64,000 bases of DNA from Methylococcales bacterium. Its GTDB lineage: Bacteria > Pseudomonadota > Gammaproteobacteria > Methylococcales > Methylomonadaceae. Below the pieces are notes generated by a model. That model saw nothing but the letters and a program-made list of their open reading frames with translations, did not search any database and was not told the DNA's origin. How positions within the stretch are numbered: position 1 is the stretch's first letter; the number at the start of each line of letters is the position of its first letter. A program made the translations under genes and the position numbers. The stretch covers positions 1 to 64,000 of the forward strand of contig JAQTUW010000004.1 in NCBI GenBank assembly GCA_028707085.1, given 5' to 3'. Of the stretch, positions 1 through 64,000 are shown in pieces.

Positions 1-587
1 TGGCGGCCATACCCAGCGTGGTCTATGGTTTTTGGGGCATTTATGTGGTGATACCCTTTGTTAGACCGATAGCCGACTGGCTGAATACCGAATTTGGCTG
101 GATTCCGTTTTTTAGCACAACCTTGAGTGGCCCGGGCATGCTGCCTGCGGTTTTAGTGTTGTCTATCATGATTTTGCCGACCATTGCGGCAGTATCGCAG
201 GATGCCCTGAGAATGGTTCCCTACAGCACTAAAGAGGCGGCATACGGTCTGGGCGCGAACCGCTGGGAAGTCATACTGCGGGTCATGCTGCCCACGGCCT
301 CGGCAGGGATTTTCGGCTCCCTGGTGCTTGGTTTTGGCCGGGCGCTCGGCGAAACAATGGCTTTGGCCATGCTGATCGGCAATTCTAATCAGCTTAGCCT
401 GTCCCTGTTTTCGCCCGGAAATACCTTGGCCGCATTGCTGGCGCTGAATTTTCCTGAAGCGGGTAAATCCGAGGTTCCGGTATTGATGTATGCCGCCATG
501 GTGCTGCTTTTGATCACTTTTGCCGTCAATATGGCCGGAACGGCCATATTGACGCTGACTTCGAGACAGTTGCAGGCCGGTAAATGA
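1..587 (+). CDS. pstC: Phosphate ABC transporter permease PstC (5' partial)
   Basis: Inner-membrane permease of the high-affinity phosphate importer, pairing with PstA. The gene enters from the left in frame 3 (first full codon at base 3), and the first visible residues, AAIPSVVYGFWG, are a conserved PstC stretch. About 194 residues are visible against a usual length of about 300, so the N-terminal third or more is outside the window. The EAA coupling loop is clear (KEAAYGLGANRWEV, bases 231-272), followed by GRALGETMA. Several hydrophobic helices are visible. The stop overlaps the pstA start as ATGA, indicating translational coupling. The family assignment is secure; only the true start is unseen. 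Confidence 0.95.
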   Translation, partial: AAIPSVVYGFWGIYVVIPFVRPIADWLNTEFGWIPFFSTTLSGPGMLPAVLVLSIMILPTIAAVSQDALRMVPYSTKEAAYGLGANRWEVILRVMLPTASAGIFGSLVLGFGRALGETMALAMLIGNSNQLSLSLFSPGNTLAALLALNFPEAGKSEVPVLMYAAMVLLLITFAVNMAGTAILTLTSRQLQAGK

Positions 588-1498
588 ATACACCGGATAG
601 CCGTCATCCTGCAAAAGAAATCCGGGAAGAAACGCCCTGTCTACGCGGCTCGCCTTTTGAAGCGCGGGCATTGCGAAATTTATTTTTGACCGCTGTGGCA
701 TGGCTGATGGCCATTATTGCCAGCGTCCCGCTGTTCTCCGTGCTTTACGGACTGATTGTGAAGGGCGGACGCCGCCTGAGTCTGGATGTATTCACCCAGT
801 TGCCGCCCGCGGGATTCGAAGATGGAGGCGGTTTCGGCAACGCCATTGTGGGCACGCTGGTCACAGTGGGGTTTGGCGCCTTGATAAGCATCCCTGTCGG
901 TATTCTGGCGGCCATTTTTCTGGCCGAACTGGAACCGGACGGCAGGGTGGCCCATGCGGCGCGATTTTGCGCCAAGACTTTAACCGGGTTACCCTCCATA
1001 CTGGCCGGCGTGTTCGCCTATGCGGTCGTGGTGCTGACGACCGGCACTTATTCCGCACCTGCGGCCGGCGTGGCACTGGCGTTGCTGATGCTGCCCACTG
1101 TGGTGTTAACGGCTGAAGAGGCCATGCGAATGGTGCCGGGCAACATGAAAAATGCAGCCTATGGAATAGGTTGCACCCGCAGTCAGGTGGTCTGGAAGAT
1201 CGTATTGCCAGCGGCGCTGCCCGGCATTTTGACCGGTGTGATGCTGGCCATTGCCCGCGCCGCCGGGGAAACGGCTCCGTTGCTTTTTACCGCCTTGTTC
1301 AGTAACTACTGGTTCATCGAAAACGGTAGCGCAGAGATCATGGCGCCTATCGCTTCGCTGTCGGTACTGATTTACAACTTCGCCAGCATGCCCTATGAAA
1401 ACCAGGTCGAACTGGCGTGGACTGCTTCGCTGGTGCTGGTGTCGATGGTGCTGATATTTAATATTCTTGCCCGGGTGCTGGGGCGCAAAAAAGTCTGA
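584..1498 (+). CDS. pstA: Phosphate ABC transporter permease PstA
   Basis: Second membrane subunit of the phosphate importer, 304 residues, a normal length. The N-terminal 30 residues are polar, followed by a first membrane helix and about five more. The EAA loop is present near residues 185-210 ([21 protein letters not shown]) and is followed by [13 protein letters not shown], the PstA counterpart of the PstC motif. The ATG overlaps the pstC stop by 4 bases (ATGA), so the start is well supported. It forms the channel with PstC and is driven by PstB, encoded 8 bases downstream. Confidence 0.96.
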
Positions 1499-1506
1499 CG
1501 ATTTTG

Positions 1507-2346
1507 ATGAAACCGAAAATGATTTTAAATTCTACCGGGGCATTCAATCCGGATACGCATGGCAGCGCACATTCCAAAGTAGTCATAGACTGCAAGCTGG
1601 ACAAGGTGTTTTATGGTAATTTTCATGCTGTCAGAGATAGTCATATTTCAATTCATAAAGGGCAGATCACCGGGTTTATTGGGCCATCTGGCTGCGGCAA
1701 AAGTACGGTTTTACGCTGTCTCAACCGTATGAACGATCTGGTAAAGGGTTTCCGATTCGAAGGCAATGTGCATTTCCTGGGCCAGGATGTCTATGAAAGG
1801 AATGTGGATCCAGTCGTAGTGCGCCGCTACATCGGCATGGTTTTCCAGCAGCCCAATCCCTTTGCCATGAGCATTTTTGATAATGTTGCCTTTGGGTTGC
1901 GTTTGAATCGTTTCAAGGGCGATATTGAAGAGCGGGTGGAGAGCGCCCTGAAAAAAGCGGCGCTCTGGGACGAGGTCAAGGACAAGCTTAAAGCCAGCGG
2001 TCTTTCGCTTTCCGGCGGTCAGCAACAGCGGCTGTGCATCGCCAGAGCCATCGCCACCGAACCTGCCGTGGTGTTGATGGATGAGCCATGCTCCGCACTT
2101 GATCCCATTGCCACCCGGCGTATCGAAGAACTGATGGTCGAACTGAAGGAAAAGTACACGATTACCCTGGTTACCCATAATATGCAACAGGCTTTACGTG
2201 TTGCCGACAGGACTGCATTCTTTTCGGTCGATATTTCGCAGGGCGGGCGCACCGGTTACCTGGTGGAACAGGGAGAGACCCGGCAAATTTTCGAAGATCC
2301 CAGGGAATGCCTGACCAAGCAATACATTCGTGGCGAATTCAGTTAG
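1507..2346 (+). CDS. pstB: Phosphate ABC transporter ATP-binding protein PstB
   Basis: ATPase of the phosphate importer, about 279 residues. Walker [10 protein letters not shown] lies at residues 59-67, the Q-loop is FQQPNPF, the ABC signature LSGGQQQR begins at about residue 168, and Walker B is [13 protein letters not shown]. The N-terminus is some 25 residues longer than the shortest PstB proteins. ATG at 1507 is chosen over the in-frame TTG at 1504; neither has a strong Shine-Dalgarno, so translation is probably coupled to pstA. Cytoplasmic, bound to PstC/PstA. Confidence 0.97.
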
Positions 2347-2361
2347 ACCGGCGGAGTCATC

Positions 2362-3423
2362 ATGATCAGCAACAGAATATTATTTCTCGGCGGCTTGCGG
2401 AATATGTTTTTTCTGGCTGTTATTTGTTCCGCCGGGAGGGTGGAGAGCGCATTTGCGCAAGCCGTGGAGCCGGAATTGCACGGAGCAGGCGCGACATTTC
2501 CTGCGCCGCTTTATCAGCACTGGATTAAGGCTTACACTGCGCAATACCCCGACGCCCGGATCAGCTATGCGGCGGTGGGCAGCGGAGAAGGCATACGCGG
2601 CTTTCTTGCCGAAGAGCTGGATTTTGCCGGAAGCGATGCCGCACTCAGCGATGAGCAGATGGCTGAGGTCTCGCGGGGTGCAATACTGGCTCCGGCAACG
2701 GCCGGCATCATTGTGCTTGCCTATCATGTGAAAGGCCTGAATGGGCCGTTAAAACTTTCCAGAGCGGTTTATACGGATATTTTTGCGGGAAAAATCAGCC
2801 GCTGGAACGATGCCCGGATTCAGGCAATCAACCCTGGTCTAAAGCTCCCGAACGAAAATATAACCATTATTGCCCGCCAGGACAGCAGCGGTACGACCTT
2901 TGCCTTTACCAGCCATTTGAGTGCAGTCAGTCGGGAATGGCGCGACCATGGGCCGGGCGCCGGTACGATGGTGGGCTGGCCGGGCGTTACCATGCTGGCG
3001 CGGGGCAACGAAGGCGTGGCGTCGCGTATCAAGGTCAGCGAAGGATCGATAGGCTATCTGGAGTATGGTTTCGCCAAACGTCTGCGTTTGCCGCTGGCTT
3101 GGCTGGAGAACAGGGCCGGTCGCTTCGTGCAGCCTGACGAACAGTCGGGCATGGAAATGTTGTCCGACAGTGCGCAGCAAATGCCCGAAAACCTGAGGCT
3201 GATGATTTCCGATCCCGATGGCGAAAATGCTTATCCGATTCTGACTTTAAGCTGGCTATTGCTGTACCGGCATTACCCTGATCCGGCGAAAGCCGCTGAA
3301 CTCAGGCAGTTTGTGAGTTTCGGCCTGACCGAAGGGCAGCGTTACAGCCGCGAACTCGGTTATTTGCCGCTGCCGGAAGCCATCGTTTTCCGCTCGCTAA
3401 AAGCATTGGAAAGTATTCAGTAG
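2362..3423 (+). CDS. pstS: Phosphate-binding periplasmic protein PstS
   Basis: Periplasmic substrate-binding protein that delivers phosphate to PstCAB; 353 residues, about the usual length. A signal peptide is visible (hydrophobic core about residues 10-28, likely cut after SAFA). The mature start GAGATFPAPLYQHW and the phosphate-binding loops GSGEGIRGF and SSGTTFAFT are characteristic. GGAG lies 6 bases before the ATG. In many bacteria pstS comes first in the operon; here it is last, after pstB. A second pstS upstream of the window cannot be excluded. Confidence 0.95.
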   Translation: MISNRILFLGGLRNMFFLAVICSAGRVESAFAQAVEPELHGAGATFPAPLYQHWIKAYTAQYPDARISYAAVGSGEGIRGFLAEELDFAGSDAALSDEQMAEVSRGAILAPATAGIIVLAYHVKGLNGPLKLSRAVYTDIFAGKISRWNDARIQAINPGLKLPNENITIIARQDSSGTTFAFTSHLSAVSREWRDHGPGAGTMVGWPGVTMLARGNEGVASRIKVSEGSIGYLEYGFAKRLRLPLAWLENRAGRFVQPDEQSGMEMLSDSAQQMPENLRLMISDPDGENAYPILTLSWLLLYRHYPDPAKAAELRQFVSFGLTEGQRYSRELGYLPLPEAIVFRSLKALESIQ

Positions 3424-3479
3424 TCTGTTTTTCCGGCAACCTGACTCACTTCGGATAGGCCGGAAGATGTCATGCCGTG

Positions 3480-3626
3480 TTAACGGAAATGAACTACGCC
3501 CATCAGCGACGCCGTGCAGATCAATGCCGCTGACAACAGAATTTCGCCCGACATAAAACCGGCTACGCCGGAAAAATAAAGAACGCTGATCAGGATGTCT
3601 TTATAAAGATTGATTGAATTTTTCAT
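3480..3626 (-). CDS. Small hydrophobic membrane protein, 48 residues
   Basis: Unrecognised miniprotein. The ATG at 3626 is preceded by GGAG with a 9-base spacer, which decides this start over an upstream in-frame ATG. The product has a short polar N-terminus (MKNSINLYKDIL) and then two hydrophobic stretches separated by MSGE, consistent with a two-helix membrane hairpin, ending in VVHFR. It stands alone between pstS and the disrupted small gene at 3826-4010 and is transcribed against pstS. No function is assigned. Confidence 0.5.
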   Translation of the reverse strand: MKNSINLYKDILISVLYFSGVAGFMSGEILLSAALICTASLMGVVHFR

Positions 3627-3754
3627 TTCCTGTTTCTCCAGGGATAAGTATCCTAAAGAAAACAAGCAAGAATTATGCAAAAAATAATATTTATTTTATT
3701 TCAACAGGATAGGAACTAGTTCAGGGCAAGTATCGATAGTAGGCTAATCAGGAT

Positions 3755-3790
3755 GGCTGAAATAAACCGGTTGAATGGTTTATTTCAGCC
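3755..3790. repeat. Perfect 14-bp inverted repeat, hairpin
   Basis: GGCTGAAATAAACC at 3755-3768 and its exact reverse complement at 3777-3790, with an 8-base loop. It lies just downstream (minus strand) of the disrupted small gene ending at 3826 and may terminate its transcript, but no T-run follows on either strand. Confidence 0.5.
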
Positions 3791-3825
3791 GCTCGATTCC
3801 GAAATTATGAAAGATAGCGCCTGCG

Positions 3826-4010
3826 CTAACGATTTTTTTCAATCAAGCGCTTCAATTTCTGCTTGTTAGCCGCCATCGCTTTCTCGTAATAGGCGTTGTA
3901 ATTCTTCGTCCAGTCGTTCTTATATTGTCGTCAGCTTCCAGGTATTTTTGCAGCTTCGCCAGACCGTGTATGGTTTTGGGATCAAGTTCGTTGTAAATCA
4001 GAACCTTCAT
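3826..4010 (-). pseudogene. Small gene with an apparent frameshift
   Basis: Reading from an ATG at 4010, the minus strand gives MKVLIYNELDPKTI and continues coherently to about LQKYLEADD (near 3925). A different frame then carries on as KNDWTKNYNAYYEKAMA, ending in KRLIEKNR and a TAG at 3826-3828. The total length, 185 bases, is not a multiple of three, so one indel would reconcile it. The lysine/tyrosine-rich, low-hydrophobicity sequence reads like real protein in both halves. The N-terminal part resembles small conserved proteins starting MKVLIYNELDP that I recall from related genomes, but I cannot name a function. Alternatives are two unrelated fragments fused by deletion, or a sequencing error. 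Confidence 0.45.
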
Positions 4011-4148
4011 GAGGCCAAGTCTGAAACGTGAATAAATGCGCTATTATGCGCCTCGCACAGCGGACTGTTGCTCATTTGCCCCCTTTCGCGCACGGAAGAG
4101 GGCGTTAACGCCGTTTTTAGGCAAACAGCTTGAGCAGTGGCGGAAACA

Positions 4149-6518
4149 TCAGTAGGCAGGCCAGATCCATTCATCCATTTCCGCCAAATCTGTACCGTGC
4201 CGGTAAGCATAATTGCGGCATTCGGTCTGCATGTCGCGCATTTTCTCCTTGACATGCGCACCCGTCATCTGTAGTCGCGAAATACGGTCAATGGCGTCTA
4301 TCACCAGACTGAAACGGTCGATTTCGTTGCGGATCGCCAGTTCCATGGGCGTATTGATGCTGCCTTTCTCCTTATAGCCGCGAACATGCAGGTTTTTATG
4401 ATTGTTGCGGCGATAGGCAAGACGGTGGATCAGCCAGGGATAGCCGTGAAAATTGAACAGCACCGGCTTATTGATAGTGAACAGGCTGTCGAAGTCCTTA
4501 TCGGACAAGCCATGCGGATGTTCGGACGCCGGCGTCAGCTTGTAAAGATCAACCACATTCACAAACCTGATCTTTAAATCGGGAAAAAACTTGCGGAGCA
4601 GAACCACCGCCGCCAGCGCCTCCTTGGTCGGAACGTCGCCGGCGCTGGCGATGACGATATCGGGTTCCACGCCGTTGTCGTTGCTGGCCCATTCCCAGAT
4701 GCCTATGCCTTTTGCGCAATGCCTGATTGCGGCGTCCATGTCCAGATACTGCAAATGCTTCTGTTTATCGCAAACGATGACATTGATATAGTCGGTACTG
4801 CGCAGGCAGTGGTCGCTGACCACCAGCAGGGTGTTGATATCCGGCGGCAGATAGATGCGGGTCACCTCCGGGCTTTTATTGACCACTAAATCCAGAAAAC
4901 CCGGATCCTGATGGGTAAAACCGTTATGATCCTGCCGCCAGACAGTGGATGTGATCAACAGATTCAGGGAGGAAATTGACGCTCGCCAGGGCACGGATTT
5001 GGACATTGCCAGCCATTTGGCATGCTGGTTGAACATGGAGTCGATCACATGCACGAATGCTTCGTAGGTGGAGAAAAAGCCGTGGCGTCCGGTTAGCAGA
5101 TAGCCTTCCAACCAGCCTTCCAGCGTGTGTTCGGAAAGCATCTCCATGACCCGTCCATTCGTTGACAGTTCGCCGCCTTGGGCATCTTCCGGCAGGTACT
5201 CGGCCAGCCAGGTTTTTTTGCTGGCCTGATAAATATCGTCCAGCTTGTTCGAACTGTTTTCATCCGGGCCGAATACCCGGAAATTCTGCATGTTGGCGTG
5301 CATGATGTCCCGCAGAAACCTGCCCAGCGGCCGAGTGTTCTCAGCTCTGAGCTGACCGGGTTTTTCCAGGTCTATCCGATAGTCTTGAAAGTTCGGCAGG
5401 CGCAAAGCCTTGCGCAGACGGCCGCCGTTGGCGTGTGGATTGGCGCTCATTCTGCGCAAACCTTTGGGCGCCAGGGCTTTCAGCTCCGGTTGCAGCCGGC
5501 CTTCCCGGTCGAACAGTTCCTCCGGTTTGTAGCTTCGCAGCCAGGCTTCCAGTTGCGCCAGATGGGCCGGGTTTTCGCGTACTTCGGTCAATGGTACCTG
5601 ATGAGCGCGCCAGAAGGCTTCGACCTTGTGGCCGTCTACCTGTTTCGGCCCTGTCCAGCCTTTAGGCGAGCGAAGAATGATCATCGGCCAGCGCGGGCGT
5701 ATGGCGGTCTGACTGCTGCGGGCCTGTTCCTGAATCCGGCGAATTTCCAGTACGCATTCTTCCATGACGGCCGCCATTTTGCCGTGCATGGTCATAGGCT
5801 CGTTGCCCTCGACGAAGTAAGGCGTCCAGCCGTAGCCCTGAAACAGATGCTCCAGTTCTTCGTGGCTGATCCGCGAAAGCAGGGTGGGATTGTTAATTTT
5901 ATAGCCGTTCAGATGCAGGATAGGCAGTACCGCGCCATCGCGGATCGGATTCAAAAATTTGTTCGAGTGCCAGGAGGTGGCGAGCGCCGCGGTTTCCGCT
6001 TCGCCATCGCCCACCGCCACCGCCACCAGCAGGTCTGGATTGTCGTAAGCGGCGCCGAAGGCATGGGAAATACTGTAGCCCAGTTCGCCGCCCTCATGGA
6101 TGGAGCCGGGCGTTTCGGGGGTGCAATGGCTGCCGATGCCGCCGGGAAATGAAAATTCCTGGAAAAAATGTTGCAGGCCCTCAATATCTTCGCCCTTGTC
6201 AGGATAAATCTCGCTATACGCGCCTTCCAGATAGACCGACGCCAGCACCCCGGGCGCGCCGTGGCCGGGGCCGGCCAGAAAAATGGCGTTCAGATCATAT
6301 TTGTTGATCAGGCGGTTGAGATGGACATACATGAAACTCAGGCCGGGGCTGGAGCCCCAATGGCCGAGCAGACGGGGTTTGATATGTTCGGCCGCCAGCG
6401 GCTTGTGCAGCAGTGGATTTTCGCGGAGATAAATCATGCCTGCCGCCAGATAGTTGCAAGCTCTCCAGTAAGCGTTAATGTTTTCCAGTTCGTTTTGGCT
6501 GAGGTTGGTCTGAGTCAT
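4149..6518 (-). CDS. xfp: Xylulose-5-phosphate/fructose-6-phosphate phosphoketolase
   Basis: Thiamine-diphosphate enzyme that uses inorganic phosphate to split xylulose-5-P or fructose-6-P into acetyl-phosphate plus glyceraldehyde-3-P or erythrose-4-P. With the ATG at 6518 the protein has 789 residues, matching the family; an upstream TTG at 6554 would add 12 atypical residues. Conserved blocks are GHWGSSPGL (52-60), AGPGHGAPG (82-90), the ThDP/Mg motif [11 protein letters not shown] (170-180) and GYKINNPT. The gene stands alone with no acetate kinase beside it. In methanotrophs this enzyme offers a carbon-saving route to acetyl-CoA from the ribulose monophosphate cycle; that role here is inferred. 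Confidence 0.97.
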
Positions 6519-6595
6519 GATATTGATTGAAGGTTGGGAACAATTGAAGATCAATCAATGGGAGTTGCAAGGCGTTTGTTTAGTTCCGGCTAAAG

Positions 6596-7702
6596 TCAGC
6601 GGATTTCGGTTTCCACCCTCAGTCTGAACGCCCAGCGGGTCATGACGGCCATTAGCGGCAAATAGATCGCCGCCGCCCACAACAGCGCGGACAAGGTGTT
6701 TTGACTGCCGCTGGCGTCCCACAGGGTCAGGGAGCTATTCAGCGAACGGTTGGACGGCAATAAAAACGGGAACATGGATATGGCCATGGTTAGCACCGAG
6801 AACACCAGTGTGATGGTGGCGGCCAGAAAAGCGTAATAATGACGTTCGAGCCGGGTCAGCATTAGCGTTGCCCCGCAACCGATAAAAGCCAGCGCCGGGA
6901 TGATGGCCAAACTTGGCAAGTGCTCGTAATTATCCAGCCATAGGCCTTCGTTGCGTTTAACGAATTTGTTCAGCGGATTGGTTGCGGCGTCGGGAAAAAT
7001 CGCCGAGGTGATATGGTAGCCTTCCAGACGGCTTACCCATAGCCCGGCCAGGGTAAACAAAACTAGAAAGGCGGCGCCGGCCTTATAAATCCAGATACGG
7101 CTGGATTGCGAAATTTCGCCCGGGTATCTGAGTTGCAAAAACGCGGCGCCGTACAGCATGAACAAGGCTATGCTGAACGCCGCAATCAGCAGCGAAAACG
7201 GGTTGAGCAGGCCCCAAAAATCGCCCAGGAAGAAAATCCGCATGTCGCTGTCAAAATGAAACGGGATGCCTTTCAGCAGATTGCCGCAAATAATGCCCAG
7301 CAACACCGTCAATAGAAAGCCGCCATAAGTCAGAATTTTGTCCCAGCGCTGTCGCCAGAGCGGATGGTCGTAACTGTTTCTGAAAAACAGTCCGGCAATG
7401 CGGCTTATCCAGGCTGGTATCATCAGCAACAGCAAGGGTTGCAGACTGGCGAACAGCACAGCATAAGCCACAGGCCAAGCTGCAAACAGCAGCGCCGCCA
7501 CGGCAAACAGCCATGCCTGTAGACCCAGTGCGGCGCCCGCAAGGCCGGCAATGATGGTTTTGCGCGCCCCGTCGGTTTTGCCGGCCTGCGGTAACAGCAT
7601 GGCGACGCCCAGTAACAGACCTTCCGACAGGGCGAAGCCGATCACAGCCAATACCAGGATTGCCCACCACAACAGGCGTAAAGATGGGTAATCCAGACTC
7701 AT
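6596..7702 (-). CDS. cydB: Divergent cytochrome bd-type oxidase subunit II (CydB-like)
   Basis: Membrane subunit of a bd-type complex, 368 residues with about nine hydrophobic helices, and overlapping cydA by ATGA. Collinearity with E. coli CydB is evident: YxxLRxxWW at the N-terminus, FAAWP, GNLLxGxPF, LLNPF, NPLNK, and MFPFLLPSxxxxNxSLTxWDA near the C-terminus. Acidic and histidine positions of the early helices are replaced: the family DGFDMG motif is EGLLLG here, and the HWDGNQVW block is ALGLQAW. These positions line the proton path in E. coli. The fold assignment is solid; activity as a normal quinol oxidase is not certain. Confidence 0.88.
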   Translation of the reverse strand: MSLDYPSLRLLWWAILVLAVIGFALSEGLLLGVAMLLPQAGKTDGARKTIIAGLAGAALGLQAWLFAVAALLFAAWPVAYAVLFASLQPLLLLMIPAWISRIAGLFFRNSYDHPLWRQRWDKILTYGGFLLTVLLGIICGNLLKGIPFHFDSDMRIFFLGDFWGLLNPFSLLIAAFSIALFMLYGAAFLQLRYPGEISQSSRIWIYKAGAAFLVLFTLAGLWVSRLEGYHITSAIFPDAATNPLNKFVKRNEGLWLDNYEHLPSLAIIPALAFIGCGATLMLTRLERHYYAFLAATITLVFSVLTMAISMFPFLLPSNRSLNSSLTLWDASGSQNTLSALLWAAAIYLPLMAVMTRWAFRLRVETEIR

Positions 7703-9099
7703 TGCCGGTTTCCTTGCGAGAATAATGGGTAAGATGTGGTCTTAAACATGTTTTTTATCAGGAATACGGCGAGAGCCGGCAGGGCCAGGGCTGTGATGAG
7801 GGTGAACGACATGCTGATCGCCAGCTCTTTGGCGGATAGCGAGGAGACGCTCATGAATGCCGGCAGCACCCCGGCCACAGCCCAGGGCTGTTTGCCCGCC
7901 TCGCTCACTAGCCAGCCGGCGAGGCTGGCCAGCCAGGACAGCGGGAATAGATAGATGCCCAGTTTTAGCAGCCATGCCGGAGGCGGGCTTCCCCGTCTGA
8001 CGCTCCGAACCGAAATTGCAAATATCAGCATCATAATCAGGCCGCTAACGATCATCAGCCGGAAGCTCCAAACAATCAATGCCGGGTGCGCGGGCAGGGC
8101 GGCCTGGGCGGCCTGGGCAATCTGCGTGTCCGTGGCGTCGGCTACGTGTTCGGTTCGGCGCTGCAACAGCAAGGCATAGCCGAGATCGGTTTTTAAGCGG
8201 GTGAAGTCGGCCAGTATTTGTGTATCCTTATTTTCGTCGCGTAGCGTCTGTAGCAGGCCGTAGGCTTTCATGCCGTTGCGGATATGGGTTTCGATATCGG
8301 CCAGCCGACCCGCCAGCTGTTTGCCGTCCAGAATGGCGAGTTTCAGGTTTTGTACCGGATTGTCCATGTGCGGGGTAGTGTCGCCCATCCCCAGTAGCAG
8401 GGTTGAAACCAGGCCGATCGCGGCGGCCAGCCTGTAACCAATACGGGCCGGACTGTCGGCAGGGTTGCTCAGCAGTCGCCAGGCGCAGATCGCTAGTACG
8501 GTCGCGGCGCCGGTTGTACAGGCGGCGCAGAGGGTGTGCAGAAATTTGCTGACCAGCAGCGGATTGTTGAGCAGTTGCGTAACGCCGACAAGTTCGATAC
8601 GGTAGGATTGCGGATTAAACTCCGCCGCTACCGGATTTTGCAACCAGCCATAGGCGACGGTCATCCATAAGGCGGAAAGCGTCACCGAGACGGCCAGCAG
8701 CCAGGTGACGAGCAGATGCTGCTTTTTGCCAAGCTGATCCCATCCGCACAGGAAAGGCCCAAACAGAATGGCGGCTGGAAAGAAGGTGCTGACGGCTTCG
8801 ATCGCCAGCGGCAGGGCAAACACATCGCCGGCATAATCGGCAAAATAGGAACCATACATGCCGAATTGAAAAAACAGGGCCAGACGGGTGGCGATGGCCA
8901 GCACGAAATTCACGGCAAACAGACGGCCCCAGAACCGGCAACCGGTTGCATAAGCCTCCTGGCCGCTCAAGACATAGGCGGTTTCCATGATTGCCAGCAT
9001 AATGGCCAAGCCCAGCGTCAAGGGCATGAATAAAAAATGCGAGACGCCGGCCAGCGCGAATTGCCAGTATGATAATGCAAGCACTGTTTCAGAAATCAT
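7699..9099 (-). CDS. cydA: Divergent cytochrome bd-type oxidase subunit I (CydA-like)
   Basis: Heme-bearing subunit of a bd-type complex, 466 residues (E. coli CydA has 522). Heme ligands are kept by alignment to E. coli: H21 (H19), H188 (H186), M349 (M393) and E400 (E445), as are E101 (E99) and R347 (R391). Other near-universal residues are changed: E74 to F76, W81 to G83, E107 to A109, S108 to A110, and R448 of GRQPW to K403 (GKQPW). The quinol loop lacks some 50 residues after the KLA segment but keeps IRNGMKAY and VADAT. No cydX, cydC or cydD is adjacent. The complex probably binds heme and sits in the inner membrane; proton delivery must differ from the E. coli enzyme if it reduces oxygen. 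Confidence 0.88.
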   Translation of the reverse strand: MISETVLALSYWQFALAGVSHFLFMPLTLGLAIMLAIMETAYVLSGQEAYATGCRFWGRLFAVNFVLAIATRLALFFQFGMYGSYFADYAGDVFALPLAIEAVSTFFPAAILFGPFLCGWDQLGKKQHLLVTWLLAVSVTLSALWMTVAYGWLQNPVAAEFNPQSYRIELVGVTQLLNNPLLVSKFLHTLCAACTTGAATVLAICAWRLLSNPADSPARIGYRLAAAIGLVSTLLLGMGDTTPHMDNPVQNLKLAILDGKQLAGRLADIETHIRNGMKAYGLLQTLRDENKDTQILADFTRLKTDLGYALLLQRRTEHVADATDTQIAQAAQAALPAHPALIVWSFRLMIVSGLIMMLIFAISVRSVRRGSPPPAWLLKLGIYLFPLSWLASLAGWLVSEAGKQPWAVAGVLPAFMSVSSLSAKELAISMSFTLITALALPALAVFLIKNMFKTTSYPLFSQGNRQ

Positions 9100-9149
9100 T
9101 CCCGTCTCTTGGCTGTGAAAAAACTGTAATCAACTGAGAAGATGCCGGG

Positions 9150-9704
9150 TTACAGCATCGGAACCAGTTCCAGTTCCAGCATAATGGCGTCCTCTCGGCC
9201 ATTTGTGGCCGGATAATAAGCCTTGCGCACCCCTATTTCATGAAAACCGAATTTTTTATAGATCTTCAATGCCCGCGGGTTGCTGGGTCGGACTTCCAGG
9301 AAAATGCATTCGGCCCGTGATCTGGCGTATTCGATCATGTGTTCCAGCATTTTACGGCCGGCGCCCTGATGCTGATGCAGGGGGTTGACGCTGAGGTTCA
9401 TGATGTGTGCCTCGCAGGCCGCCACCGAGATAATGCAATAGCCGACTATGACGTCATCCGGCGCTTCCAGAACCCAGTTGGTATAGGTCATGGTGCGCAG
9501 GCAGTCTTTAAAAATTTCCTCAGGCCAGGGGAATTCGTAATTCTGGACTTCGATTTCCAGCACTGCCGGCAAATCGCCGGTATCCATCTGCCGTATTCTC
9601 AGCAGGTCTTTGGTTTTGACCGACCCTGGAAATACTTTGGCGTAAAACTCGCGGTCGGCATTGTAAAACACCAGGTCTTTTAATTTTCTTAGCAGTTTCC
9701 ACAT
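9150..9704 (-). CDS. rimI: Ribosomal protein S18-alanine N-acetyltransferase RimI
   Basis: GNAT-fold acetyltransferase predicted to acetylate the N-terminal alanine of ribosomal protein S18. After an unusual N-terminal extension of about 35 residues (MWKLLRKLKDLVFYNAD...), the RimI core begins at LRIRQMDTGDLPAVLEIE. The FPWPEEIFKDCL motif, the acetyl-CoA loop HQHQGAGRKML and the C-terminal NPRALKIYKKFGFHEIGVRKAYYP are all typical. 184 residues against about 150 for RimI of E. coli. It sits 6 bases downstream of the uracil-DNA glycosylase, the usual partner order in gammaproteobacteria, so co-transcription is likely. Confidence 0.9.
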   Translation of the reverse strand: MWKLLRKLKDLVFYNADREFYAKVFPGSVKTKDLLRIRQMDTGDLPAVLEIEVQNYEFPWPEEIFKDCLRTMTYTNWVLEAPDDVIVGYCIISVAACEAHIMNLSVNPLHQHQGAGRKMLEHMIEYARSRAECIFLEVRPSNPRALKIYKKFGFHEIGVRKAYYPATNGREDAIMLELELVPML

Positions 9705-9710
9705 AGTTTT

Positions 9711-10406
9711 TCAGAGCGTTTTATAAACAGAAACCGCAAACTGCAGATCTTCCCAGGCTTTAGCCTTTTCTAGCGGGGATCGTAACAGATAAGCGGGGTG
9801 ATGAACGACGACAAGCGGGATATTGTCGAACTGATGACGGGCGCCGCGCAACTTTGTCAGCGATAATTGGGTATTAAGTAGATTCTGGGCGGCGATTCTG
9901 CCTACCGCCAGAATCAGCTTGGGTTGCAGCAGCCCGATCTGTTTTTGCAGGAAGGCATGGCAGGCGGCAACTTCCCCTGCTTGCGGGTCGCGGTTATGCG
10001 GCGGCCGGCATTTGAGCATATTGGCGATGTAGACTTCCTCGCGTTTCATGCCGATGGCTCGCAGCATCTCATTCAGCAATTGACCGGCCTTGCCGACAAA
10101 CGGTTCGCCCTGCAAATCCTCGTCCTGGCCGGGCGCTTCGCCTATCAGCATCCAGTCTGCGTGCTGATTGCCGACGCCGAAGACCGTTTGGGTTCGGGTC
10201 TCGCACAATGAACAAGCGCGGCAGGCTGCAACTTCATGCCGCAAATCCTGCCAGACGCAATTATCGCCAGACGGTTCGCCCGGATTATCCGTTGCCGACA
10301 GACTGTTTTCGGCCGGGTTGAAGGCGGCGGCAACTGGCCGATGTCTGGTTACCCAGACATCGATGCCCATCGCCTGGAGATATTGCAATCGGATAGTCTG
10401 ATTCAT
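9711..10406 (-). CDS. Uracil-DNA glycosylase, family 4 (Fe-S)
   Basis: Removes uracil from DNA in base excision repair. With ATG at 10406 the protein has 231 residues; an upstream start inside leuA is possible but the extra residues look random. An N-terminal CRACSLC pair supplies two of the four cysteines of the 4Fe-4S cluster. Catalytic motif 1 is GEAPGQDED, followed by EPFVGKAGQLLNEML and NMLKCRPPHNRDP (third Cys); motif 2 is VVHHPAYLLR near the C-terminus. It lies 13 bases downstream of leuA and directly upstream of rimI. Confidence 0.92.
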   Translation of the reverse strand: MNQTIRLQYLQAMGIDVWVTRHRPVAAAFNPAENSLSATDNPGEPSGDNCVWQDLRHEVAACRACSLCETRTQTVFGVGNQHADWMLIGEAPGQDEDLQGEPFVGKAGQLLNEMLRAIGMKREEVYIANMLKCRPPHNRDPQAGEVAACHAFLQKQIGLLQPKLILAVGRIAAQNLLNTQLSLTKLRGARHQFDNIPLVVVHHPAYLLRSPLEKAKAWEDLQFAVSVYKTL

Positions 10407-10419
10407 TGCCTGATGCGGA

Positions 10420-11964
10420 TCAGACCTCGGCTTTTTGCGGATGCTGCCGCTGGTCGGAACTTTGCAGTTTATTGACAGCATTAATATAGGCCTTGGCGGA
10501 AGCGATTACGATGTCGGTATCCGCGCCTGAACCGTTGACAATGCGTCCGGCTTTTTCCAGCCTGACCGTGACTTCGCCCTGGGCGTCGGTGCCGGTCGTG
10601 ATATTGCTGACCGAATAAAGCGCCAGCGTGGCCTGGGTGTTGGTCAGGGTTTCAATGGCCTTCAGGCTGGCGTCCACTGCGCCGCCACCTTGGGCATGGC
10701 CGGTCATTTCCCGGCCATCCACCCGGATGGTGACGCTGGCGGTCGGCACTTCGCCGGTTTCGGAACAGACTTTCAGGGATAATAATTTGATGTGTTCGTC
10801 TTCCGCCTCGAAGCCCTGTTCGGAAATCAGGGCCTGCAAATCTTCGTCGAATATGTCATGTTTTTTATCCGCCAGTTGTTTGAAGCGGAAAAAGGCGTCG
10901 TTCAGATCGGTCTCGCTACCGAACTGCACGCCTAGTTCATTCATCCGGGTTTTAAAGGCGTTACGGCCGGAATGTTTGCCCAGCACCATGCGGTTGGTAG
11001 ACCAGCCCACATCTTCCGCGCGCATTATTTCGTATGTTTCGCGGCTTTTCAGCACCCCGTCCTGATGAATGCCGGATTCGTGCGCAAAAGCGTTGGCGCC
11101 GACAATGGCTTTATTGGGCTGGACGGGAAAACCGGTAATGGAGGACACCAGCTTGGAGCAGGCGACAATTTCCCGGGTATCCAGGCTGGTGTAACAGGGG
11201 AAGAAATCCTGGCGGGTGCGTACCGCCATCACCACCTCTTCCAGCGAGGCATTGCCCGCCCGTTCGCCGAGGCCGTTGATGGTGCATTCCACCTGACGTG
11301 CGCCATGCATCACCGCCGACAGGGAGTTGGCGACCGCCAGGCCGAGATCGTTATGGCAATGCACCGAAAAAACGGCTTTGTCGGCATTGGGGATGCGCTG
11401 CATCAGACTGGCGATGGTCGCGCCGAATTGTTGCGGCATGCTATAACCGACCGTGTCCGGAATGTTCAGTGTCGTCGCCCCGGCGTCTATCACAGCTTCC
11501 AGTATCCGGCACAGAAAGTCCTCTTCGGATCGTCCGGCGTCTTCCGGAGAAAATTCAACATTATCAGTGTATTGGCGAGCTTTTTTCACCGCCCGCACCG
11601 CATATTCGATCACCTGTTCCGGCCGCATGTTCAGCTTGTTCTGCATATGGATGGGCGACGTGGCGATAAAGGTGTGAATACGGGCGCTTTGCGCGCCTTT
11701 CAGGGCCTCGCCGGCCCGCTCGATGTCTTTATCCAGCGCCCGGGCAAGGCCGCAGACCGTACTGTCGGTGATAGCGCCGGCCACCGCCTGCACGGCTTCG
11801 AAATCGCCCTGGCTGGCGGCGGGGAAGCCGGCTTCTATGACATCGACTTTCAGGCGCTCCAGTGCTCTGGCAATTCTGACTTTTTCATCGCGCGTCATCG
11901 ATGCGCCGGGACTTTGTTCGCCATCACGCAAGGTGGTGTCGAAAATAATTAATTTGTCTTTCAT
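10420..11964 (-). CDS. leuA: 2-isopropylmalate synthase LeuA
   Basis: First committed step of leucine synthesis: condenses acetyl-CoA with 2-oxoisovalerate. The ATG at 11964 is preceded by GGAG 7 bases upstream, chosen over an ATG five codons earlier; this gives 514 residues. The catalytic N-terminus reads [17 protein letters not shown]; metal ligands appear in [15 protein letters not shown], and [14 protein letters not shown] follows. The C-terminal regulatory domain (about 390-514) carries [15 protein letters not shown] and is the leucine feedback site. An upstream leader peptide and promoter (12052-12183) point to attenuation-type control. It stands apart from other leu genes in this window. 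Confidence 0.97.
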
Positions 11965-12051
11965 GATAACTCCGTTCATGAAACTTTCGGCCTTAGGCCG
12001 ACGTATGCGGAAAAGTTGTTTTTTAAGCTGGGAGTTTGGAATGATTGCCCG
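11965..12051 (-). promoter_or_regulatory. leuA leader RNA with possible RBS-sequestering segment
   Basis: Between the leader peptide stop and leuA, the transcript contains AACTCC (12031-12036), which is complementary to the leuA Shine-Dalgarno GGAGTT (11968-11973). It also contains a compact hairpin, TCGGCC-TAA-GGCCGA, flanked by AACTTT and AAAGTT that can extend the stem. No U-tract terminator is seen. Control could therefore act on translation initiation rather than by classic transcription termination. This is an inference from complementarity alone. Confidence 0.4.
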
Positions 12052-12147
12052 TCAGGGCAGCAGTCTTGACATCAGCACGCGCAATAGCCCGCCGAGCAGT
12101 GGCTGGCGTGCAATGATAGAGACTGAATGGGTGGCTTGAGCGTTCAT
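12052..12147 (-). CDS. leuL: Leucine-rich leader peptide of leuA (attenuator)
   Basis: A 31-residue ORF upstream of leuA on the same strand. It encodes MNAQATHSVSIIARQP, then a leucine cluster ending LLGGLLRVLMSRLLP. Seven of 31 residues are leucine (codons CTG, CTC, CTA, TTG, CTG, CTG, CTG), with two isoleucines and two valines, and the leucine codons are concentrated just before the stop. This is the signature of a branched-chain attenuation peptide, where ribosome stalling at scarce leucyl-tRNA changes folding of downstream RNA. The stop codon is inside a small hairpin (TGCCC-TGA-CGGGCA). The ATG lies close to the predicted transcription start, so it may be translated as a leaderless or nearly leaderless mRNA. 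Confidence 0.65.
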   Translation of the reverse strand: MNAQATHSVSIIARQPLLGGLLRVLMSRLLP

Positions 12148-12154
12148 GCTGCTA

Positions 12155-12183
12155 ACTATACTGTATTGACATGGATGTCTCAA
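12155..12183 (-). promoter_or_regulatory. Sigma-70 promoter for leuA leader
   Basis: Minus strand: -35 TTGAGA (12178-12183), 17-base spacer, -10 TATAGT (12155-12160). Each hexamer matches the consensus at five of six positions. The predicted start is around 12148, almost at the leader peptide ATG. Confidence 0.65.
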
Positions 12184-12353
12184 GCCTGGAATGGCTGGAT
12201 AACGGACAGTACCGGAAATTGCCGTATTTCCGGTTATGGATGGCAGCCCCGAAAAACCGGGTTTTAGGGTTTCGTCGGGTTCATCGTGAACAGCAGGCTA
12301 TTGATTTGTGTGTTTTTAGTTCATCTAGCCGTTCGGATTCGCTTTACGCAGCA

Positions 12354-12567
12354 CTAACGGCGGCAAAACCGGGTGCCAATCAGGCGGGAGCTGACCATAG
12401 TACGATAGCGGAGGGTTTCGATGCCTGCCTTGGCTGCCAATTTAAAGGCTAACACCTCATCGATTCCTTCGCAAAGGAAAGCCGCCGTATCCAGATGCGG
12501 TATTTGGGGATGGTGAAAAGTCGGTGAGGCCAGTTAAAACCGAGGTTTCTTTGATGGGGGTTGCCAT
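12354..12567 (-). pseudogene. Possible frameshifted small gene remnant
   Basis: An ATG at 12567 opens MATPIKETSVLTGLTDF, an N-terminus like those of short antitoxin-type proteins (MATPIxxTPVLxG). That frame stops at 12457. A neighbouring frame continues with protein-like sequence (HLDTAAFLCEGIDEVLAFKLAAKAGIETLR) to a TAG at 12354-12356. One frameshift near 12515 would join them. The evidence is composition and the recognisable start only. The rest of the 12184-12640 interval shows nothing I can name. Confidence 0.3.
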
Positions 12568-12644
12568 TTTGTTCGCCTGTTAGGCGGGCGCTCTTTATGC
12601 CTTATTTTAGTGTGCCAGTATCTTAACTTATGTCCAACGGGCAT

Positions 12645-12677
12645 AAAAAAAGGACTTAGGCCGAAACCTAAGTCCTT
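12645..12677 (-). terminator. Rho-independent terminator after tRNA-Met
   Basis: On the minus strand, AAGGACTTAGG, a 6-base loop and the exact complement CCTAAGTCCTT form an 11-bp stem followed by a run of seven T. It lies just downstream of the tRNA gene and would end the ychF-tRNA transcript. Confidence 0.9.
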
Positions 12678-12685
12678 GAATTAAA

Positions 12686-12763
12686 TGGTGGCGATACCGG
12701 GGATCGAACCTGGAACCTCGGGGTTATGAATCCCGCGCTCTAACCGGATTGAGCTATATCGCC
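12686..12763 (-). tRNA. tRNA-Met (anticodon CAU), CCA encoded
   Basis: Cloverleaf on the minus strand. Acceptor GGCGATA/TATCGCC, D-arm GCTC/GAGC with GG in the loop, anticodon loop TTCATAA (CAU), T-loop TTCGATC, discriminator A and encoded CCA (12686-12688). A15-U48 fits a Levitt pair. Two A-C mismatches stand out: position 31-39 at the top of the anticodon stem and 51-63 in the T-stem. CAU could also denote tRNA-Ile2 (lysidine-modified); the sequence alone does not settle it, but elongator Met is the default. It sits just downstream of ychF. Confidence 0.85.
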
Positions 12764-12815
12764 ACTGAAGCTAACTTTGCAAAGACGAGTATTATAATAG
12801 CCCGTAAATTTCAAG

Positions 12816-13907
12816 TCAAACGTTAAACCTGAAGTGCATGACGTCGCCGTCCTGAACCTTGTATTCCTTGCCTTCCAGTCGCCATTTGCCGGCATCCTTG
12901 GCGCCTTGTTCACCTTTATAACCAACGAAATCCTGATAGGAAATGACCTCGGCGCGGATGAAGCCTTTTTCAAAATCGGAGTGGATAACTCCGGCCGCTT
13001 GCGGCGCCGTGGCGTTGACAGGGATGGTCCAGGCCCGGACTTCCTTGACGCCGGCGGTGAAATAAGTGGACAGATTCAGCAGTTGGTAGGCGGCCCGCAC
13101 CACCCGATTCAGGCCGGGTTCTTCGAGTCCCAGGTCGGTCAGAAACTCCTGTTTCTCGGCTTCTTCCAGTTGCACGATTTCGGCTTCGATTGCCGCGCAA
13201 ACCGGCACCACCCTGGAGCCTTCCTGTCCGGCAAAGGCTTGAATTTTAGCCAGCAGCGGGTTGTTTTCAAAGCCGTCATCCTGAACATTGGCCACATACA
13301 GGGTCGGTTTGATGGTGATCAGGCACAGTTCCTTGATGAGCCTGGCGTCATCTTCGGACAAACCCAGCGTGCGCACCGGCAAGCCGGCATTGAGATGTTC
13401 CAGAACCTGTTCCAGCACCTGTTTCCGGGCAAGATCATCCTTGTTGCCGGATTTGGAGGCTTTGGCGGTTTTTTGCAGGGCTTTCTCAACGGAAGCCATG
13501 TCGGCCAGCGCCAGTTCGGTATTGATGACCTCGATGTCGTTAATCGGGTCAACCCGGCCGGCAACGTGAATGACGTTGTCGTCTTCAAAGCAGCGCACCA
13601 CATGAACTATGGCGTCTGTTTCGCGGATATTGCCCAGAAACTGGTTGCCCAGGCCTTCGCCTTTGGATGCGCCGGCAACCAGGCCGGCAATGTCCACAAA
13701 CTCGATGGTGGTGGGCAGCATCCGCTCGGGTTTGACGATCTCGGCCAGTTTGTCCATTCTCGGATCGGGAACCGGTACAACGCCGACATTGGGGTCTATC
13801 GTGCAAAAGGGATAGTTTTCGGCAGCGATGGCTGCTTTGGTCAGGGCATTGAACAGGGTTGATTTGCCGACATTGGGCAAGCCAACGATTCCGCAGTAAA
13901 GGGCCAT
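12816..13907 (-). CDS. ychF: Ribosome-binding ATPase/GTPase YchF
   Basis: Obg-related P-loop protein of the YchF/OLA1 family that binds ribosomes and prefers ATP; 363 residues, the normal length. The G1 motif GLPNVGKST starts near residue 9, the switch II motif DIAGLV follows around 68, and the C-terminal TGS-like domain is present ([32 protein letters not shown]), ending [10 protein letters not shown] as in most members. Start ATG at 13907 gives the canonical [12 protein letters not shown]. Confidence 0.97.
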
Positions 13908-14006
13908 AATTACGTTATAAGCTTAAGAGGTAAAGAGAGTTCCGCCAAACAGGCGGAGCAGGATCATTGAATTATACTGTATTTGCCGGCTGTTTGGGGT
14001 TGTCCG

Positions 14007-14435
14007 TCAGTCGAAAGTCAGGCCGGAAATTTTCAACTGGACAATCAGTTTGCGATACTGGTCTGCCGGCATCGCGTCGCTAAAAATCAATAAGGATTTG
14101 TGCGTGGTCAGAACCTTGAATTGCAGAACGGTGAGCGGCGTGCTGATGACCGTGTTCGGTTTCAGTTTAATGGCGTCAAAACGATTGCCGTCAACAGAAA
14201 TAGTCCAGGCATCGGTCGGCGAATAACGCAAATAGACCGTGTCGGTTCGGCATGCCCGGTACTGAACAACCCAACTGATCAGGCACAGGCCGGTTGCCGC
14301 CACTTTAAGCGGCAACGGCAGGCTGTTCAGCCAGCAGGCCAGTATTGCCAGCATGTGCAGGCTGTGGACGGTTTTAAATCGCCGGCGCGATTGGGTAATG
14401 GTAAACAACAAAGCGGGTTGTGCGTCTTTTGTCAC
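14007..14435 (-). CDS. ygfX: YgfX (CptA) family membrane protein
   Basis: 142 residues with two closely spaced hydrophobic segments (about 25-62) and a soluble C-terminal half, the layout of YgfX. In E. coli YgfX is encoded with SdhE next to, and divergent from, ygfZ and was reported as an inner-membrane toxin-like protein affecting MreB/FtsZ. Here it is divergent from ygfZ too, but no sdhE lies between. Identification rests largely on this context and on topology, since the family is poorly conserved. The gene start overlaps the region upstream of ygfZ without overlapping its chosen ATG. Confidence 0.7.
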   Translation of the reverse strand: MTKDAQPALLFTITQSRRRFKTVHSLHMLAILACWLNSLPLPLKVAATGLCLISWVVQYRACRTDTVYLRYSPTDAWTISVDGNRFDAIKLKPNTVISTPLTVLQFKVLTTHKSLLIFSDAMPADQYRKLIVQLKISGLTFD

Positions 14436-14452
14436 AATCGGATCCCAAATTC

Positions 14453-15397
14453 ATGTTTCCGCTTGATGATAAGGCTATAATTGCTTTTTTCCATCAGTTC
14501 CCGGATAAAACTTTGCCTAACCCGACTTCTTCCAGTTGTACATTTTTTAGCCTCAACCATCTTGCGGTCGTCAGCGTGACCGGTCAGGATAGCGCAAAGT
14601 TTTTGCAGGGTCAGTTGACCTGCGATATTAACAGTCTGACAAAGGCCCGGGCAAGCGTGGCCGCTTTCTGTAATCCCAAGGGTAGGGTGATCAGCACCTT
14701 GCTGGTTGTCAGAACGGCGGATGGTTTTTTATTGATTTTGCCGGCCAGTTTGATGGATAAGGTCGTCAAAAAACTGCAGATGTATGTTTTGCGTTCTCTG
14801 GTGGAATTAAATGCGCCGTCTCAAGGCTGGCGGCTATTCGGCCTACAGCATCCTGCGGCCGATGCCGCCGAACCGTTAGGTCTTGTGCGGGAAGACGGTG
14901 GGCTGCTGAAATTGTCGTGGTTCTTCGGGCGGGAACTGTGCATTTCAGGACATAATCAGTCCCCGGCAGGCGGGCAGTGTCGGCCCGGGACGGATGAGGA
15001 ATGGATATATCAGGATATCACTGCCGGTTTTCCCTGGTTTGATGTCTTGCAATCGGAGCAGTATACCCCGCAAATGTTGAATATCGACGGGCTGGGCGGT
15101 GTCAGTTTCAGCAAGGGCTGTTACACCGGACAGGAGATTGTCGCCCGTACCCATTATCTGGGCGCGGCGAAACGCCATCTGTTTGTCGGCCAATGCCAGG
15201 GGGCGGCGCAGATGCCCGATAGCGGCATGGCGGTGCTGGATGCCTTGACGCAGCAGAATCTTGGCAGTGTCTTGCTGGCGCAGCGTTTTTTAGGGCACAC
15301 GCATTTGCTGCTGGTTTTGCAGGGTGCGGATATCGGCTCGCGTCATCCGATACTTGACGACGGCAAGCAGACTGCGATTAAAATAACCCATGACTAG
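14453..15397 (+). CDS. ygfZ: tRNA-modifying / Fe-S assembly protein YgfZ
   Basis: Folate-binding protein related to the GcvT fold, needed for upkeep of certain Fe-S enzymes such as MiaB. ATG at 14453 gives 314 residues; a GTG at 14420 is possible but lacks support. The diagnostic C-terminal motif KGCYTGQEIVARTHYLG contains the conserved cysteine; the N-terminal part has VSVTGQDSAKFLQGQLTCDI and CNPKGRVI. The stop codon TAG (15395-15397) is formed by the CTAG tip of a repeat element. Confidence 0.92.
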   Translation: MFPLDDKAIIAFFHQFPDKTLPNPTSSSCTFFSLNHLAVVSVTGQDSAKFLQGQLTCDINSLTKARASVAAFCNPKGRVISTLLVVRTADGFLLILPASLMDKVVKKLQMYVLRSLVELNAPSQGWRLFGLQHPAADAAEPLGLVREDGGLLKLSWFFGRELCISGHNQSPAGGQCRPGTDEEWIYQDITAGFPWFDVLQSEQYTPQMLNIDGLGGVSFSKGCYTGQEIVARTHYLGAAKRHLFVGQCQGAAQMPDSGMAVLDALTQQNLGSVLLAQRFLGHTHLLLVLQGADIGSRHPILDDGKQTAIKITHD

Positions 15398-15429
15398 GAG
15401 CCTGTCCGAGAATAGAAAACCTACTGCGG
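15394..15429 (+). mobile_element. Solo end of MITE-1 type element
   Basis: These 36 bases, from CTAGGAGCCTGTCCGAGAAT to ACCTACTGCGG, equal the reverse complement of the right end of the complete element at 44298-44464. The following about 30 bases (GGAA, GCTC, GACCGG, TTCCTGC) still resemble its interior before homology fades. Only one end is present, so this is a remnant. Its outer CTAG supplies the ygfZ stop codon. Confidence 0.8.
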
Positions 15430-15478
15430 AATCGCTCAATAGACCGGTTTGTTCCTGCCTCTGCCGAGATGATAACTC

Positions 15479-16516
15479 ATGATTGATACTCAGGCTGCCG
15501 CCCGTTTTCGCCGATTGGGCGCCTTGACCATATTCGCCGTCTATTTCGTGATACTGGTGGGTGGTATTGTTCGCGCATCGGGGGCCGGCATGGGCTGTCC
15601 TGATTGGCCGACCTGTTTCGGGCGATGGGTTCCACCCACCAGCGAAGCGCAGTTGCCCGCCAATTATCATGAAATATACGCTGCGCGCGGATATGAAAAC
15701 ACGGTTTTCAATCCGGTAAAAACCTGGACAGAATACGCCAATCGATTGGTGGGTGTTACCATAGGCATGCTGATTTTTTTGACGGCATGGGCGTCGCGGA
15801 TCTATCTGAAAACCGACAAGGCCATTTTTTACCTGTCGGTCACTGTATTTTTGCTGGCCGGATTTCAGGGCTGGCTGGGTTCGGCGGTTGTCGCCAGCAA
15901 TCTCAAGCCGTTGATGATTACTGCGCACATGCTGCTGGCGCTGTTTATTGTCGCCCTGCTGATTTACGCCATCGCCCGTTCGCAAAAAACCTTGCTGGCG
16001 GCGATAGACGGCAGCCGGCTGACGCCGCGATTTGCGCTGGTGTTAAAAGTGGCCATGGGCCTGACGCTTTTGCAAATAGCCATGGGCACCCAGGTGCGCG
16101 AAGCGGTCGATTTTATTGCCCATGAACACAGTTATATCGACCGGCAGTATTGGCGAGAAAGTTTTCCGGTTATTTTCTATGTACATCGCTCTTTTTCATC
16201 GCTGATTCTGTTTACCAATCTTTGGCTGGGCTGGAAGATTTATCAGGCCGCCAAGGATTCGATCATCCCCCATGTTAACGTGCCCGTCTGGCGAGTGCCC
16301 GGATTGTGTCTGGCGGGAAAATGCAGCTTACTGCTGCGCATGGCCTGTGTGCTGATCATGCTCATTGTGACGGCGATTCTGGCGGGTGTAAGCCTGGACA
16401 GGCTGGGTTTTCCGGCAATCGCGCAACCTGTGCATTTGCTGATGGCGAATCTGATTTTCGGCGCCCAGTTTTTCATTTATATCTGTCTGCGATACTCATC
16501 TGGTAAAACAGTCTAG
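15479..16516 (+). CDS. ctaA: Heme A synthase, CtaA/COX15 family
   Basis: Inner-membrane enzyme that oxidises the C8 methyl of heme O to make heme A for aa3-type oxidases. 345 residues, eight predicted helices in two four-helix halves. The first half shows GGIVRASGAGMGCPDWPTCFG, a hallmark of the family including its CxxxxxC loop, then TEYANRLVG and a conserved histidine in ITAHMLLA. The second half has the counterpart histidines in VHRSFSSL and QPVHLLMANL. No ctaB or cox genes are adjacent; the gene sits alone between ygfZ and deaD. Its presence implies that an aa3 oxidase is encoded elsewhere. Confidence 0.92.
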   Translation: MIDTQAAARFRRLGALTIFAVYFVILVGGIVRASGAGMGCPDWPTCFGRWVPPTSEAQLPANYHEIYAARGYENTVFNPVKTWTEYANRLVGVTIGMLIFLTAWASRIYLKTDKAIFYLSVTVFLLAGFQGWLGSAVVASNLKPLMITAHMLLALFIVALLIYAIARSQKTLLAAIDGSRLTPRFALVLKVAMGLTLLQIAMGTQVREAVDFIAHEHSYIDRQYWRESFPVIFYVHRSFSSLILFTNLWLGWKIYQAAKDSIIPHVNVPVWRVPGLCLAGKCSLLLRMACVLIMLIVTAILAGVSLDRLGFPAIAQPVHLLMANLIFGAQFFIYICLRYSSGKTV

Positions 16517-16562
16517 ATTTTCCATTTTATCAATAAGTTAGCATCGTGACGCCAAGTTGCGG

Positions 16563-16593
16563 TATAATGTTTTCTATCGCCTGCTTTCAGGCG
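16563..16593 (+). promoter_or_regulatory. Possible -10 box and 5' UTR hairpin of deaD
   Basis: TATAAT at 16563-16568 is a perfect -10, but no good -35 at 16-18 bases is visible. Ten bases downstream, CGCCTG-CTTT-CAGGCG (16578-16593) forms a hairpin within the presumed leader. Cold-shock helicase genes often have regulated leaders; nothing here proves that. Confidence 0.35.
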
Positions 16594-16624
16594 GGCTCAT
16601 CTCTTATTTTCTACAGGTAATACC

Positions 16625-18358
16625 ATGTCCGACACCCCTTCCACCACGCCTTCCTTTAAAGACCTGGCGCTTTCAGAATCAATATTAAAAGCTTTGGAAA
16701 GTGTGGGTTACGAAACGCCTTCTCCTATTCAAGCGCAAATTATCCCTTTCATGATGGCCGGTCGTGATGTACTGGGTCAGGCGCAAACAGGCACCGGCAA
16801 AACCGCTGCGTTTGCATTGCCGGTATTGTCCCGGCTCGACGGCAAGCAGAAAGACCCGCAAGTTCTGGTGCTGGCCCCAACCCGCGAACTGGCTATCCAG
16901 GTTGCGGAAGCCTTTCAGCGCTATGCCAGCCATATCAAGGGTTTTCATGTGCTGCCTATCTATGGCGGCCAGGATTACACCACCCAGCTTCGTCAACTCA
17001 ATCGCGGCGCGCATGTCGTGGTCGGCACGCCGGGCCGGGTGATGGATCATATGCGGCGTGGCACCTTGAAGCTTGACCAGCTCAAGACCCTGATTCTCGA
17101 CGAAGCGGATGAAATGCTGCGCATGGGTTTTATCGACGATGTCGAATGGATTCTGGAACAAACGCCGGCTACCCGCCAGACCGCCCTGTTTTCCGCCACC
17201 ATGCCGACGGAAATCCGCAAAATCGCCCAGAAATATCTGAATAACCCGGAACAGGTTACCATCAAGGTTAAAACTGCGACGGCCGAAAATATTCGCCAGC
17301 GTTACTGGTTTGTCAGCGGCATTCATAAAATGGACGCCTTGACCAGAATACTGGAAGCCGAAAATTTTGACGGCATGATCATTTTCGTCAGAACCAAAAC
17401 CGCTACCATCGAGGTGGCGGAAAAACTGGAAGCCCGCGGTTTTTCCGCATCGGCAATCAATGGCGACATGTCTCAGGCTTTGCGAGAACGCGCCATCGAA
17501 AACCTGAAAAGCGGCAAGCTCGACATTCTGATCGCCACCGATGTGGCGGCACGCGGTCTGGACGTGGATCGCATTACCCATGTGGTCAACTACGACATTC
17601 CTTACGATACCGAATCCTATGTGCATCGTATCGGCCGTACAGGCCGGGCCGGCCGAACCGGGGATGCGATTCTGTTTGTGTCGCCGCGCGAAAAGCGTTT
17701 GCTGGCCAATATTGAACAGGCCACCCGGCAAAAAGTTGAAGAAATGCAGTTGCCATCAACCGAATTCATCAATAACGCCCGAATTACCCGTTTCAAGCAG
17801 CGCATTACCGATACTCTGGCTGCCGAAGAACTCAGTTTTTACAATCAATTGATCAACCAGTATCAGGTCGAGCATGATGTGCCGGCCATGGATATAGCCG
17901 CCGCGCTGGCGAAGCTGCTGCAGGGCGACACGCCGCTGTTGCTGAAAGATCCGGGCAAAAAACCCCGGAAAGATCATGTTGAAGAAAAACCCCATTCAGG
18001 TCGGGACAGGGATCGTGGCCCTAGTCGCGAAAGAGGCCGGGTCGGACAGGTTGAAATGGAGGTGTTTCGTATTGAAGTGGGGCATAGCGACGGCGTGAAA
18101 CCCGGCAATATCGTCGGTGCCATCGCCAACGAAACCGGTATTGATGGCGATCATATAGCGCGCATCAAGATCGAAGAGCATTACAGCACCGTCGAATTGC
18201 CGGCTGGCATGCCCAAGGACTTATTCCAGGCGCTGAAAAAAGTGCGGGTGGCCGGCAAGCCTTTGAACATATCCAAGCATGATCCGGATTTGATTAAAAA
18301 GGCCAAGAGTAAAAAACGGGTTGGTTCGCCTTCCAGACGCGCCAAACAGGCCGAATAA
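16625..18358 (+). CDS. deaD: DEAD-box RNA helicase DeaD/CsdA
   Basis: ATP-dependent RNA helicase involved in ribosome assembly and cold adaptation. 577 residues: Q motif (FKDLALSESILKALESVGYETPSPIQ), motif I AQTGTGKT, Ia APTRELA, II DEAD, III SAT, V ATDVAARGLD, VI HRIGRTGRAGR, then a linker rich in charged residues (about 440-475) and a C-terminal DbpA-type RNA-binding domain (EVFRIEVGHSDGVKPGNIVGAIANE), ending in a basic tail. The domain order matches CsdA rather than RhlE or SrmB. Confidence 0.97.
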   Translation: MSDTPSTTPSFKDLALSESILKALESVGYETPSPIQAQIIPFMMAGRDVLGQAQTGTGKTAAFALPVLSRLDGKQKDPQVLVLAPTRELAIQVAEAFQRYASHIKGFHVLPIYGGQDYTTQLRQLNRGAHVVVGTPGRVMDHMRRGTLKLDQLKTLILDEADEMLRMGFIDDVEWILEQTPATRQTALFSATMPTEIRKIAQKYLNNPEQVTIKVKTATAENIRQRYWFVSGIHKMDALTRILEAENFDGMIIFVRTKTATIEVAEKLEARGFSASAINGDMSQALRERAIENLKSGKLDILIATDVAARGLDVDRITHVVNYDIPYDTESYVHRIGRTGRAGRTGDAILFVSPREKRLLANIEQATRQKVEEMQLPSTEFINNARITRFKQRITDTLAAEELSFYNQLINQYQVEHDVPAMDIAAALAKLLQGDTPLLLKDPGKKPRKDHVEEKPHSGRDRDRGPSRERGRVGQVEMEVFRIEVGHSDGVKPGNIVGAIANETGIDGDHIARIKIEEHYSTVELPAGMPKDLFQALKKVRVAGKPLNISKHDPDLIKKAKSKKRVGSPSRRAKQAE

Positions 18359-18371
18359 TTTTCGGGCGGAC

Positions 18372-18405
18372 AAAAAAAAGGCATCCTGCACGCAAGATGC
18401 CTTTG
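18372..18405 (+). terminator. Hairpin terminator downstream of deaD
   Basis: AAAGGCATC (18377-18385) and GATGCCTTT (18396-18404) form a 9-bp stem with a 10-base loop, followed by TTTG on the plus strand. The long A-run before it would also make it a strong terminator on the minus strand, so it may be bidirectional. Confidence 0.7.
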
Positions 18406-18651
18406 TCCAGATAGACAGTGACATGGTAAGCCCGTAAAGGAGACTTGCTAAATATCAAGCAATAAGGATGCCATTCTGAAAATGGCGATTTCTGGCAGAT
18501 CCGGAAGGCAAAGGCCGCTCCGGTTTAACGCAAATCGCATCGTTATGGTGCGTTTCAGGCAGGCGAGCGCGCTTTTATGGTGCAAGTTGGCAATTATCAG
18601 TTCCTGACGTCAGTTTTAACCCGCTTACAATCCTCTACCCGGTTTTATACC

Positions 18652-19491
18652 ATGATCGACATAGGCAAATTCAATACCTTGAGCATTTCCAGAATACGCG
18701 ACAACGAGATCTGTCTCGATGGTGGCGACAGCGGGGAAATCGCCCTGATAGACAAGGATATTCCTGCCGGGGCGCAGCCTGGCGAACAGTTAAATGTATT
18801 CGTTTATATCGATGGCCATAATCAATTGCAGGCTACTCTGCAAACCCCAAAGGCGCTGGTGGATGAAGTGGCCTGGCTGCGCGTGGTGTCGCTGAGTCAT
18901 GCCGGAGCATTTCTGGACTGGGGTTTGCCCAAGGATTTGTTGGTTCCATTCAGTGAGCAGAAAACCCGGATGGTGGAGGGCCAATTTTATCTGGTGCGGC
19001 TGTTTCTGGATGAAAGCAATCGTATTGCGGCATCGACTCTACTCGATGATTTTGTTCAGGATCAGGCTTTTTATTTCAAGGAAGGGCAGGCGGTGGATCT
19101 GATCATCGCCGATGAGACCGAGCTGGGCGTCAAGGCGATCATTGATCATCAGTACTGGGGCATACTGTATAAAAACGAAATTTTTCAGCCCATCAGGAAA
19201 GGTCAGAAACTCACCGGTTACATCAAGAAAATCCGTGAAGACAACAAAATTGATTTGACCCTGAATCAGGGAAAATATGGCCAGAAAGTCGATACGACCG
19301 CCGAAAAAGTCCTGGCCGTTCTGAAAAGCCGGGGCGGGTATATCGCGCTGACCGATAAAAGTCCGCCGCAGATGATTTACGATACTTTTGGGGTAAGCAA
19401 GAAAGTATTCAAGCAGGCAATTGGCGGTCTGTATAAACAGCGCAGTATCGTGATTGAAGATAACGGCATTCGCCTTTCCGGGCCGGCTTGA
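18652..19491 (+). CDS. CvfB-like S1 RNA-binding protein
   Basis: 279 residues when started at ATG 18652 (MIDIGKFNTLSISRI), the typical beginning of the CvfB/YitL family; upstream in-frame codons look non-coding. It consists of tandem S1-like OB folds (about 1-60, 70-130, 150-215) and a C-terminal winged-helix segment (KVLAVLKSRGGYIALTDKSPPQMIYDTFGVSKKVFKQAIGGLYKQ). The family is linked to RNA binding and virulence regulation in Gram-positives; its role in Proteobacteria is unclear. Cytoplasmic. No partner genes adjacent. Confidence 0.85.
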   Translation: MIDIGKFNTLSISRIRDNEICLDGGDSGEIALIDKDIPAGAQPGEQLNVFVYIDGHNQLQATLQTPKALVDEVAWLRVVSLSHAGAFLDWGLPKDLLVPFSEQKTRMVEGQFYLVRLFLDESNRIAASTLLDDFVQDQAFYFKEGQAVDLIIADETELGVKAIIDHQYWGILYKNEIFQPIRKGQKLTGYIKKIREDNKIDLTLNQGKYGQKVDTTAEKVLAVLKSRGGYIALTDKSPPQMIYDTFGVSKKVFKQAIGGLYKQRSIVIEDNGIRLSGPA

Positions 19492-19602
19492 TAGTCGGCC
19501 AACATCGCACCATCGCTTAACTGTTGCCGGCGCCGCTGTGGTTTAAGGGTGGCCGGCCTATCCCCGGCAGGTTTTCTGCCTATGTATCCCTACCATTTTT
19601 GC

Positions 19603-19635
19603 ATACCTTAATTGCAGAACCTGCAAATAAGGTAT
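19603..19635. promoter_or_regulatory. Long dyad, copy 1 (putative activator site)
   Basis: Imperfect 33-base palindrome centred on 19619. The left arm is ATACCTTAATTGCAGA; the right arm differs at two positions. The same motif occurs as a perfect palindrome at 23872-23904. In both places it lies about 73 bases upstream of a -24/-12 type promoter element, which is typical of an enhancer site for a sigma-54 activator. Confidence 0.65.
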
Positions 19636-19690
19636 TGTCCAGCAGGCATCAAAATAACATAAGCTATTGATGTTATATTGATTTTTAATG

Positions 19691-19706
19691 TGGCATAACT
19701 GATGCA
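19691..19706 (+). promoter_or_regulatory. Putative sigma-54 promoter, copy 1
   Basis: TGGCATAACTGATGCA: GG and GC are separated by exactly 10 bases, the defining spacing of -24/-12 promoters. It shares TTTTAATGTGGCA with copy 2. The next gene downstream is the 1222-residue repeat protein; about 460 bases, including a MITE, lie between. Confidence 0.55.
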
Positions 19707-19772
19707 TTATGCGATTGAAGGCAGGTTGTGTACCTCGTGGGCGCATACACCTCACTGGACAGGCTCCTGATG

Positions 19773-19946
19773 GTTCGCCAATTTTGTTTTGACGAATAGG
19801 CTAATCTGCTGCCGGGGTATTTTGACAGAGGTTTAGGCCGCATGGATGCCGACTCAAGCCTACATGGATGTGTTCACTGCGTCCTCTGGCGGAATACCCC
19901 GGCAGCAGATGGGTAGCTATTATCCATCATTATACATTTGGCGGAC
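19773..19946. mobile_element. MITE-2, copy a
   Basis: 174 bases closely matching 44467-44640. Short terminal inverted repeats (GTTCGCCAAT at one end, ATTTGGCGGAC at the other) and a strong internal dyad, CTGCTGCCGGGGTATT with AATACCCCGGCAGCAG. No coding sequence. It is immediately preceded by GGACAGGCTCCT (19757-19768), the tip of a MITE-1 element, as in copy b. It lies between the putative sigma-54 promoter and the repeat-protein gene. Confidence 0.8.
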
Positions 19947-20165
19947 AACTAGACGTTTTCCTCCCTGTTTTGCTTGCTTCCATCTGTGTGCCGAATAAAT
20001 ATGATTTGTTTTGTACCGTTATCAGGATGTCCCCAGGTCGTCATACGGATATTAGGGGGCGTTTGAAAATGGAGAACAAAAAATAACATCATCTTTCAGT
20101 GCCGACGGCTTTTTTGAGCAATTCGGCCAGACAAATCAATCCATTGTATAAAAAAGAGGGCTAAA

Positions 20166-23100
20166 ATGAAACTGAGTGTCAGCGGGTTTTTAAGTAATCC
20201 ATCCAAACCGGCGGCAATTCTGGATTCAGCCGCAAATATGCTGTCCAGTCTTGGGCAACTGGAAGGCTATGCCGCCGATATCAGGTCAATTTCCCTGACG
20301 GATAAGAAACCGGTTCTAAGCCTGCCGGCCAGCGAGATTGTCAGTTACGCTTCGGTACTGGGCAAGGTTGCCAGCAATTATAGTATCGTCCTGTCCGATT
20401 CAACGCCGCCGACACTGGCGCTCAGTTGGGCGCAATACACTGCCGATTCGAAAGTGCTGGGGAAAATCGCGGCGTCTTCCCAATATAATTTGTCCCTTGC
20501 CGGCGTGCCGGCCGGCAAGGTGGCAAGTCTGGGGCACAATGGGCATGTCGTGGCGATGACGGTGACGGATACCGCCCAGCATGTCGCCGGTAATCTTGGC
20601 GCCATCGGCAAGTACGATGCCAGCATCACCTCGGTTTCCATTGTCGATACCGGCGCACATATCGCCAACAACCTGACAGCTCTGGAACACGGGTTCGGCA
20701 AACTGAATCAATTAAAAATTACCCTGACTGACAGCTCTGTACCGGTGCTAAAGCTGAGCGCCGCGCAGCTTTCGGGCGATGCCAGCGTATTAAACGCCAT
20801 TACCAGTCCGTTTACGATACAGATTGTCGATTCGGCGCAAAATGTCACGAAATATCTTGCGGCGCTGGAAACCTATTCCAGCCAGATTTCCAGCATCAGC
20901 CTGACAGGCTCTACCCCCACGCTGAATCTGAGCGCCGCCCAATACAACGCCAACAGCGATGCGCTGGCTGAAATCAGCAGCCGTTATCATCTCAATGTCA
21001 GCGGCTCGGCCGGCATAGCCGCCACGCAAATCCCGGCCTTCACCATGCGGGCGCCGCCAGGGACAAGCGGGGCGGTGACGTTGACGGCGTATGTGTCGAT
21101 AAACGGCGGCGCGCCGGTCAGTCTGGGTGCTTTAACTGCAACGGGTTCGTCCGCAGTGCAATTTCAGCCGCAGGGCTTGAATTCGCAAGCCGGCGATAGC
21201 TGGAGTTTTAGCGTTACAGCCACCAACGCCCAGGGTAATACCGTGGCCGGACAGATCGAAATGACGCCCGGCTATTTTTCAGGCCAGCCCGTCAACAATG
21301 GCTATGCCGCTACCGTGAGCATCACCTTTTTAACTGTTTCGGCAACTGGCGGCGTGACCGGTTTACCCAAGGCGTATTCGGCAAAGGATACTCATTATTA
21401 TGTGCTGGAGGGTACGTCCGGCGCGACGGTATCCATGGCCGAGCTGGCGGCGGCGGATAAAGGCAATAAGGTATTGCACCAATACATATTGGCCGGCAAG
21501 GTGACGGTGGCGGGCGTGACCGGCGCGGTTCAGCCGGAGGGCCTCAATGTCATGAGCCCTTCCGTACAAGTCAATGGCCACACACTGATTCCGGATTTGG
21601 GCAAGCAACTGGATGCCGGGCAATATGCGATCATGGCGAACATATCTAATCCTTCCTCATCAACCACTGTCCAGATGTGGTTGTCGGACGGCGTAAATAC
21701 CTACCAGCTTGGTTCGCAGACCCTGAGTTCAAGCCAGCCGTACGCAGGTTTCAGTGGCGCGGATTTGAATACTAATGGTGTCGTGCTGTCGGCCGGCAGC
21801 GGCGCCACAGGTACGGCCTATAAACTGTTTTTTACCGACGCCAGCGGTAATGGCGTGCCCGGAAACGCCATCAGCGGCTTGCAGTTGGCGGTTTCCTCTC
21901 CGACTGGCGGATCGCCGGCGCAATGGATAACAGCGCCATCCACGGCGAGTGGCGGCATTAATCTGGAAGTCGGAACAGTCGCCCAAGTACTTGCCTATGC
22001 GGCGGCCCATCCAGCAGGAACGACCTGGTATTTTATTGAAGACAGTATTAACAATATCCATGCCGCATCGGCTGCGTTAAACAGCCTGGTCAATGCCCAG
22101 CAGGTAGTGGGCGCCTATATCAGCGGCGGCATAGCACCTGCCGGTAACGGCTATATCATGAGTCAGTGGCCCGCTGCGATTCAAATTGGCGGCAGCTCGC
22201 AATTCGTGAGGGTTTTCGGCGCCAATACCGGCAACTGGCAAGCCCATACCACTCTGGCCGTACAAACCACGGACAGCGGCGTCAGTCACACACTGCAGTT
22301 ATATGATAACGGTACGGCGCTAGGCAGTGCGCAAACCCTGACTTCCGACGGTTCTTCAACATTGGGCGTCGCCTTGCCGGCAGGTATGACGCTGAGTCCG
22401 GGTACTCATAATCTGACGGCGACCCTTGACGGCGCAGCGGTCAATCTCGGTGTGGTCGCTCCCGGTGGCGGTCTGCCAGTGAGCTATGCCGCCAGCCTGA
22501 ATGTCTGGGTCGGTACGGTTAGTCAACTGCCGACTAGTTTGTCAGCCGTTGCCGCCAACACGCTTTATGTCATACAGGACACTGCCGCAAATCTGGCTGC
22601 GCTGGGTTCGTCATCTGTGGAAAGCGGTGCGGCGCTGGCGCTTGCCGCCAGCGGTAATCTGGTCTTTGAAGTCAGTGGCGGACAACTGACATCCTATCAG
22701 CAGCAACTGATAGAAGAAAACAATCTTAATATTCTGAACCTGTCAACGCTGAGCGTTCAGGATACGCTGCTGGGACTGGAGCATGTGCCTGTTCTGGCTG
22801 GTGGAGATAGCCTGCAAATCAATGATGATATGGCCCGCCTGCTGTATTCTGCGACAGCGATTGAGAGTGCTTATCCGACCTCAGGGTCGGCAGGACAGCA
22901 CAATCCGCTCGCTATTGCTGTTTCCGGTGGGCATGTCACGCTGACGGATACGCTGGCGGCCCTGACCGATACAGCCAATCAGACGGCGCTGCAAACGCAA
23001 TATGGGCAAGCGTCTATCGGCAGGGTTGTGGTTGCCGATAGCGTTGCGGATTATACATCCGCCAATTTAACTGCCGATTCCCTGGTATTGCAGACTTTTG

Positions 23101-23834
23101 CCGGTAGCCTGGGGGCGGCCCTGGGCTTTGAGGTCAAAGATAGTCTGGCCAATATTCAGACCGCATTAGCGCAGAACGGCAGCCAATTTCTCAGCACCTA
23201 TACTGCTGGAATCGATGTAATCGATAGTGTCAGGAACCTGGAAACGGCTTATGCGAACGGCTCACTGTCGGCTTTGGAGACGGCGGCTGCAACTGTGCCG
23301 GTCAAGCTGGCAGTCGAGGATAGTCTGGCCAATCTGCAGTCATTATTTAGCACTGCCGGCGAAACAGGGCTGATCTCGCAATTACAGAATGTGACAGTGG
23401 TGGACACGGCGCAAAATATTCTAAACGCATATCAGAACAGCGGTAGTGGCCTGAATCCGCTTGCCGCGGCGAGTAATATCATCATTCAGGATAGTTATGC
23501 CAATGTGTTGGCGGCATCGCAAAGTAATAGCGGTTTGCTGGGCAGCGTGTCCGAAATCGATCTGACCAGTGGAGCGACTGTCGGCCAGGGGGCATTGCAG
23601 GTCAATATTGGTAATACCGGCGGCATTGGCAACGGCATGGGCGCTTTACCGGAAGTCATGCTGCCGTTCATGAGCGGTACCCTGTCGGCAACAGAAGCCA
23701 GTGATGGGAATGGCGGCACGCTGGTAACCATTACCGATACGCAGAGTCACTCGGTGTCTATCGATTTGATAGGCGTGGTCGATAATGCGGCGGGTGGCTC
23801 AAGTTACACGCAGGGCGGCTGGTATCATGTCTGA
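20166..23834 (+). CDS. Large cysteine-free repeat protein, probably secreted
   Basis: 1222 residues, no cysteine, rich in Ala, Ser, Thr, Gly, Asn. The first 290 residues are degenerate repeats of about 55-60 residues with the pattern VDTAxxVAxNLxAL...ISSISLTDxxPxLxLSAAQ. Similar repeats (VEDSLANLQ, VVDTAQNIL, IQDSYANVL) return at about 900-1150. The middle (about 295-800) looks like Ig-type beta domains. The C-terminus is a Gly/Thr-rich segment ending SSYTQGGWYHV. There is no Sec signal peptide, so type I secretion with a C-terminal signal is plausible; the VxDTAxN repeats are common in large RTX-type and surface proteins, though no GGxGxDxUx nonapeptides are seen. RBS GAGG lies 7 bases before the ATG. 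Function unknown. Confidence 0.8.
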   Translation: MKLSVSGFLSNPSKPAAILDSAANMLSSLGQLEGYAADIRSISLTDKKPVLSLPASEIVSYASVLGKVASNYSIVLSDSTPPTLALSWAQYTADSKVLGKIAASSQYNLSLAGVPAGKVASLGHNGHVVAMTVTDTAQHVAGNLGAIGKYDASITSVSIVDTGAHIANNLTALEHGFGKLNQLKITLTDSSVPVLKLSAAQLSGDASVLNAITSPFTIQIVDSAQNVTKYLAALETYSSQISSISLTGSTPTLNLSAAQYNANSDALAEISSRYHLNVSGSAGIAATQIPAFTMRAPPGTSGAVTLTAYVSINGGAPVSLGALTATGSSAVQFQPQGLNSQAGDSWSFSVTATNAQGNTVAGQIEMTPGYFSGQPVNNGYAATVSITFLTVSATGGVTGLPKAYSAKDTHYYVLEGTSGATVSMAELAAADKGNKVLHQYILAGKVTVAGVTGAVQPEGLNVMSPSVQVNGHTLIPDLGKQLDAGQYAIMANISNPSSSTTVQMWLSDGVNTYQLGSQTLSSSQPYAGFSGADLNTNGVVLSAGSGATGTAYKLFFTDASGNGVPGNAISGLQLAVSSPTGGSPAQWITAPSTASGGINLEVGTVAQVLAYAAAHPAGTTWYFIEDSINNIHAASAALNSLVNAQQVVGAYISGGIAPAGNGYIMSQWPAAIQIGGSSQFVRVFGANTGNWQAHTTLAVQTTDSGVSHTLQLYDNGTALGSAQTLTSDGSSTLGVALPAGMTLSPGTHNLTATLDGAAVNLGVVAPGGGLPVSYAASLNVWVGTVSQLPTSLSAVAANTLYVIQDTAANLAALGSSSVESGAALALAASGNLVFEVSGGQLTSYQQQLIEENNLNILNLSTLSVQDTLLGLEHVPVLAGGDSLQINDDMARLLYSATAIESAYPTSGSAGQHNPLAIAVSGGHVTLTDTLAALTDTANQTALQTQYGQASIGRVVVADSVADYTSANLTADSLVLQTFAGSLGAALGFEVKDSLANIQTALAQNGSQFLSTYTAGIDVIDSVRNLETAYANGSLSALETAAATVPVKLAVEDSLANLQSLFSTAGETGLISQLQNVTVVDTAQNILNAYQNSGSGLNPLAAASNIIIQDSYANVLAASQSNSGLLGSVSEIDLTSGATVGQGALQVNIGNTGGIGNGMGALPEVMLPFMSGTLSATEASDGNGGTLVTITDTQSHSVSIDLIGVVDNAAGGSSYTQGGWYHV

Positions 23835-23871
23835 TGTCGGGGTGGCGCTCGGCCCCCCCTACCATTTGTGC

Positions 23872-23904
23872 ATACCTTAATTGCAGAATCTGCAATTAAG
23901 GTAT
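23872..23904. promoter_or_regulatory. Perfect 33-base dyad, copy 2 (putative activator site)
   Basis: ATACCTTAATTGCAGA, a single central A (23888), then the exact reverse complement: 16-bp arms with no mismatch. It is centred 72 bases before the GG of a -24 element (23960), versus 73 bases in copy 1. It could also act as a terminator hairpin for the gene ending at 23834, but no T-run follows and the copy at 19603 is not near an equivalent gene end. Confidence 0.7.
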
Positions 23905-23958
23905 TGTCCATTATCTGCCGCCAGGCTTTTACTCATTGATATATAAAGAATTTTAATG

Positions 23959-23974
23959 TGGCACGATTACTGTA
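23959..23974 (+). promoter_or_regulatory. Putative sigma-54 promoter, copy 2
   Basis: TGGCACGATTACTGTA: the -24 half TGGCACG matches consensus fully; the -12 half has GT instead of GC, with the correct 10-base spacing. It would start transcription about 100 bases before the ATG at 24075. Confidence 0.5.
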
Positions 23975-24074
23975 TTAAGTAAATAGGCGCTTAATAACAA
24001 ACTGTATTTTCAGTCCGCTGCTTCCGGCAGGTAATAGCAGGACTTTTAAAGTGTAAGTTTATGGAAAAAACAAT

Positions 24075-25391
24075 ATGATTTATAGTCGGCTTATCAAATC
24101 CGCGTATCGTCAAAGACCGATATTTCGTATCGGAATAATAAATAAAATGATGAACGCTTGTCAGAGGCAATCCAAATTCGACAAATTGATTGGCAGCATG
24201 TTTCTGCTAATTGCCGTCATTTTGACGGTGACTTTCGAACCAGCGGATTTTATGGTCGACGCCTATGCGGGGGCCTCGTCTACCAATATCGTGGTCGCCA
24301 CCCCGAATATGAGTCTGTCGACCCCAACCGGTTCGCCAGGCATTGTCACCAATGGCAATCAGAAGACGATTCAGGCCGTGGCCGGTCAAGCGGTCACCAT
24401 CAATATCAATACTTCCGATCCGAATGGCTATAACGGTTATGTTTTTGCGGGGGCCACGCAAAACAATCAGTTTTATTATGCGGCGGATTCCTATGTTTAT
24501 TCGCAAAATGGCGGTTTGTATCTGGGTACGCCCAGCACTGCATTATTACCGGCTTCCAGTACGGTGACAAACCATTACTCAAGTGTTGGCAATTATTCCC
24601 AGTCAACATTTGCCTGGACGCCAACCCAGGCGGATACCGGCACATCGGTTACAGTGACTTTTATCGCCTCCAATTATTATCAGCCAACAACGCCCAAGAG
24701 CTTTACCCAAAGTGTCACCATCAATACGGTCGAGACCACGACACCCAGTTTTTCCATGAACGCCACCCAAACCCTGCTTTTGGGCGTGGAAGCTAAAATT
24801 CCGGTTACCGTTATCCCGGACACCGACAATGATAATGTGCTGATCACCGCAAACAGTCTGCCAACCGGCGCTGTGCTGGGCACGGCGGCAAAAAACGCCA
24901 GCGGACAATGGGTTGCGGTGCTGACCTGGACGCCAGCCACGGATCAGATCGGCAGTACAACTATTACTTTCAGCGCTCAGGATGTCCAGGAAACCAATGT
25001 AGTGACCAATCCAGTCACTTTTATTGTGCAGAATAACGCCAGTCCGGTGTTCGCAAGCAGTATGCAGGCGCAGGTGACCGCAGCGCAAAATATTCCCTTG
25101 AACTATAAGGTCGTGGTAATTCCCGATGCGCAGACCAGCGATGTACTGATTACGGCCACCGGTTTGCCGGCGGGGGCGGCATTAAGCAGTCCTTCGCTGG
25201 TCAATAATCATCTTGTCGCCACCATGACCTGGAAACCGGATGCGTCTCAGATCGGTACTGATTTTCCGGTGACATTTACGGCCGAAGATAATGTGGTCGG
25301 TGCGGTACCCGTGATGTTTACAACCACTTTCAAGGCTGTGCCGCATTATTCGGTGATAAACCGTTCACTTTTTAACCGGTTGCGGCACTGA
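24075..25391 (+). CDS. Exported Ig-like domain protein A (paralogue of 27595-28854)
   Basis: 438 residues. A basic N-terminus of about 40 residues precedes a hydrophobic stretch (SMFLLIAVILTVTF) and then EPADFMVDAYAGASS, which could be a late signal-peptide cut after AYA or a membrane anchor. The rest is beta-rich with at least three repeats of the putative Ig type, each built as xxVLITAxxLPxGAxL...W..VLTWxP...IG..TITFxAxD. The C-terminal end PHYSVINRSLF is shared with the paralogue. GGA lies 9 bases before ATG 24075; internal ATGs at 24147-24150 are alternatives. The mature part has no cysteine. First gene of the five-gene cluster. Function unknown. Confidence 0.75.
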   Translation: MIYSRLIKSAYRQRPIFRIGIINKMMNACQRQSKFDKLIGSMFLLIAVILTVTFEPADFMVDAYAGASSTNIVVATPNMSLSTPTGSPGIVTNGNQKTIQAVAGQAVTININTSDPNGYNGYVFAGATQNNQFYYAADSYVYSQNGGLYLGTPSTALLPASSTVTNHYSSVGNYSQSTFAWTPTQADTGTSVTVTFIASNYYQPTTPKSFTQSVTINTVETTTPSFSMNATQTLLLGVEAKIPVTVIPDTDNDNVLITANSLPTGAVLGTAAKNASGQWVAVLTWTPATDQIGSTTITFSAQDVQETNVVTNPVTFIVQNNASPVFASSMQAQVTAAQNIPLNYKVVVIPDAQTSDVLITATGLPAGAALSSPSLVNNHLVATMTWKPDASQIGTDFPVTFTAEDNVVGAVPVMFTTTFKAVPHYSVINRSLFNRLRH

Positions 25392-25458
25392 CAGGCGGAG
25401 CCGCATGGAACGGGAAAAATGAGTGGCTGAAAATCAAATAACTTTCCTTAACTCGCAT

Positions 25459-25980
25459 ATGAAAAAAATATTGAACAATCAAAACCGTTTGCATATAGGC
25501 CCTTATATTGTCCTGCTTTTCACCATCCTCTGTCCGGCTGCTCATGCCATTGAAGCCGGCGCGGATGTGCCGGATTGCCAGCTTAAACATCTGTCCGGCG
25601 ACAAATTATTGCAACTATCCATGCCCGGCAAGGTGGTGTATGTGGATTTCTGGGCCTCCTGGTGCGGTCCTTGTGTGCAGTCCATGCCGTTCATGAATGA
25701 AATTCAGGAACAATACCGGTCGCAGGGCCTGAATGTGGTCGCCATCAATCTGGATGAAAACCGGGAAGACGCCGAGGCTTTTTTAAAAGAACATCCCGCC
25801 AACATCACCATCGCCCAAAATACTGATGGGCAATGTCCGGATCGGTTTGGGGTTCATGCCATGCCGTCATCTTATCTTGTCGATAAGCATGGAAAAATTA
25901 GGTTTGTTAATTTAGGTTTTCACGCTTCCGAAACAGACGAAGTTCACCAGAAAATTCAAAGCCTGCTCAGGGAAAACTAG
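25459..25980 (+). CDS. TlpA-family thioredoxin-like protein, exported
   Basis: About 173 residues from ATG 25459, which begins a clear signal peptide (KK, hydrophobic core YIVLLFTILCP, cleavage after AHA). An in-frame GTG at 25423 is possible but would bury the signal. The thioredoxin fold shows VVYVDFWASWCGPC with the WCGPC redox pair, and the cis-Pro loop AMPSSYLVDKHG. An additional cysteine (PDCQ) precedes the fold and one (GQCPDRFG) precedes the cis-Pro. Predicted periplasmic disulfide reductant. It directly precedes the cysteine-containing DUF4266 lipoprotein, a possible substrate. Confidence 0.9.
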   Translation: MKKILNNQNRLHIGPYIVLLFTILCPAAHAIEAGADVPDCQLKHLSGDKLLQLSMPGKVVYVDFWASWCGPCVQSMPFMNEIQEQYRSQGLNVVAINLDENREDAEAFLKEHPANITIAQNTDGQCPDRFGVHAMPSSYLVDKHGKIRFVNLGFHASETDEVHQKIQSLLREN

Positions 25981-25991
25981 GATTGGAAACA

Positions 25992-26222
25992 ATGAGGTAT
26001 CCTAAAATTGCGCGATATGGCGTTTTGAGCTGTATGCTGCTGTGTCTGGCCAATGGCTGTACAAACAAGATTAATGCCTGGGAACGGGGTAATTTGGCAA
26101 AACCGCAGATGGCTTTGGAGCCTGAGCCATTGGATGGAGCCCTGATGAAACATATGTATAGTTCAAAGGAAGCGGCTTCCGGTGGCTACGGGGTAGGCGG
26201 AGGCGGCTGTGGCTGTAATTAA
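25992..26222 (+). CDS. DUF4266 small lipoprotein
   Basis: 76 residues. ATG 25992 follows AGGA at 9 bases. Signal peptide with a lipobox-like LANGC, so mature residue 1 would be the lipidated cysteine. The mature chain has the DUF4266 core AWERGNLAKPQM and ends in a glycine-rich tail, GGYGVGGGGCGCN, carrying two further cysteines. The tail's codons also provide a strong Shine-Dalgarno (GGAGG, 26199-26203) for the next gene, which starts inside this one. DUF4266 and DUF3570 genes are, as far as I recall, usually neighbours. The Cys-rich tail next to a TlpA protein suggests redox or metal chemistry, not proven. Confidence 0.85.
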   Translation: MRYPKIARYGVLSCMLLCLANGCTNKINAWERGNLAKPQMALEPEPLDGALMKHMYSSKEAASGGYGVGGGGCGCN

Positions 26223-27465
26223 GGATAAATCCGGTCAAGCGGCATGGTCGGTATTGACCGGCGCCGCGCTTGCTCTTCCAGGGATGATGTCTGTAGCGCA
26301 TGCCGACGTCGCGCCGCTCAATTATAGTCTGGACACCAATTTCAGCCGTTATGCCGAAAGTGCGGGACGCATGAAGGTTGATATTTATCAGGCGGCGGCC
26401 ATTTTACCGTTGACTGAAAGGCTCAGCCTCAAATTCAATGGCGTCAAGGATGTGGTGACCGGCGCGTCACCCGTCGGTCCGGCCGCTGCGGGTACCCGCG
26501 GTTGTAAAGGCCCGCATCTGGGGGGATTGATGCAGTGTATGTCGGGCGCCTCCATTAGCGACGTGCGCGATTCGGTGGATGTCAACGCCACTTATTATAT
26601 GGACAATGATACGGTGGATGTCGATGCCGGCCGTTCCAGTGAAAACGATTACGCCTCCGATTTTTTTAGTGTCAACAATCGCCTGGAAATCAACGACAAA
26701 CTGACGACGATTACCACGGGTTACGCCTATGCGGCTGATCATGTCTGGGAAATCGTTCCCATAGACGGCGTAAAGGTCAGAGCAGCGAATGTCGGCGGCG
26801 CCAAGGAAACCCATCAGGGCATACTCGGACTTACCCAGATTCTGGATAAGGATTCCCTGCTACAGGCCAATCTCACCTATAGTTATAACGGCGGTTATCT
26901 TTCGGATCCCTATAAATATGTGTATGCGCCGTGGACAAACTGTACCGGTTTTAACTGTCCGGCCATTCCCGCCTCGGCTTATCCGGGATTTATACGCGAC
27001 ACCCGACCCGGGAGCCGCAACCAGATAGGTATACTGCTGGGTTATGTGCGCAACTTTGCAGCACTCAACTCGGCGGCGTTACATGCCGATTACCGTTTTT
27101 ATGCCGATACCTGGGGTGTCGATTCTCATACTTTCGAATTCAGCTGGATACAACCGGTCGTGGATGACTGGCAATTGACGCCGCGTTTGCGCTATTACAC
27201 CCAGAATTCGGCGGATTTCTATAATGTCATGTTCAACAGCCCCAGCACCACCGGCTATTACTCCTCGGATTACAGGCTGGCCGGATTCGGGGCGATCGGT
27301 GGTGGATTACATCTTAGCAAGGCTTTTTTCAACAAGCTCACCGTTTCCGGCGGCATGGATTTTTATAAGCGGGAATATGGATACGGCATCTCCGGCGGGA
27401 CAGGCACGGCTTTGGATAATTTTACATTCTCCATGTTTTCGGTTAGCCTGAACCTGAAGTTTTAG
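26209..27465 (+). CDS. DUF3570 outer-membrane beta-barrel protein
   Basis: 418 residues starting at GTG 26209, with GGAGG 5 bases upstream and a 14-base overlap with the DUF4266 gene. Signal peptide to about residue 32 (SVAHA). The body alternates hydrophobic and polar residues with many aromatic girdles and ends VSLNLKF, the terminal Phe of an outer-membrane barrel. DUF3570 features are RYAESAGRMKVDIYQ near the start, SGASISDVRD, and TYYMDNDTVDVDAGRSSENDY. It contains cysteine pairs (TRGCKG / LMQCM and NCTGFNC) that could form disulfides in loops. Probably the outer-membrane partner of the lipoprotein. Confidence 0.9.
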   Translation: MAVIKDKSGQAAWSVLTGAALALPGMMSVAHADVAPLNYSLDTNFSRYAESAGRMKVDIYQAAAILPLTERLSLKFNGVKDVVTGASPVGPAAAGTRGCKGPHLGGLMQCMSGASISDVRDSVDVNATYYMDNDTVDVDAGRSSENDYASDFFSVNNRLEINDKLTTITTGYAYAADHVWEIVPIDGVKVRAANVGGAKETHQGILGLTQILDKDSLLQANLTYSYNGGYLSDPYKYVYAPWTNCTGFNCPAIPASAYPGFIRDTRPGSRNQIGILLGYVRNFAALNSAALHADYRFYADTWGVDSHTFEFSWIQPVVDDWQLTPRLRYYTQNSADFYNVMFNSPSTTGYYSSDYRLAGFGAIGGGLHLSKAFFNKLTVSGGMDFYKREYGYGISGGTGTALDNFTFSMFSVSLNLKF

Positions 27466-27594
27466 TTTCCTGGGACTGCGGCTGTCGGCTCCGTGACAAC
27501 TAACAAGTGATGTCGGGCGGGATTGCCCGGCATTGAACATTATGCGGTGCAACACTGCTATCGCCTCTATCCGCCTTATTGCGTTAAATTCATT

Positions 27595-28854
27595 ATGTCA
27601 GATTTGATCAAGATCGCTGCAAGCAGGGACGCGCGAAGAAAGCCTGGATTTGGCAAATTGACCGGTAGGCTGGTTCTGCTGGCAATCATTATCATGGCGA
27701 CAAGTTTTGAGCCTGCCGAATTAATGGTCGATGCCTATGCCGGGGCTTCATCGACCACAGTGGTGGTCGCCGTGCCCAATATCAGTCTGTCAACGCCGGC
27801 TGGTTCGCCGCCGATTATCACCAATGGCGGCAGGAAGGAAATTCAGGCGGTGGTCGGACAGCCGCTGACAGTCGATATTAATGCTTCCGATCCGAACGGC
27901 TATAACGGTTTTGTTTTTACCGGGGTTACGCAAAACAATAAGTTTTATTATTCGGCAAATACCTATCTGGTTGCACAAAATGGCCAGATGCATCTCGACA
28001 ACATCAAAACGCCGCTGTTGCCGTCAGGCAGCACCCTGACCAACCAGTACAAGACCGGTGGTCATTTTACGCATTCAATATTTACCTGGACGCCTACTGC
28101 GGCGGATAACAATACTTCGGTTACCGTGAGCGTTATTGCCGGTAATTATTATTATCCGGCGACGCCGGTAAGCCGTACCATGAATTTTACCATCAACACG
28201 GTTGATGCAACCACGCCCAGTTTTGCCATGAATGCAGAGCAAACGCTGGTGATGGGGTTTGAAGCCAAAATTCCGGTTACCGTGATTCCCGATACCGATA
28301 ATGATAGCGTGCTGATTTCGGCAAGCAACCTGCCCAATGGAGCGGTACTGGGCCCGGCGGCGAAAAATGCCGGTGGGCAATGGGTGGCGGTGCTGACCTG
28401 GACGCCAAGCGCCGCCCAGATTGGCAGTTCAACGATTACTTTTGAAGCACAGGATGCGCAGGAAAGCACAGTGGTGAGCAGTCAGGTGGTGTTTATCGTG
28501 CAGAATGGCGCCAGCCCCGCGTTTTCGTCCAGTATGCCGGCAATGATGGAGGCGGCGCAAAATGTCGCCCTGACGTATGAGATTATCGTGATCCCGGATG
28601 CGCAAACCAGCGATGTGTTGCTTACAGCCACAGGTTTGCCGCCGGGCGCGGTTTTAAGCAAGCCGGTACTGAAAAATGGCCAGCTTGTCGCCAGCATGAC
28701 CTGGCAGCCGGACGCCTCGCAGATCGGCAGCAATTTTTCGGTCACATTTACTGCCGAGGACAATGTGGCTGGTGCTGTGCCTGTTATGTTTACAACTACA
28801 TTTACAGCCGTACCGCATTATTCGGTGATCAACCGTTCGCTGTTTAGACGCTAA
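27595..28854 (+). CDS. Exported Ig-like domain protein B (paralogue of 24075-25391)
   Basis: 419 residues from ATG 27595; a TTG at 27523 would extend it by 24 residues of less protein-like sequence. It matches protein A along its whole length: hydrophobic segment GRLVLLAIIIMATS, then EPAELMVDAYAGASST, the block ASDPNGYNGFVFTGVTQNN, three Ig-like repeats and the end PHYSVINRSLFRR. Divergence is spread evenly, so the duplication is not recent. It closes the cluster 129 bases after the DUF3570 gene. Two paralogues flanking a redox/barrel module suggest a heterodimer or two alternative surface partners. Confidence 0.75.
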   Translation: MSDLIKIAASRDARRKPGFGKLTGRLVLLAIIIMATSFEPAELMVDAYAGASSTTVVVAVPNISLSTPAGSPPIITNGGRKEIQAVVGQPLTVDINASDPNGYNGFVFTGVTQNNKFYYSANTYLVAQNGQMHLDNIKTPLLPSGSTLTNQYKTGGHFTHSIFTWTPTAADNNTSVTVSVIAGNYYYPATPVSRTMNFTINTVDATTPSFAMNAEQTLVMGFEAKIPVTVIPDTDNDSVLISASNLPNGAVLGPAAKNAGGQWVAVLTWTPSAAQIGSSTITFEAQDAQESTVVSSQVVFIVQNGASPAFSSSMPAMMEAAQNVALTYEIIVIPDAQTSDVLLTATGLPPGAVLSKPVLKNGQLVASMTWQPDASQIGSNFSVTFTAEDNVAGAVPVMFTTTFTAVPHYSVINRSLFRR

Positions 28855-28904
28855 AACTCGGCGGCTTTTTAACCGGTTAGGGAAGACCGGAAAAGTGCTG
28901 GCGA

Positions 28905-28943
28905 CCATGACGGGTTTCGGCCGTGGGCCTTTACCCGTCATGG
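28905..28943. terminator. Hairpin between convergent genes
   Basis: CCATGACGGG (28905-28914) pairs with CCCGTCATGG (28934-28943). The loop holds an inner GGCC/GGCC stem. It separates protein B (plus) from rne (minus, ending 28952) and may stop transcripts from both sides, though no T-run is present. Confidence 0.5.
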
Positions 28944-28951
28944 GTGTTCAA

Positions 28952-31120
28952 TCAATCTTCAGTTTTGGCAGCGCTGTGGGTATCGTTGTGCTCATGGCGC
29001 ACCGGCTCATGGCTTTGCGGTTCGTGTTTTTGAGCACGTTCTGCAAAGTCGCTGGCGTAAGGCCGTGGCGGACGGGGCGTTTCATGGCTGGAAACTGATG
29101 TCTCCGCTGCTCTGTCCATATCCCGTGGACTGTCGTCGCCGGCATTAACGGACTCCGTTTTCTTTTCAGCACCGTTGCGTGGCGAGCGCCGGCGGTTGCG
29201 GTTGCGGCGCGAGTTACGTTCCTGCGGGGCGCCGGTTTTTTTAGGCTGATTGTCCGCTATCGCTTCGTTGTCCGTAGTCTGTTTGGCGGCTTCCTGCGGA
29301 ATGGCGTTTTCCGTAACAGCGCTGCCGGGATTCCGCCTATTCTGATTGCGTCTGCCGTTGCGCCCTTGCGGGCTGCGGTCTTTATGGCGATGGTTTCGTT
29401 CCAGTTGTGGCTTGTCTTCGCTTTTGGGCTGTTTTTCCTCAACTTCAGCGGCTATGGCGTGTCCGATCAACCGTTGCCAGAAACGTTGTAGCAGACTGGT
29501 CGAGGTTTTTCTGTTTTGCCCCGGGGCCGGCGCATCCGGCAAAAATTCCTTGACTGCGGCTTTTTCAATTTTTGCGCCGCTCTGCTTGGCAAATTCAGGC
29601 ACGGTAATATCATCTTCCTTGATATGCAGATGGCTGGCCTTGTCTTCCATGCCTTCCAGCGATTTGATGCGCTCGATGTCGTAAGACGGGGTTTCAAGAT
29701 GTTTGCTGGGCAATACCACGATGTTAACCTGCAAACGTGCTTCCAGATCCTGAATTGCAGCCCGCTTTTCATTTAGCAGGAAAGTGGCGCAGTCTATGGG
29801 CAGATGGGCAATAACCCGCTCTGTGCCTTTTTTCATAGCTTCTTCTTCAATCAGACGCAACACCGCCAAGGTGACCGATTCGACATTACGGATGGAGCCC
29901 TGACCCTTACAGCGCGGACAGGTCAACTGGGTCGAGTCGCCAAGTGAGGGACGCAGGCGCTGCCTGGACATTTCCATCAGCCCGAAACGGGAAATACGGC
30001 CGGTCTGGATACGAGCCCGATCGATTTTCAGGGCATCGCGTAACCGATTTTCCACTTCCCGCTGGTTTTTGTTGGACATCATGTCGATAAAATCAATGAC
30101 AAACAGCCCGCCCAGATCACGCAGCCGTAATTGCCGGGCAATTTCGTCCGCCGCTTCCAGATTGGTATTGAGCGCCGTTTCCTCGATATCGCTACCTTTG
30201 GTGGCGCGCGCCGAGTTAATATCCACCGAGGTCAGCGCTTCGGTATGATCGATGACAATGGAGCCGCCGGAGGGCAGGGTGACTTCGCGCTTATAGGCCA
30301 TTTCGATCTGAGTTTCGATCTGATAGCGGCTGAACAGCGGTACACTGTCCTGATAGAGCTTGGCCTTGTGCAGATTATGCGGCATGACCTGCTTCAGAAA
30401 ATTATGCACCAGTTTGAAAGCGCCTTCCTGATCGATCAGAATTTCGTCAATATCACCACGCAAATGGTCGCGAAGGGCGCGAATGATGACGTTGCTTTCC
30501 TGAAAAATCAGAAATGGGGCAATCTGTTCGGAACTGGAACGGTCTATCGCTTCCCAAAGTTGCAGCAGGTAATTTAGATCCCATTGTAATTCCTCGACAT
30601 TTTTGTCGGAACCGGCGGTACGGATAATCAGGCCCATGCTGTCCGGAATTTCCAGCGCGGACATGGTTTCACGCAGTTCGCTGCGATTGTCGCCTTCAAT
30701 GCGTCTGGAGATGCCGCCGGCCTTGGGGTTATTGGGCATCAGCACCAGATAGGTGCCCGCCAGACTGATATAGGTGGTGAGCGCTGCGCCTTTGTTGCCG
30801 CGCTCTTCCTTTTCGATCTGAACAACGATTTCCTGGCCTTCGCGGATATTGTTTTTAGAGGATTTACCCTCTTCGCCATCGGCGCTGCGGTATTGGGGGA
30901 TAATTTCCTTGAAGGGTAAAAATCCGTGTTTTTCAGCGCCATAATTAACGAAAGCGGCTTCAAGACTGGGTTCTACCCGGGTGATGATGCCTTTATAGAT
31001 ATTGGATTTCTTTTGTTCTTTGGAGGGAACTTCGATGTCAAAATCATAGAGTTTCTGACCATCTACCAATGCCACACGCAGTTCTTCAGGCTGCGTGGCG
31101 TTGATAAGCATTCTTTTCAT
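28952..31120 (-). CDS. rne: Ribonuclease E
   Basis: Endoribonuclease that starts mRNA decay and processes rRNA and tRNA. 722 residues: S1 domain (about 35-125), 5' sensor, DNase I-like catalytic part with the metal-binding aspartates in LTSVDINSA and FVIDFIDMM, and the Zn-link CPRCKGQG. The C-terminal 200 residues are short and arginine/asparagine-rich ([16 protein letters not shown]), so the long degradosome scaffold of E. coli RNase E (1061 residues) is reduced to RNA-binding arginine patches. Divergent from rluC as in many gammaproteobacteria. Confidence 0.96.
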
Positions 31121-31537
31121 TTTGTATCCTTGTTGTTCTTTGTATCCTACCTAGAGTTAAAACAGGTTTGGTTGTCGCGGATAAAGGCGGCGATGTTTCC
31201 CATCGTTATTACGTTTGTGAGCGGCCAGACTGACTGAAACGGCAATTGAGGTTGTTGTTTGAAGCAGCAGGTATCGGTTCTGAACCGAGGGTGGCGCTTG
31301 AAATAAGGGGAATCTGTTATGACCGAACTCTATACTAAGGATGCAGGTCACTCATCATGGGTTGAGTGATAAAACCCGAAAAAATTCTTTAAGTTGGCGC
31401 GGACGCTTATCGCCCATGCCATTGCGTATAAATTTTTAATTTAGCCTATCTATGGATAGACTAGCGTAATATAACAATCTTTGTCGATAGCAGCAATTTT
31501 AAACCGCGCAAGCCAATATATTGTTATCATTTAGCCC
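31121..31537 (-). promoter_or_regulatory. rne 5' leader with putative sigma-70 promoter at 31468-31496
   Basis: Minus strand TTGCTG (31491-31496), 17-base spacer, TATATT (31468-31473). A start near 31461 would give a leader of about 340 bases, similar in length to the autoregulatory rne leader of E. coli. The -35 is weak. No gene is seen in the 417-base gap; it presumably also carries the rluC promoter. Confidence 0.45.
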
Positions 31538-32500
31538 ATGAATGAAGCATCAAATCAGATCAATCCACAAGTGCAAATGCTGAAAATCAGCGATGCAAAC
31601 AGCGAACAGAGGCTGGACAACTTTCTGATCGGCTATCTTAAGGGCGTACCCAAGAGCCGGATTTATCGCATGGTAAGAAAGGGCGAAGTCCGGGTCAACA
31701 AGGGCCGGGTCGATGTCAGCTACAAGCTGGTGCTGGGCGACATGGTGCGCATTCCGCCGGTCAGAGTGGCGGAAAAAAATCAGCATGCGGTCATCGTGCA
31801 GCCGACCTTGAAGTTCAGTCTCGAGAACCATATTCTGTACGAGGACGAAGGTTTTATCGTACTTAACAAACCTGCCGGGTTTGCGGTGCATGGCGGCAGC
31901 GGCGTCAATTCCGGGGTCATCGAAGCGCTGAGGCAGATAAGGCCGCAGCAGAAGTTTCTGGAACTGGTGCACAGACTGGACAAGGATACCTCCGGTTGCC
32001 TGCTGATTGCCAAAAAACGTTCGGTGCTAAAGGTTCTACACGAACTGTTCCGTGGCGATGGCATCAGTAAAACCTATATGGCGTTGCTGGCAGGTCGTTT
32101 CAGCCGCAAGAAACAGATGGTCGATGTCCCCTTGCTGAAAAATATCCAGCAGGGCGGCGAACGCATGGTGGTGGTCAGCCAGGCCGGCAAACCCGCTGAA
32201 ACGCTGTTTACCCGCCTAAAGCAGTTTCAGGACAGCACGCTGGTGCTAGCTGCGCCAAAAACCGGGCGCACCCATCAGATCAGGGTTCATGCGGCCTGGC
32301 TGGGGCATCCCATCGTTGCCGATGAGCGTTATGGCGAGGATGAAACGAATAAGGGCTTTAAAAAGCGCGGTTTTAAGCGCCTTTTCCTGCATGCCGAACA
32401 ATTGCAGTTCGCCCATCCGGTAACCGGCGCGCTACTTAGTTTTACAGCGCCTTTGCCAGAGGATTTGCAGACATTATTGGAACATGAAAGACCGCTTTGA
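31538..32500 (+). CDS. rluC: 23S rRNA pseudouridine synthase RluC
   Basis: Modifies 23S rRNA uridines (955, 2504, 2580 in E. coli numbering). 320 residues: N-terminal S4 RNA-binding domain (EQRLDNFLIGYLKGVPKSRIYRMVRKGEVRVNKGR), then the catalytic domain with HRLDKDTSGCLLIAKK, whose Asp is the nucleophile, and GRTHQIRVH. Its position divergent from rne supports RluC rather than RluD. The 3' end overlaps the HAD gene by 17 bases. Confidence 0.94.
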   Translation: MNEASNQINPQVQMLKISDANSEQRLDNFLIGYLKGVPKSRIYRMVRKGEVRVNKGRVDVSYKLVLGDMVRIPPVRVAEKNQHAVIVQPTLKFSLENHILYEDEGFIVLNKPAGFAVHGGSGVNSGVIEALRQIRPQQKFLELVHRLDKDTSGCLLIAKKRSVLKVLHELFRGDGISKTYMALLAGRFSRKKQMVDVPLLKNIQQGGERMVVVSQAGKPAETLFTRLKQFQDSTLVLAAPKTGRTHQIRVHAAWLGHPIVADERYGEDETNKGFKKRGFKRLFLHAEQLQFAHPVTGALLSFTAPLPEDLQTLLEHERPL

Positions 32501-33131
32501 TTTGATTATCTTTGACTGGGACGGTACGCTGGTCGATTCGATCGACTGGATCGTGCATTGCATTCAACAGGCCGCCGCCCGATATGGCTGCCCGGTTCCG
32601 GCACGGCAGGCGGCGAAAGATATCATCGGCCTGAGTATCGAAAATGCGATTGAAACCCTGTTTCCCGATGTAGACAGCCGCACTCGGCAGCATCTGGCTG
32701 AACATTACGGCCAGATGTTTTTCTCCCGGCAAATTAGCCCTGAAGACTTGTTTCCAGGGGTGCATGCCATGCTGGTTAAATTGCGGCAGGGCGGATGCCG
32801 GCTGGCGATCGCTACCGGCAAAAAATCCTCGGGTCTGGCGCAGGCCATTGTTGCAACCGGGGTGGCTGAACTATTTGACGCCAGCCGCTGTTCCGATCAG
32901 ACAGCTTCCAAACCCGATCCGCTGATGATAGATCAGATTATTGCCGAGCTGAATGCCGACCGGCGGCGGACGCTGATGGTCGGCGATTCGGTGCATGATT
33001 TGCAGATGGCGATCAATGCCGAGGTCGCTTCGGTGGCCGTAACCTGCGGTGCGCATTCTGCTGCTACCTTGCAGCAATACCGTCCGTTATTATGTTTGAA
33101 TTATCCGACCGATTTACTGGCATTTTTTTAA
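32484..33131 (+). CDS. HAD-superfamily phosphatase (phosphoglycolate phosphatase-like)
   Basis: 215 residues. Motif I is FDWDGTLVDS with both catalytic aspartates, motif II is the Thr/Ser region AIATGK, motif III the Lys in SKPDP, and motif IV VGDSVHDLQMA. The helical cap is of the Gph/YjjG type. Overlap with rluC by 17 bases places it in the same operon, as in many gammaproteobacteria where a HAD hydrolase lies between rluC and sppA. The physiological substrate is unknown. Confidence 0.9.
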   Translation: MKDRFDLIIFDWDGTLVDSIDWIVHCIQQAAARYGCPVPARQAAKDIIGLSIENAIETLFPDVDSRTRQHLAEHYGQMFFSRQISPEDLFPGVHAMLVKLRQGGCRLAIATGKKSSGLAQAIVATGVAELFDASRCSDQTASKPDPLMIDQIIAELNADRRRTLMVGDSVHDLQMAINAEVASVAVTCGAHSAATLQQYRPLLCLNYPTDLLAFF

Positions 33132-33143
33132 GGGGGGCAAGGC

Positions 33144-34121
33144 GTGGAAAACAGTAAGGATTATTTACGATCGATTGAGAACAAATCCGAGTGGGAACGA
33201 GGGGTTCTGGAAAAGCTGGCGTTTGCCTCCATTAACGAACAGAAGATTGCCAGACGCTGGGGCATTTTTTTCAAGCTGCTGACTTTTGCCTATCTGACTG
33301 TGGTTCTGGTTATCGCCAGTTTTCCGCAACTCATGGAAACGATAGGTAGCGGCATCAAACAGCATGTAGCCATTGTCGACATCCATGGGGTGATCGCGCA
33401 AGGCGAAGGCGTCAGCGCCAGCACCATCATGGAGGGCTTGCAGAACGCAGCCAAGGACAGTAACACCAAGGCTATTATTTTGAACATTAATTCACCCGGC
33501 GGTAGCCCGGTGCAGTCGGCTTATATTTATGACGAAATCAGGCGTCTGAAAAAACTGCACCCGGATATGCCGATTTACGCTGTTGTTGGCGATATGTGCG
33601 CTTCAGGCGGCTATTATGTCGCCGCCGCCGCCGACAAGATATTTGTCAGCCCGGCCAGCGTTATCGGTTCCATTGGCGTCATCATGAACGGTTTCGGTTT
33701 TACGGGTACGATGGAGAAAGCCGGCATCGACCGGCGCTTGCTGACAGCCGGTGATCATAAGGCCCTGCTTGATCCTTTTTCGCCGGTAAAACCACAGGAA
33801 ACCGCCTACATGCAAACCCTGCTGGATCAGGTGCATCTGCAATTCATCAACGCAGTGCGCGCAGGTCGCGGCGACCGCTTGAACGAAGCAGGTACGCCTG
33901 AAATATTTTCCGGGCTGGTATGGACCGGAGAACAAGGCGTGAAAATCGGTCTGGCCGATGGTTTTGGCAGTGTCGAATCCGTTGCCCGCGATCAACTGGG
34001 TACTGAGGAAACCGTGAATTTTACCCCGCAAGAGCATCTGATTGACCGTCTGGCCGGAAAGCTTGGCGCATCGTTTGCCCATAGTCTCGGCAGTTTGTCG
34101 AATGGGGTGGCGGTACGCTGA
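33144..34121 (+). CDS. sppA: Signal peptide peptidase SppA, S49 family
   Basis: Membrane-anchored serine protease that digests cleaved signal peptides. 325 residues, the short single-domain form. One membrane helix at about residues 42-62 (FKLLTFAYLTVVLVIASF), then the protease domain: INSPGGS oxyanion strand, catalytic Ser in GDMCASGGYYVAAAAD, and catalytic Lys probably in TAGDHKALLDPF. Active site faces the periplasm. It follows the HAD gene by 12 bases. Confidence 0.93.
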   Translation: MENSKDYLRSIENKSEWERGVLEKLAFASINEQKIARRWGIFFKLLTFAYLTVVLVIASFPQLMETIGSGIKQHVAIVDIHGVIAQGEGVSASTIMEGLQNAAKDSNTKAIILNINSPGGSPVQSAYIYDEIRRLKKLHPDMPIYAVVGDMCASGGYYVAAAADKIFVSPASVIGSIGVIMNGFGFTGTMEKAGIDRRLLTAGDHKALLDPFSPVKPQETAYMQTLLDQVHLQFINAVRAGRGDRLNEAGTPEIFSGLVWTGEQGVKIGLADGFGSVESVARDQLGTEETVNFTPQEHLIDRLAGKLGASFAHSLGSLSNGVAVR

Positions 34122-34193
34122 ACTGCGGCGCTTTCCGCCCGTTTCTTACCGCAGGGGCTTTACCTGGGAAGGGGCGATACCTTCATAACAGTC

Positions 34194-35114
34194 ATGAACA
34201 AACCAAAACCATCTACAGCGCTTAGGCTATTCAAGTTTCGGTTTAAAGCCATGGGTACGCTGTGCGAACTGCAATGCTATGTGGCCAGCGAAAACGCGGG
34301 CAAAAGGGTCGCCGATCTGATGCAGGCCGATGTGTTGCGGCTTGAGCAGCGTTATTCCCGCTATCGGGAAGATAGTCTGCTGGCCGGTATCAACCGGGCG
34401 GCTTTTAAGGGCGAAGAAATCCGGGTGGATTCGGAAACCGGGCAATTGCTGGACTATGCGCAAACCTGCTATCAGCAAAGCGACGGTCTGTTTGACATTA
34501 CCTCCGGTGCGTTGCGCCGCGCCTGGCGTTTTAAGGAAGGCGAGTTGCCGGATCAGAATTTGATAGACGAGCTGTTGCAGGGCGTCGGCTGGCACAAGCT
34601 GGAGTGGCGGCCGCCATTGCTCAAGTTTGCCGCGCCGGGCATGGAAATCGATTTCGGCGGCGTGGTCAAGGAATATGCCGCCGACCGGGCGGCGGTAATC
34701 TGCCAGAATGCCGGGGTATGGCATGGCTTTGTCAATTTGGGCGGAGACATTCGGGTTATTGGCCCGCATCCAGATGGTAGCCCGTGGATCATTGGTATTC
34801 AGCATCCTCGTCTGGAAACCGGCGAAACTTTTGGTAATCTGGAACTGTTTCAGGGCGGGATGGCGACCAGCGGCGATTATGAACGTTGCATCATGGTGGG
34901 CGATGAGCGCTACAGCCATATTCTCAATCCGAAAACCGGCTGGCCGGTGAAATATATGGCTACGATTAGCGTGGCCGCCAATTTTTGCCTGATCGCCGGC
35001 AGTGCTTCGACTATCGGCATGCTCAAGGAACAGGATGGCCCGGAATGGCTGGCCGAGCTGGGCATGCCGCATATCTGGATGGATGCGTCCGGGCGGATAG
35101 GCGGTATGGAATAA
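34194..35114 (+). CDS. apbE: FAD:protein FMN transferase (ApbE family)
   Basis: Transfers FMN from FAD to a Thr/Ser of a target flavoprotein. 306 residues. Typical signatures: FKAMGTLCELQCY at the start, YSRYREDSLLAGINR, DITSGALRRAWRF, EIDFGGVVKEYAADRA, NLGGDIRVIG, and MATSGDYER...YSHILNPKTG. No signal peptide or lipobox is visible, so it may act in the cytoplasm or be misstarted. No obvious flavinylation substrate (FMN-binding domain protein) is adjacent. The DUF4266-DUF3570 cluster, a type often accompanied by ApbE, lies 6.7 kb upstream. Confidence 0.9.
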   Translation: MNKPKPSTALRLFKFRFKAMGTLCELQCYVASENAGKRVADLMQADVLRLEQRYSRYREDSLLAGINRAAFKGEEIRVDSETGQLLDYAQTCYQQSDGLFDITSGALRRAWRFKEGELPDQNLIDELLQGVGWHKLEWRPPLLKFAAPGMEIDFGGVVKEYAADRAAVICQNAGVWHGFVNLGGDIRVIGPHPDGSPWIIGIQHPRLETGETFGNLELFQGGMATSGDYERCIMVGDERYSHILNPKTGWPVKYMATISVAANFCLIAGSASTIGMLKEQDGPEWLAELGMPHIWMDASGRIGGME

Positions 35115-35126
35115 CGGCGGCCGGCG

Positions 35127-36047
35127 TCAGGTTGTGCGGTTTCCCTGTAACCCGCCGCTGTGATAGATCACGATTCGCTGTCCTGGCCTGAAATACCCCT
35201 GTTTTAGCAAATCATAAACGCCGAACAATAGTTTTCCGGTGTATACCGGTTCCAGAGCAATCTCGTGCCGGGTATAAAACTGCTGCATAAAAGCCAGTAA
35301 GGCGGGTGTGGTTTTGGCGAAACCGCCAAAGTGGTAATCCTGAGCAATTTCCCAGTTTGCGCCGGGTATGGACTGGCTGTCGAGCAACTGCCGCACGTCA
35401 GCAGTTAGAAAGTCGGCGTTTTTTAAGGCGGCTATTCCCAATATCCTGCTGTCGGCAGGCGCGGCCGAGATGAATCCCGCCAATGTGGCGCCGGTACCGC
35501 AGGCCATGGCCAACACATCGAAATCGATGGCGATTTCCGCCAGGGTTTCGGCTACGCCCTGTAAGGCCAGTCCGGTACTACCGCCTTCCGGGAGCCAGTA
35601 TTGGCCCGGAGTCAGTCCGGGCAGGCTGTCATGCTGCTTGTAGTTTCGTAACTGCTGGTAATCCTGGCGCGATACAAAACGCAATTCCATATTCCAGTCC
35701 TGCAAATCCTGTAGAGTGGGATTCATTCGGGTTGGCGCTTCGCCGCGCACATAGCCTATGGTTTTAATCTGCAGCGCTTTTCCGGCAAACGCCAGGGCAT
35801 GAAGATGATTGGAATAGGCGCCGCCCATGCTGACGATGCAGTCCGCATCGCGGCGCAGGGCGTGATCAAGAATATATTTGAGCTTGCGCCATTTATTGCC
35901 GGAAATCACCGGATGCAGCAATTCGTCTCGTTTAAGCCATAATTCGACCCGATAGCGGTTTAAGCGTTCGTCATTCAGCCGAACCAGCGGCGAGGCGGCA
36001 AATTGGTTCTGCAGAAGCTGCAAATGCGGATGCAGGCTGTCGGTCAT
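35127..36047 (-). CDS. PLP enzyme of the ACC deaminase/D-cysteine desulfhydrase family
   Basis: Fold-type II pyridoxal phosphate enzyme, 306 residues. The PLP lysine lies in HPVISGNKWRKLKYIL, then GGAYSNHLHALAFAGK, the phosphate-binding ACGTGATLAGF, and YHSGGLQGN at the C-terminus. The family contains ACC deaminase, D-cysteine desulfhydrase and enzymes of unknown substrate; the active-site sequence does not decide which. The start codon overlaps the folP stop (ATGA), so it is coupled to folP. Confidence 0.85.
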   Translation of the reverse strand: MTDSLHPHLQLLQNQFAASPLVRLNDERLNRYRVELWLKRDELLHPVISGNKWRKLKYILDHALRRDADCIVSMGGAYSNHLHALAFAGKALQIKTIGYVRGEAPTRMNPTLQDLQDWNMELRFVSRQDYQQLRNYKQHDSLPGLTPGQYWLPEGGSTGLALQGVAETLAEIAIDFDVLAMACGTGATLAGFISAAPADSRILGIAALKNADFLTADVRQLLDSQSIPGANWEIAQDYHFGGFAKTTPALLAFMQQFYTRHEIALEPVYTGKLLFGVYDLLKQGYFRPGQRIVIYHSGGLQGNRTT

Positions 36048-36859
36048 GTTGCGTGTCTGATTGCCCAGGCGATATCCGCAGCCTGACGGTTGGCTTTAAC
36101 GTCGTGCACCCTGAACAGGCCGACTCCAGCCATGACGCCCAGCGCCGTGGTGACAGCGGTTGCCGTCACCAGTCCGCCGGGTTCGCTGACATTGCAGAGG
36201 TTGCCCATGAAGCGCTTGCGGCTGGTTCCCAGCAACACAGGGTAACCTGTGTCCACAAATTGCCGGAGCTGGGCCAGCAGGGCCAGGTTGTCCTGTTTGC
36301 GCTTGCCGAAGCCTATGCCGGGATCGATGATGATGTTATGGGGTTTAACGCCTACCGCCAGTGCCGAGGCCACCCGCTGCTGCAATTCCGCCAGCACTTC
36401 CGAAACCACATCGGTGTAATGCGGCTGATCCTGCATGGTCTGCGGTGTGCCCTGCATATGCATCAGAATGAGGGAGGATGCTGTTGCCGCCGCCAGAGAC
36501 AGCATGGCGGCATCGTCCTGGCCGGCCGAAACATCGTTGATGACAGTGGCCCCGGCCTGCAGGGCTTCGTCAGCCACGGCGCTCAGCGTGGTGTCGATGC
36601 TGATGGGCAGGTTCGGATGGCTTTGATGCAGGGCGGTAATCACCGGAATAACTCGCCGCAACTGTTCCGCCGCCGGGACGGGAAGGGAGCCCGGCCGGGT
36701 CGATTCACCGCCGATATCGATCATGTCGGCGCCTTCCTCCAGCATGATTTCCGCCTGATGGATGGCTGCCGATACACAGGTATACTTGCCGCCGTCGGAA
36801 AAACTGTCCGGAGTGATATTAAGAATACCCATGATGATGGGGCGATCCGAATTAAACAT
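36044..36859 (-). CDS. folP: Dihydropteroate synthase FolP
   Basis: Joins p-aminobenzoate and dihydropterin pyrophosphate in folate synthesis; sulfonamide target. ATG 36859 with AGAGG 5 bases upstream gives 271 residues; an upstream TTG at 36883 overlaps ychJ and is less likely. Motifs: MGILNITPDSFSDGGKY, DIGGESTRPGS, TVINDVSAG, IIDPGIGFGK, GTSRKRF, RVHDVKANRQA. In many gammaproteobacteria folP follows ftsH and precedes glmM; here the neighbours are ychJ and the PLP gene. Confidence 0.97.
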   Translation of the reverse strand: MFNSDRPIIMGILNITPDSFSDGGKYTCVSAAIHQAEIMLEEGADMIDIGGESTRPGSLPVPAAEQLRRVIPVITALHQSHPNLPISIDTTLSAVADEALQAGATVINDVSAGQDDAAMLSLAAATASSLILMHMQGTPQTMQDQPHYTDVVSEVLAELQQRVASALAVGVKPHNIIIDPGIGFGKRKQDNLALLAQLRQFVDTGYPVLLGTSRKRFMGNLCNVSEPGGLVTATAVTTALGVMAGVGLFRVHDVKANRQAADIAWAIRHAT

Positions 36860-36870
36860 GCCAGCCTCTG

Positions 36871-37365
36871 CTAACGTCCACAACAGTGTTTAAATTTTTT
36901 GCCGCCGCCACAGCCGCAAGCGGCATTTCTGCCGCCTGCCGCATCGGCAACTACTTTGCCTGCAGCTCTGATCACGCCGTCCAGATAAAGCCAGCGTTGG
37001 CCGGATTTAACAAAACGGCTGATTTCGTGCATAAAGTATTCGCTATTATCCTGATGGTAAAATGCCTTGAATTCCACCATGCCCTTGTTGTCCCGGGGCT
37101 GGCCTTTTCGGACATCAAGGATAAGCAGTTTCCGCCATTGCGCGGTTTCCCTGGAAAAATCAATGGCCGCCGGACGCCTGCCGGCATCCCAGCTTGCCAG
37201 CAGATACTCCGCGTCGCGCCGGGCATAGGCTGTAAATCGCGAGCGCATCAGGGCTTCTGCCGTCGGCGGGTTATGTTCGCCGCTGTGGAAACGGTCACAA
37301 CATTCAGAATATAAAAGACCGGAACCGCACAAACAGCTCTCGGCATCGGGAACGAATATCATCAT
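36871..37365 (-). CDS. ychJ: YchJ family protein (UPF0225) with two SEC-C motifs
   Basis: 164 residues. SEC-C zinc motifs at both ends: CLCGSGLLYSECC near residue 11 and CGCGGGKKFKHCCGR at the C-terminus. The central NTF2-like domain carries the YchJ signature LMRSRFTAYARRDAEYLLASWD. Function unknown; SEC-C motifs bind zinc and contact proteins or nucleic acid in other settings. Immediately upstream of folP (11-base gap). Confidence 0.9.
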   Translation of the reverse strand: MMIFVPDAESCLCGSGLLYSECCDRFHSGEHNPPTAEALMRSRFTAYARRDAEYLLASWDAGRRPAAIDFSRETAQWRKLLILDVRKGQPRDNKGMVEFKAFYHQDNSEYFMHEISRFVKSGQRWLYLDGVIRAAGKVVADAAGGRNAACGCGGGKKFKHCCGR

Positions 37366-37457
37366 AGCAGCAATTTTACCTAAAGAGTTGCGCGAAAAGC
37401 CAATTTACACCAGTATGGATGCGCCAAACAGGAATCATGGGAGAGGCGGAAGTGCGC

Positions 37458-38705
37458 ATGTCGTTAAATATACAAATTTTGATTGGGGTAATACTGGGTA
37501 TTGTACTGGGTATGGTGCTTGCGGCGCTGGGGCCGGACTCCGAATCCGGCAAGCAGGGTATTTATATTTGCGGGCTGATAGGCGGGGTGTTTATGGACAC
37601 TCTGAAAATGGTGCTGACACCGCTGGTGTTCGCCTCCATCGCTGTCGGGGTGGCCAATTTGCGGCAGCATAGCCGGATGGATAAGGTCTGGAAGGCCACG
37701 TTGGGTTTTTTTCTGTTATCCATGGCGATAGCGGTAATGGTGGGGCTTGGCGCATCCAATTTGTTTGAACCCGGCAAGGGGCTGAGTCTGGCGCTGTTTC
37801 AAAGCGCCAGACAGGGTTTTACCGTCAAACAGATGAGCTTTGCCGAATTTATTGCCGAATTTCTGCACGGCCTGTTTTTGAATCCGTTTACCGCTCTGGT
37901 GCAGGGTAATATTCTGGCGATCGTGGTATTCGCCATGCTGCTGGGCATCGCCCTGGTGCAGGGGGGAGAGCGTTATCGCAACGTGTTGCAATTGTTGCAG
38001 GAGGGGCTGGAAATCATGCTGCGCATGGTAGGTTGGATCATGCGGCTTTCGCCTTACGGAATAATGGCCTTGCTTGCCAAGCTGGTGGTCAGCCAGAATC
38101 CTGCGCTGTTAGGCAGTCTGATAAAATTCGTGGCCGTGGTATTGGGCACCACATTGCTGCACGGTTTTGTGCTGCTGCCGTTACTGCTATTTATGTTTAC
38201 CGGAATATCGCCGCTACGCTTCTTTCGCGGTGCCCGCGAAGCGATGGTGATTGCCTTTACCACCAGCTCCAGTTCCGCCACCATGCCAGTCACCCTGCGC
38301 TGCGTGGAACAGCATCTGCATGTCAAACCCGGCATTGCCGGGTTTGTAGTGCCGCTGGGCGCCACGATGAATATGGATGGTACGGCGCTGTATGAAGCCG
38401 CTGCCGCACTGTTTGTCGCCAATCTGGCCGGTATTGAGCTCGATCTGTCGCGGCAACTGATTGTGTTTTTTACCGCGATGGTGGCGGCTGTAGGCGCGCC
38501 CGGCATGCCCAGCGCCGGCATGGTGACCATGGTCATGGTTTTGCAATCGGTGGGGCTGCCGACCGAGGCGATTGCCATCCTGCTGCCCATAGACAGACTG
38601 CTGGACACCTTCAGAACCATGGTCAACGTGGAAGGCGACATGATTGGCAGCTTGGTGGTGCAGCGTTGGACTAGCGAGACCGGCAGTAAAGGATCGGGCT
38701 CATAA
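37458..38705 (+). CDS. Dicarboxylate/amino acid:cation symporter (DAACS family)
   Basis: 415 residues from ATG 37458 (MSLNIQILIGVILGIVLG); GGA lies about 10 bases upstream. An in-frame ATG at 37437 is an alternative. About eight helices plus two re-entrant hairpins; signature serine stretch TTSSSSATMPVTLRC (HP1), NMDGTALYEA (helix 7), and GAPGMPSAG (HP2). Substrate is likely glutamate, aspartate or C4-dicarboxylates; cation (H+ or Na+) cannot be told. Convergent with moeA, ends overlapping by 6 bases. Confidence 0.93.
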   Translation: MSLNIQILIGVILGIVLGMVLAALGPDSESGKQGIYICGLIGGVFMDTLKMVLTPLVFASIAVGVANLRQHSRMDKVWKATLGFFLLSMAIAVMVGLGASNLFEPGKGLSLALFQSARQGFTVKQMSFAEFIAEFLHGLFLNPFTALVQGNILAIVVFAMLLGIALVQGGERYRNVLQLLQEGLEIMLRMVGWIMRLSPYGIMALLAKLVVSQNPALLGSLIKFVAVVLGTTLLHGFVLLPLLLFMFTGISPLRFFRGAREAMVIAFTTSSSSATMPVTLRCVEQHLHVKPGIAGFVVPLGATMNMDGTALYEAAAALFVANLAGIELDLSRQLIVFFTAMVAAVGAPGMPSAGMVTMVMVLQSVGLPTEAIAILLPIDRLLDTFRTMVNVEGDMIGSLVVQRWTSETGSKGSGS

Positions 38706-39977
38706 CAGCCCGATGAATGGCTGCACCCGAACGTTCGATCCGGCCGCAACATGAGTTTGGTCGGCAGACAGGATGATAAAACAGTTGGCGCGAGACATGG
38801 ACAGCAAAATACCTGAGCCCTGATTGCCGGTTTTGCTTACCGTCAGACTGCCGTCCGCCGTCACGCTTAAAATGCCGCGCTGATATTCGGTACGGCCGGC
38901 GCGTTTTTTCAGGGCGGAAGTGGTGACGGCGGTCAGGGTTAGCGGCTGGCTTGGGGTTTCACCGGCCAGATATTGTAATGCGGGCTGCACAAACTGACAG
39001 AAGCTGACCATCATCGCCACCGGGTTGCCCGGTAAACCAAAGAATACCGTATTGCCCAGATGACCGAAGGTAAAAGGCCGTCCCGGTTTCATGGCCACCT
39101 TCCAGAAAGCGATATTGCCGGATTCGCTTAATACTTGACGGACATAATCCGCCTCGCCCACCGAAACACCGCCGCTGCTGATGAGCACATCATGATCCAG
39201 GGCGGCCTGGAGCAGGATTTTACGCAGCATTGCCGGATCGTCGCGCACCACGCCAAGGTCGGTGACCCGGCAGTGCTGATGTTTGAGCATTGCAAACAGG
39301 GCATAGCGGTTGCTGTCGTAAATCTCGCCGGCATGCAAGGCTTCGCCGACACTGCGTAATTCATCGCCGGTGGAAAAAAACGCTACCCGCAGACGGCGAA
39401 ACGCACATACCTGCGGTATGCCCAGAGATGCCAGCAAGCCGAGATCGGCGGCGCCTATCCGTCGCCCACGTTCCAGTACGGTCTGTCCCTGCATAATATC
39501 TTCACCGGCTTTACGGGTGTTGTCGCCGGGGCGGGTTCCGGCATCAATCCTGATTGTTGTTGCAGAAACCGTCTGGACAAGTTCCTGCGGAATGACTGTG
39601 TCCAGTTCGGCCGGCAACACGGCGCCAGTCATAATGCGCACGCATTCGCCGCTGTTGCAGATTCCCTGAAATGGATGCCCGGCAAAGCTGCTGCCTGCAA
39701 CCTGCAATTCGCGGCTGCCGATGTCCGGCAAATCGCCGGAGCGTAAGGCGTAACCGTCCATGGCCGAATTATCGTGGGGCGGTACATTGAGCGTGGCGAT
39801 GATATCCGCCGCCAGTACCCGATCCAGCGACTGCAGTAGCGGCAGGTGTTCCGTGGCTGTGAGCATTTGTGAGCGGATGCCCTCCAGGACGCCTTGTCGG
39901 GCGGCGTTGGCCGAGAGCGCAGCGGGATCATGGTCGTCACCGCAAAACGGAGCCGACTGTCGTGAAGTATCTGTCAT
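38700..39977 (-). CDS. moeA: Molybdopterin molybdotransferase MoeA
   Basis: Inserts molybdate into adenylylated molybdopterin, the last step of molybdenum cofactor synthesis. 425 residues: N-terminal domain with NVPPHDNSAMDGYALRS, the middle MPT-binding domain with SSGGVSVGEADYV and FGLPGNPVAM, and a C-terminal beta domain. N-terminus is about 25 residues longer than E. coli MoeA. Provides the cofactor needed by the formate dehydrogenase at 53-59 kb. Confidence 0.96.
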   Translation of the reverse strand: MTDTSRQSAPFCGDDHDPAALSANAARQGVLEGIRSQMLTATEHLPLLQSLDRVLAADIIATLNVPPHDNSAMDGYALRSGDLPDIGSRELQVAGSSFAGHPFQGICNSGECVRIMTGAVLPAELDTVIPQELVQTVSATTIRIDAGTRPGDNTRKAGEDIMQGQTVLERGRRIGAADLGLLASLGIPQVCAFRRLRVAFFSTGDELRSVGEALHAGEIYDSNRYALFAMLKHQHCRVTDLGVVRDDPAMLRKILLQAALDHDVLISSGGVSVGEADYVRQVLSESGNIAFWKVAMKPGRPFTFGHLGNTVFFGLPGNPVAMMVSFCQFVQPALQYLAGETPSQPLTLTAVTTSALKKRAGRTEYQRGILSVTADGSLTVSKTGNQGSGILLSMSRANCFIILSADQTHVAAGSNVRVQPFIGLL

Positions 39978-40066
39978 TTTGGTGTGCTAGGGTTAAATTG
40001 CCGTGCAGAATAGCAGTATCAGCACGCAGGTCAAGTGATGACGATTGGACGGGGGGATGTAAGGTC

Positions 40067-40094
40067 AAAAAAAATCCGGCGCAGAGCCGGATTT
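40067..40094 (-). terminator. Rho-independent terminator
   Basis: On the minus strand AAATCCGGC, a 5-base loop and GCCGGATTT followed by a run of T (plus-strand A-run 40067-40074). It lies between the PEP-CTERM gene and moeA, both on the minus strand. Confidence 0.85.
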
Positions 40095-40125
40095 GAGGAG
40101 GAAAGTAAAAACTATATGCTTGGAA

Positions 40126-40160
40126 AGCATGGTTGCATATTATCAGTATGCAACCATGCT
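40126..40160. repeat. Perfect 14-bp inverted repeat
   Basis: AGCATGGTTGCATA (40126-40139), 7-base loop, TATGCAACCATGCT (40147-40160). It is 200 bases downstream of the PEP-CTERM gene and just before the terminator above, so it may be a second terminator stem or an operator. The remaining 39978-40362 interval holds nothing else I can support. Confidence 0.6.
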
Positions 40161-40362
40161 GAAAATGTGACGAAGTGCCGCATGACAAGTTGTCGCACTT
40201 TTGTTATCCGATTTCTAACGCGGATTCACCCTGTTTTACCGGAAGCTGGCCAGGTCGGGAATTACCAGGTCAGTTATCGGTGCGGATGTTTCTATGAACA
40301 GCCTGTTTCAGTGACGCCGGTATGCGGCAAAAGGCAAGGCTTGCGTCGGCCGAAAAGCGGTT

Positions 40363-40932
40363 TCAGGCTTTGATACGGCGACGGGCGGCAGCGAACACAC
40401 CTAGGCCCGACAGCATCAAAGGCAATGATGACGGCACAGGCACCGCAGTAATTGTCCATGTGCCGCTGGCGGGCGAGTCGATAGCCGTTTGGGCGTTACT
40501 ATTAGCGTCCAGGACATTGTTGTTGACGGCAATGGCGACCTGACCGTAAGAAGGGTCATTGATAAACGAGAAGTAATTCGAGGTATTCATGTTTACGGCC
40601 ATATCGACATCGGCAACGGCAAAGTTGTTCAGGGCCACATTGGTGGAAAATACCGGCGCAATGGAGTTGTCATAGGTACTGGTTGTGGCGTTCCAGGCGA
40701 CAATGTCCAGGTAGCCGGTTGTACTGTCAGGGAGGAACTGGGTGCCGTCAAAGGCAATTTGCACATCGCTGATATTGGTAATATAGGTGCCGGTGCCATC
40801 AAGCGTTCCAATCAGGTTGCCGGTCAGAATATCGCCGCTGCTGAATAGGTAGGAAAAATCGAATTGGTCAGCGTGGGCGGCGCCATGGGTGAAAGCCGCC
40901 ATCAATACGGCAGCCTTTAATAAATATTTCAT
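40363..40932 (-). CDS. PEP-CTERM-type exported protein
   Basis: 189 residues. N-terminal signal peptide (cleavage near AAHA), a beta-rich, Asn/Thr-rich body without cysteine, and a C-terminal sorting signal: VPVPSSLPLMLSGLGVFAAARRRIKA contains VPxPSSLPLM, a hydrophobic helix and a basic cluster. The VPxP in place of VPEP is a common variant. Predicted substrate of an exosortase (EpsH family) encoded elsewhere, with delivery to the cell surface or matrix. Function of the mature protein is unknown. Confidence 0.85.
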   Translation of the reverse strand: MKYLLKAAVLMAAFTHGAAHADQFDFSYLFSSGDILTGNLIGTLDGTGTYITNISDVQIAFDGTQFLPDSTTGYLDIVAWNATTSTYDNSIAPVFSTNVALNNFAVADVDMAVNMNTSNYFSFINDPSYGQVAIAVNNNVLDANSNAQTAIDSPASGTWTITAVPVPSSLPLMLSGLGVFAAARRRIKA

Positions 40933-41628
40933 TTCGTTTACCTTTAAAGTTGCGGTTATATTAAGTTACCGTTCATGATTTTCGATAGATAGTCGAAGCT
41001 CGTCCTCAGCCATGCACAACAGAACCCCGAATAAAATTGACAATTGGTGGGGTAGGATTATTTTATAATCAAGCTTATTCTCTATTAAAAACATGAAAAT
41101 TTAGAGTCAATTTTATTAATGTTTCATGACGATAAAATGAAGTAACTATGGGCTGGAAGTCAGTGGCGGATAGTTTAATATGCAAGCAAGAAACAGGCAT
41201 GTATTCAAAATCAAAAATTAATAAAAATATAAAATTTTAATCACTGTGTCATAAAGAAGCGACATGATTTAAGCGATTGTGGATGTAATTCGGTTGCTAT
41301 TTACTGCTGGGGATCTCGAAAAACCGGGCTCGGACGTTTCGGCAGGCTCGGCACGGATGGCTTGACTTGCTAAATTAAATACCTGATTCGCGGTAGGCGC
41401 TTCGGCTTTGCTCTGGAGCGTCAGGCCGGAGGCTGATTCTTATCGCCGTTTTAAAAAGTTGAATGGGGTTCATGCGGTCAGGCAAGCGTATTTTTTCCGG
41501 ATGGAGCAGGATTGCCGCCCTTGATCCGGTAATAATCATTCTGATTACGGCCGTTACCCGGAATGGTTACCGAAGCTTTCATAATCCAAACCCACCGTTT
41601 TCAATTTACTTGGCCCGAGAAAATTCCA
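40933..41628. other. AT-rich intergenic region without detectable genes
   Basis: About 700 bases between divergent genes (PEP-CTERM, minus; phosphoesterase, plus). The left two-thirds is AT-rich and presumably contains both promoters; no convincing hexamer pair, RNA gene or repeat stood out by eye. Confidence 0.4.
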
Positions 41629-43488
41629 ATGAAGCGCAAAAAACTATTCGATTTATCCTTGCTGGCGCTGGGTGTCGCAGTTGCGATGACTGGCGGCGCA
41701 GCATCCGCCGGCACGCCGGTAACCCCAATACAGCACCTTATTGTCGTGGTTGGCGAAAACGTCACTTTCGATACCCTGTATGGCACCTATCAGCCACCCA
41801 AAGGCCAGACAGTGAAAAATTTGCTGTCGCAGGGCATCGTCAATGCCAAGGGCCAGCCAGGGCCTTTTTATTTGACAGCCCTGCAACGTACGGGAACCAA
41901 TAATCCTGGCGGCCAATATTCTGTTGCCCCAGTGGCCGGCGCCACTTTTTCCGTTCTGCCGCAACCCATGGAAATCGGCATAGTCGATCTCTATACCCTG
42001 CAGACCCTGGGCGGCATTCCGGATGCGCGTTTTCCCGGCAATCTGAGTCCCGGCCCGTTTCAGATCACCAAATATGTTCCCTATGGCTCAACCAGTTCTT
42101 TAAGCGGCAGTTCTTCAACCGGCGACCCGGTACACCGCTTCTTTCAAATGTGGCAACAGACTGGCGGCGTCAACCAGAATCACAGTCTGTTTACCTGGGT
42201 AGCCACGACCGTGGGCACAGGCGGCGACAATGGCGCTACCGGCCCGACGCCAGGTAGTCCGCAGCAAGGCGGCGAGCTGATGGGATTCTTCAACATGGCC
42301 CAGGGCGATGCGCCGTACTTCAATCAACTGGCGCAAACCTATGCTCTGAGCGATAACTACCATCAGGCGATCATGGGTGGAACCGGGACGAATTTTTTTG
42401 CCCTCGGCACAGGGGACGTCGCGGTCTACAACAATTCGGGCGTGCTGGCGACTCCACCGTCCAACCAGATCGAAAATCCGAATCCGCAAAGTGGCACGAC
42501 AAATTTTTATACCCAGGACGGCTATAGCGGCGGTTCTTATGTGAACTGTTCAGACAGCACTCAACCCGGCGTAGCCGCGATTTTGAGCGTGCTGGAGTCT
42601 AAAAGTCGCGCTAGCAACTGCGCCAGCGGCGCGTATTATCTGGTGAACAACTATACGCCGCCCTATACCGTGAGCGGCGCAGCAAATACCCTGGGCGCCA
42701 CCGATTATGTCTATCCGCCGCAAACCGTTCCGACCATAGGCGAAGCCCTATCCGCCAATTCTGTCAGTTGGAAATGGTATACCGCCGGCCGTGACAGCAG
42801 CGATGTTCTCAACGATGCGCTTTATGCGCCGATATACGCTTTGGTCAATAGCCAAGTGCCGGCCAATACTCCCAATCGCGCGGCGGTGGTGAGTGGTCTG
42901 GCCTATTCCAATACCCAGGCTGCAATTTATAATGCGCTCGGAGATCCGCTCAATGCCTCGTCCAATATAGTCAACACCCCGTCCTTGTATCAAAATCTGG
43001 TGGGCTATCAAACCTTCGTCAATGATGTTGCAAACGGCACTCTGCCTGCGGTTTCTTTTGTGGTGCCCAAAGATCTGGTCAGCGGACACCCGGGTTATTC
43101 CGCACCGGTCTATTACGAGCAGTTTATCAATAGCTTGATCACCATGGTTCAGTCCAGTTCGGCATGGGCTAATACCGCCATCATTATCACCACCGACGAA
43201 GGTGGCGGCTATTTCGACACCGGCGCCATTCAAAATCTCGATTTCTTCGGTGATGGCCCGCGGATTCCTTTGCTGGTCGTATCGCCTTATGCGAAACAGG
43301 GTTATGTGGATCATGTTTATAACGATCACGCATCAATCTTGAAGTTTATCGAATATAATTGGGGATTGAACCCATTATCGGCGCGCAGCCGGGATAATTT
43401 GCCTAATCCGGCTGGAACGTCTTATATTCCTTCCAATCAGCCAGCCATTGGCGATTTGACAACTTTGTTCCAGTTTCCAACCCCTTAG
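41629..43488 (+). CDS. Secreted phosphoesterase (phospholipase C / acid phosphatase superfamily)
   Basis: 619 residues from ATG 41629, which begins a clear signal peptide (MKRKKLFDLSLLALGVAVAMTGGAASA). The PF04185-type phosphoesterase core opens with HLIVVVGENVTFDTLYGTY, where the Thr in ENxTFD is the predicted nucleophile and Glu/Asn bind metal. Later blocks are LSDNYHQAIMGGTGTN and IIITTDEGGGYFD, and GPRIPLLVVSPYAKQGYVDHVYNDHASILKFIE supplies Asp/His ligands. Family members hydrolyse phosphate esters or phosphatidylcholine; the precise substrate is undetermined. Two cysteines (NCSD, SNCASG) may form a disulfide. Likely periplasmic or extracellular. Confidence 0.88.
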   Translation: MKRKKLFDLSLLALGVAVAMTGGAASAGTPVTPIQHLIVVVGENVTFDTLYGTYQPPKGQTVKNLLSQGIVNAKGQPGPFYLTALQRTGTNNPGGQYSVAPVAGATFSVLPQPMEIGIVDLYTLQTLGGIPDARFPGNLSPGPFQITKYVPYGSTSSLSGSSSTGDPVHRFFQMWQQTGGVNQNHSLFTWVATTVGTGGDNGATGPTPGSPQQGGELMGFFNMAQGDAPYFNQLAQTYALSDNYHQAIMGGTGTNFFALGTGDVAVYNNSGVLATPPSNQIENPNPQSGTTNFYTQDGYSGGSYVNCSDSTQPGVAAILSVLESKSRASNCASGAYYLVNNYTPPYTVSGAANTLGATDYVYPPQTVPTIGEALSANSVSWKWYTAGRDSSDVLNDALYAPIYALVNSQVPANTPNRAAVVSGLAYSNTQAAIYNALGDPLNASSNIVNTPSLYQNLVGYQTFVNDVANGTLPAVSFVVPKDLVSGHPGYSAPVYYEQFINSLITMVQSSSAWANTAIIITTDEGGGYFDTGAIQNLDFFGDGPRIPLLVVSPYAKQGYVDHVYNDHASILKFIEYNWGLNPLSARSRDNLPNPAGTSYIPSNQPAIGDLTTLFQFPTP

Positions 43489-43800
43489 TTCTTGACGCGA
43501 TAAAGCGGACACGGGGCGCAATACGGCTATTGCCTGTTACGCCCCGATTCTGCGTCGATGGCGGTAGCGGCCTGGGCGTCTGTTCGAACCAGGATCCGTT
43601 CGACCGTATTCTTGTGGCTCAGGCGCTGAATAAGCCAATGCGTTTAATGACCCAACCCCTTGGTGTCACTATATAGCGACACAATCATCAGGATTTAATC
43701 CCTTCTAGCTGCGATTTAGGGCCAGCGCATAACAAATATTGACAAATTTTTTACGGTCTTTTTCGTAAACTGCAAGCGTTTTTAACAAACGGGCAAGACC

Positions 43801-44301
43801 ATGAACGAACGAAGTTATGTAGGTATTGACAGAACGGACAATAATGTCTGGATAGTGGTTTTATGGAACCAGGGGAAATTTATTTTTTCCAGACCGTTCA
43901 AAAATACCGTTGCCGAACTTGAAGCTCTGGTGCGTTTTATCACCGGGCGTTGCGAAAGACCAAAAATCTGTCTTAATCCCACCAATCCCGCTACAGTAAA
44001 ATTGGTTAGCATGGTTGCCGACATCCCGGGTGTCGAAGTCGTGCTGATGTCCAATGCCGGACTCCGATTGCATCAGGACTGGCTGCCTAAAAATCCGGAT
44101 AGCGACACGCCGCCTTTTCAACACGGATCACATAAAGCTTATCTGCTGGCATGTTGTGCAGAACGAATCATTTGATATTACAATTCATCGAGAAGGGGGG
44201 CAAGCCATCTTTCCGATAGCGAAGAAAGAATTCTTAACGAGCTGAGCAGATTGCATCAACGTATGGATGAACTGAAAACACAATTGTCAGCGGATCGCTA
44301 G
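43801..44301 (+). pseudogene. RNase H-fold-like gene interrupted by in-frame TGA
   Basis: ATG 43801 opens MNERSYVGIDRTDNNVWIVV, which resembles the N-terminus of IS110-type DEDD transposases or other RNase H-fold proteins (YVGIDxxxxxxxVxLxxxGKF, then FKNTVAELEALVRFI). The frame meets TGA at 44173-44175 after CAERII. It then continues open with convincing coiled-coil sequence (SDSEERILNELSRLHQRMDELK) to TAG at 44299-44301. The full product would be 166 codons long. A nonsense mutation is the simplest reading; read-through is an alternative. The TAG stop is provided by the CTAG tip of the adjoining MITE. No second transposase domain follows. Confidence 0.55.
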
Positions 44302-44464
44302 GAGCCTGTCCGAGAATAGAAGCCGTAGCGAGGGAAAGTCATTTTGAGTTGGATTTTTTAGGCATTTGAGGCGGAATAGTTGCGCTATTTAACGAAAATG
44401 CGCAGGAAATCCGGCCAAAAGAGCTTTTCCGCAGTAGGTTTTCTATTCTCGGACAGGCTCCTAG
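44298..44464. mobile_element. MITE-1, complete copy
   Basis: 167 bases bounded by perfect 24-bp terminal inverted repeats: CTAGGAGCCTGTCCGAGAAT plus AGAA, and its exact complement at 44441-44464. No ORF inside. The terminal CTAG may be the target site, as with IS5-type elements, though I cannot name the parent IS. Related single ends occur at 15394-15429 and 19757-19768. Confidence 0.88.
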
Positions 44465-44466
44465 TA

Positions 44467-44640
44467 GTCCGCCAATTTTGTTTTGACGAATAGGCTAATC
44501 TGCTGTCGGGGTATTTTGACAGAGATTTAGGAGGTATGGATACCGACTAAAGCCTACATGGATGTATTCACGGCATCCTCTGGCGGAATACCCCGGCAGC
44601 AGATGGGTAGCTCTTATTTGTTATTATAACATTGGCGAAC
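44467..44640. mobile_element. MITE-2, copy b
   Basis: 174 bases nearly identical to 19773-19946, with termini GTCCGCCAAT and ATTGGCGAAC and an internal CTGCTGTCGGGGTATT / AATACCCCGGCAGCAG dyad. It abuts MITE-1 with two bases between, the same arrangement as at 19757-19946. Confidence 0.85.
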
Positions 44641-44686
44641 GACTTGCAGGTGCGCGAGGCTGGCTAAGGGTAATTTGACGGGGTTT

Positions 44687-45223
44687 ATGGATAAAGAACA
44701 GTCTGTTCGGCAGATATATAGTTTTCCGCCCATATCGGCAGCCGACGCCAGACTGCTGATATTGGGCAGCATGCCGGGCAAGGTTTCGCTGGCGGCGGCC
44801 GAATATTACGCTCATCCTCGCAATTTGTTCTGGCCTATCCTGGGTGAACTGGTCGGCGCAGCCCCGGCTCTGGATTACGCCGAACGCAGCCGGATTCTTA
44901 AAGCCCATGGCATCGCGCTTTGGGATGTGCTTGAATCCTGCCGCCGCGATGGCAGTCTGGATACGAATATCGACAAGTCTTCCATGGTCGCCAATGACTT
45001 TGCCGGATTTTTTAGCGCACATCCACATATCGGCCGGGTGTTTTTTAACGGCGTCACTGCCGAACAGACTTTCCGCAAGCAGGTGTTGCCGGTGCTCGAC
45101 GGCAATATACCGGTTTTGCAGCGGCTGCCGTCAACCAGTCCGGCTCACGCAGCGCTTTCATTTGCCGAAAAGCTGCAAAGCTGGCGCAGTATCCTGGAGC
45201 CGCCGCCTAATTGCGATTTTTAA
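44687..45223 (+). CDS. DNA-deoxyinosine glycosylase-like (UDG superfamily)
   Basis: 178 residues from ATG 44687, with GGGG close upstream; TTG 44675 is an alternative. Uracil-DNA glycosylase fold: LLILGSMPGKVSLAAAEYYAHPRNLFWPIL is the catalytic loop seen in the family-6 hypoxanthine-DNA glycosylases, where Asn in PRNxFW replaces the Asp/Asn of other UDGs. VFFNGVTAEQTF and LPSTSPAHA follow. Probably excises hypoxanthine (deaminated adenine) from DNA. Its 3' end overlaps lnt convergently by 17 bases. Confidence 0.88.
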   Translation: MDKEQSVRQIYSFPPISAADARLLILGSMPGKVSLAAAEYYAHPRNLFWPILGELVGAAPALDYAERSRILKAHGIALWDVLESCRRDGSLDTNIDKSSMVANDFAGFFSAHPHIGRVFFNGVTAEQTFRKQVLPVLDGNIPVLQRLPSTSPAHAALSFAEKLQSWRSILEPPPNCDF

Positions 45224-46706
45224 ACAGCCCGCCCGCTAGATACAGTAGTAAAACTAGCCCTGAAAATCCCGCAAACACCGTATTATCGCCCATTCGGGCA
45301 TAAGGCGTCAGACCAGCCATCGGGGTGATGCTGTCGGTCAGCGTCGTGGTGGTAAACAGTGGAGCCTGGCTACTAATCGCGCCGTCCGGTCTGATAAATC
45401 CTGTCATGCCGGTGTTGGTGGCCCGCGCCAGATAACGGCCGGTTTCCAGCGCCCGCATTTGCGCCATCTGCATGTGCTGGTAGGGTTGCGAGGAATCGCC
45501 GAACCAAGCGTCGTTGGTGACATTGACAATATAGGCCGCCTGATCTATCTGTCTGATCACCTGTTCGCCAAACGCATCTTCGTAACAGATGGTGGTGGTG
45601 AAAGGATAGCCGCCGGCGCGCAACAGGCTTTGCCTGTCTTCTCCGGCGCTAAAATCGCCCAGCGGTATGCTTATCAAATCCAGTATCCATCCGGATAAGG
45701 GCTGTAAAGGCAAATATTCGCCGAATGGCAGTAGGTGGTTTTTATGGTAGAACGCGGAATTTTCACCCAGCGCCAGCACACTGTTAAAATAGGCTTTGCC
45801 GTCGCCGCCGGTAGGCAGGCTGACCACCAGATCGGCATGATGCGCGCGGGCCACCGCTGTCAGCGGTTCGAGATAAAATTCCCGTACTTGCGATAAAAAG
45901 GCCGGGATGGCCGTTTCCGGCCAGATAATCACCCTGGAATCCCAATGTTGTTCGGTAAGTTGCCGATAAAGCTGCAAGGTGCTATCTTTCTGACTGGGCA
46001 GCCATTTCTGCGCCTGATTGATATTACCTTGTACCAGCGTAACCTTGAAAGGTTCGCCTATGGCTGTCGTCCATTCGTGTTGTCTCAGCAGGCCGCCGCC
46101 AGCCCAGACCAGCAGTAAACAGGTCAGGCCGGGCAGTAATTTCAGTCTGCCGCTCAGCATTTCCACGCCGGCAAATGCAGACAGCGCCAGCACGAAACCC
46201 ACCCCATAAACGCCTGACACCGGCGCGTATCCGGCCAGCGGCGTAGTCAGTTGACTATAACCAATTTGTAGCCAGGGAAAACCGTTCAATAGCCAGTAAC
46301 CGCGAAAATACTCGACGGCTACCCAGAGCAGGGCTGCCGCGGTCAGTCTGACAGCAATCTGTTTCGATCTTAATACCGGCGCCGTCAATCCGGCGGTCAG
46401 CGCCGGAAATACCGCCCAGACCCCGACCAGCAGCAGAGTCAGCAGTGCGGCGCTAAGCGCATCGGCTCCGCCGAAATCGTGAAGGCTGATGTATACCCAC
46501 CAGATACCGGAACCAAACAGGCCCAGTCCAAACAGATAAGCACACAGCATGGCTCTTGGCGGCGGCAGTTTCGACCACGACCCATACAGAAACATCAGAG
46601 CCGGCAAGGCGGCATAGGCGGCATCATAAGGCGCAAACGCCAGGGTGAGCAATATACCCATGAATGGGGCGGCAAACTCCCATTTCCAGTGCAATAGTTC
46701 GGTCAT
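45207..46706 (-). CDS. lnt: Apolipoprotein N-acyltransferase Lnt
   Basis: Adds the third acyl chain to lipoproteins in the inner membrane. 499 residues: six or so N-terminal helices (about 1-200), a periplasmic nitrilase-like domain and a C-terminal helix. The Glu-Lys-Cys triad is visible in IIWPETAIPAF, FYHKNHLLPFGEYLP and TTTICYEDAFGE. VTNDAWFGDSSQPYQHMQMAQMRALETGR is diagnostic. In many relatives lnt follows corC/ybeX; here it is downstream of a 5'-nucleotidase gene by 12 bases. Confidence 0.96.
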   Translation of the reverse strand: MTELLHWKWEFAAPFMGILLTLAFAPYDAAYAALPALMFLYGSWSKLPPPRAMLCAYLFGLGLFGSGIWWVYISLHDFGGADALSAALLTLLLVGVWAVFPALTAGLTAPVLRSKQIAVRLTAAALLWVAVEYFRGYWLLNGFPWLQIGYSQLTTPLAGYAPVSGVYGVGFVLALSAFAGVEMLSGRLKLLPGLTCLLLVWAGGGLLRQHEWTTAIGEPFKVTLVQGNINQAQKWLPSQKDSTLQLYRQLTEQHWDSRVIIWPETAIPAFLSQVREFYLEPLTAVARAHHADLVVSLPTGGDGKAYFNSVLALGENSAFYHKNHLLPFGEYLPLQPLSGWILDLISIPLGDFSAGEDRQSLLRAGGYPFTTTICYEDAFGEQVIRQIDQAAYIVNVTNDAWFGDSSQPYQHMQMAQMRALETGRYLARATNTGMTGFIRPDGAISSQAPLFTTTTLTDSITPMAGLTPYARMGDNTVFAGFSGLVLLLYLAGGLFKNRN

Positions 46707-46718
46707 GACCGATGGTTA

Positions 46719-47612
46719 TCAGCTTTGATTCTTGATGCCATGCGGAACATGGGCGGCGGTAATCTGGTGCTGCTCTGCCGATTCGCAATGACCTTTCTGG
46801 TCGTCAAAGAAAATGTCGGCGGCAAAGGCTTTTAAAAACGCGCCCTTGGGCAGTCCGCCCAGAAACAGCGCCTCGTCAATGCGGATGCCCCAGGCGCGCA
46901 AAGTTCTGACCACGCGTTCATGTGCTGGCGCGGCTCGCGCTGTGACCAGTGCGGTGCGAATGGGCGATTTGTCTTCATCAAAATGGGTCTGGATGCGATG
47001 CAGTGCGCTGAGAAAGCCTTTAAGCGGTCCGCCGGGTAAAGGCCTATGGGCTTCATTACGTTCATTTGCGGTAAATGCAGCCAGCCCATGCTGTTGGAAA
47101 ATGCGTTCCGATTCGTCGGAAAACAGCACGGAATCACCGTCAAAGGCAATCCTCAATTGAGCAGAAGGATTGGAGCCGGAGCCCGAAACAATGGTCGCGG
47201 CTGCATAACCGGCAGACAATGCCTTGCTGACATCCTCGCTGTTTGCGGACAGGAATAGATCAGCCCCAAAGGCGGGAATATATTCGTAGGGTGAAACGCC
47301 GCTGGTAAAAGCCGCCCGGCTGATCGTCAGATTATGGTGCCTGATGGAATTGAAGATGCGTAGTCCGGTGTCGGCGCTATTTTGGGAAAGCAGGATGATT
47401 TCAACCAGCGGCGTTGCAGGAAAAGCCTGGTTGATGTCCAGAAATTTTTTGACCAGCAAAAAACCGAAGCCCGGCTCCAGGATTTCATTTTCATGATCGA
47501 CCTGATACTGGCAAAACGCTTCCTTGCCCTGTTTCTCGAAAATCGCATGCGATTCATCGAGATTGAACAGGGCGCGGGATGAAACGGCAACCACAAGTTT
47601 TTGATTATCCAT
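46719..47612 (-). CDS. 5'-nucleotidase, cN-I-like family
   Basis: 297 residues. Nucleophile region LVVAVSSRALFNLDESHAIFE, a LLSQNSADTGLRIFNSI block (HAD motif II region), IAFDGDSVLFSDESERIF with paired aspartates, and DIFFDDQKGHCE near the C-terminus. This is the bacterial relative of cytosolic 5'-nucleotidase I; it would dephosphorylate nucleoside monophosphates. Cytoplasmic. In line with lnt and probably in the same operon. Confidence 0.88.
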   Translation of the reverse strand: MDNQKLVVAVSSRALFNLDESHAIFEKQGKEAFCQYQVDHENEILEPGFGFLLVKKFLDINQAFPATPLVEIILLSQNSADTGLRIFNSIRHHNLTISRAAFTSGVSPYEYIPAFGADLFLSANSEDVSKALSAGYAAATIVSGSGSNPSAQLRIAFDGDSVLFSDESERIFQQHGLAAFTANERNEAHRPLPGGPLKGFLSALHRIQTHFDEDKSPIRTALVTARAAPAHERVVRTLRAWGIRIDEALFLGGLPKGAFLKAFAADIFFDDQKGHCESAEQHQITAAHVPHGIKNQS

Positions 47613-47632
47613 TGCTATGCCGGTTCGAAAAA

Positions 47633-49201
47633 TTAGTTCTGATGATGGGTAATGCCGACTGAATCCAGATTCAGGGTTTTTTTGACTTTCGCCGCATAAC
47701 TCGCGGCTTCCGCCTGGGTCTTGAAGTCGTCGACGCTCAGTCTGTACCAGATTGCGCCTTTGGCTTCGGTTTTGCTGACTTTGGCGGGAATACCCTTGCT
47801 GGCGTATTCCTCCGCCTTGCGCTTTGCAAACCAGTCCTGTTTGAAGGCAATCAGATTAACCGCCCAGCTTTCTGCGGGCGCCGGCTTTCGGGTTTCCGAT
47901 TTCGGCGCTGGCTGTTGGGCTAGGGTTAAGGGCGGTTTTTTTTTTAAGGCGTCGATTTTATTCTGCAGTTCTTCAATCTTGGCGTCCACTTGCATATTCT
48001 GGGAATTTAAGGCCGCCATTTTTTTATTCAATGTGGCGTCTGTTTTGGTCGAAGCGGCATTTTTTTGCAGAATTTTATTGATTTCGGCAATCCGTCCGGC
48101 TGTCTGACTGTCTGCGGCTTTTAATTCGTTCAGTTGTTTCAGGATCGCTTCCTGGTCGGCCGCAACGCCGGCGGGAGCGGTTTTGGCCTGCTCCTGCAGC
48201 TTGGCGACGGTCTGTTGCAAATCATTCAGTCGGGTGCTGGTGCTGAAACTTTGAAAACCGATGCCGGCAGCCAGCAACAGGCTGCCGGTCGCTATCGCAT
48301 TGGCGATATAGGCCACGATAGGCTTCTGGCTGCCGGGAGCATGCCTGTTTTGCGGGTTGCTGTTAAATACGGATTTTAATTTCACGATCTCGTCCTGGCA
48401 TTTAATCATGCTGCGCCTGTCGGCTTTCTCGGCAATTTCCTGGATGAAGATCTGTTGTTGCCGAACCAGAAAATCAACCTGTTCGCTCAGGCCGGCAAGT
48501 TTTGCCGCCTGCTCCGGCATTGATTTTTCAGCATCCGCCGCAGGTGAAGGGCCGTCAATTTGTTTCGACTCGTCTGACGCCTCCGCCGCCAGGGGCTGAT
48601 GGGCCTGACTTGCCTGCATACTGGAAAATCCGGCAGCTTCCGGTACGGTTTTTGGTTCAGCCGCAGTGGCGACTGCTTTCTCGTCGCGCTCGGCGGGCGG
48701 GCGGGCGGACGCCAGCGCCGAATCGGATAATATTTCGGGGATGCTGGTGTCTATATAAGCGGCGGGTTCCAAGAAATCGGAAATGTCCCCCACCCGTTCC
48801 AGGGCGTCCACTTCGGGCAGGCTGATCTCATCGATGTTTTGCACCAGTTCCCTGTCGTTCTGGCTGCCGAATCCGGTTAGCTCATCAGGAATCAGAACCG
48901 CATCACGGCCGGGGGTAATGGCGATGTCGCCGAGTATCGTTTTGTCATCGGCGGCGGCAATGCCGGCTTCATGGTCGGTAAATTCGTCACGCGCGCCGTG
49001 GTGGCCGGTATCCTGAAAATCATTGCCGACCAGCAGGCGGTCTATGGTGTCTTCCTCGCCGATGTCGCCAACCCGATGGGCGTCATTGTTTTCATCAATA
49101 TTCAGGGTTGCAGGCGGGTCGTCTGCAAAAGTGTCGAGTGTTTTTCTAGGCCGGGTAGTTGTCGAATCTGCCATGGGGGTGTTCTCGGTAAGCGCAGTCA
49201 T
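47633..49201 (-). CDS. SPOR-domain membrane protein with coiled coil
   Basis: 522 residues. An acidic, low-complexity cytoplasmic N-terminus (about 1-240), a Gln/Glu-rich coiled coil, one membrane helix near 295-318 (IANAIATGSLLLAAGIGF), a periplasmic coiled coil (about 320-420), a proline-rich linker and a C-terminal SPOR domain (ESWAVNLIAFKQDWFAKRKAEEYASKG...), which binds denuded septal peptidoglycan. Architecture fits cell-division proteins such as DamX or DedD without being an orthologue I can name. Its ATG directly follows the methyltransferase stop (TAAATG). ATG ten codons in is an alternative. Confidence 0.8.
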   Translation of the reverse strand: MTALTENTPMADSTTTRPRKTLDTFADDPPATLNIDENNDAHRVGDIGEEDTIDRLLVGNDFQDTGHHGARDEFTDHEAGIAAADDKTILGDIAITPGRDAVLIPDELTGFGSQNDRELVQNIDEISLPEVDALERVGDISDFLEPAAYIDTSIPEILSDSALASARPPAERDEKAVATAAEPKTVPEAAGFSSMQASQAHQPLAAEASDESKQIDGPSPAADAEKSMPEQAAKLAGLSEQVDFLVRQQQIFIQEIAEKADRRSMIKCQDEIVKLKSVFNSNPQNRHAPGSQKPIVAYIANAIATGSLLLAAGIGFQSFSTSTRLNDLQQTVAKLQEQAKTAPAGVAADQEAILKQLNELKAADSQTAGRIAEINKILQKNAASTKTDATLNKKMAALNSQNMQVDAKIEELQNKIDALKKKPPLTLAQQPAPKSETRKPAPAESWAVNLIAFKQDWFAKRKAEEYASKGIPAKVSKTEAKGAIWYRLSVDDFKTQAEAASYAAKVKKTLNLDSVGITHHQN

Positions 49202-49957
49202 TTATTGCGGCAAGGGTTTGACGGCAACAAGCAGGGCGTTGACGTCCATGCGATGTTTTATGTCAATCTGCCTGAAACCGGATTCGGTCATTTGCCGGAT
49301 AGCGGTCGTTTCGCGCATGATGTGATTCTCGGATTCATCGTTAAACAGATGGATAATCCAGTGTTCAAGCAAATCCAGACGGTTGAGGTCGGTCAACACC
49401 TTGAAATAGCCCGCCACTTCCAGTTGGGTGTTGCGGGTATGAGCCGTCACATCGTCCAGTGCATACCGGTCGCCGTTAATAAACCAGCCGCCCGGCTTCA
49501 GGATGCGGTAAATTTCATTTAGCACCAGTCTGCGGTAATCGGCCTGAAAATTGTGTAGCGTATAAGCCGACGCCAGCACATCAAAACTGCCGCCGGGTTG
49601 AGCGCGCAGGGCGGTCAGGGCATCATCGCCGCTAAAACGCAATTTGCCGCTTTCAGCCCAGGTTTGCAAATTTTGCCGGGCCTGGCTCTGCATGGCGGGT
49701 TCGTTGTCAACGCTCAGCAATTGTAGATTTTGGTTTGCGGCGAGGATGGACAGGGTGGTAATACCCGTGCCGCCGCCCAGTTCGAGAACATGGACGGTGT
49801 CGTGGACGGTATCGTCTTTCCGCCGGCAGAATGCGGCAACCGTTTCCCCGACCAGTCTGCTCATTTCGGTCGCGAACGGGCAAATCAATTTCAGCAACTG
49901 GTAATCCTGGCCTATGACGCCGGAAAACATCGCGTCGAAATTTTGATGCGTACTCAT
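49202..49957 (-). CDS. Class I SAM-dependent methyltransferase
   Basis: 251 residues from ATG 49957, which overlaps the stop of the preceding gene as ATGA. Motif I VLELGGGTGITTL (about 55-67), motif II LLSVDNEPAMQ, then SFDVLASAYTLHNF and ILKPGGWFINGD. The substrate is not evident; the fold is close to UbiE-like and small-molecule methyltransferases. It is coupled to DUF1244 upstream and the SPOR gene downstream. Confidence 0.85.
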   Translation of the reverse strand: MSTHQNFDAMFSGVIGQDYQLLKLICPFATEMSRLVGETVAAFCRRKDDTVHDTVHVLELGGGTGITTLSILAANQNLQLLSVDNEPAMQSQARQNLQTWAESGKLRFSGDDALTALRAQPGGSFDVLASAYTLHNFQADYRRLVLNEIYRILKPGGWFINGDRYALDDVTAHTRNTQLEVAGYFKVLTDLNRLDLLEHWIIHLFNDESENHIMRETTAIRQMTESGFRQIDIKHRMDVNALLVAVKPLPQ

Positions 49958-50259
49958 GACGGCTGCTTCGATTTTTGCCGATCCTGGTAAATGGCCAATT
50001 GTTCGGCCGTGGCTTCGGTCTGATAACGGTCTTTCCATTCGCTGTAGGGCATGCCGTAAACGATTTCCCTGGCCTGTTCGTAGCCGATGTCCACGCTACG
50101 TTCGTCAGCGGCTTCAGCATACCATTTCGCCAGACAGTTCCGGCAAAAATCGCCATGTATCATCAGCTCAATGTTCTGCACTTCGGTGTGTTGCCTAAGA
50201 TGCGCCAGCAAACGCCTGAAGGCGGCTGCTTCAAGTTCGGTTTTAATGTCTTGAGTCAT
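49954..50259 (-). CDS. DUF1244 family protein
   Basis: 101 residues. The family core AFRRLLAHLRQHTEVQNIELMIHGDFCRNCLAKWYAEAA, with a CRNC pair, and MPYSEWKDRYQTEAT match DUF1244, a small helical protein with no known activity. Cysteines could bind metal. Coupled to the methyltransferase by ATGA. Confidence 0.88.
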   Translation of the reverse strand: MTQDIKTELEAAAFRRLLAHLRQHTEVQNIELMIHGDFCRNCLAKWYAEAADERSVDIGYEQAREIVYGMPYSEWKDRYQTEATAEQLAIYQDRQKSKQPS

Positions 50260-50641
50260 TGAATTCGCTCCAATCGAAATCGAGCTATTTTAGCAGCAAA
50301 CAGCCGTATAAAAACAATTGAATATCAGCGTCTTGTTCAGGCAATAGTCCGGAATGCGGTGTTTTTGTATACAATTTGAATTCAAGATCATACAATGCCA
50401 CAATCTTGAAGGCCGCCCGATTTTTGTGAGCATCGAATACGCTTCCTTCAACAGCTTGACCTGCCGAGTTTGGCTGACCGGTTCGACTTTATTTTATTGT
50501 CGCACAGAAAATTCATGCCTTCCGCCTCGTGGAGAGGATTGGCGTGAGTCTATTAAAAGAACCGGAATTCGATGTGCAAATAATATAATTATATTTAAGA
50601 ATTATCCTTAAGCCTGACCATAGTCCTCTTAGTTATCAAAC
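50260..50641. other. Intergenic region between divergent operons
   Basis: About 380 AT-rich bases between DUF1244 (minus) and yciB (plus). It must hold promoters for both, but no hexamer pair is convincing and no structured RNA was recognised. Confidence 0.35.
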
Positions 50642-51184
50642 ATGAAGCCGCTCTTAGAATTTTTTCCCATCATACTTTTTTTTGTTGTTTATAAATTATA
50701 CGATATCTATGCCGCCACTGCGGTGGTCATAGCCGCCACCATTTTACAGGTCATCACCTACTGGTTTCTGTACCGGAAAGTGGAAACCCTGCAATGGATA
50801 ACCCTGGGTCTGATTCTGGTAATGGGGGGGGCGACGCTGTACTTGCAGAATGAACAGTTTATCAAATGGAAACTGACCGTTATCGAATGGCTATTTGGCG
50901 GCGCTTTTCTGGTGAGCCATTTTTTAGGCAGAAAAACCTTTATTGAGCGGATGATGGGCGGCAATCTTGAGCTGCCTTCGCAGATATGGAAGCGACTGAA
51001 TCTGAGCTGGTCACTGTTTTTCATCAGTATCGGTTTTCTCAATCTGTACGTCATGTCCAATTACAGTACGGACGAATGGGTTAATTTTAAGACTTTCGGC
51101 GTTCCCGTTCTGATGGTGGTTTTTGTTGGGGTGCAAATGCTGTTTCTATACAAACATGTTCCCAGTACCGAGACCAAAAAATAA
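50642..51184 (+). CDS. yciB: Inner-membrane septation protein A, YciB
   Basis: 180 residues, five hydrophobic helices. The N-terminus [24 protein letters not shown] and the later [19 protein letters not shown]-type block (here [20 protein letters not shown]), [14 protein letters not shown], and [21 protein letters not shown] are near-invariant in YciB/IspZ. Linked to cell envelope and division in E. coli and Shigella. The stop shares its last base with the yciI start. Confidence 0.96.
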
Positions 51185-51486
51185 TGTTATACGCCATCAT
51201 GGCCGAAGATTCTCCCGGCAGTCTGGATAAAAGACTGGTTAGCCGTCCGGCCCACCTGCAACGATTACAGATATTACAGGATCAGGGGCGACTGGTGATG
51301 GCCGGCCCGCATCCGGCCATCGATGCCGAATCGCCAGGTGATGCGGGCTTTACCGGTAGCTTGATCGTTGCCGAATTCGGCAGTCTTGACGATGCTCGAA
51401 GCTGGGCGAATGCCGATCCTTATCATGCAGCGGGCGTTTACGCCCGTGTTGTTGTAAAACCCTTTAAACAAGTATTTCCACAATGA
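51184..51486 (+). CDS. yciI: YciI-like protein
   Basis: 100 residues, ferredoxin-like fold. [28 protein letters not shown] and [26 protein letters not shown] end (here [15 protein letters not shown]) match the YciI family, whose conserved His and Asp suggest an enzymatic or ligand-binding role that is still unclear. Usual neighbour of yciB in gammaproteobacteria. Confidence 0.94.
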
Positions 51487-51758
51487 CTACCGAACGTATC
51501 AGAGCCAGACTAACAGAAACCCTTAATCCGGAATTGATTGAAATTATTGATCAAAGCCCAGCCCATGCCGGTCATGCCGGCAATAAAAAAGGTGGCGGGC
51601 ATTATTACGTCACTATTGTTGCAGATGCTTTTGAGGGAAAATCGCTGATACAGAGACATCAGCTTATCTATCAAGCACTGGACGACATGATGAAAGAAGA
51701 AATTCATGCACTTGGTATCAATGCTTTAACCCCCTCTGAAAACTCAATAGGAAATTAA
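51483..51758 (+). CDS. BolA family protein
   Basis: 91 residues. [30 protein letters not shown], then [42 protein letters not shown], the BolA/YrbA signature with the invariant His of RHQ. It partners monothiol glutaredoxins in Fe-S or iron handling. ATGA overlap with yciI. Confidence 0.93.
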
Positions 51759-51760
51759 TA

Positions 51761-52690
51761 ATGAAACTGAAAGTCATTCCGCTCATTTTGGCAAGTGCAA
51801 CTTTGCTGCCCGGCTGTTTTGAAGAAAAAGCCAAAGAACCCGAAACAGCTTCGCAGGTAGTCGCCAAAGAAGATGCGGTTGCGTCCGTTAATGGCGTTTA
51901 CATTAGCAAGGAAACCCTGGCCGCTCTTCAAAAACAGATTTCGGAGCGTAGCCAGGGTCAGGCCATTCCAAAGGAGCAACTGGTGGATGAACTGGTGCAG
52001 CGTGAGTTGCTGGCCCAGGAAGCGATACAAAAACATCTGGATAAAACCCCGGAATTTATTCAGCGTATGGCGGAAATCAGAAACTCCCTGCTGTCGCAGA
52101 CTGCATTGCAAGACTATCTGAAAGCCAATCCGGTAACCGATCAGGAAATCAAGGCCGAATACGATTCCAAAATGGCTAATATGGGCAGCGAATATAAAGC
52201 CCGTCACATTTTGGTAAAAACCGAAGCCGAAGCTAAAAAACTGATCGCCGAACTGGAAAAAGGCGCTGATTTCGCCACTTTGGCCAAAAAACATTCCATC
52301 GATCCGATGGGCGCCGAAGGCGGCGATCTGGGCTGGTTTACGGCGGACAGAATGGTTGCGCCGTTCTCTGAAGCCGTCATCGCCCTGGAAAATGGCAAAT
52401 TTACCAAACAGCCGGTACAGACCCAGTTCGGCTGGCATATTATTCTTAGAGAAGATTCAAGACCTCTGACCCCGCCGCCGCTGGAAGCCGTAAAAGAACA
52501 GATTCGTTCCATGCTGCAACGCCAAAAAGCTCAGACCATGATCGAAAATCTGCGCAAATCGGCCAAGGTTGAAATCCTGCTGCCGCCTGCCGCTTCAGCC
52601 GAGCCGGCGGCAAAACCGGAAGCAGACACGGAAAACGCAACGCCTGCCGCCGCAGAATCAGCGCCGGCCGCCGAAACAACCGCAAAATAA
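51761..52690 (+). CDS. Parvulin-type peptidyl-prolyl isomerase lipoprotein
   Basis: 309 residues. Lipobox LLPGC with Cys at 19; a SurA/PrsA-like N-terminal helical region (VNGVYISKETLAALQKQISE... VDELVQRELLAQEAIQKHLDK); the rotamase domain at about 145-240 (YKARHILVKTEAEAKKLIAEL ... GADFATLAKKHSIDP ... GGDLGWF ... QFGWHII); and an Ala/Pro/Glu-rich tail. Lysines are frequent. Predicted periplasmic, anchored, assisting folding of exported proteins. It closes the yciB-yciI-bolA operon two bases after bolA. Confidence 0.92.
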   Translation: MKLKVIPLILASATLLPGCFEEKAKEPETASQVVAKEDAVASVNGVYISKETLAALQKQISERSQGQAIPKEQLVDELVQRELLAQEAIQKHLDKTPEFIQRMAEIRNSLLSQTALQDYLKANPVTDQEIKAEYDSKMANMGSEYKARHILVKTEAEAKKLIAELEKGADFATLAKKHSIDPMGAEGGDLGWFTADRMVAPFSEAVIALENGKFTKQPVQTQFGWHIILREDSRPLTPPPLEAVKEQIRSMLQRQKAQTMIENLRKSAKVEILLPPAASAEPAAKPEADTENATPAAAESAPAAETTAK

Positions 52691-53072
52691 TAAGCCTGCC
52701 CTGCAGCCGGGTGCTCAGCCACTCTGTCTGCAGGGCCAGCGCCTGTTCCGTTTTTCGTTCTGCATGGCATACTGTCTCAGCAACTGTTTTCACAGCTTGC
52801 CGGCTGGCAAAAAAGTTTGGCAAACTGCCGTATTCCGCAAGTGTCCGGTCGGTTGATTACCTCAAAAACAGCACGGCGCGGCTGAAAAAATATAATTTTT
52901 AATGAAAATGATTATTGTCACGAACTTCCTTTAAATGAAACAATCCAAGCAACAAACCGGATTTTTATGAGGAAATTCGCGGGGTCTGGCCAATATGCCG
53001 GATTGCAAGGTGGTGTTTGTTCGTGATTAAATAAGCGCCGCAAAATTCAAGTCCTTTTATTCAGAGCCGAAG
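52691..53072. other. Intergenic region before the formate dehydrogenase operon
   Basis: Contains GCCCTGCAG with CTGCAGGGC (about 52700-52735), arms of a possible hairpin after the isomerase gene, and an AT-rich stretch near 52890-52920 that would suit a promoter. No gene is supported. Confidence 0.35.
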
Positions 53073-53552
53073 ATGCAAGACTATCAAAATCAAAAATCCA
53101 CCGTACTGGATATAGTGAATGCCCATTTGTCCATGCCGGGCAACCTGTTGCCCATATTGCACGGCATCCAGGATACATTAGGCTATATTCCGCCGGCTGC
53201 TGTAGAGGACATAGCCAACGCCTTATATCTGTCGCATGCCGAAGTACACGGCGTCATCAGTTTTTATCACTATTTTCGCGACACCCCGCCAGGTAAAAGC
53301 ACCATCCATATTTGTCGCGCCGAGTCATGTCAGGCCATGGGCGGCAAAAAACTGGAAAATCACGCCAGACAGCAGCTAGGCATAGACTTCCATGAAACCA
53401 CAGCCGACGGCCGTTTTTCGCTGGAGCCGGTTTACTGTCTGGGTAACTGCGCCTGTTCGCCTTCCGTCACCATTGATAATGAAATTCATGGGCGAGTGAC
53501 GCCGGAAAAATTCGATCAACTGATAGCCGCAGGCAAAGGCGTAGCACAATGA
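53073..53552 (+). CDS. fdsG: NAD-dependent formate dehydrogenase gamma subunit FdsG
   Basis: 159 residues, NuoE-like. Helical N-terminus and thioredoxin-fold 2Fe-2S domain with four cysteines: HICRAESCQAMGG and VYCLGNCACSP. It passes electrons between the FMN/4Fe-4S subunit FdsB and the rest. First gene of fdsGBA; the stop overlaps the fdsB start (ATGA). Confidence 0.95.
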   Translation: MQDYQNQKSTVLDIVNAHLSMPGNLLPILHGIQDTLGYIPPAAVEDIANALYLSHAEVHGVISFYHYFRDTPPGKSTIHICRAESCQAMGGKKLENHARQQLGIDFHETTADGRFSLEPVYCLGNCACSPSVTIDNEIHGRVTPEKFDQLIAAGKGVAQ

Positions 53553-55096
53553 CCCGTTTATTTATTTCCCGCGACTCAACCGCGCTGTCCCTGGGGGCCG
53601 AGCAGGTCGCCGCCGCCATCCGGCAACAGGCGGCCGAAAACGGCCTGGATATAGACATTGTCCGCAATGGCTCGCGCGGCCTCTACTGGCTGGAGCCTCT
53701 GCTTGAGGTTGAAACCGGCCAGGGCCGGGTTGGCTACGGGCCGGTACAGCCGGCGGATGTCGCATCGCTACTGGAGCATGGTCTGCTTGAAGGCCGCGAG
53801 CATCCACTTTATCTCGGCAATATCGAAAAGTTGTTCTATTTCAAAAAACAGCACCGTCTGACTTTTGCCCGCGTCGGCCTGACCGATCCCGTCAATATAG
53901 ACGACTACCTGGCTCATGACGGCTATCGCGGTCTGAAAAACGCTCTGGCGTTACAGCCTGCCGAGATTGTCAAGCATGTCACCGACTCGGGCTTGCGTGG
54001 TCGCGGCGGCGCGGCATTTCCGACCGGCATCAAATGGAATACGGTGTTGAATGCGCCTGCGGAGCAGAAATACATCGTCTGCAATGCCGATGAGGGCGAT
54101 TCGGGTACTTTTTCCGACCGGATGATTATGGAAGGCGATCCGTTCGTACTCATAGAAGGCATGACCATTGCCGGTCTGGCGGTTGGCGCCACCCAGGGAT
54201 ATATTTATCTGCGGGTAGAGTACCCGCACGCCTATGTTGCATTGAATGAGGCGATCGCCGCGGCTATTCAGCGCGGTTATCTGGGTGAAAACATCCAGGG
54301 CAGCGGCAAAACGTTTCATCTGGAAGTGCGTCGCGGGGCAGGGGCCTACATCTGCGGCGAAGAGACCTCGCTGCTGGAAAGCCTGGAAGGCAAGCGCGGA
54401 TTGGTGCGCTTCAAGCCGCCTCTTCCGGCCATTGTTGGCCTGTTCGGCAAACCCACCATCGTCAACAATGTCATTTCGCTGGCCTCGATTCCGGTGATAC
54501 TCGATAAAGGCGGCGAATTTTACCGGGATTACGGCATGGGGCGCTCGCGCGGCACCCTGCCGTTACAACTGGCCGGCAATATCAGACATCCAGGACTGGT
54601 GGAGGCGGCGTTCGGCATGACTCTGCGTGAAGTGCTTTATGATTTCGGCGGCGGCTCCGCCTCCGGCCGGCCTATCCGGGCGGTACAGGTCGGCGGGCCG
54701 CTGGGCGCCTATCTGCATGAAGGCCAGTTCGATACCCCGCTGGATTACGAGGCTTTTGCCGCCATTTCGGCTGTGCTGGGCCATGGCGGCATCGTCGTAC
54801 ATGACGATACGGTCGATATGGCGGAAATGGCGCGTTACGCCATGGAATTTTGTGTGGAAGAATCCTGCGGCAAATGCACACCTTGCAGAATTGGTTCGAC
54901 ACGCGGCGTTGAGGTGATAGACCGTATTGTCGACGGCGCCGAAAAAGACAAAAACACCGAACTGCTACGGGATTTATGCAACACCATGACCTACGGTTCC
55001 TTGTGTGCGATGGGCGGCATGACACCTTATCCGGTGTTGAGTTCGCTCAATCATTTCCCTGAAGACTTTGGTTTGCAAGCGCCAAAGCCTGATTGA
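53549..55096 (+). CDS. fdsB: NAD-dependent formate dehydrogenase beta subunit FdsB
   Basis: 515 residues, NuoF-like diaphorase that reduces NAD+. An N-terminal thioredoxin-like extension (about 1-120) lacks cysteines. The core has the NADH site GLRGRGGAAFPTGIKW, the FMN site NADEGDSGTFSDR, GAGAYICGEETSLLESLEG, and the 4Fe-4S ligands ESCGKCTPCRIG plus a later Cys in LCNTMTYGSLCAMG. Soluble cytoplasmic complex with FdsG and FdsA. Confidence 0.95.
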   Translation: MTRLFISRDSTALSLGAEQVAAAIRQQAAENGLDIDIVRNGSRGLYWLEPLLEVETGQGRVGYGPVQPADVASLLEHGLLEGREHPLYLGNIEKLFYFKKQHRLTFARVGLTDPVNIDDYLAHDGYRGLKNALALQPAEIVKHVTDSGLRGRGGAAFPTGIKWNTVLNAPAEQKYIVCNADEGDSGTFSDRMIMEGDPFVLIEGMTIAGLAVGATQGYIYLRVEYPHAYVALNEAIAAAIQRGYLGENIQGSGKTFHLEVRRGAGAYICGEETSLLESLEGKRGLVRFKPPLPAIVGLFGKPTIVNNVISLASIPVILDKGGEFYRDYGMGRSRGTLPLQLAGNIRHPGLVEAAFGMTLREVLYDFGGGSASGRPIRAVQVGGPLGAYLHEGQFDTPLDYEAFAAISAVLGHGGIVVHDDTVDMAEMARYAMEFCVEESCGKCTPCRIGSTRGVEVIDRIVDGAEKDKNTELLRDLCNTMTYGSLCAMGGMTPYPVLSSLNHFPEDFGLQAPKPD

Positions 55097-55113
55097 TAAC
55101 CAGGAGACAGCTT

Positions 55114-57972
55114 ATGTCAGCCAAAATAGAAATAGATTACGGAACGCCTGCCAGCAAATTGCAGGATAAAGTCACTCTGGAAATTGACGGCAGGGAAATC
55201 ACTGTCAATGCCGGCACATCGGTGATGCGGGCGGCGGCGGAAGCCGGGATCAGCATACCCAAGCTGTGCGCTACCGATAGTCTGGAACCGTTCGGTTCAT
55301 GCCGACTGTGTCTGGTGCAGATCGAAGGCGCGCGAGGTTATCCGGCATCCTGCACCACGCCGGTCGGCGCAGGCATGAAAGTTGTCACCCAGAATAATAA
55401 GCTGGCCGATATCCGCCGTGGTATTGCCGAACTCTATATTTCCGATCATCCTCTGGATTGTCTGACCTGTGCCGCCAATGGCGACTGTGAACTGCAGGAT
55501 GCCGTGGGCGCGGTCGGTCTACGCGAAGTCCGCTACGGTTTCGGCGGCGACAACCATCTGGGCGCGGAGAAGGATACCAGCAATCCCTATTTCAGCTTCG
55601 ATCCTTCCAAATGCATCGTCTGTTCGCGTTGCGTGCGAGCCTGTGAAGAAGTGCAGGGCACTTTTGCGCTGACGATTGATGGCCGCGGCTTCGAGTCACA
55701 TGTTTCGCCAGGACAGAATCAGCCGTTCATGGAATCGGAATGTGTATCCTGCGGCGCCTGCGTTCAGGCTTGTCCCACCGCCACATTGATGGAAAAATCG
55801 GTGATCGAGCATGGTCAGCCGGAACATAGCGCCATTACCACCTGCGCATACTGCGGGGTGGGCTGTTCGTTCCGCGCCGACATGAAAGGCGAACAACTGG
55901 TGCGCATGGTGCCGGATAAAAACGGCGGCGCCAATCACGGCCATTCCTGTGTAAAAGGTCGGTTTGCCTTCGGTTACGCCACGCATAAGGATAGAATCAC
56001 CACGCCCATGGTGCGGGATAAAATCACCGATCCCTGGCGGGTGGTCAGTTGGGAGGAGGCCATTGCAACCGCTGCCAGCCGCCTCAAAAAAATTCAGGCC
56101 GATTATGGTCGTCATGCCATCGGCGGTATTACCTCCTCCCGCTGCACCAATGAAGAGACCTATCTGGTGCAAAAACTGGTGCGGGCCGGATTCGGCAATA
56201 ACAATGTCGATACTTGCGCGCGGGTTTGCCATTCACCGACCGGCTATGGCCTGAAAACGACTTTTGGCGAGTCATCCGGCACTCAGAATTTTGATTCGGT
56301 GGCGAAAGCCGATGTGATTCTGGTCATTGGCGCCAATCCCACCGATGGTCACCCGGTGTTTGGCTCCATGATGAAACGCCGTTTGCGCGAAGGCGCCAAG
56401 CTGATCGTTGTTGACCCGCGCAGTATCGATCTGGTGCGTAACAGCCCGCATATCAAGGCCGACTACCATCTGAAATTGCGTCCGGGCTCCAATGTCGCTA
56501 TCGTCACCGCGCTGGCGCATGTGATTGTGACTGAAGATTTGCTGGATGAGCAATTCGTAACCGAACGTTGCGACATCGAGTCGTATCAAAAATGGAAAGC
56601 CTTTGTTGCGTTGCCCAAAAACTCGCCGGAAGCTGTGGCTGACATCACGGGTGTCGATGCGGTAAGTATCCGTGGCGCGGCCCGCTTATACGCATCGGCT
56701 CCAAATGCCGCCATTTACTATGGGCTGGGCGTAACCGAACACAGCCAGGGCTCAACCACGGTTATCGGCATTGCCAATCTGGCGATGGCCACCGGTAATA
56801 TCGGCCGGGAAGGGGTGGGCGTCAACCCGCTGCGCGGACAAAACAATGTGCAGGGTTCGTGCGACATGGGTTCGTTCCCGCATGAGTTCGTCGGCTACCG
56901 TCATGTTTCCGACGCAAAAACCCGTGAGCTGTTCGAGTCGGCCTGGGGTGTGGCGCTTGAATCCGAGCCTGGGCTGCGCATCCCCAACATGTTTGCCGCC
57001 GCCATTGAAGGCAGTTACAGAGGCATTTATGTGCATGGCGAGGATATTGCTCAGTCGGATCCGGACATTCAGCATGTGCATCACGCCCTGCGTTCAATGG
57101 ATTGCGTGATCGTTCAGGACTTGTTCCTGAATGAGACCGCCAAATTTGCCCATGTGTTTTTACCCGGCTCATCGTTTCTGGAGAAAAACGGCACGTTTAC
57201 CAATGCCGAACGCCGTATTTCGCCGGTGCGTAAAGTTATGACCCCGCTGGCGGGCAAGGAAGACTGGCAGGTCACCCAGGATCTGGCCAACGCCATGGGC
57301 TACCCGATGCACTACAGTCATCCATCGGAAATCATGGCGGAAATCGCTCGCCTGACGCCGCAGTTCGCCGGTGTCAGTTATGAAAAAATCGACGCCATGG
57401 GCAGTATCCAGTGGCCATGCAATGAGCAGCATCCGAATGGCACACCCACCATGCATGCCGATAGCTTTGTACGCGGCAAAGGCCGGTTCATGCTCACAGA
57501 ATATGTGCCGACCGAAGAGCGTACCAGCAGCAAATATCCGCTAATCCTGACCACAGGCCGGATTTTGTCGCAATACAATGTCGGCGCACAGACCCGGCGC
57601 ACCGAAAATGTGGCTTGGCATGGGGAAGACAGGCTGGAAATTCATCCGCACGACGCGGAGGTTTTAGGTATTGCCGACGGCGACTGGGTCGGGGTGAAAA
57701 GCCGTACCGGCGAAACCGTGATGCACGCCCTGGTTACCGACCGGATGCAGCCGGGCGTGGTGTATACCACTTTCCATTTCCCGCATTCCGGCGCCAATGT
57801 GATCACCACCGACAATTCGGACTGGGCGACCAACTGTCCCGAGTACAAGGTCACCGCCGTGCATGTTGCCAAGGTCGCTCAGCCTTCGGAATGGCAGCAG
57901 CAGTATCGGAGTTTTAGCGAGCAGCAACAATCCCTGCTGGAAGAGCGGCTGGCCGTTGGCGAAAAAGCCTGA
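55114..57972 (+). CDS. fdsA: NAD-dependent formate dehydrogenase alpha (Mo) subunit FdsA
   Basis: 952 residues from ATG 55114, with GGAG 8 bases upstream. Catalytic subunit: oxidises formate to CO2 at a molybdenum bis-MGD centre. N-terminal 2Fe-2S (KLCATDSLEPFGSCRLC), a His-Cys3 cluster (HPLDCLTCAANGDCELQ), two 4Fe-4S (CIVCSRCVRACE, CVSCGACVQACPT), the catalytic-domain 4Fe-4S (CAYCGVGCSF), then the Mo ligand Cys344 in SSRCTNEETYL with the following catalytic His in RVCHSPTGYG. The codon for the ligand is TGC, so not selenocysteine. The typical terminal step of C1 oxidation in methylotrophs. Confidence 0.97.
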   Translation: MSAKIEIDYGTPASKLQDKVTLEIDGREITVNAGTSVMRAAAEAGISIPKLCATDSLEPFGSCRLCLVQIEGARGYPASCTTPVGAGMKVVTQNNKLADIRRGIAELYISDHPLDCLTCAANGDCELQDAVGAVGLREVRYGFGGDNHLGAEKDTSNPYFSFDPSKCIVCSRCVRACEEVQGTFALTIDGRGFESHVSPGQNQPFMESECVSCGACVQACPTATLMEKSVIEHGQPEHSAITTCAYCGVGCSFRADMKGEQLVRMVPDKNGGANHGHSCVKGRFAFGYATHKDRITTPMVRDKITDPWRVVSWEEAIATAASRLKKIQADYGRHAIGGITSSRCTNEETYLVQKLVRAGFGNNNVDTCARVCHSPTGYGLKTTFGESSGTQNFDSVAKADVILVIGANPTDGHPVFGSMMKRRLREGAKLIVVDPRSIDLVRNSPHIKADYHLKLRPGSNVAIVTALAHVIVTEDLLDEQFVTERCDIESYQKWKAFVALPKNSPEAVADITGVDAVSIRGAARLYASAPNAAIYYGLGVTEHSQGSTTVIGIANLAMATGNIGREGVGVNPLRGQNNVQGSCDMGSFPHEFVGYRHVSDAKTRELFESAWGVALESEPGLRIPNMFAAAIEGSYRGIYVHGEDIAQSDPDIQHVHHALRSMDCVIVQDLFLNETAKFAHVFLPGSSFLEKNGTFTNAERRISPVRKVMTPLAGKEDWQVTQDLANAMGYPMHYSHPSEIMAEIARLTPQFAGVSYEKIDAMGSIQWPCNEQHPNGTPTMHADSFVRGKGRFMLTEYVPTEERTSSKYPLILTTGRILSQYNVGAQTRRTENVAWHGEDRLEIHPHDAEVLGIADGDWVGVKSRTGETVMHALVTDRMQPGVVYTTFHFPHSGANVITTDNSDWATNCPEYKVTAVHVAKVAQPSEWQQQYRSFSEQQQSLLEERLAVGEKA

Positions 57973-57979
57973 AGCGGAT

Positions 57980-58816
57980 ATGGAGGCAGTCGCCGAGCTG
58001 GGCTGGGCCAGTTATCGAACCGCAACGTTCGATTACTGGCGCGGCTCGGCCCATATCCGAAAGGAAGACTGTGTAGCCGAAGAAGTGCCGGTGGTGCTGG
58101 TTTATAATACCGTGCCGCATGTCGTGATGCTGACCACACCTTTAAATCTGGAAGATTTCGGACTGGGTTTCAGCCTGACTGAGGAAATTATTCGGCATCC
58201 GGCTGAATTGCAGGCTGTGCGCGTGGTGCAACGCTCAAAAGGCGTGGAAGTCAGGATGACCATCCCCGAACACCGGTTTTTGAATCTGCACGGCAAGGGC
58301 CGCAATATGACCGGCCGTACCGGTTGCGGCCTGTGTGGGGCCAGCACCCTGGAACAGGCGATCAGACGTCCGCGTCCGGTGGGCGCGGGCCTGCCTTTAA
58401 ATGCAGCTTTATTAGGCGCGGCAATGGCGCAGATGCATCAGAAACAGACGCTGAATCAACTGACGGGCGCGGTTCATGCCGCAGCCTGGCTGGATTCGGC
58501 GCGCGGCGTCACCACTGTCCGCGAAGATGTAGGCCGGCATAATGCGCTGGACAAGCTGATTGGCTCGCTTGCCAGATCGGGCTGCAATTTCGAAGGCGGC
58601 TGGCTGCTGGTGACCAGCCGCGCCAGTTACGAAATGGTGCAGAAAGCAGCCAGCGTGGGGATTACCCTGCTGGCCGCCATTTCCGCGCCTACCGGGCTTG
58701 CCATACAACTTGCCGAAGAATGCGGATTAACTTTGATTGGATTTACCCGCAATGAAAATCATGTTATTTATACGCACCCGCAGCGATTACAACACTATCA
58801 AGAACCAAGCGCATAA
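57980..58816 (+). CDS. fdhD: Formate dehydrogenase accessory sulfurtransferase FdhD (FdsC)
   Basis: 278 residues from ATG 57980; longer in-frame extension into fdsA is non-coding in this frame. Delivers sulfur to the Mo cofactor of FdsA. Signature TGRTGCGLCGAS contains the CxxC sulfur relay; VREDVGRHNALDKLIG and TSRASYEMVQKAA bind bis-MGD. Lies between fdsA and fdsD, the order known from fdsGBACD operons. Confidence 0.95.
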   Translation: MEAVAELGWASYRTATFDYWRGSAHIRKEDCVAEEVPVVLVYNTVPHVVMLTTPLNLEDFGLGFSLTEEIIRHPAELQAVRVVQRSKGVEVRMTIPEHRFLNLHGKGRNMTGRTGCGLCGASTLEQAIRRPRPVGAGLPLNAALLGAAMAQMHQKQTLNQLTGAVHAAAWLDSARGVTTVREDVGRHNALDKLIGSLARSGCNFEGGWLLVTSRASYEMVQKAASVGITLLAAISAPTGLAIQLAEECGLTLIGFTRNENHVIYTHPQRLQHYQEPSA

Positions 58817-58819
58817 ATC

Positions 58820-59038
58820 ATGGATAACAGCAATTTAATCAAGATGGCCAACAATATCGGCTCTTTCTTCAAATCCGAACCCGACAGGGAGCTCGCCGTT
58901 CAGGGCGTCGAACAACACATCCGCAATTTCTGGGAGCCGCGTATGCGCCGGCAAATCATCGAATATACCCAGGCCGGCGGTAATGAATTGATGGATATCG
59001 TGGCTGAGGCCGTCAGCCATATTGCCGCCAGACAGTAA
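58820..59038 (+). CDS. fdsD: Formate dehydrogenase delta subunit FdsD
   Basis: 72 residues. NLIKMANNIGSFFKSEPDRELAVQGVEQHIRNFWEPRMRRQI is the FdsD core; it is a small subunit needed for assembly or stability of the complex, without cofactors. It starts three bases after fdhD and ends the operon. Confidence 0.94.
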   Translation: MDNSNLIKMANNIGSFFKSEPDRELAVQGVEQHIRNFWEPRMRRQIIEYTQAGGNELMDIVAEAVSHIAARQ

Positions 59039-59070
59039 GCGGGCAGGGCGCATTTGCGCTAAAGGCCAAT

Positions 59071-59104
59071 GGTCATTAAAGTTCCATCCTGGTGCGTAAT
59101 GACC
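59071..59104. repeat. Perfect 8-bp inverted repeat downstream of fdsD
   Basis: GGTCATTA (59071-59078) and TAATGACC (59097-59104), 18 bases apart, between fdsD and the DUF455 gene. Could be an operator or the base of a hairpin; no T-run follows. Confidence 0.4.
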
Positions 59105-59212
59105 TGCCTATGGGTAATTCGCATTTGTTCGGGTCGTGGCTTTAATTGTTTTTCCAGGGCGCATCCATGGTGAATACTGTGACTGGTCTTTTAGCGATTC
59201 CCGCTTCCCTAA

Positions 59213-60016
59213 ATGAACAATCTTTTCAGCTTTGCAGAACAGTGTCTATTCGAAGCAGACATTGAACAAAAACTCGCCATTACCCGTCAGGCCGGACAAT
59301 TGCTGGTCGAAAAAAATCTGTCATTTCAGGATGCCGGTCAAATCCTGCCTATCGCCCGCACACTGTTTCCCGCCAGACCCCAGTTACGAATGCCGCGGGA
59401 TATGCCGCGGCGCAGGCTGGACAGCGCAGCCGGAAAAGCGGCGTTTTTTCATGCGTTGGCGCATATCGAATTCGTGGCGATTTATCTGGCCTGGGATATT
59501 CTGTACCGGTTCCGCGGCTTGCCGGAAGATTTTTATCGCGACTGGCTGCGCATAGCAGCTGAGGAAGCGGAGCATTTCAGTCTGATTCGCCGCCATCTGC
59601 TGCGTTTTGGAGTGGACTATGGCGATCTGCCGGCGCATGCCGGCCTGTGGTCTCATGCCGAGGATACCGCAATCGATGTGCTGGCGCGGCTGGCGATAGT
59701 GCCGCGCTGCATGGAGGCCAGAGGGCTGGATGTGACGCCGGGCATGATGGATAGGCTCAGGCGGGCGGATGACCAGGCCGGCGTTGACATCCTGGCCCGG
59801 ATTTACCAGGACGAGATAGGCCATGTCGAACGCGGTTCATACTGGTTCAACTATCTGGCCCGACAACGGGGACTGGAGCCCGAACAAAAATATAAGGAAT
59901 TGATTCTTGAGTTTTATCAGGGTAAACCCAAGGGGCCATTTAACCGGGAAATGCGTATAATCGCAGGATTCTCAAATAATGAAATAGATTGGCTGGAGGC
60001 ATGCCTGCATGAATAA
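59213..60016 (+). CDS. Ferritin-like DUF455 protein
   Basis: 267 residues. Diiron-type helical bundle: HALAHIEFVAIYLAWD, AAEEAEHFSLIRRHL and YQDEIGHVERGSYWF carry the E..H and ExxH metal ligands. PRCMEARGLDVTPGM is typical of DUF455. Members are suspected di-metal oxygenases of unknown substrate. It overlaps nnrS by 8 bases, so the two are translated together. Confidence 0.88.
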   Translation: MNNLFSFAEQCLFEADIEQKLAITRQAGQLLVEKNLSFQDAGQILPIARTLFPARPQLRMPRDMPRRRLDSAAGKAAFFHALAHIEFVAIYLAWDILYRFRGLPEDFYRDWLRIAAEEAEHFSLIRRHLLRFGVDYGDLPAHAGLWSHAEDTAIDVLARLAIVPRCMEARGLDVTPGMMDRLRRADDQAGVDILARIYQDEIGHVERGSYWFNYLARQRGLEPEQKYKELILEFYQGKPKGPFNREMRIIAGFSNNEIDWLEACLHE

Positions 60017-61193
60017 CAAACCGGTTTTTGATTATCCGCTGTTTTCCATGGGCTTCAGGGCGTTTTTTGCGTTGGCCGGACTTTCGGCGCTGGCGTTGAT
60101 TGCCTTGTGGAATGGCGTTTCCAGGGGCGCTTTGCATATTGACCAGTATTATCCCGCCGACATCTGGCATGGTCACGAAATGCTGCTGGGTTACAGTGTG
60201 GCTGTGCTGGCCGGTTTTTTGCTGACTGCGGCTAAAAAACGCACAGGCCTAAACGTTGTCAGTCAGGATCAGTTGGCCGCCTTGAGTTTTTTATGGATCT
60301 ATGGACGGGTAATGCCGTTTTATGCAGGTCTATTGCCGAATTGGCTGATCGCCGCAGTGGACTGGCTGTTTTTGCCGGTGCTGGCCGGTTTTTTAGCCAG
60401 AGCCATTCTGAAATCCGCTCGCTACAGGTATCTGCCGGCTGTCGGGCTGTTACTGCTGATGGCGTTGACGAACGCTCTGATTCACGCCCGGATTCTGGGC
60501 ATTTTGCCGGAAGCGGTATCCGGCCTGAATCTGCTGGTCGGCCTGTTTGTGGTCATGATCGTGGCCGTGGCGGGATTCATGTTTCCGCATTTTATCGAAC
60601 GGGCCTTGAGCGGCGTGATCTGCATCCGTAATCCATGGCTGGATATTGTCGCCATCGGCAGTAGCGCGGCCGTATTCGGCTGCTACCTGCTAAATATAGG
60701 CGGGCTGCCGCTGGCCATTCCGGCCGTCGCCGCCTTGTTGAGCAATCTGTTGCGGATTGCGGCCTGGTATGACAGGCGGATCTGGTATGTGCCTTTGTTA
60801 TGGGTTTTATTTGCAGGTTATGGCTGGCTGGCGCTGGGCTTTGGTTTAATGGCGCTGGCGGCCTATTCGGCGGTTTTGCCGTCGCTGGCGATTCACGCCT
60901 TTACCGTGGGCGGCATCGGCGTGTTGAGCTTGGGCGTCATGGCGCGTATGGCGCTGGGTCAGACCGGCAGAGTGGTCAAGGCTTCAAATCTGATGGCGCT
61001 GGCGTTTTTAGCCATCAATCTGGCGGCATTATGTCGGGTCTTGTTCCCCATGGTGGCGGCAGATAGCTGGTATGGCAATTTGATACTGATTTCCGGCTAT
61101 GGCTGGCTGGCGGCGTTTTCCCTGTTTCTGTTTCAATATGCGCCTGTCCTGGCTGAGTCAAACGTAACAGAGCAATCAGGAATCGGAAAATAA
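60009..61193 (+). CDS. nnrS: NnrS family heme-copper membrane protein
   Basis: 394 residues, about twelve helices. FRAFFALAGLSAL, WHGHEMLLGYSVAVLAGFLLTA, FPHFIERAL and HAFTVGGIGVLSLGVMARMALGQTG are NnrS signatures; the histidines bind heme and copper. NnrS relieves nitrosative stress from NO metabolism in Vibrio and Rhodobacter. No NO reductase or nitrite reductase is nearby. Coupled to DUF455 by overlap. Confidence 0.93.
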   Translation: MNNKPVFDYPLFSMGFRAFFALAGLSALALIALWNGVSRGALHIDQYYPADIWHGHEMLLGYSVAVLAGFLLTAAKKRTGLNVVSQDQLAALSFLWIYGRVMPFYAGLLPNWLIAAVDWLFLPVLAGFLARAILKSARYRYLPAVGLLLLMALTNALIHARILGILPEAVSGLNLLVGLFVVMIVAVAGFMFPHFIERALSGVICIRNPWLDIVAIGSSAAVFGCYLLNIGGLPLAIPAVAALLSNLLRIAAWYDRRIWYVPLLWVLFAGYGWLALGFGLMALAAYSAVLPSLAIHAFTVGGIGVLSLGVMARMALGQTGRVVKASNLMALAFLAINLAALCRVLFPMVAADSWYGNLILISGYGWLAAFSLFLFQYAPVLAESNVTEQSGIGK

Positions 61194-61212
61194 ATCATCA
61201 AGTTTTGCTGCA

Positions 61213-64000
61213 ATGAAAAACAGAAAATCGATTGCCCTGACGCCAAAACAGCATGGGCTGATACAGAAAGCGCTGGCTTTGCACCAGTCGGGAAAATTGG
61301 CTGAAGCGGCGGAGCAATACAAAAAACTGCTGACTGTTCTGCCTGACAATACCTTGCTGCTGACCAACCTGGGAAATATCGCCTTGCAGCAAGGCAAGCT
61401 CGAAGACGGGGTAAGGCTGATAGCCAAGTCCGTACAAATTTCCGCCGATCAGCCCATTGCCCTCAATAATTTGGGTAACGCTCTTAAGGCCTTGAATCGA
61501 GTGGATGAAGCCATAGCCAGTTATGATAGGGCGATTGCTCACAAGCCTGATTATGCAGAAGCCTATTCGAATCGTGGCGCGGCGCTTAAGGACATAAACC
61601 GGCTGGATGAGGCGCTTGTCAGCATCGAGCGGGCCATTGCGCTCAGGCCCGATTATGTGGCGGCGCATTCCAATCGCGGCGTTGCGCTGCTGGCCTTAAA
61701 TCGGCTGGACGAGGCGCTGGACAGTTTTGACCGGGCCATGGCCCTCAATCCGGGCTATGTCATGGCGTACATTAACCGCGCCAATGTGCTAAAGGATTTA
61801 AAGCGCCTGGATGAAGCGGTTGCCGGTTATGACCGGGCCATTATTCTCAATCCCGGTTATGCGGAAGCCTACTCCAATCGGGGGGCGGCTCTTAAGGACT
61901 TAAATCGCCTGGATGAGGCGGTCGCCAGTTATGATAAGGCTATCGCCCTCAATCCCGGTTTTGCTGCTGCCTATTACAATCGGGGCGATGCGCTATTGGC
62001 GTTGAAGCGGCCGGAAGAAGCGGTCGCCAGTCTTAATTCCGCCATTGCCCTCAAGCCTGATTATGCGGATGCCTACTATAATCTAGGCAATGCTTTTTTT
62101 GCGTTAAAGCAGCTGGATGAAGCGTTAGCCAATTACGATAAGGCTATTGCCCTCAATCCCGGTCTGGCGGGCGTCTATTCCAATCAGGGCATTGTACTCA
62201 AACAGTTGAACCGGCTGGATGAAGCGCTTGCCAGTTATGAGCGCGCCCTGAACGTCGATCCATCGCTGGCAGGCGTCTATTCGAATCGCGGCGTGGCGCT
62301 TAAAGAATCAAATCGGCTGGATGAAGCGCTTGCCAGTTATGATCAGGCGATCAACATCGATTCCGGTTATGCAGATGCCTACTCCAATCGCGGTATTGTA
62401 CGTTATGAATTAAAGCGGCTGGATGAGGCGCTGGCCGATTATGAGACAGCCATCGCCCTCAGGCCGGATTATGCGGAAGCATACTGGAACAAGGCGCTGT
62501 TAAAAATTCTGACCGGCGAATATGCCGAGGGCTGGCGGCTTTATGAATGGCGCTGGCGGCGGGCCGATAACCCCGCTAGAAAGTTCGCCCAGCCCTTATG
62601 GTTGGGTGAACAGCCGCTGGCCGGCAAAACCCTGCTGATTTATTCCGAACAGGGGCTTGGGGATTACCTGCAATTCATCCGCTACGCCGCTCTGGCCGGC
62701 CAACTCGGCGGTCGGGTGGTGCTTGGCGTACCGATTGCTCTGATGAGCCTGGTCTCGACCCTGCGGGGTGATTTCACGCTAGTCGAATCCTGGCAGGTCT
62801 TGCCGGACTTTGATTACCATTGTCCGCTGATGAGTTTGCCGCTGGCGTTTAACACCGTTTTGGAGACGATCCCCGCTCAAATTCCTTATCTGTACGCCGA
62901 TCAGGCCAAACGCCAGAGCTGGCGGCAAAGGCTGGGCGAACAATCCGGACTTCGGGTCGGCCTGGTCTGTTCAGGTTCAACGACACATAAAAACGACCAG
63001 AATCGCAGCATAGCCCTGGAGCGGTTTGCCGGCTTGCTGGAGCTGCCGGTGGAGTTTCATTTACTGCAAAAGGAAATCCGCGCGGAGGACGCCGCGTTCA
63101 TGGCCGGCAGCGGTAAAATACAAAACCATCAGCACGCGCTGCACGACTTTTCGGACACGGCGGCGTTGCTGGCGGAAATGGATTTGCTGATTTCGGTGGA
63201 TACCTCGGTCGCGCATCTGGCCGGCGCGCTGGGTCAAAAAGTCTGGATACTGCTGCCCTATATGCCGGACTACCGCTGGCTGCTGGATAGAACCGACAGC
63301 CCCTGGTATCCGACCGCGACCTTGTATCGGCAAGCGGTAATAGGGGATTGGGAGGGCGTGCTGGCCAGGGTTGCGGATGATCTTGAAAAAGCGGTGATGA
63401 TGCATGGTAATTTGGGCCATGCCAATCAAATTGGCCGTGCCGGCTTGCCGGGCGCAACCGCTGCAACATTAAATGAAGTCGCGATCAAAAACATCCCGGC
63501 AATTTCCACTACTCCTGAGCCGCATGAACTACTACAGCAAGCGCTGGCCTTGCATCAAGCCGGAAAACTGGCTGAAGCGGCGGCGCAATACCAAAAACTG
63601 CTCAATGATCGGCCTGATAATACCCTGCTGCTGACCAATCTGGGCAATATCGCCTTACAGCAAGGCAGGCTTGAAGATGGGGTAAGGCTGATAAGCCGGT
63701 CGGTACAAATTTCCGCCAATCAGCCCGTCGCCCTCAATAATCTGGGTAATGCCCTTAAAGCCTTGAATCGAGTGGATGAGGCCATAGCCAGTTATGATAA
63801 AGCAATTGCCCAAAAGCCTGACTATGCAGAGGCCTATTCGAATCGTGGCGCGGCGCTTAGGGACTTAAACCGGCTGGATGAAGCCTTAGCCAGTTACCAA
63901 ACCGCCATCGCGCTTGATCCCAACTCGGCTGTAGCCTATTCCAATCAGGGCGTCATACTCAAACAGTTGAACCGGCTGGATGAGGCGCTTGCCAGTTATG
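61213..64000 (+). CDS. TPR-glycosyltransferase fusion protein, duplicated (3' partial)
   Basis: At least 929 codons open to the window end. It begins MKNRKSIALTPKQHGL, then about twelve 34-residue TPRs (61270-62500) with the motif NRLDEALASYDxAIALxPxYAEAYSNRG. A C-terminal type-9-glycosyltransferase-like module follows (about 62520-63400: EGWRLYEWRWRR, SEQGLGDYLQFIRYA, VGLVCSGS, DLLISVDTSVAHLAGALGQ). A linker then leads at 63541 into a second TPR array nearly the same as the first. Such TPR-GT proteins are found in methanotrophs and other aquatic bacteria, perhaps glycosylating surface proteins or O-antigen. No signal peptide; cytoplasmic. The stop is outside the window. Confidence 0.85.
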   Translation, partial: MKNRKSIALTPKQHGLIQKALALHQSGKLAEAAEQYKKLLTVLPDNTLLLTNLGNIALQQGKLEDGVRLIAKSVQISADQPIALNNLGNALKALNRVDEAIASYDRAIAHKPDYAEAYSNRGAALKDINRLDEALVSIERAIALRPDYVAAHSNRGVALLALNRLDEALDSFDRAMALNPGYVMAYINRANVLKDLKRLDEAVAGYDRAIILNPGYAEAYSNRGAALKDLNRLDEAVASYDKAIALNPGFAAAYYNRGDALLALKRPEEAVASLNSAIALKPDYADAYYNLGNAFFALKQLDEALANYDKAIALNPGLAGVYSNQGIVLKQLNRLDEALASYERALNVDPSLAGVYSNRGVALKESNRLDEALASYDQAINIDSGYADAYSNRGIVRYELKRLDEALADYETAIALRPDYAEAYWNKALLKILTGEYAEGWRLYEWRWRRADNPARKFAQPLWLGEQPLAGKTLLIYSEQGLGDYLQFIRYAALAGQLGGRVVLGVPIALMSLVSTLRGDFTLVESWQVLPDFDYHCPLMSLPLAFNTVLETIPAQIPYLYADQAKRQSWRQRLGEQSGLRVGLVCSGSTTHKNDQNRSIALERFAGLLELPVEFHLLQKEIRAEDAAFMAGSGKIQNHQHALHDFSDTAALLAEMDLLISVDTSVAHLAGALGQKVWILLPYMPDYRWLLDRTDSPWYPTATLYRQAVIGDWEGVLARVADDLEKAVMMHGNLGHANQIGRAGLPGATAATLNEVAIKNIPAISTTPEPHELLQQALALHQAGKLAEAAAQYQKLLNDRPDNTLLLTNLGNIALQQGRLEDGVRLISRSVQISANQPVALNNLGNALKALNRVDEAIASYDKAIAQKPDYAEAYSNRGAALRDLNRLDEALASYQTAIALDPNSAVAYSNQGVILKQLNRLDEALASY
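61270..64000 (+). repeat. 2271-bp tandem duplication within the TPR-glycosyltransferase gene
   Basis: Sequence from 61270 (GCGCTGGCTTTGCACCAG) recurs from 63541 (GCGCTGGCCTTGCATCAA) in frame, offset 2271 bases or 757 codons. Long stretches differ only at scattered, mostly synonymous positions. Within each unit lie 102-bp TPR repeats that also resemble each other at the DNA level. The second copy is cut by the window edge. Confidence 0.85.

Follow-up and report, generated by a model that had tools for sequence, protein, structure and literature searches.

Two neighbouring transcription units in a Methylococcales genome, one encoding a large repeat protein and the other an Ig-TlpA-DUF4266-DUF3570-Ig operon, are preceded by near-identical palindromes. 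We consider that the observations as a whole are probably best explained by a single two-component sigma54 regulon, which would drive both units and an envelope electron-transfer module. The analysis started from a 64,000-nucleotide stretch (the window; contig JAQTUW010000004.1 of assembly GCA_028707085.1). The genes, motifs, sites, promoter geometry, kinase/activator linkage and conservation described below are established at the level of sequence.

All six accessory genes that a first-pass annotation had assigned to two units were recovered in ORF and profile checks of the window (Table 1). The listed starts of IgA, TlpA and IgB match the N-termini of relatives better than the mechanical ORF starts, which are probably too early. 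The functional unit extends beyond the two units, to an ApbE gene further along the window and to dsbD on another contig. An Rfam scan of positions 19480-29000 gave a single match far under its gathering score (17 versus 40 bits). Predicted sigma70 promoters (12 versus 9.9 in shuffles) and terminators (8 versus 10.1) were close to shuffled counts.

Table 1. Features of the two units and the associated ApbE gene (window coordinates)
Feature	Position	Strand	Remarks
Putative activator site 1, 37-bp palindrome	19601-19637	+	Centre 19619
Sigma54-type -24/-12 element	19691-19706	+	TGGCATAACTGATGCA; +72 from site 1 centre
Leader element of repeat gene, 194 bp	19757-19950	.	28-nt inverted repeat; second copy 44451-44644
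Repeat protein, 1222 aa	20166-23834	+	Cys-free, acidic; no signal peptide evident by eye
Putative activator site 2, palindrome	23870-23906	+	Centre 23888
Sigma54-type element	23959-23974	+	TGGCACGATTACTGTA; -12 reads GT; +71 from site 2 centre
IgA, Ig-like	24147-25391	+	Hydrophobic N-terminal segment; mechanical ORF start 24075
TlpA/ResA-like thioredoxin	25459-25980	+	WCGPC; signal peptide judged by eye; mechanical ORF start 25423
DUF4266 protein	25992-26222	+	Lipobox-like N-terminus; tail GGGGCGCN; 3' end overlaps DUF3570 start
DUF3570 protein	26209-27465	+	Two [S/T]GA[S/T] motifs (residues 84-87, 112-115)
IgB, IgA paralogue	27595-28854	+	67% identical to IgA; mechanical ORF start 27523
ApbE of DUF3570-operon type	34194-35114	+	56% identical to ApbE of the G001 DUF3570 operon

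Palindromes and promoter spacing

The palindrome has the form GCATACC-N4-TTGCAG-N3-CTGCAA-N4-GGTATGC, with variants allowed, and its 27-bp core had no occurrence in 100 shuffles at up to 3 mismatches. Each copy lies upstream, at a fixed distance, of a -24/-12 element of the GG-N10-GC type, which has a variant -12 at the operon. The sigma54 pattern alone is not enriched in the window (42 versus 48.8 in shuffles); the non-chance feature is the spacing between palindrome and sigma54 element, not the pattern by itself.

Eleven sites in three genomes were examined for their best sigma54-like element within 180 bp. On the gene-facing strand, chosen from neighbouring genes, it lay at +70 to +74 for 10 of the 11, compared with 0 of 11 on the opposite strand (binomial 3e-15). 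A twelfth site, on contig C22 of the window genome, has a promoter-like element at +74 and was excluded from these counts, its facing gene being unclear. Across 901 kb of loci (all four locus sets, with L151 and L164 dropped as doubles of L140 and L142), 22 core-plus-promoter pairs fell at 70-74 bp, versus 66, or 0.34 per distance, over the remaining 195 distances. A resampling test gave 21 pairs versus 0.55 on average over 20 resamples, but its 20 loci had been preselected for having sites, so the 901-kb count is the figure we rely on. A strict palindrome count in the loci of 19 relatives found no pairs at 68-75 bp, one at 62 and one at 76; it overlooked the L144 site, which lies in DNA identical to L167 and was counted in the 901-kb scan, and was therefore judged insensitive and replaced.

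Both units thus carry putative activator-dependent sigma54 promoters. The first-pass annotation had proposed that the units share an upstream control signal; the paired palindromes, each with its sigma54-type element, favour shared control, while the predicted promoter class, the regulator and the wider regulon had escaped it.

The proposed regulon in the genome and in relatives

Three further copies of the pair of palindrome and sigma54 element are present in the 3.0 Mb genome. One precedes cutA-dsbD on contig C38 (targets identified as DsbD and CutA), one precedes a Cyc2-like cytochrome-porin on C8, and the third adjoins a histidine kinase/sigma54-activator gene pair on C14. In a genome-wide scan, three pairs were free of mismatches at spacing 72 and two had 2-3 mismatches, the latter probably by chance; the reversed control returned none. 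The C8 target has 451 residues and a single CxxCH, with the Cyc2-type motif AXPXF[A/S]RQT upstream of it; the motif is exact in one of four aligned homologues, and the other three, including the protein of the window genome, have S for A. The dCache match of the C14 kinase scores under the model cut-off.

Sites with 0-1 mismatch were found in 2 of 81 genomes, the window genome (G000) and G045, both of which have the kinase; 15 of the 81 have a kinase match, two of them weak. Site-promoter pairs occur at 11 of 20 named Methylococcales kinase loci, which were selected by kinase and are therefore not an independent sample for site-kinase linkage (L156-L164 were assessed by a different criterion from the rest). 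The DUF3570 operon is also present at three of the 11, and at five the gene behind the site encodes an RTX, RTX-related or DUF4214 protein. The other nine loci, some of them short contigs, had no pair under the thresholds used. Strains with the kinase locus include Methylobacter psychrophilus Z-0021 and Candidatus Methylobacter oryzae KRF1, the latter with the DUF3570 operon at that locus.

In Crenothrix, the pair precedes an MtrC/F-like protein with nine CxxCH, other CxxCH proteins and a TlpA-DUF4266-DUF3570-DsbD operon. Site, TlpA, DUF4266, DUF3570, DsbD and kinase stand together in a single locus in L154, L158 and L167, with the L167 kinase truncated at the contig end, DUF4266 called by its tail in L154 and L158, and TlpA called by WCxPC in L158. 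The window genome's C14 and L155 have a common gene order of kinase, activator, porin, 150-aa protein, site and small protein.

Conservation has limits. None of 80 relatives has the 27-bp core in its first definition, with up to 3 mismatches allowed. Among the dsbD loci of eight genomes, only that of the window genome has an upstream site, and the loose pairs in L067 and L068 lie behind or inside dsbD. No close site accompanies the kinase and the repeat-protein homologue of genome G032; G039 has a site with no promoter and lacks the kinase.

The redox core and its partners

The DUF3570 protein matches its Pfam model at 302.7 bits (cut-off 25; 5e-90) and has flavinylation motifs TGAS at 84 and SGAS at 112. 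The DUF4266 match scores 81.8 bits (7e-23), and the C-terminal tail contains CxC. The operon thioredoxin is of the redoxin/TlpA/ResA class; PMC8238504 names a different one, PF13899. The window ApbE, 5.3 kb downstream of IgB past four other genes, is 27% identical to the other ApbE of the same genome; it lacks an evident signal peptide and is not preceded by a palindrome. DsbD is not in the window operon; cutA-dsbD on C38 has the same site and promoter.

DUF3570 proteins are described as flavinylated by ApbE and as clustering with a thioredoxin-like protein, DUF4266 and DsbD, with 316 clusters lacking DsbD (PMC8238504). Two flavinylation motifs are known for the family. The description of the core as functionally uncharacterised is therefore not supported: DUF3570 keeps both family motifs, ApbE is in the window and DsbD is in the regulon, so the core is already partly characterised, though the authors of PMC8238504 call its function uncertain. 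The first-pass suggestion of an envelope redox module is supported.

IgB barely passes the bacterial Ig model Big_9 (23.7 bits, cut-off 23.6), and IgA matched no bacterial Ig model above cut-off. An Ig-protein structure model was of low confidence (pLDDT 59.8); Foldseek matched it to chains of Ig and cadherin type with a TM of about 0.2. The expected co-occurrence of Ig proteins with DUF4266/DUF3570 was borne out at both intact loci found (G022 and G019), while the contigs of G001 end there. The symmetric layout was not conserved: G022 has Ig-Ig-core and G019 Ig-core. Both genomes lack the kinase, and their Ig operons have no upstream sigma54-like element above 17 of 21.5; such control is therefore not general for Ig operons. 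In a wider Ig search of named genomes, one alignment (A2) was too divergent and another (A3) gave 106 candidate stretches, of which tblastn identified 0 relatives.

The repeat protein is, as annotated, cysteine-free and 1222 residues long. It has no Pfam or NCBIfam match, and RTX nonapeptide repeats are thus not recognised by Pfam. The absence of an evident N-terminal signal peptide and the lack of cysteine would fit type I export but do not show it. A structure prediction for residues 1-420 (pLDDT 52.6) was left uninterpreted. Among 80 relatives, a homologue occurs in G032 alone, well away from that genome's DUF3570 genes; we therefore dropped conservation of this specific protein with the redox genes and limit the claim to a class of protein. 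At that level the annotated regulatory link is seen again in relatives, where it involves other proteins of RTX/DUF4214 type. Cys-free genes with no evident signal peptide stand behind sites in L154 and L158 (RTX), L156 (DUF4214) and L167 (homologous to L154); L165 has an RTX gene behind its site, with Cys not counted.

Proposed mechanism and alternatives

The arrangement points to a shared switch before envelope electron carriers, with a single sensor over a flavin/haem route to the cell surface. A membrane-bound histidine kinase, sensing through a dCache-like domain, would phosphorylate the sigma54 response regulator, both encoded on C14, and the activator would bind the 37-bp palindrome, whose centre lies some 72 bp upstream of the -24 element. 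Co-induced genes would be the IgA-TlpA-DUF4266-DUF3570-IgB operon, the gene of the Cys-free repeat protein, cutA-dsbD, the Cyc2-like monohaem cytochrome-porin together with its neighbour, and the gene of a small secreted protein adjoining the regulator. DsbD would carry electrons across the inner membrane and pass them by thiol exchange to TlpA and the CxC tail of DUF4266. From there they would reach FMN groups attached by ApbE at the two motifs of an outer-membrane DUF3570 protein, and then the surface; the Ig and repeat proteins may be a surface or matrix component. Here we infer activator binding as well as flavinylation and outer-membrane placement of the window DUF3570 protein; the direction of electron flow, the roles of the Ig and repeat proteins and a function in electron export are likewise predictions.

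The palindrome could instead be a dispersed mobile or REP-type repeat that lies near these genes by accident: identity reaches past the core in the three first copies (CTACC-N-TTT-N-TGCATACC), and a separate repeated element does occur in the repeat-gene leader. The palindrome, however, is not part of that element, which lies downstream of the promoter; target functions agree, and sites in other genera have other arms. Given the fixed 70-74 bp spacing and the orientation towards the gene, we reject this reading as very improbable. It is also unlikely that the sites are bound by another sigma54 activator, such as PrsR of the PEP-CTERM system. The genome has 11 strong Sigma54_activat matches, the C14 activator among them, and PrsK and PrsR are present above NCBIfam cut-offs; against this, sites with 0-1 mismatch are confined to genomes with the C14-type kinase, one lies beside the kinase in the window genome, and 11 of the 20 named kinase loci (chosen by kinase) have sites.

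A more serious contender, possible though we lean against it, keeps the regulator and assigns the module to copper/iron handling or envelope thiol repair rather than electron export. CutA belongs to the regulon, and TlpA and DsbD also act in protein folding. The flavinylation study counts 25 DUF3570 clusters with a VIT1 iron transporter and suggests iron assimilation (PMC8238504), and surface multihaem cytochromes of Methylococcus capsulatus, with predicted sigma54 promoters, are induced by copper limitation (PMC4831470). The targets, however, are outer-membrane-type haem and flavin proteins, including the Cyc2-like porin and, in Crenothrix, the MtrC-like nine-haem protein. The repeat protein could also be an unrelated neighbour, leaving unit 2 as the whole redox system, and its sole homologue among the relatives, distant from DUF3570 genes, fits this. 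We doubt it, as the repeat gene has its own site copy and promoter, and similar Cys-free or RTX genes stand behind sites in five other loci.

The proposed regulon resembles the flavinylation clusters of PMC8238504 in its DUF3570 motifs, CxC-tailed DUF4266, thioredoxin-like protein, ApbE and DsbD donor. It differs from them as described there in having DsbD and ApbE outside the operon, two Ig-like proteins inside, and sigma54 control that would join the operon to CxxCH proteins, cutA-dsbD and the repeat protein. At the level of sequence, the C8 target resembles the Cyc2 fused cytochrome-porin (PMC8406198) in length, single CxxCH and upstream motif, but it has S for A and is a putative regulon partner outside the window. 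A Methylobacter porin-cytochrome electron-export cluster (PMC13322032) is likewise an outer-membrane conduit of scattered distribution in Methylococcales, but of MtrA/MtrB type and not flavin based; the main text of that paper does not use the words sigma, thioredoxin or two-component. RpoN control in Geobacter (PMC2725144) ties sigma54 to extracellular electron transfer cytochromes in another phylum; the parts of that paper used here describe neither a comparable activator site nor a DUF3570 module. Methylococcus capsulatus, a methanotroph with copper-repressed multihaem surface cytochromes and putative sigma54 promoters, is described in a main text free of the terms histidine kinase, DsbD and thioredoxin (PMC4831470). 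Three elements are new here: the regulator assignment, the Ig partners, and the link between the core and both cytochromes and repeat proteins.

What keeps aerobic methanotrophs active in the absence of oxygen, and along which path their electrons leave, is an open question (PMC13322032). Tentatively, and at somewhat less than even confidence, we propose that a dedicated kinase/sigma54-activator regulon of Methylococcales methanotrophs makes a hybrid thiol-flavin-haem surface conduit (DsbD, TlpA, DUF4266, flavinylated DUF3570, Cyc2-like and MtrC-like cytochromes), with secreted Cys-free repeat proteins as extracellular matrix or scaffold, through which methane-derived electrons would leave when oxygen is short. 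A candidate regulator pair, a 37-bp site and a short target list make the question testable. If the proposal is true, the flavinylated DUF3570 family would gain a physiological setting beside cytochromes, together with Ig-like and repeat-protein partners.

A promoter signal common to both units

Unit 1 of the window (the repeat protein gene) and unit 2 (the operon IgA-TlpA-DUF4266-DUF3570-IgB) are each preceded by a palindrome, a candidate activator site, with a sigma54-type (-24/-12) element, which bears out the shared upstream signal claimed by the first-pass annotation. The palindrome core never occurred in 100 shuffles of the window; sigma54-like patterns alone were no commoner in the window than in shuffles. 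The window belongs to contig C28 of a 3.0 Mb genome (G000) that groups at genus level with relative G029; its host is a Methylococcales methanotroph close to Methylomonas. In this genome, the 27-bp core was found at one further place, before cutA-dsbD, and at up to three mismatches it occurred in 0 of 80 relatives. A shorter core plus the element at the same spacing added a site on contig C14; this search also gave two places with 2-3 mismatches, which are probably chance, and its reversed control gave none. Extended half-sites added a site on C8 and a weaker place on C22, and found the motif in Crenothrix (G045) and, with two mismatches, in relative G039. At up to three mismatches some half-site match occurred in 13 of 81 genomes and the reversed control matched five; we therefore accepted on sequence alone no match with more than one mismatch, which left those of G000 and G045, and counted weaker ones only where promoter geometry agreed.

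Geometry was tested in 180 bp at each of 11 sites (five from G000, five from G045 and one from G039; C22 was dropped). The best sigma54-like element on the gene-facing strand lay at +70 to +74 in 10 of the 11 (binomial 3e-15 at 5/180 per site), the G039 site being the sole one to miss this spacing; on the opposite strand the count was 0 of 11. Across 901 kb of loci (four sets), pairing loosely matched cores with strong sigma54 elements gave 22 pairs at 70-74 bp and 66 at the 195 other distances combined. Elements of that strength number 29 per 64 kb on both strands.

Coordinates of features in the window, elsewhere in its genome and in relatives
Feature	Contig or locus	Position	Remark
Palindrome 1	window	centre 19619	followed by sigma54-type element TGGCATAACTGATGCA, 72 bp from centre
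Repeat protein gene	window	20166-23834	unit 1
Palindrome 2	window	centre 23888	followed by sigma54-type element TGGCACGATTACTGTA, 71 bp from centre
Ig-TlpA-DUF4266-DUF3570-Ig operon	window	24147-28854	unit 2
194-bp element, first copy	window	19757-19950	in leader of repeat gene
IS110-type transposase ORF, short	window	43801-44175	Pfam 25.3 bits, under cut-off 29
194-bp element, second copy	window	44451-44644	behind transposase ORF
Strong sigma54-like element	window	34064-34079	no palindrome
ApbE gene	window	34194-35114	
Site before cutA-dsbD	G000, C38	62946	sigma54-type element at +72
Site beside regulator genes	G000, C14	113295	0 mismatches
Site before CxxCH proteins	G000, C8	85692	
DUF4266-DUF3570 pair	G000, C20 (L045)	6479-9455	no site
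Short repetitive ORFs	G000, C20 (L045)	9497-13122	CGAI and RGNTLSLL-like repeats
DUF4266-DUF3570 pair	G000, C60 (L046)	7253-10204	no site
Genes upstream of Ig gene	G001 (L026)	1408-3764	
140-aa receiver-like ORF	Methylococcus capsulatus Texas (L142)	7459-7881	behind kinase
140-aa receiver-like ORF	Methylococcus capsulatus Texas (L164)	11719-12141	behind kinase

Genes behind the sites

All six genes of the first-pass annotation were found. Pfam and NCBIfam back DUF4266, DUF3570 and the TlpA/ResA-like thioredoxin, and neither matches the repeat protein, which as claimed is cysteine-free (0 counted) and has 71 acidic versus 29 basic residues. IgA and IgB are indeed paralogous (67% identity), but their Ig-like character is borderline: IgB barely passes the threshold of a bacterial Ig model, and its low-confidence predicted structure has a weak likeness to Ig and cadherin chains. 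The DUF4266 and DUF3570 genes share 14 bases, and overlap in relative G022 as well; the DUF3570 protein carries both [S/T]GA[S/T] motifs. The window ApbE shares 56% identity with the ApbE in the DUF3570 operon of G001, 46-47% with three others and 27% with the other ApbE of its own genome. The sigma54-like element some 130 bp ahead of the ApbE gene falls within the end of the gene before it and may be chance. The two copies of the 194-bp element are 88% identical.

In G000, sites also precede, on C8, a 451-aa protein with one CxxCH (after a 105-aa ORF of doubtful worth) followed by a 243-aa protein with CxxCH, and, on C14, a 202-aa secreted-type protein adjoining regulator genes. In Crenothrix, one target begins with an ethylbenzene-dehydrogenase-like protein, after which come TlpA, DUF4266, DUF3570, DsbD and a CxxCH protein. 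Other targets there are two CxxCH proteins on C5, a 729-aa protein that combines nine CxxCH motifs with an MtrC/MtrF-like domain, and a locus resembling that on C8 in which two short ORFs represent the first gene. The 451-aa protein and three homologues share AXPXF[A/S]RQT ahead of CxxCH. Excerpts of PMC8406198 give AXPXFAR[Q/K][T/Y] as the mark of Cyc2 cytochrome-porins; only one of the four aligned proteins (from G013) fits exactly, and the G000 protein has S for A.

The proposed regulatory link to a repeat protein held for the class but not for this protein, which has a homologue in only 1 of 80 relatives. Behind sites of Candidatus Methylobacter oryzae (L154), L156, Lake Pavin Methylobacter (L158) and Methylomonas STC_4 (L167) stand other Cys-free proteins with no evident signal peptide, RTX or DUF4214 by Pfam in three of the four; the Methylomonas protein is homologous to that of L154. 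An RTX protein follows the L165 site. Elsewhere the next gene encodes a small secreted protein (L155, L159, L160) or a CxxCH protein (L161 and the first L158 site), or lies beyond the fetched DNA (L148, L150). A secreted repeat protein seems a frequent regulon member, the individual protein being replaced.

Ig proteins and DUF3570 operons in relatives

Of 81 genomes, 55 contain DUF3570 and 53 contain DUF4266; Ig matches occur in 5 of 80 relatives, strong in G022, G019 and G001. The expected co-occurrence was seen in G022 and G019, where Ig genes head a TlpA-DUF4266-DUF3570 operon, but not for the weaker matches of G072 and G069, which lie away from DUF3570. In G001, contig ends separate the Ig gene from the DUF4266-DUF3570-ApbE genes; upstream of this Ig gene are a spermidine-synthase-domain protein and a protein beginning MHMHMHM, whose Met/His richness suggests metal binding. 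Since identity within pairs (58% in G022, 67% in the window) exceeds that between pairs (41-45%), the duplications in the two lineages look independent from sequence comparison. Because G022 and G019 have no kinase and no good sigma54 element upstream of the Ig operon, regulon control of this operon is known for the window lineage only.

The two further DUF4266-DUF3570 pairs of G000 encode DUF3570 chains in open reading frames 920 and 983 aa long. Similar secreted proteins occur at both loci, as if one had been copied from the other, and the short repetitive ORFs on C20 point to tandem DNA repeats between genes.

A candidate regulator and the putative use of the regulon

The order on C14 is histidine kinase, sigma54 response regulator, porin-like protein, 150-aa protein, site and small secreted protein. 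The kinase has HisKA and HATPase above cut-offs, and dCache_1 and HAMP below theirs; the closest model for the response regulator, AtoC, is below its cut-off, as is BBP2, slightly, for the porin-like protein. The 150-aa protein, without a Pfam match, resembles by eye a small periplasmic binding protein. Fifteen of 81 genomes match the sensor part of the kinase, G017 and G015 weakly. Kinase loci from named genomes numbered 25, 20 of them from Methylococcales; 11 of these 20, sampled through the kinase itself, have core and element at 70-74 bp. A pair in L172, outside Methylococcales, is probably chance. L154, L158 and L167 each hold a site, monohaem proteins, TlpA, DUF4266, DUF3570, DsbD and the kinase within one locus (a contig end cuts the L167 kinase; DUF4266 in L154 and L158 and TlpA in L158 were assigned by motif rather than Pfam). 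Candidatus Methylobacter titanis (L155) repeats the C14 order, and its small protein and the one in G000 share 23% identity (E = 1e-4). In G013 the kinase adjoins a Cyc2-like pair.

The C14 activator is the best candidate for binding the sites because these recur in kinase loci and adjoin kinase genes. The own genome has 11 strong sigma54 activator matches, and it is improbable that PrsR or another of them acts on the sites instead.

A distant kinase-activator-porin module occurs in Methylophilales and other Betaproteobacteria (L168-L172), by appearance adjoining a TetR-RND efflux operon in four of the five loci (L170 stops at the kinase); in G032 the kinase lies beside a similar TetR-RND-like operon, its genes named by reading. 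Behind the kinase of Methylococcus capsulatus Texas a mechanical ORF list gives the receiver-like ORF alone; the activator may be short there, or the list may hide a longer one.

The DUF4266/DUF3570/TlpA core had been called functionally uncharacterised, but it is of a known kind. In an ApbE substrate study (PMC8238504, excerpts), a Chlorobium DUF3570 protein is flavinylated on two [S/T]GA[S/T] motifs, and in clusters of ApbE, a thioredoxin-like protein, DUF4266 and DsbD electrons are proposed to come from DsbD; the authors regard the function as uncertain and hint at iron assimilation. Unit 2 lacks dsbD, and cutA-dsbD has its own site, in G000 only of the eight genomes whose dsbD was fetched. 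From this family biochemistry, the DUF3570 motifs, the window ApbE and the site at dsbD, we propose that electrons would pass from DsbD to TlpA, DUF4266, a flavin on DUF3570 and the surface; we infer site binding, flavinylation of the window DUF3570 and the direction of flow. According to excerpts of PMC4831470, copper limitation in Methylococcus raises surface cytochromes having predicted sigma54 promoters. We therefore keep a copper, iron or thiol function, rather than electron export, as a rival that is doubtful yet well within reach.

In the literature searched, DUF4266 and DUF3570 each turned up in a single paper, the same for both. Searches on the two families and on sigma54 and kinase control of extracellular electron transfer in methanotrophs yielded no earlier report of this regulon, and the words sigma, thioredoxin and two-component are absent from the main text of a Methylobacter electron-export paper (PMC13322032). 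The kind of core is already known; the regulator, the Ig partners and the coupling to haem and repeat proteins are new. The original observation holds and extends to a whole regulon, whose likeliest use is putative electron export.
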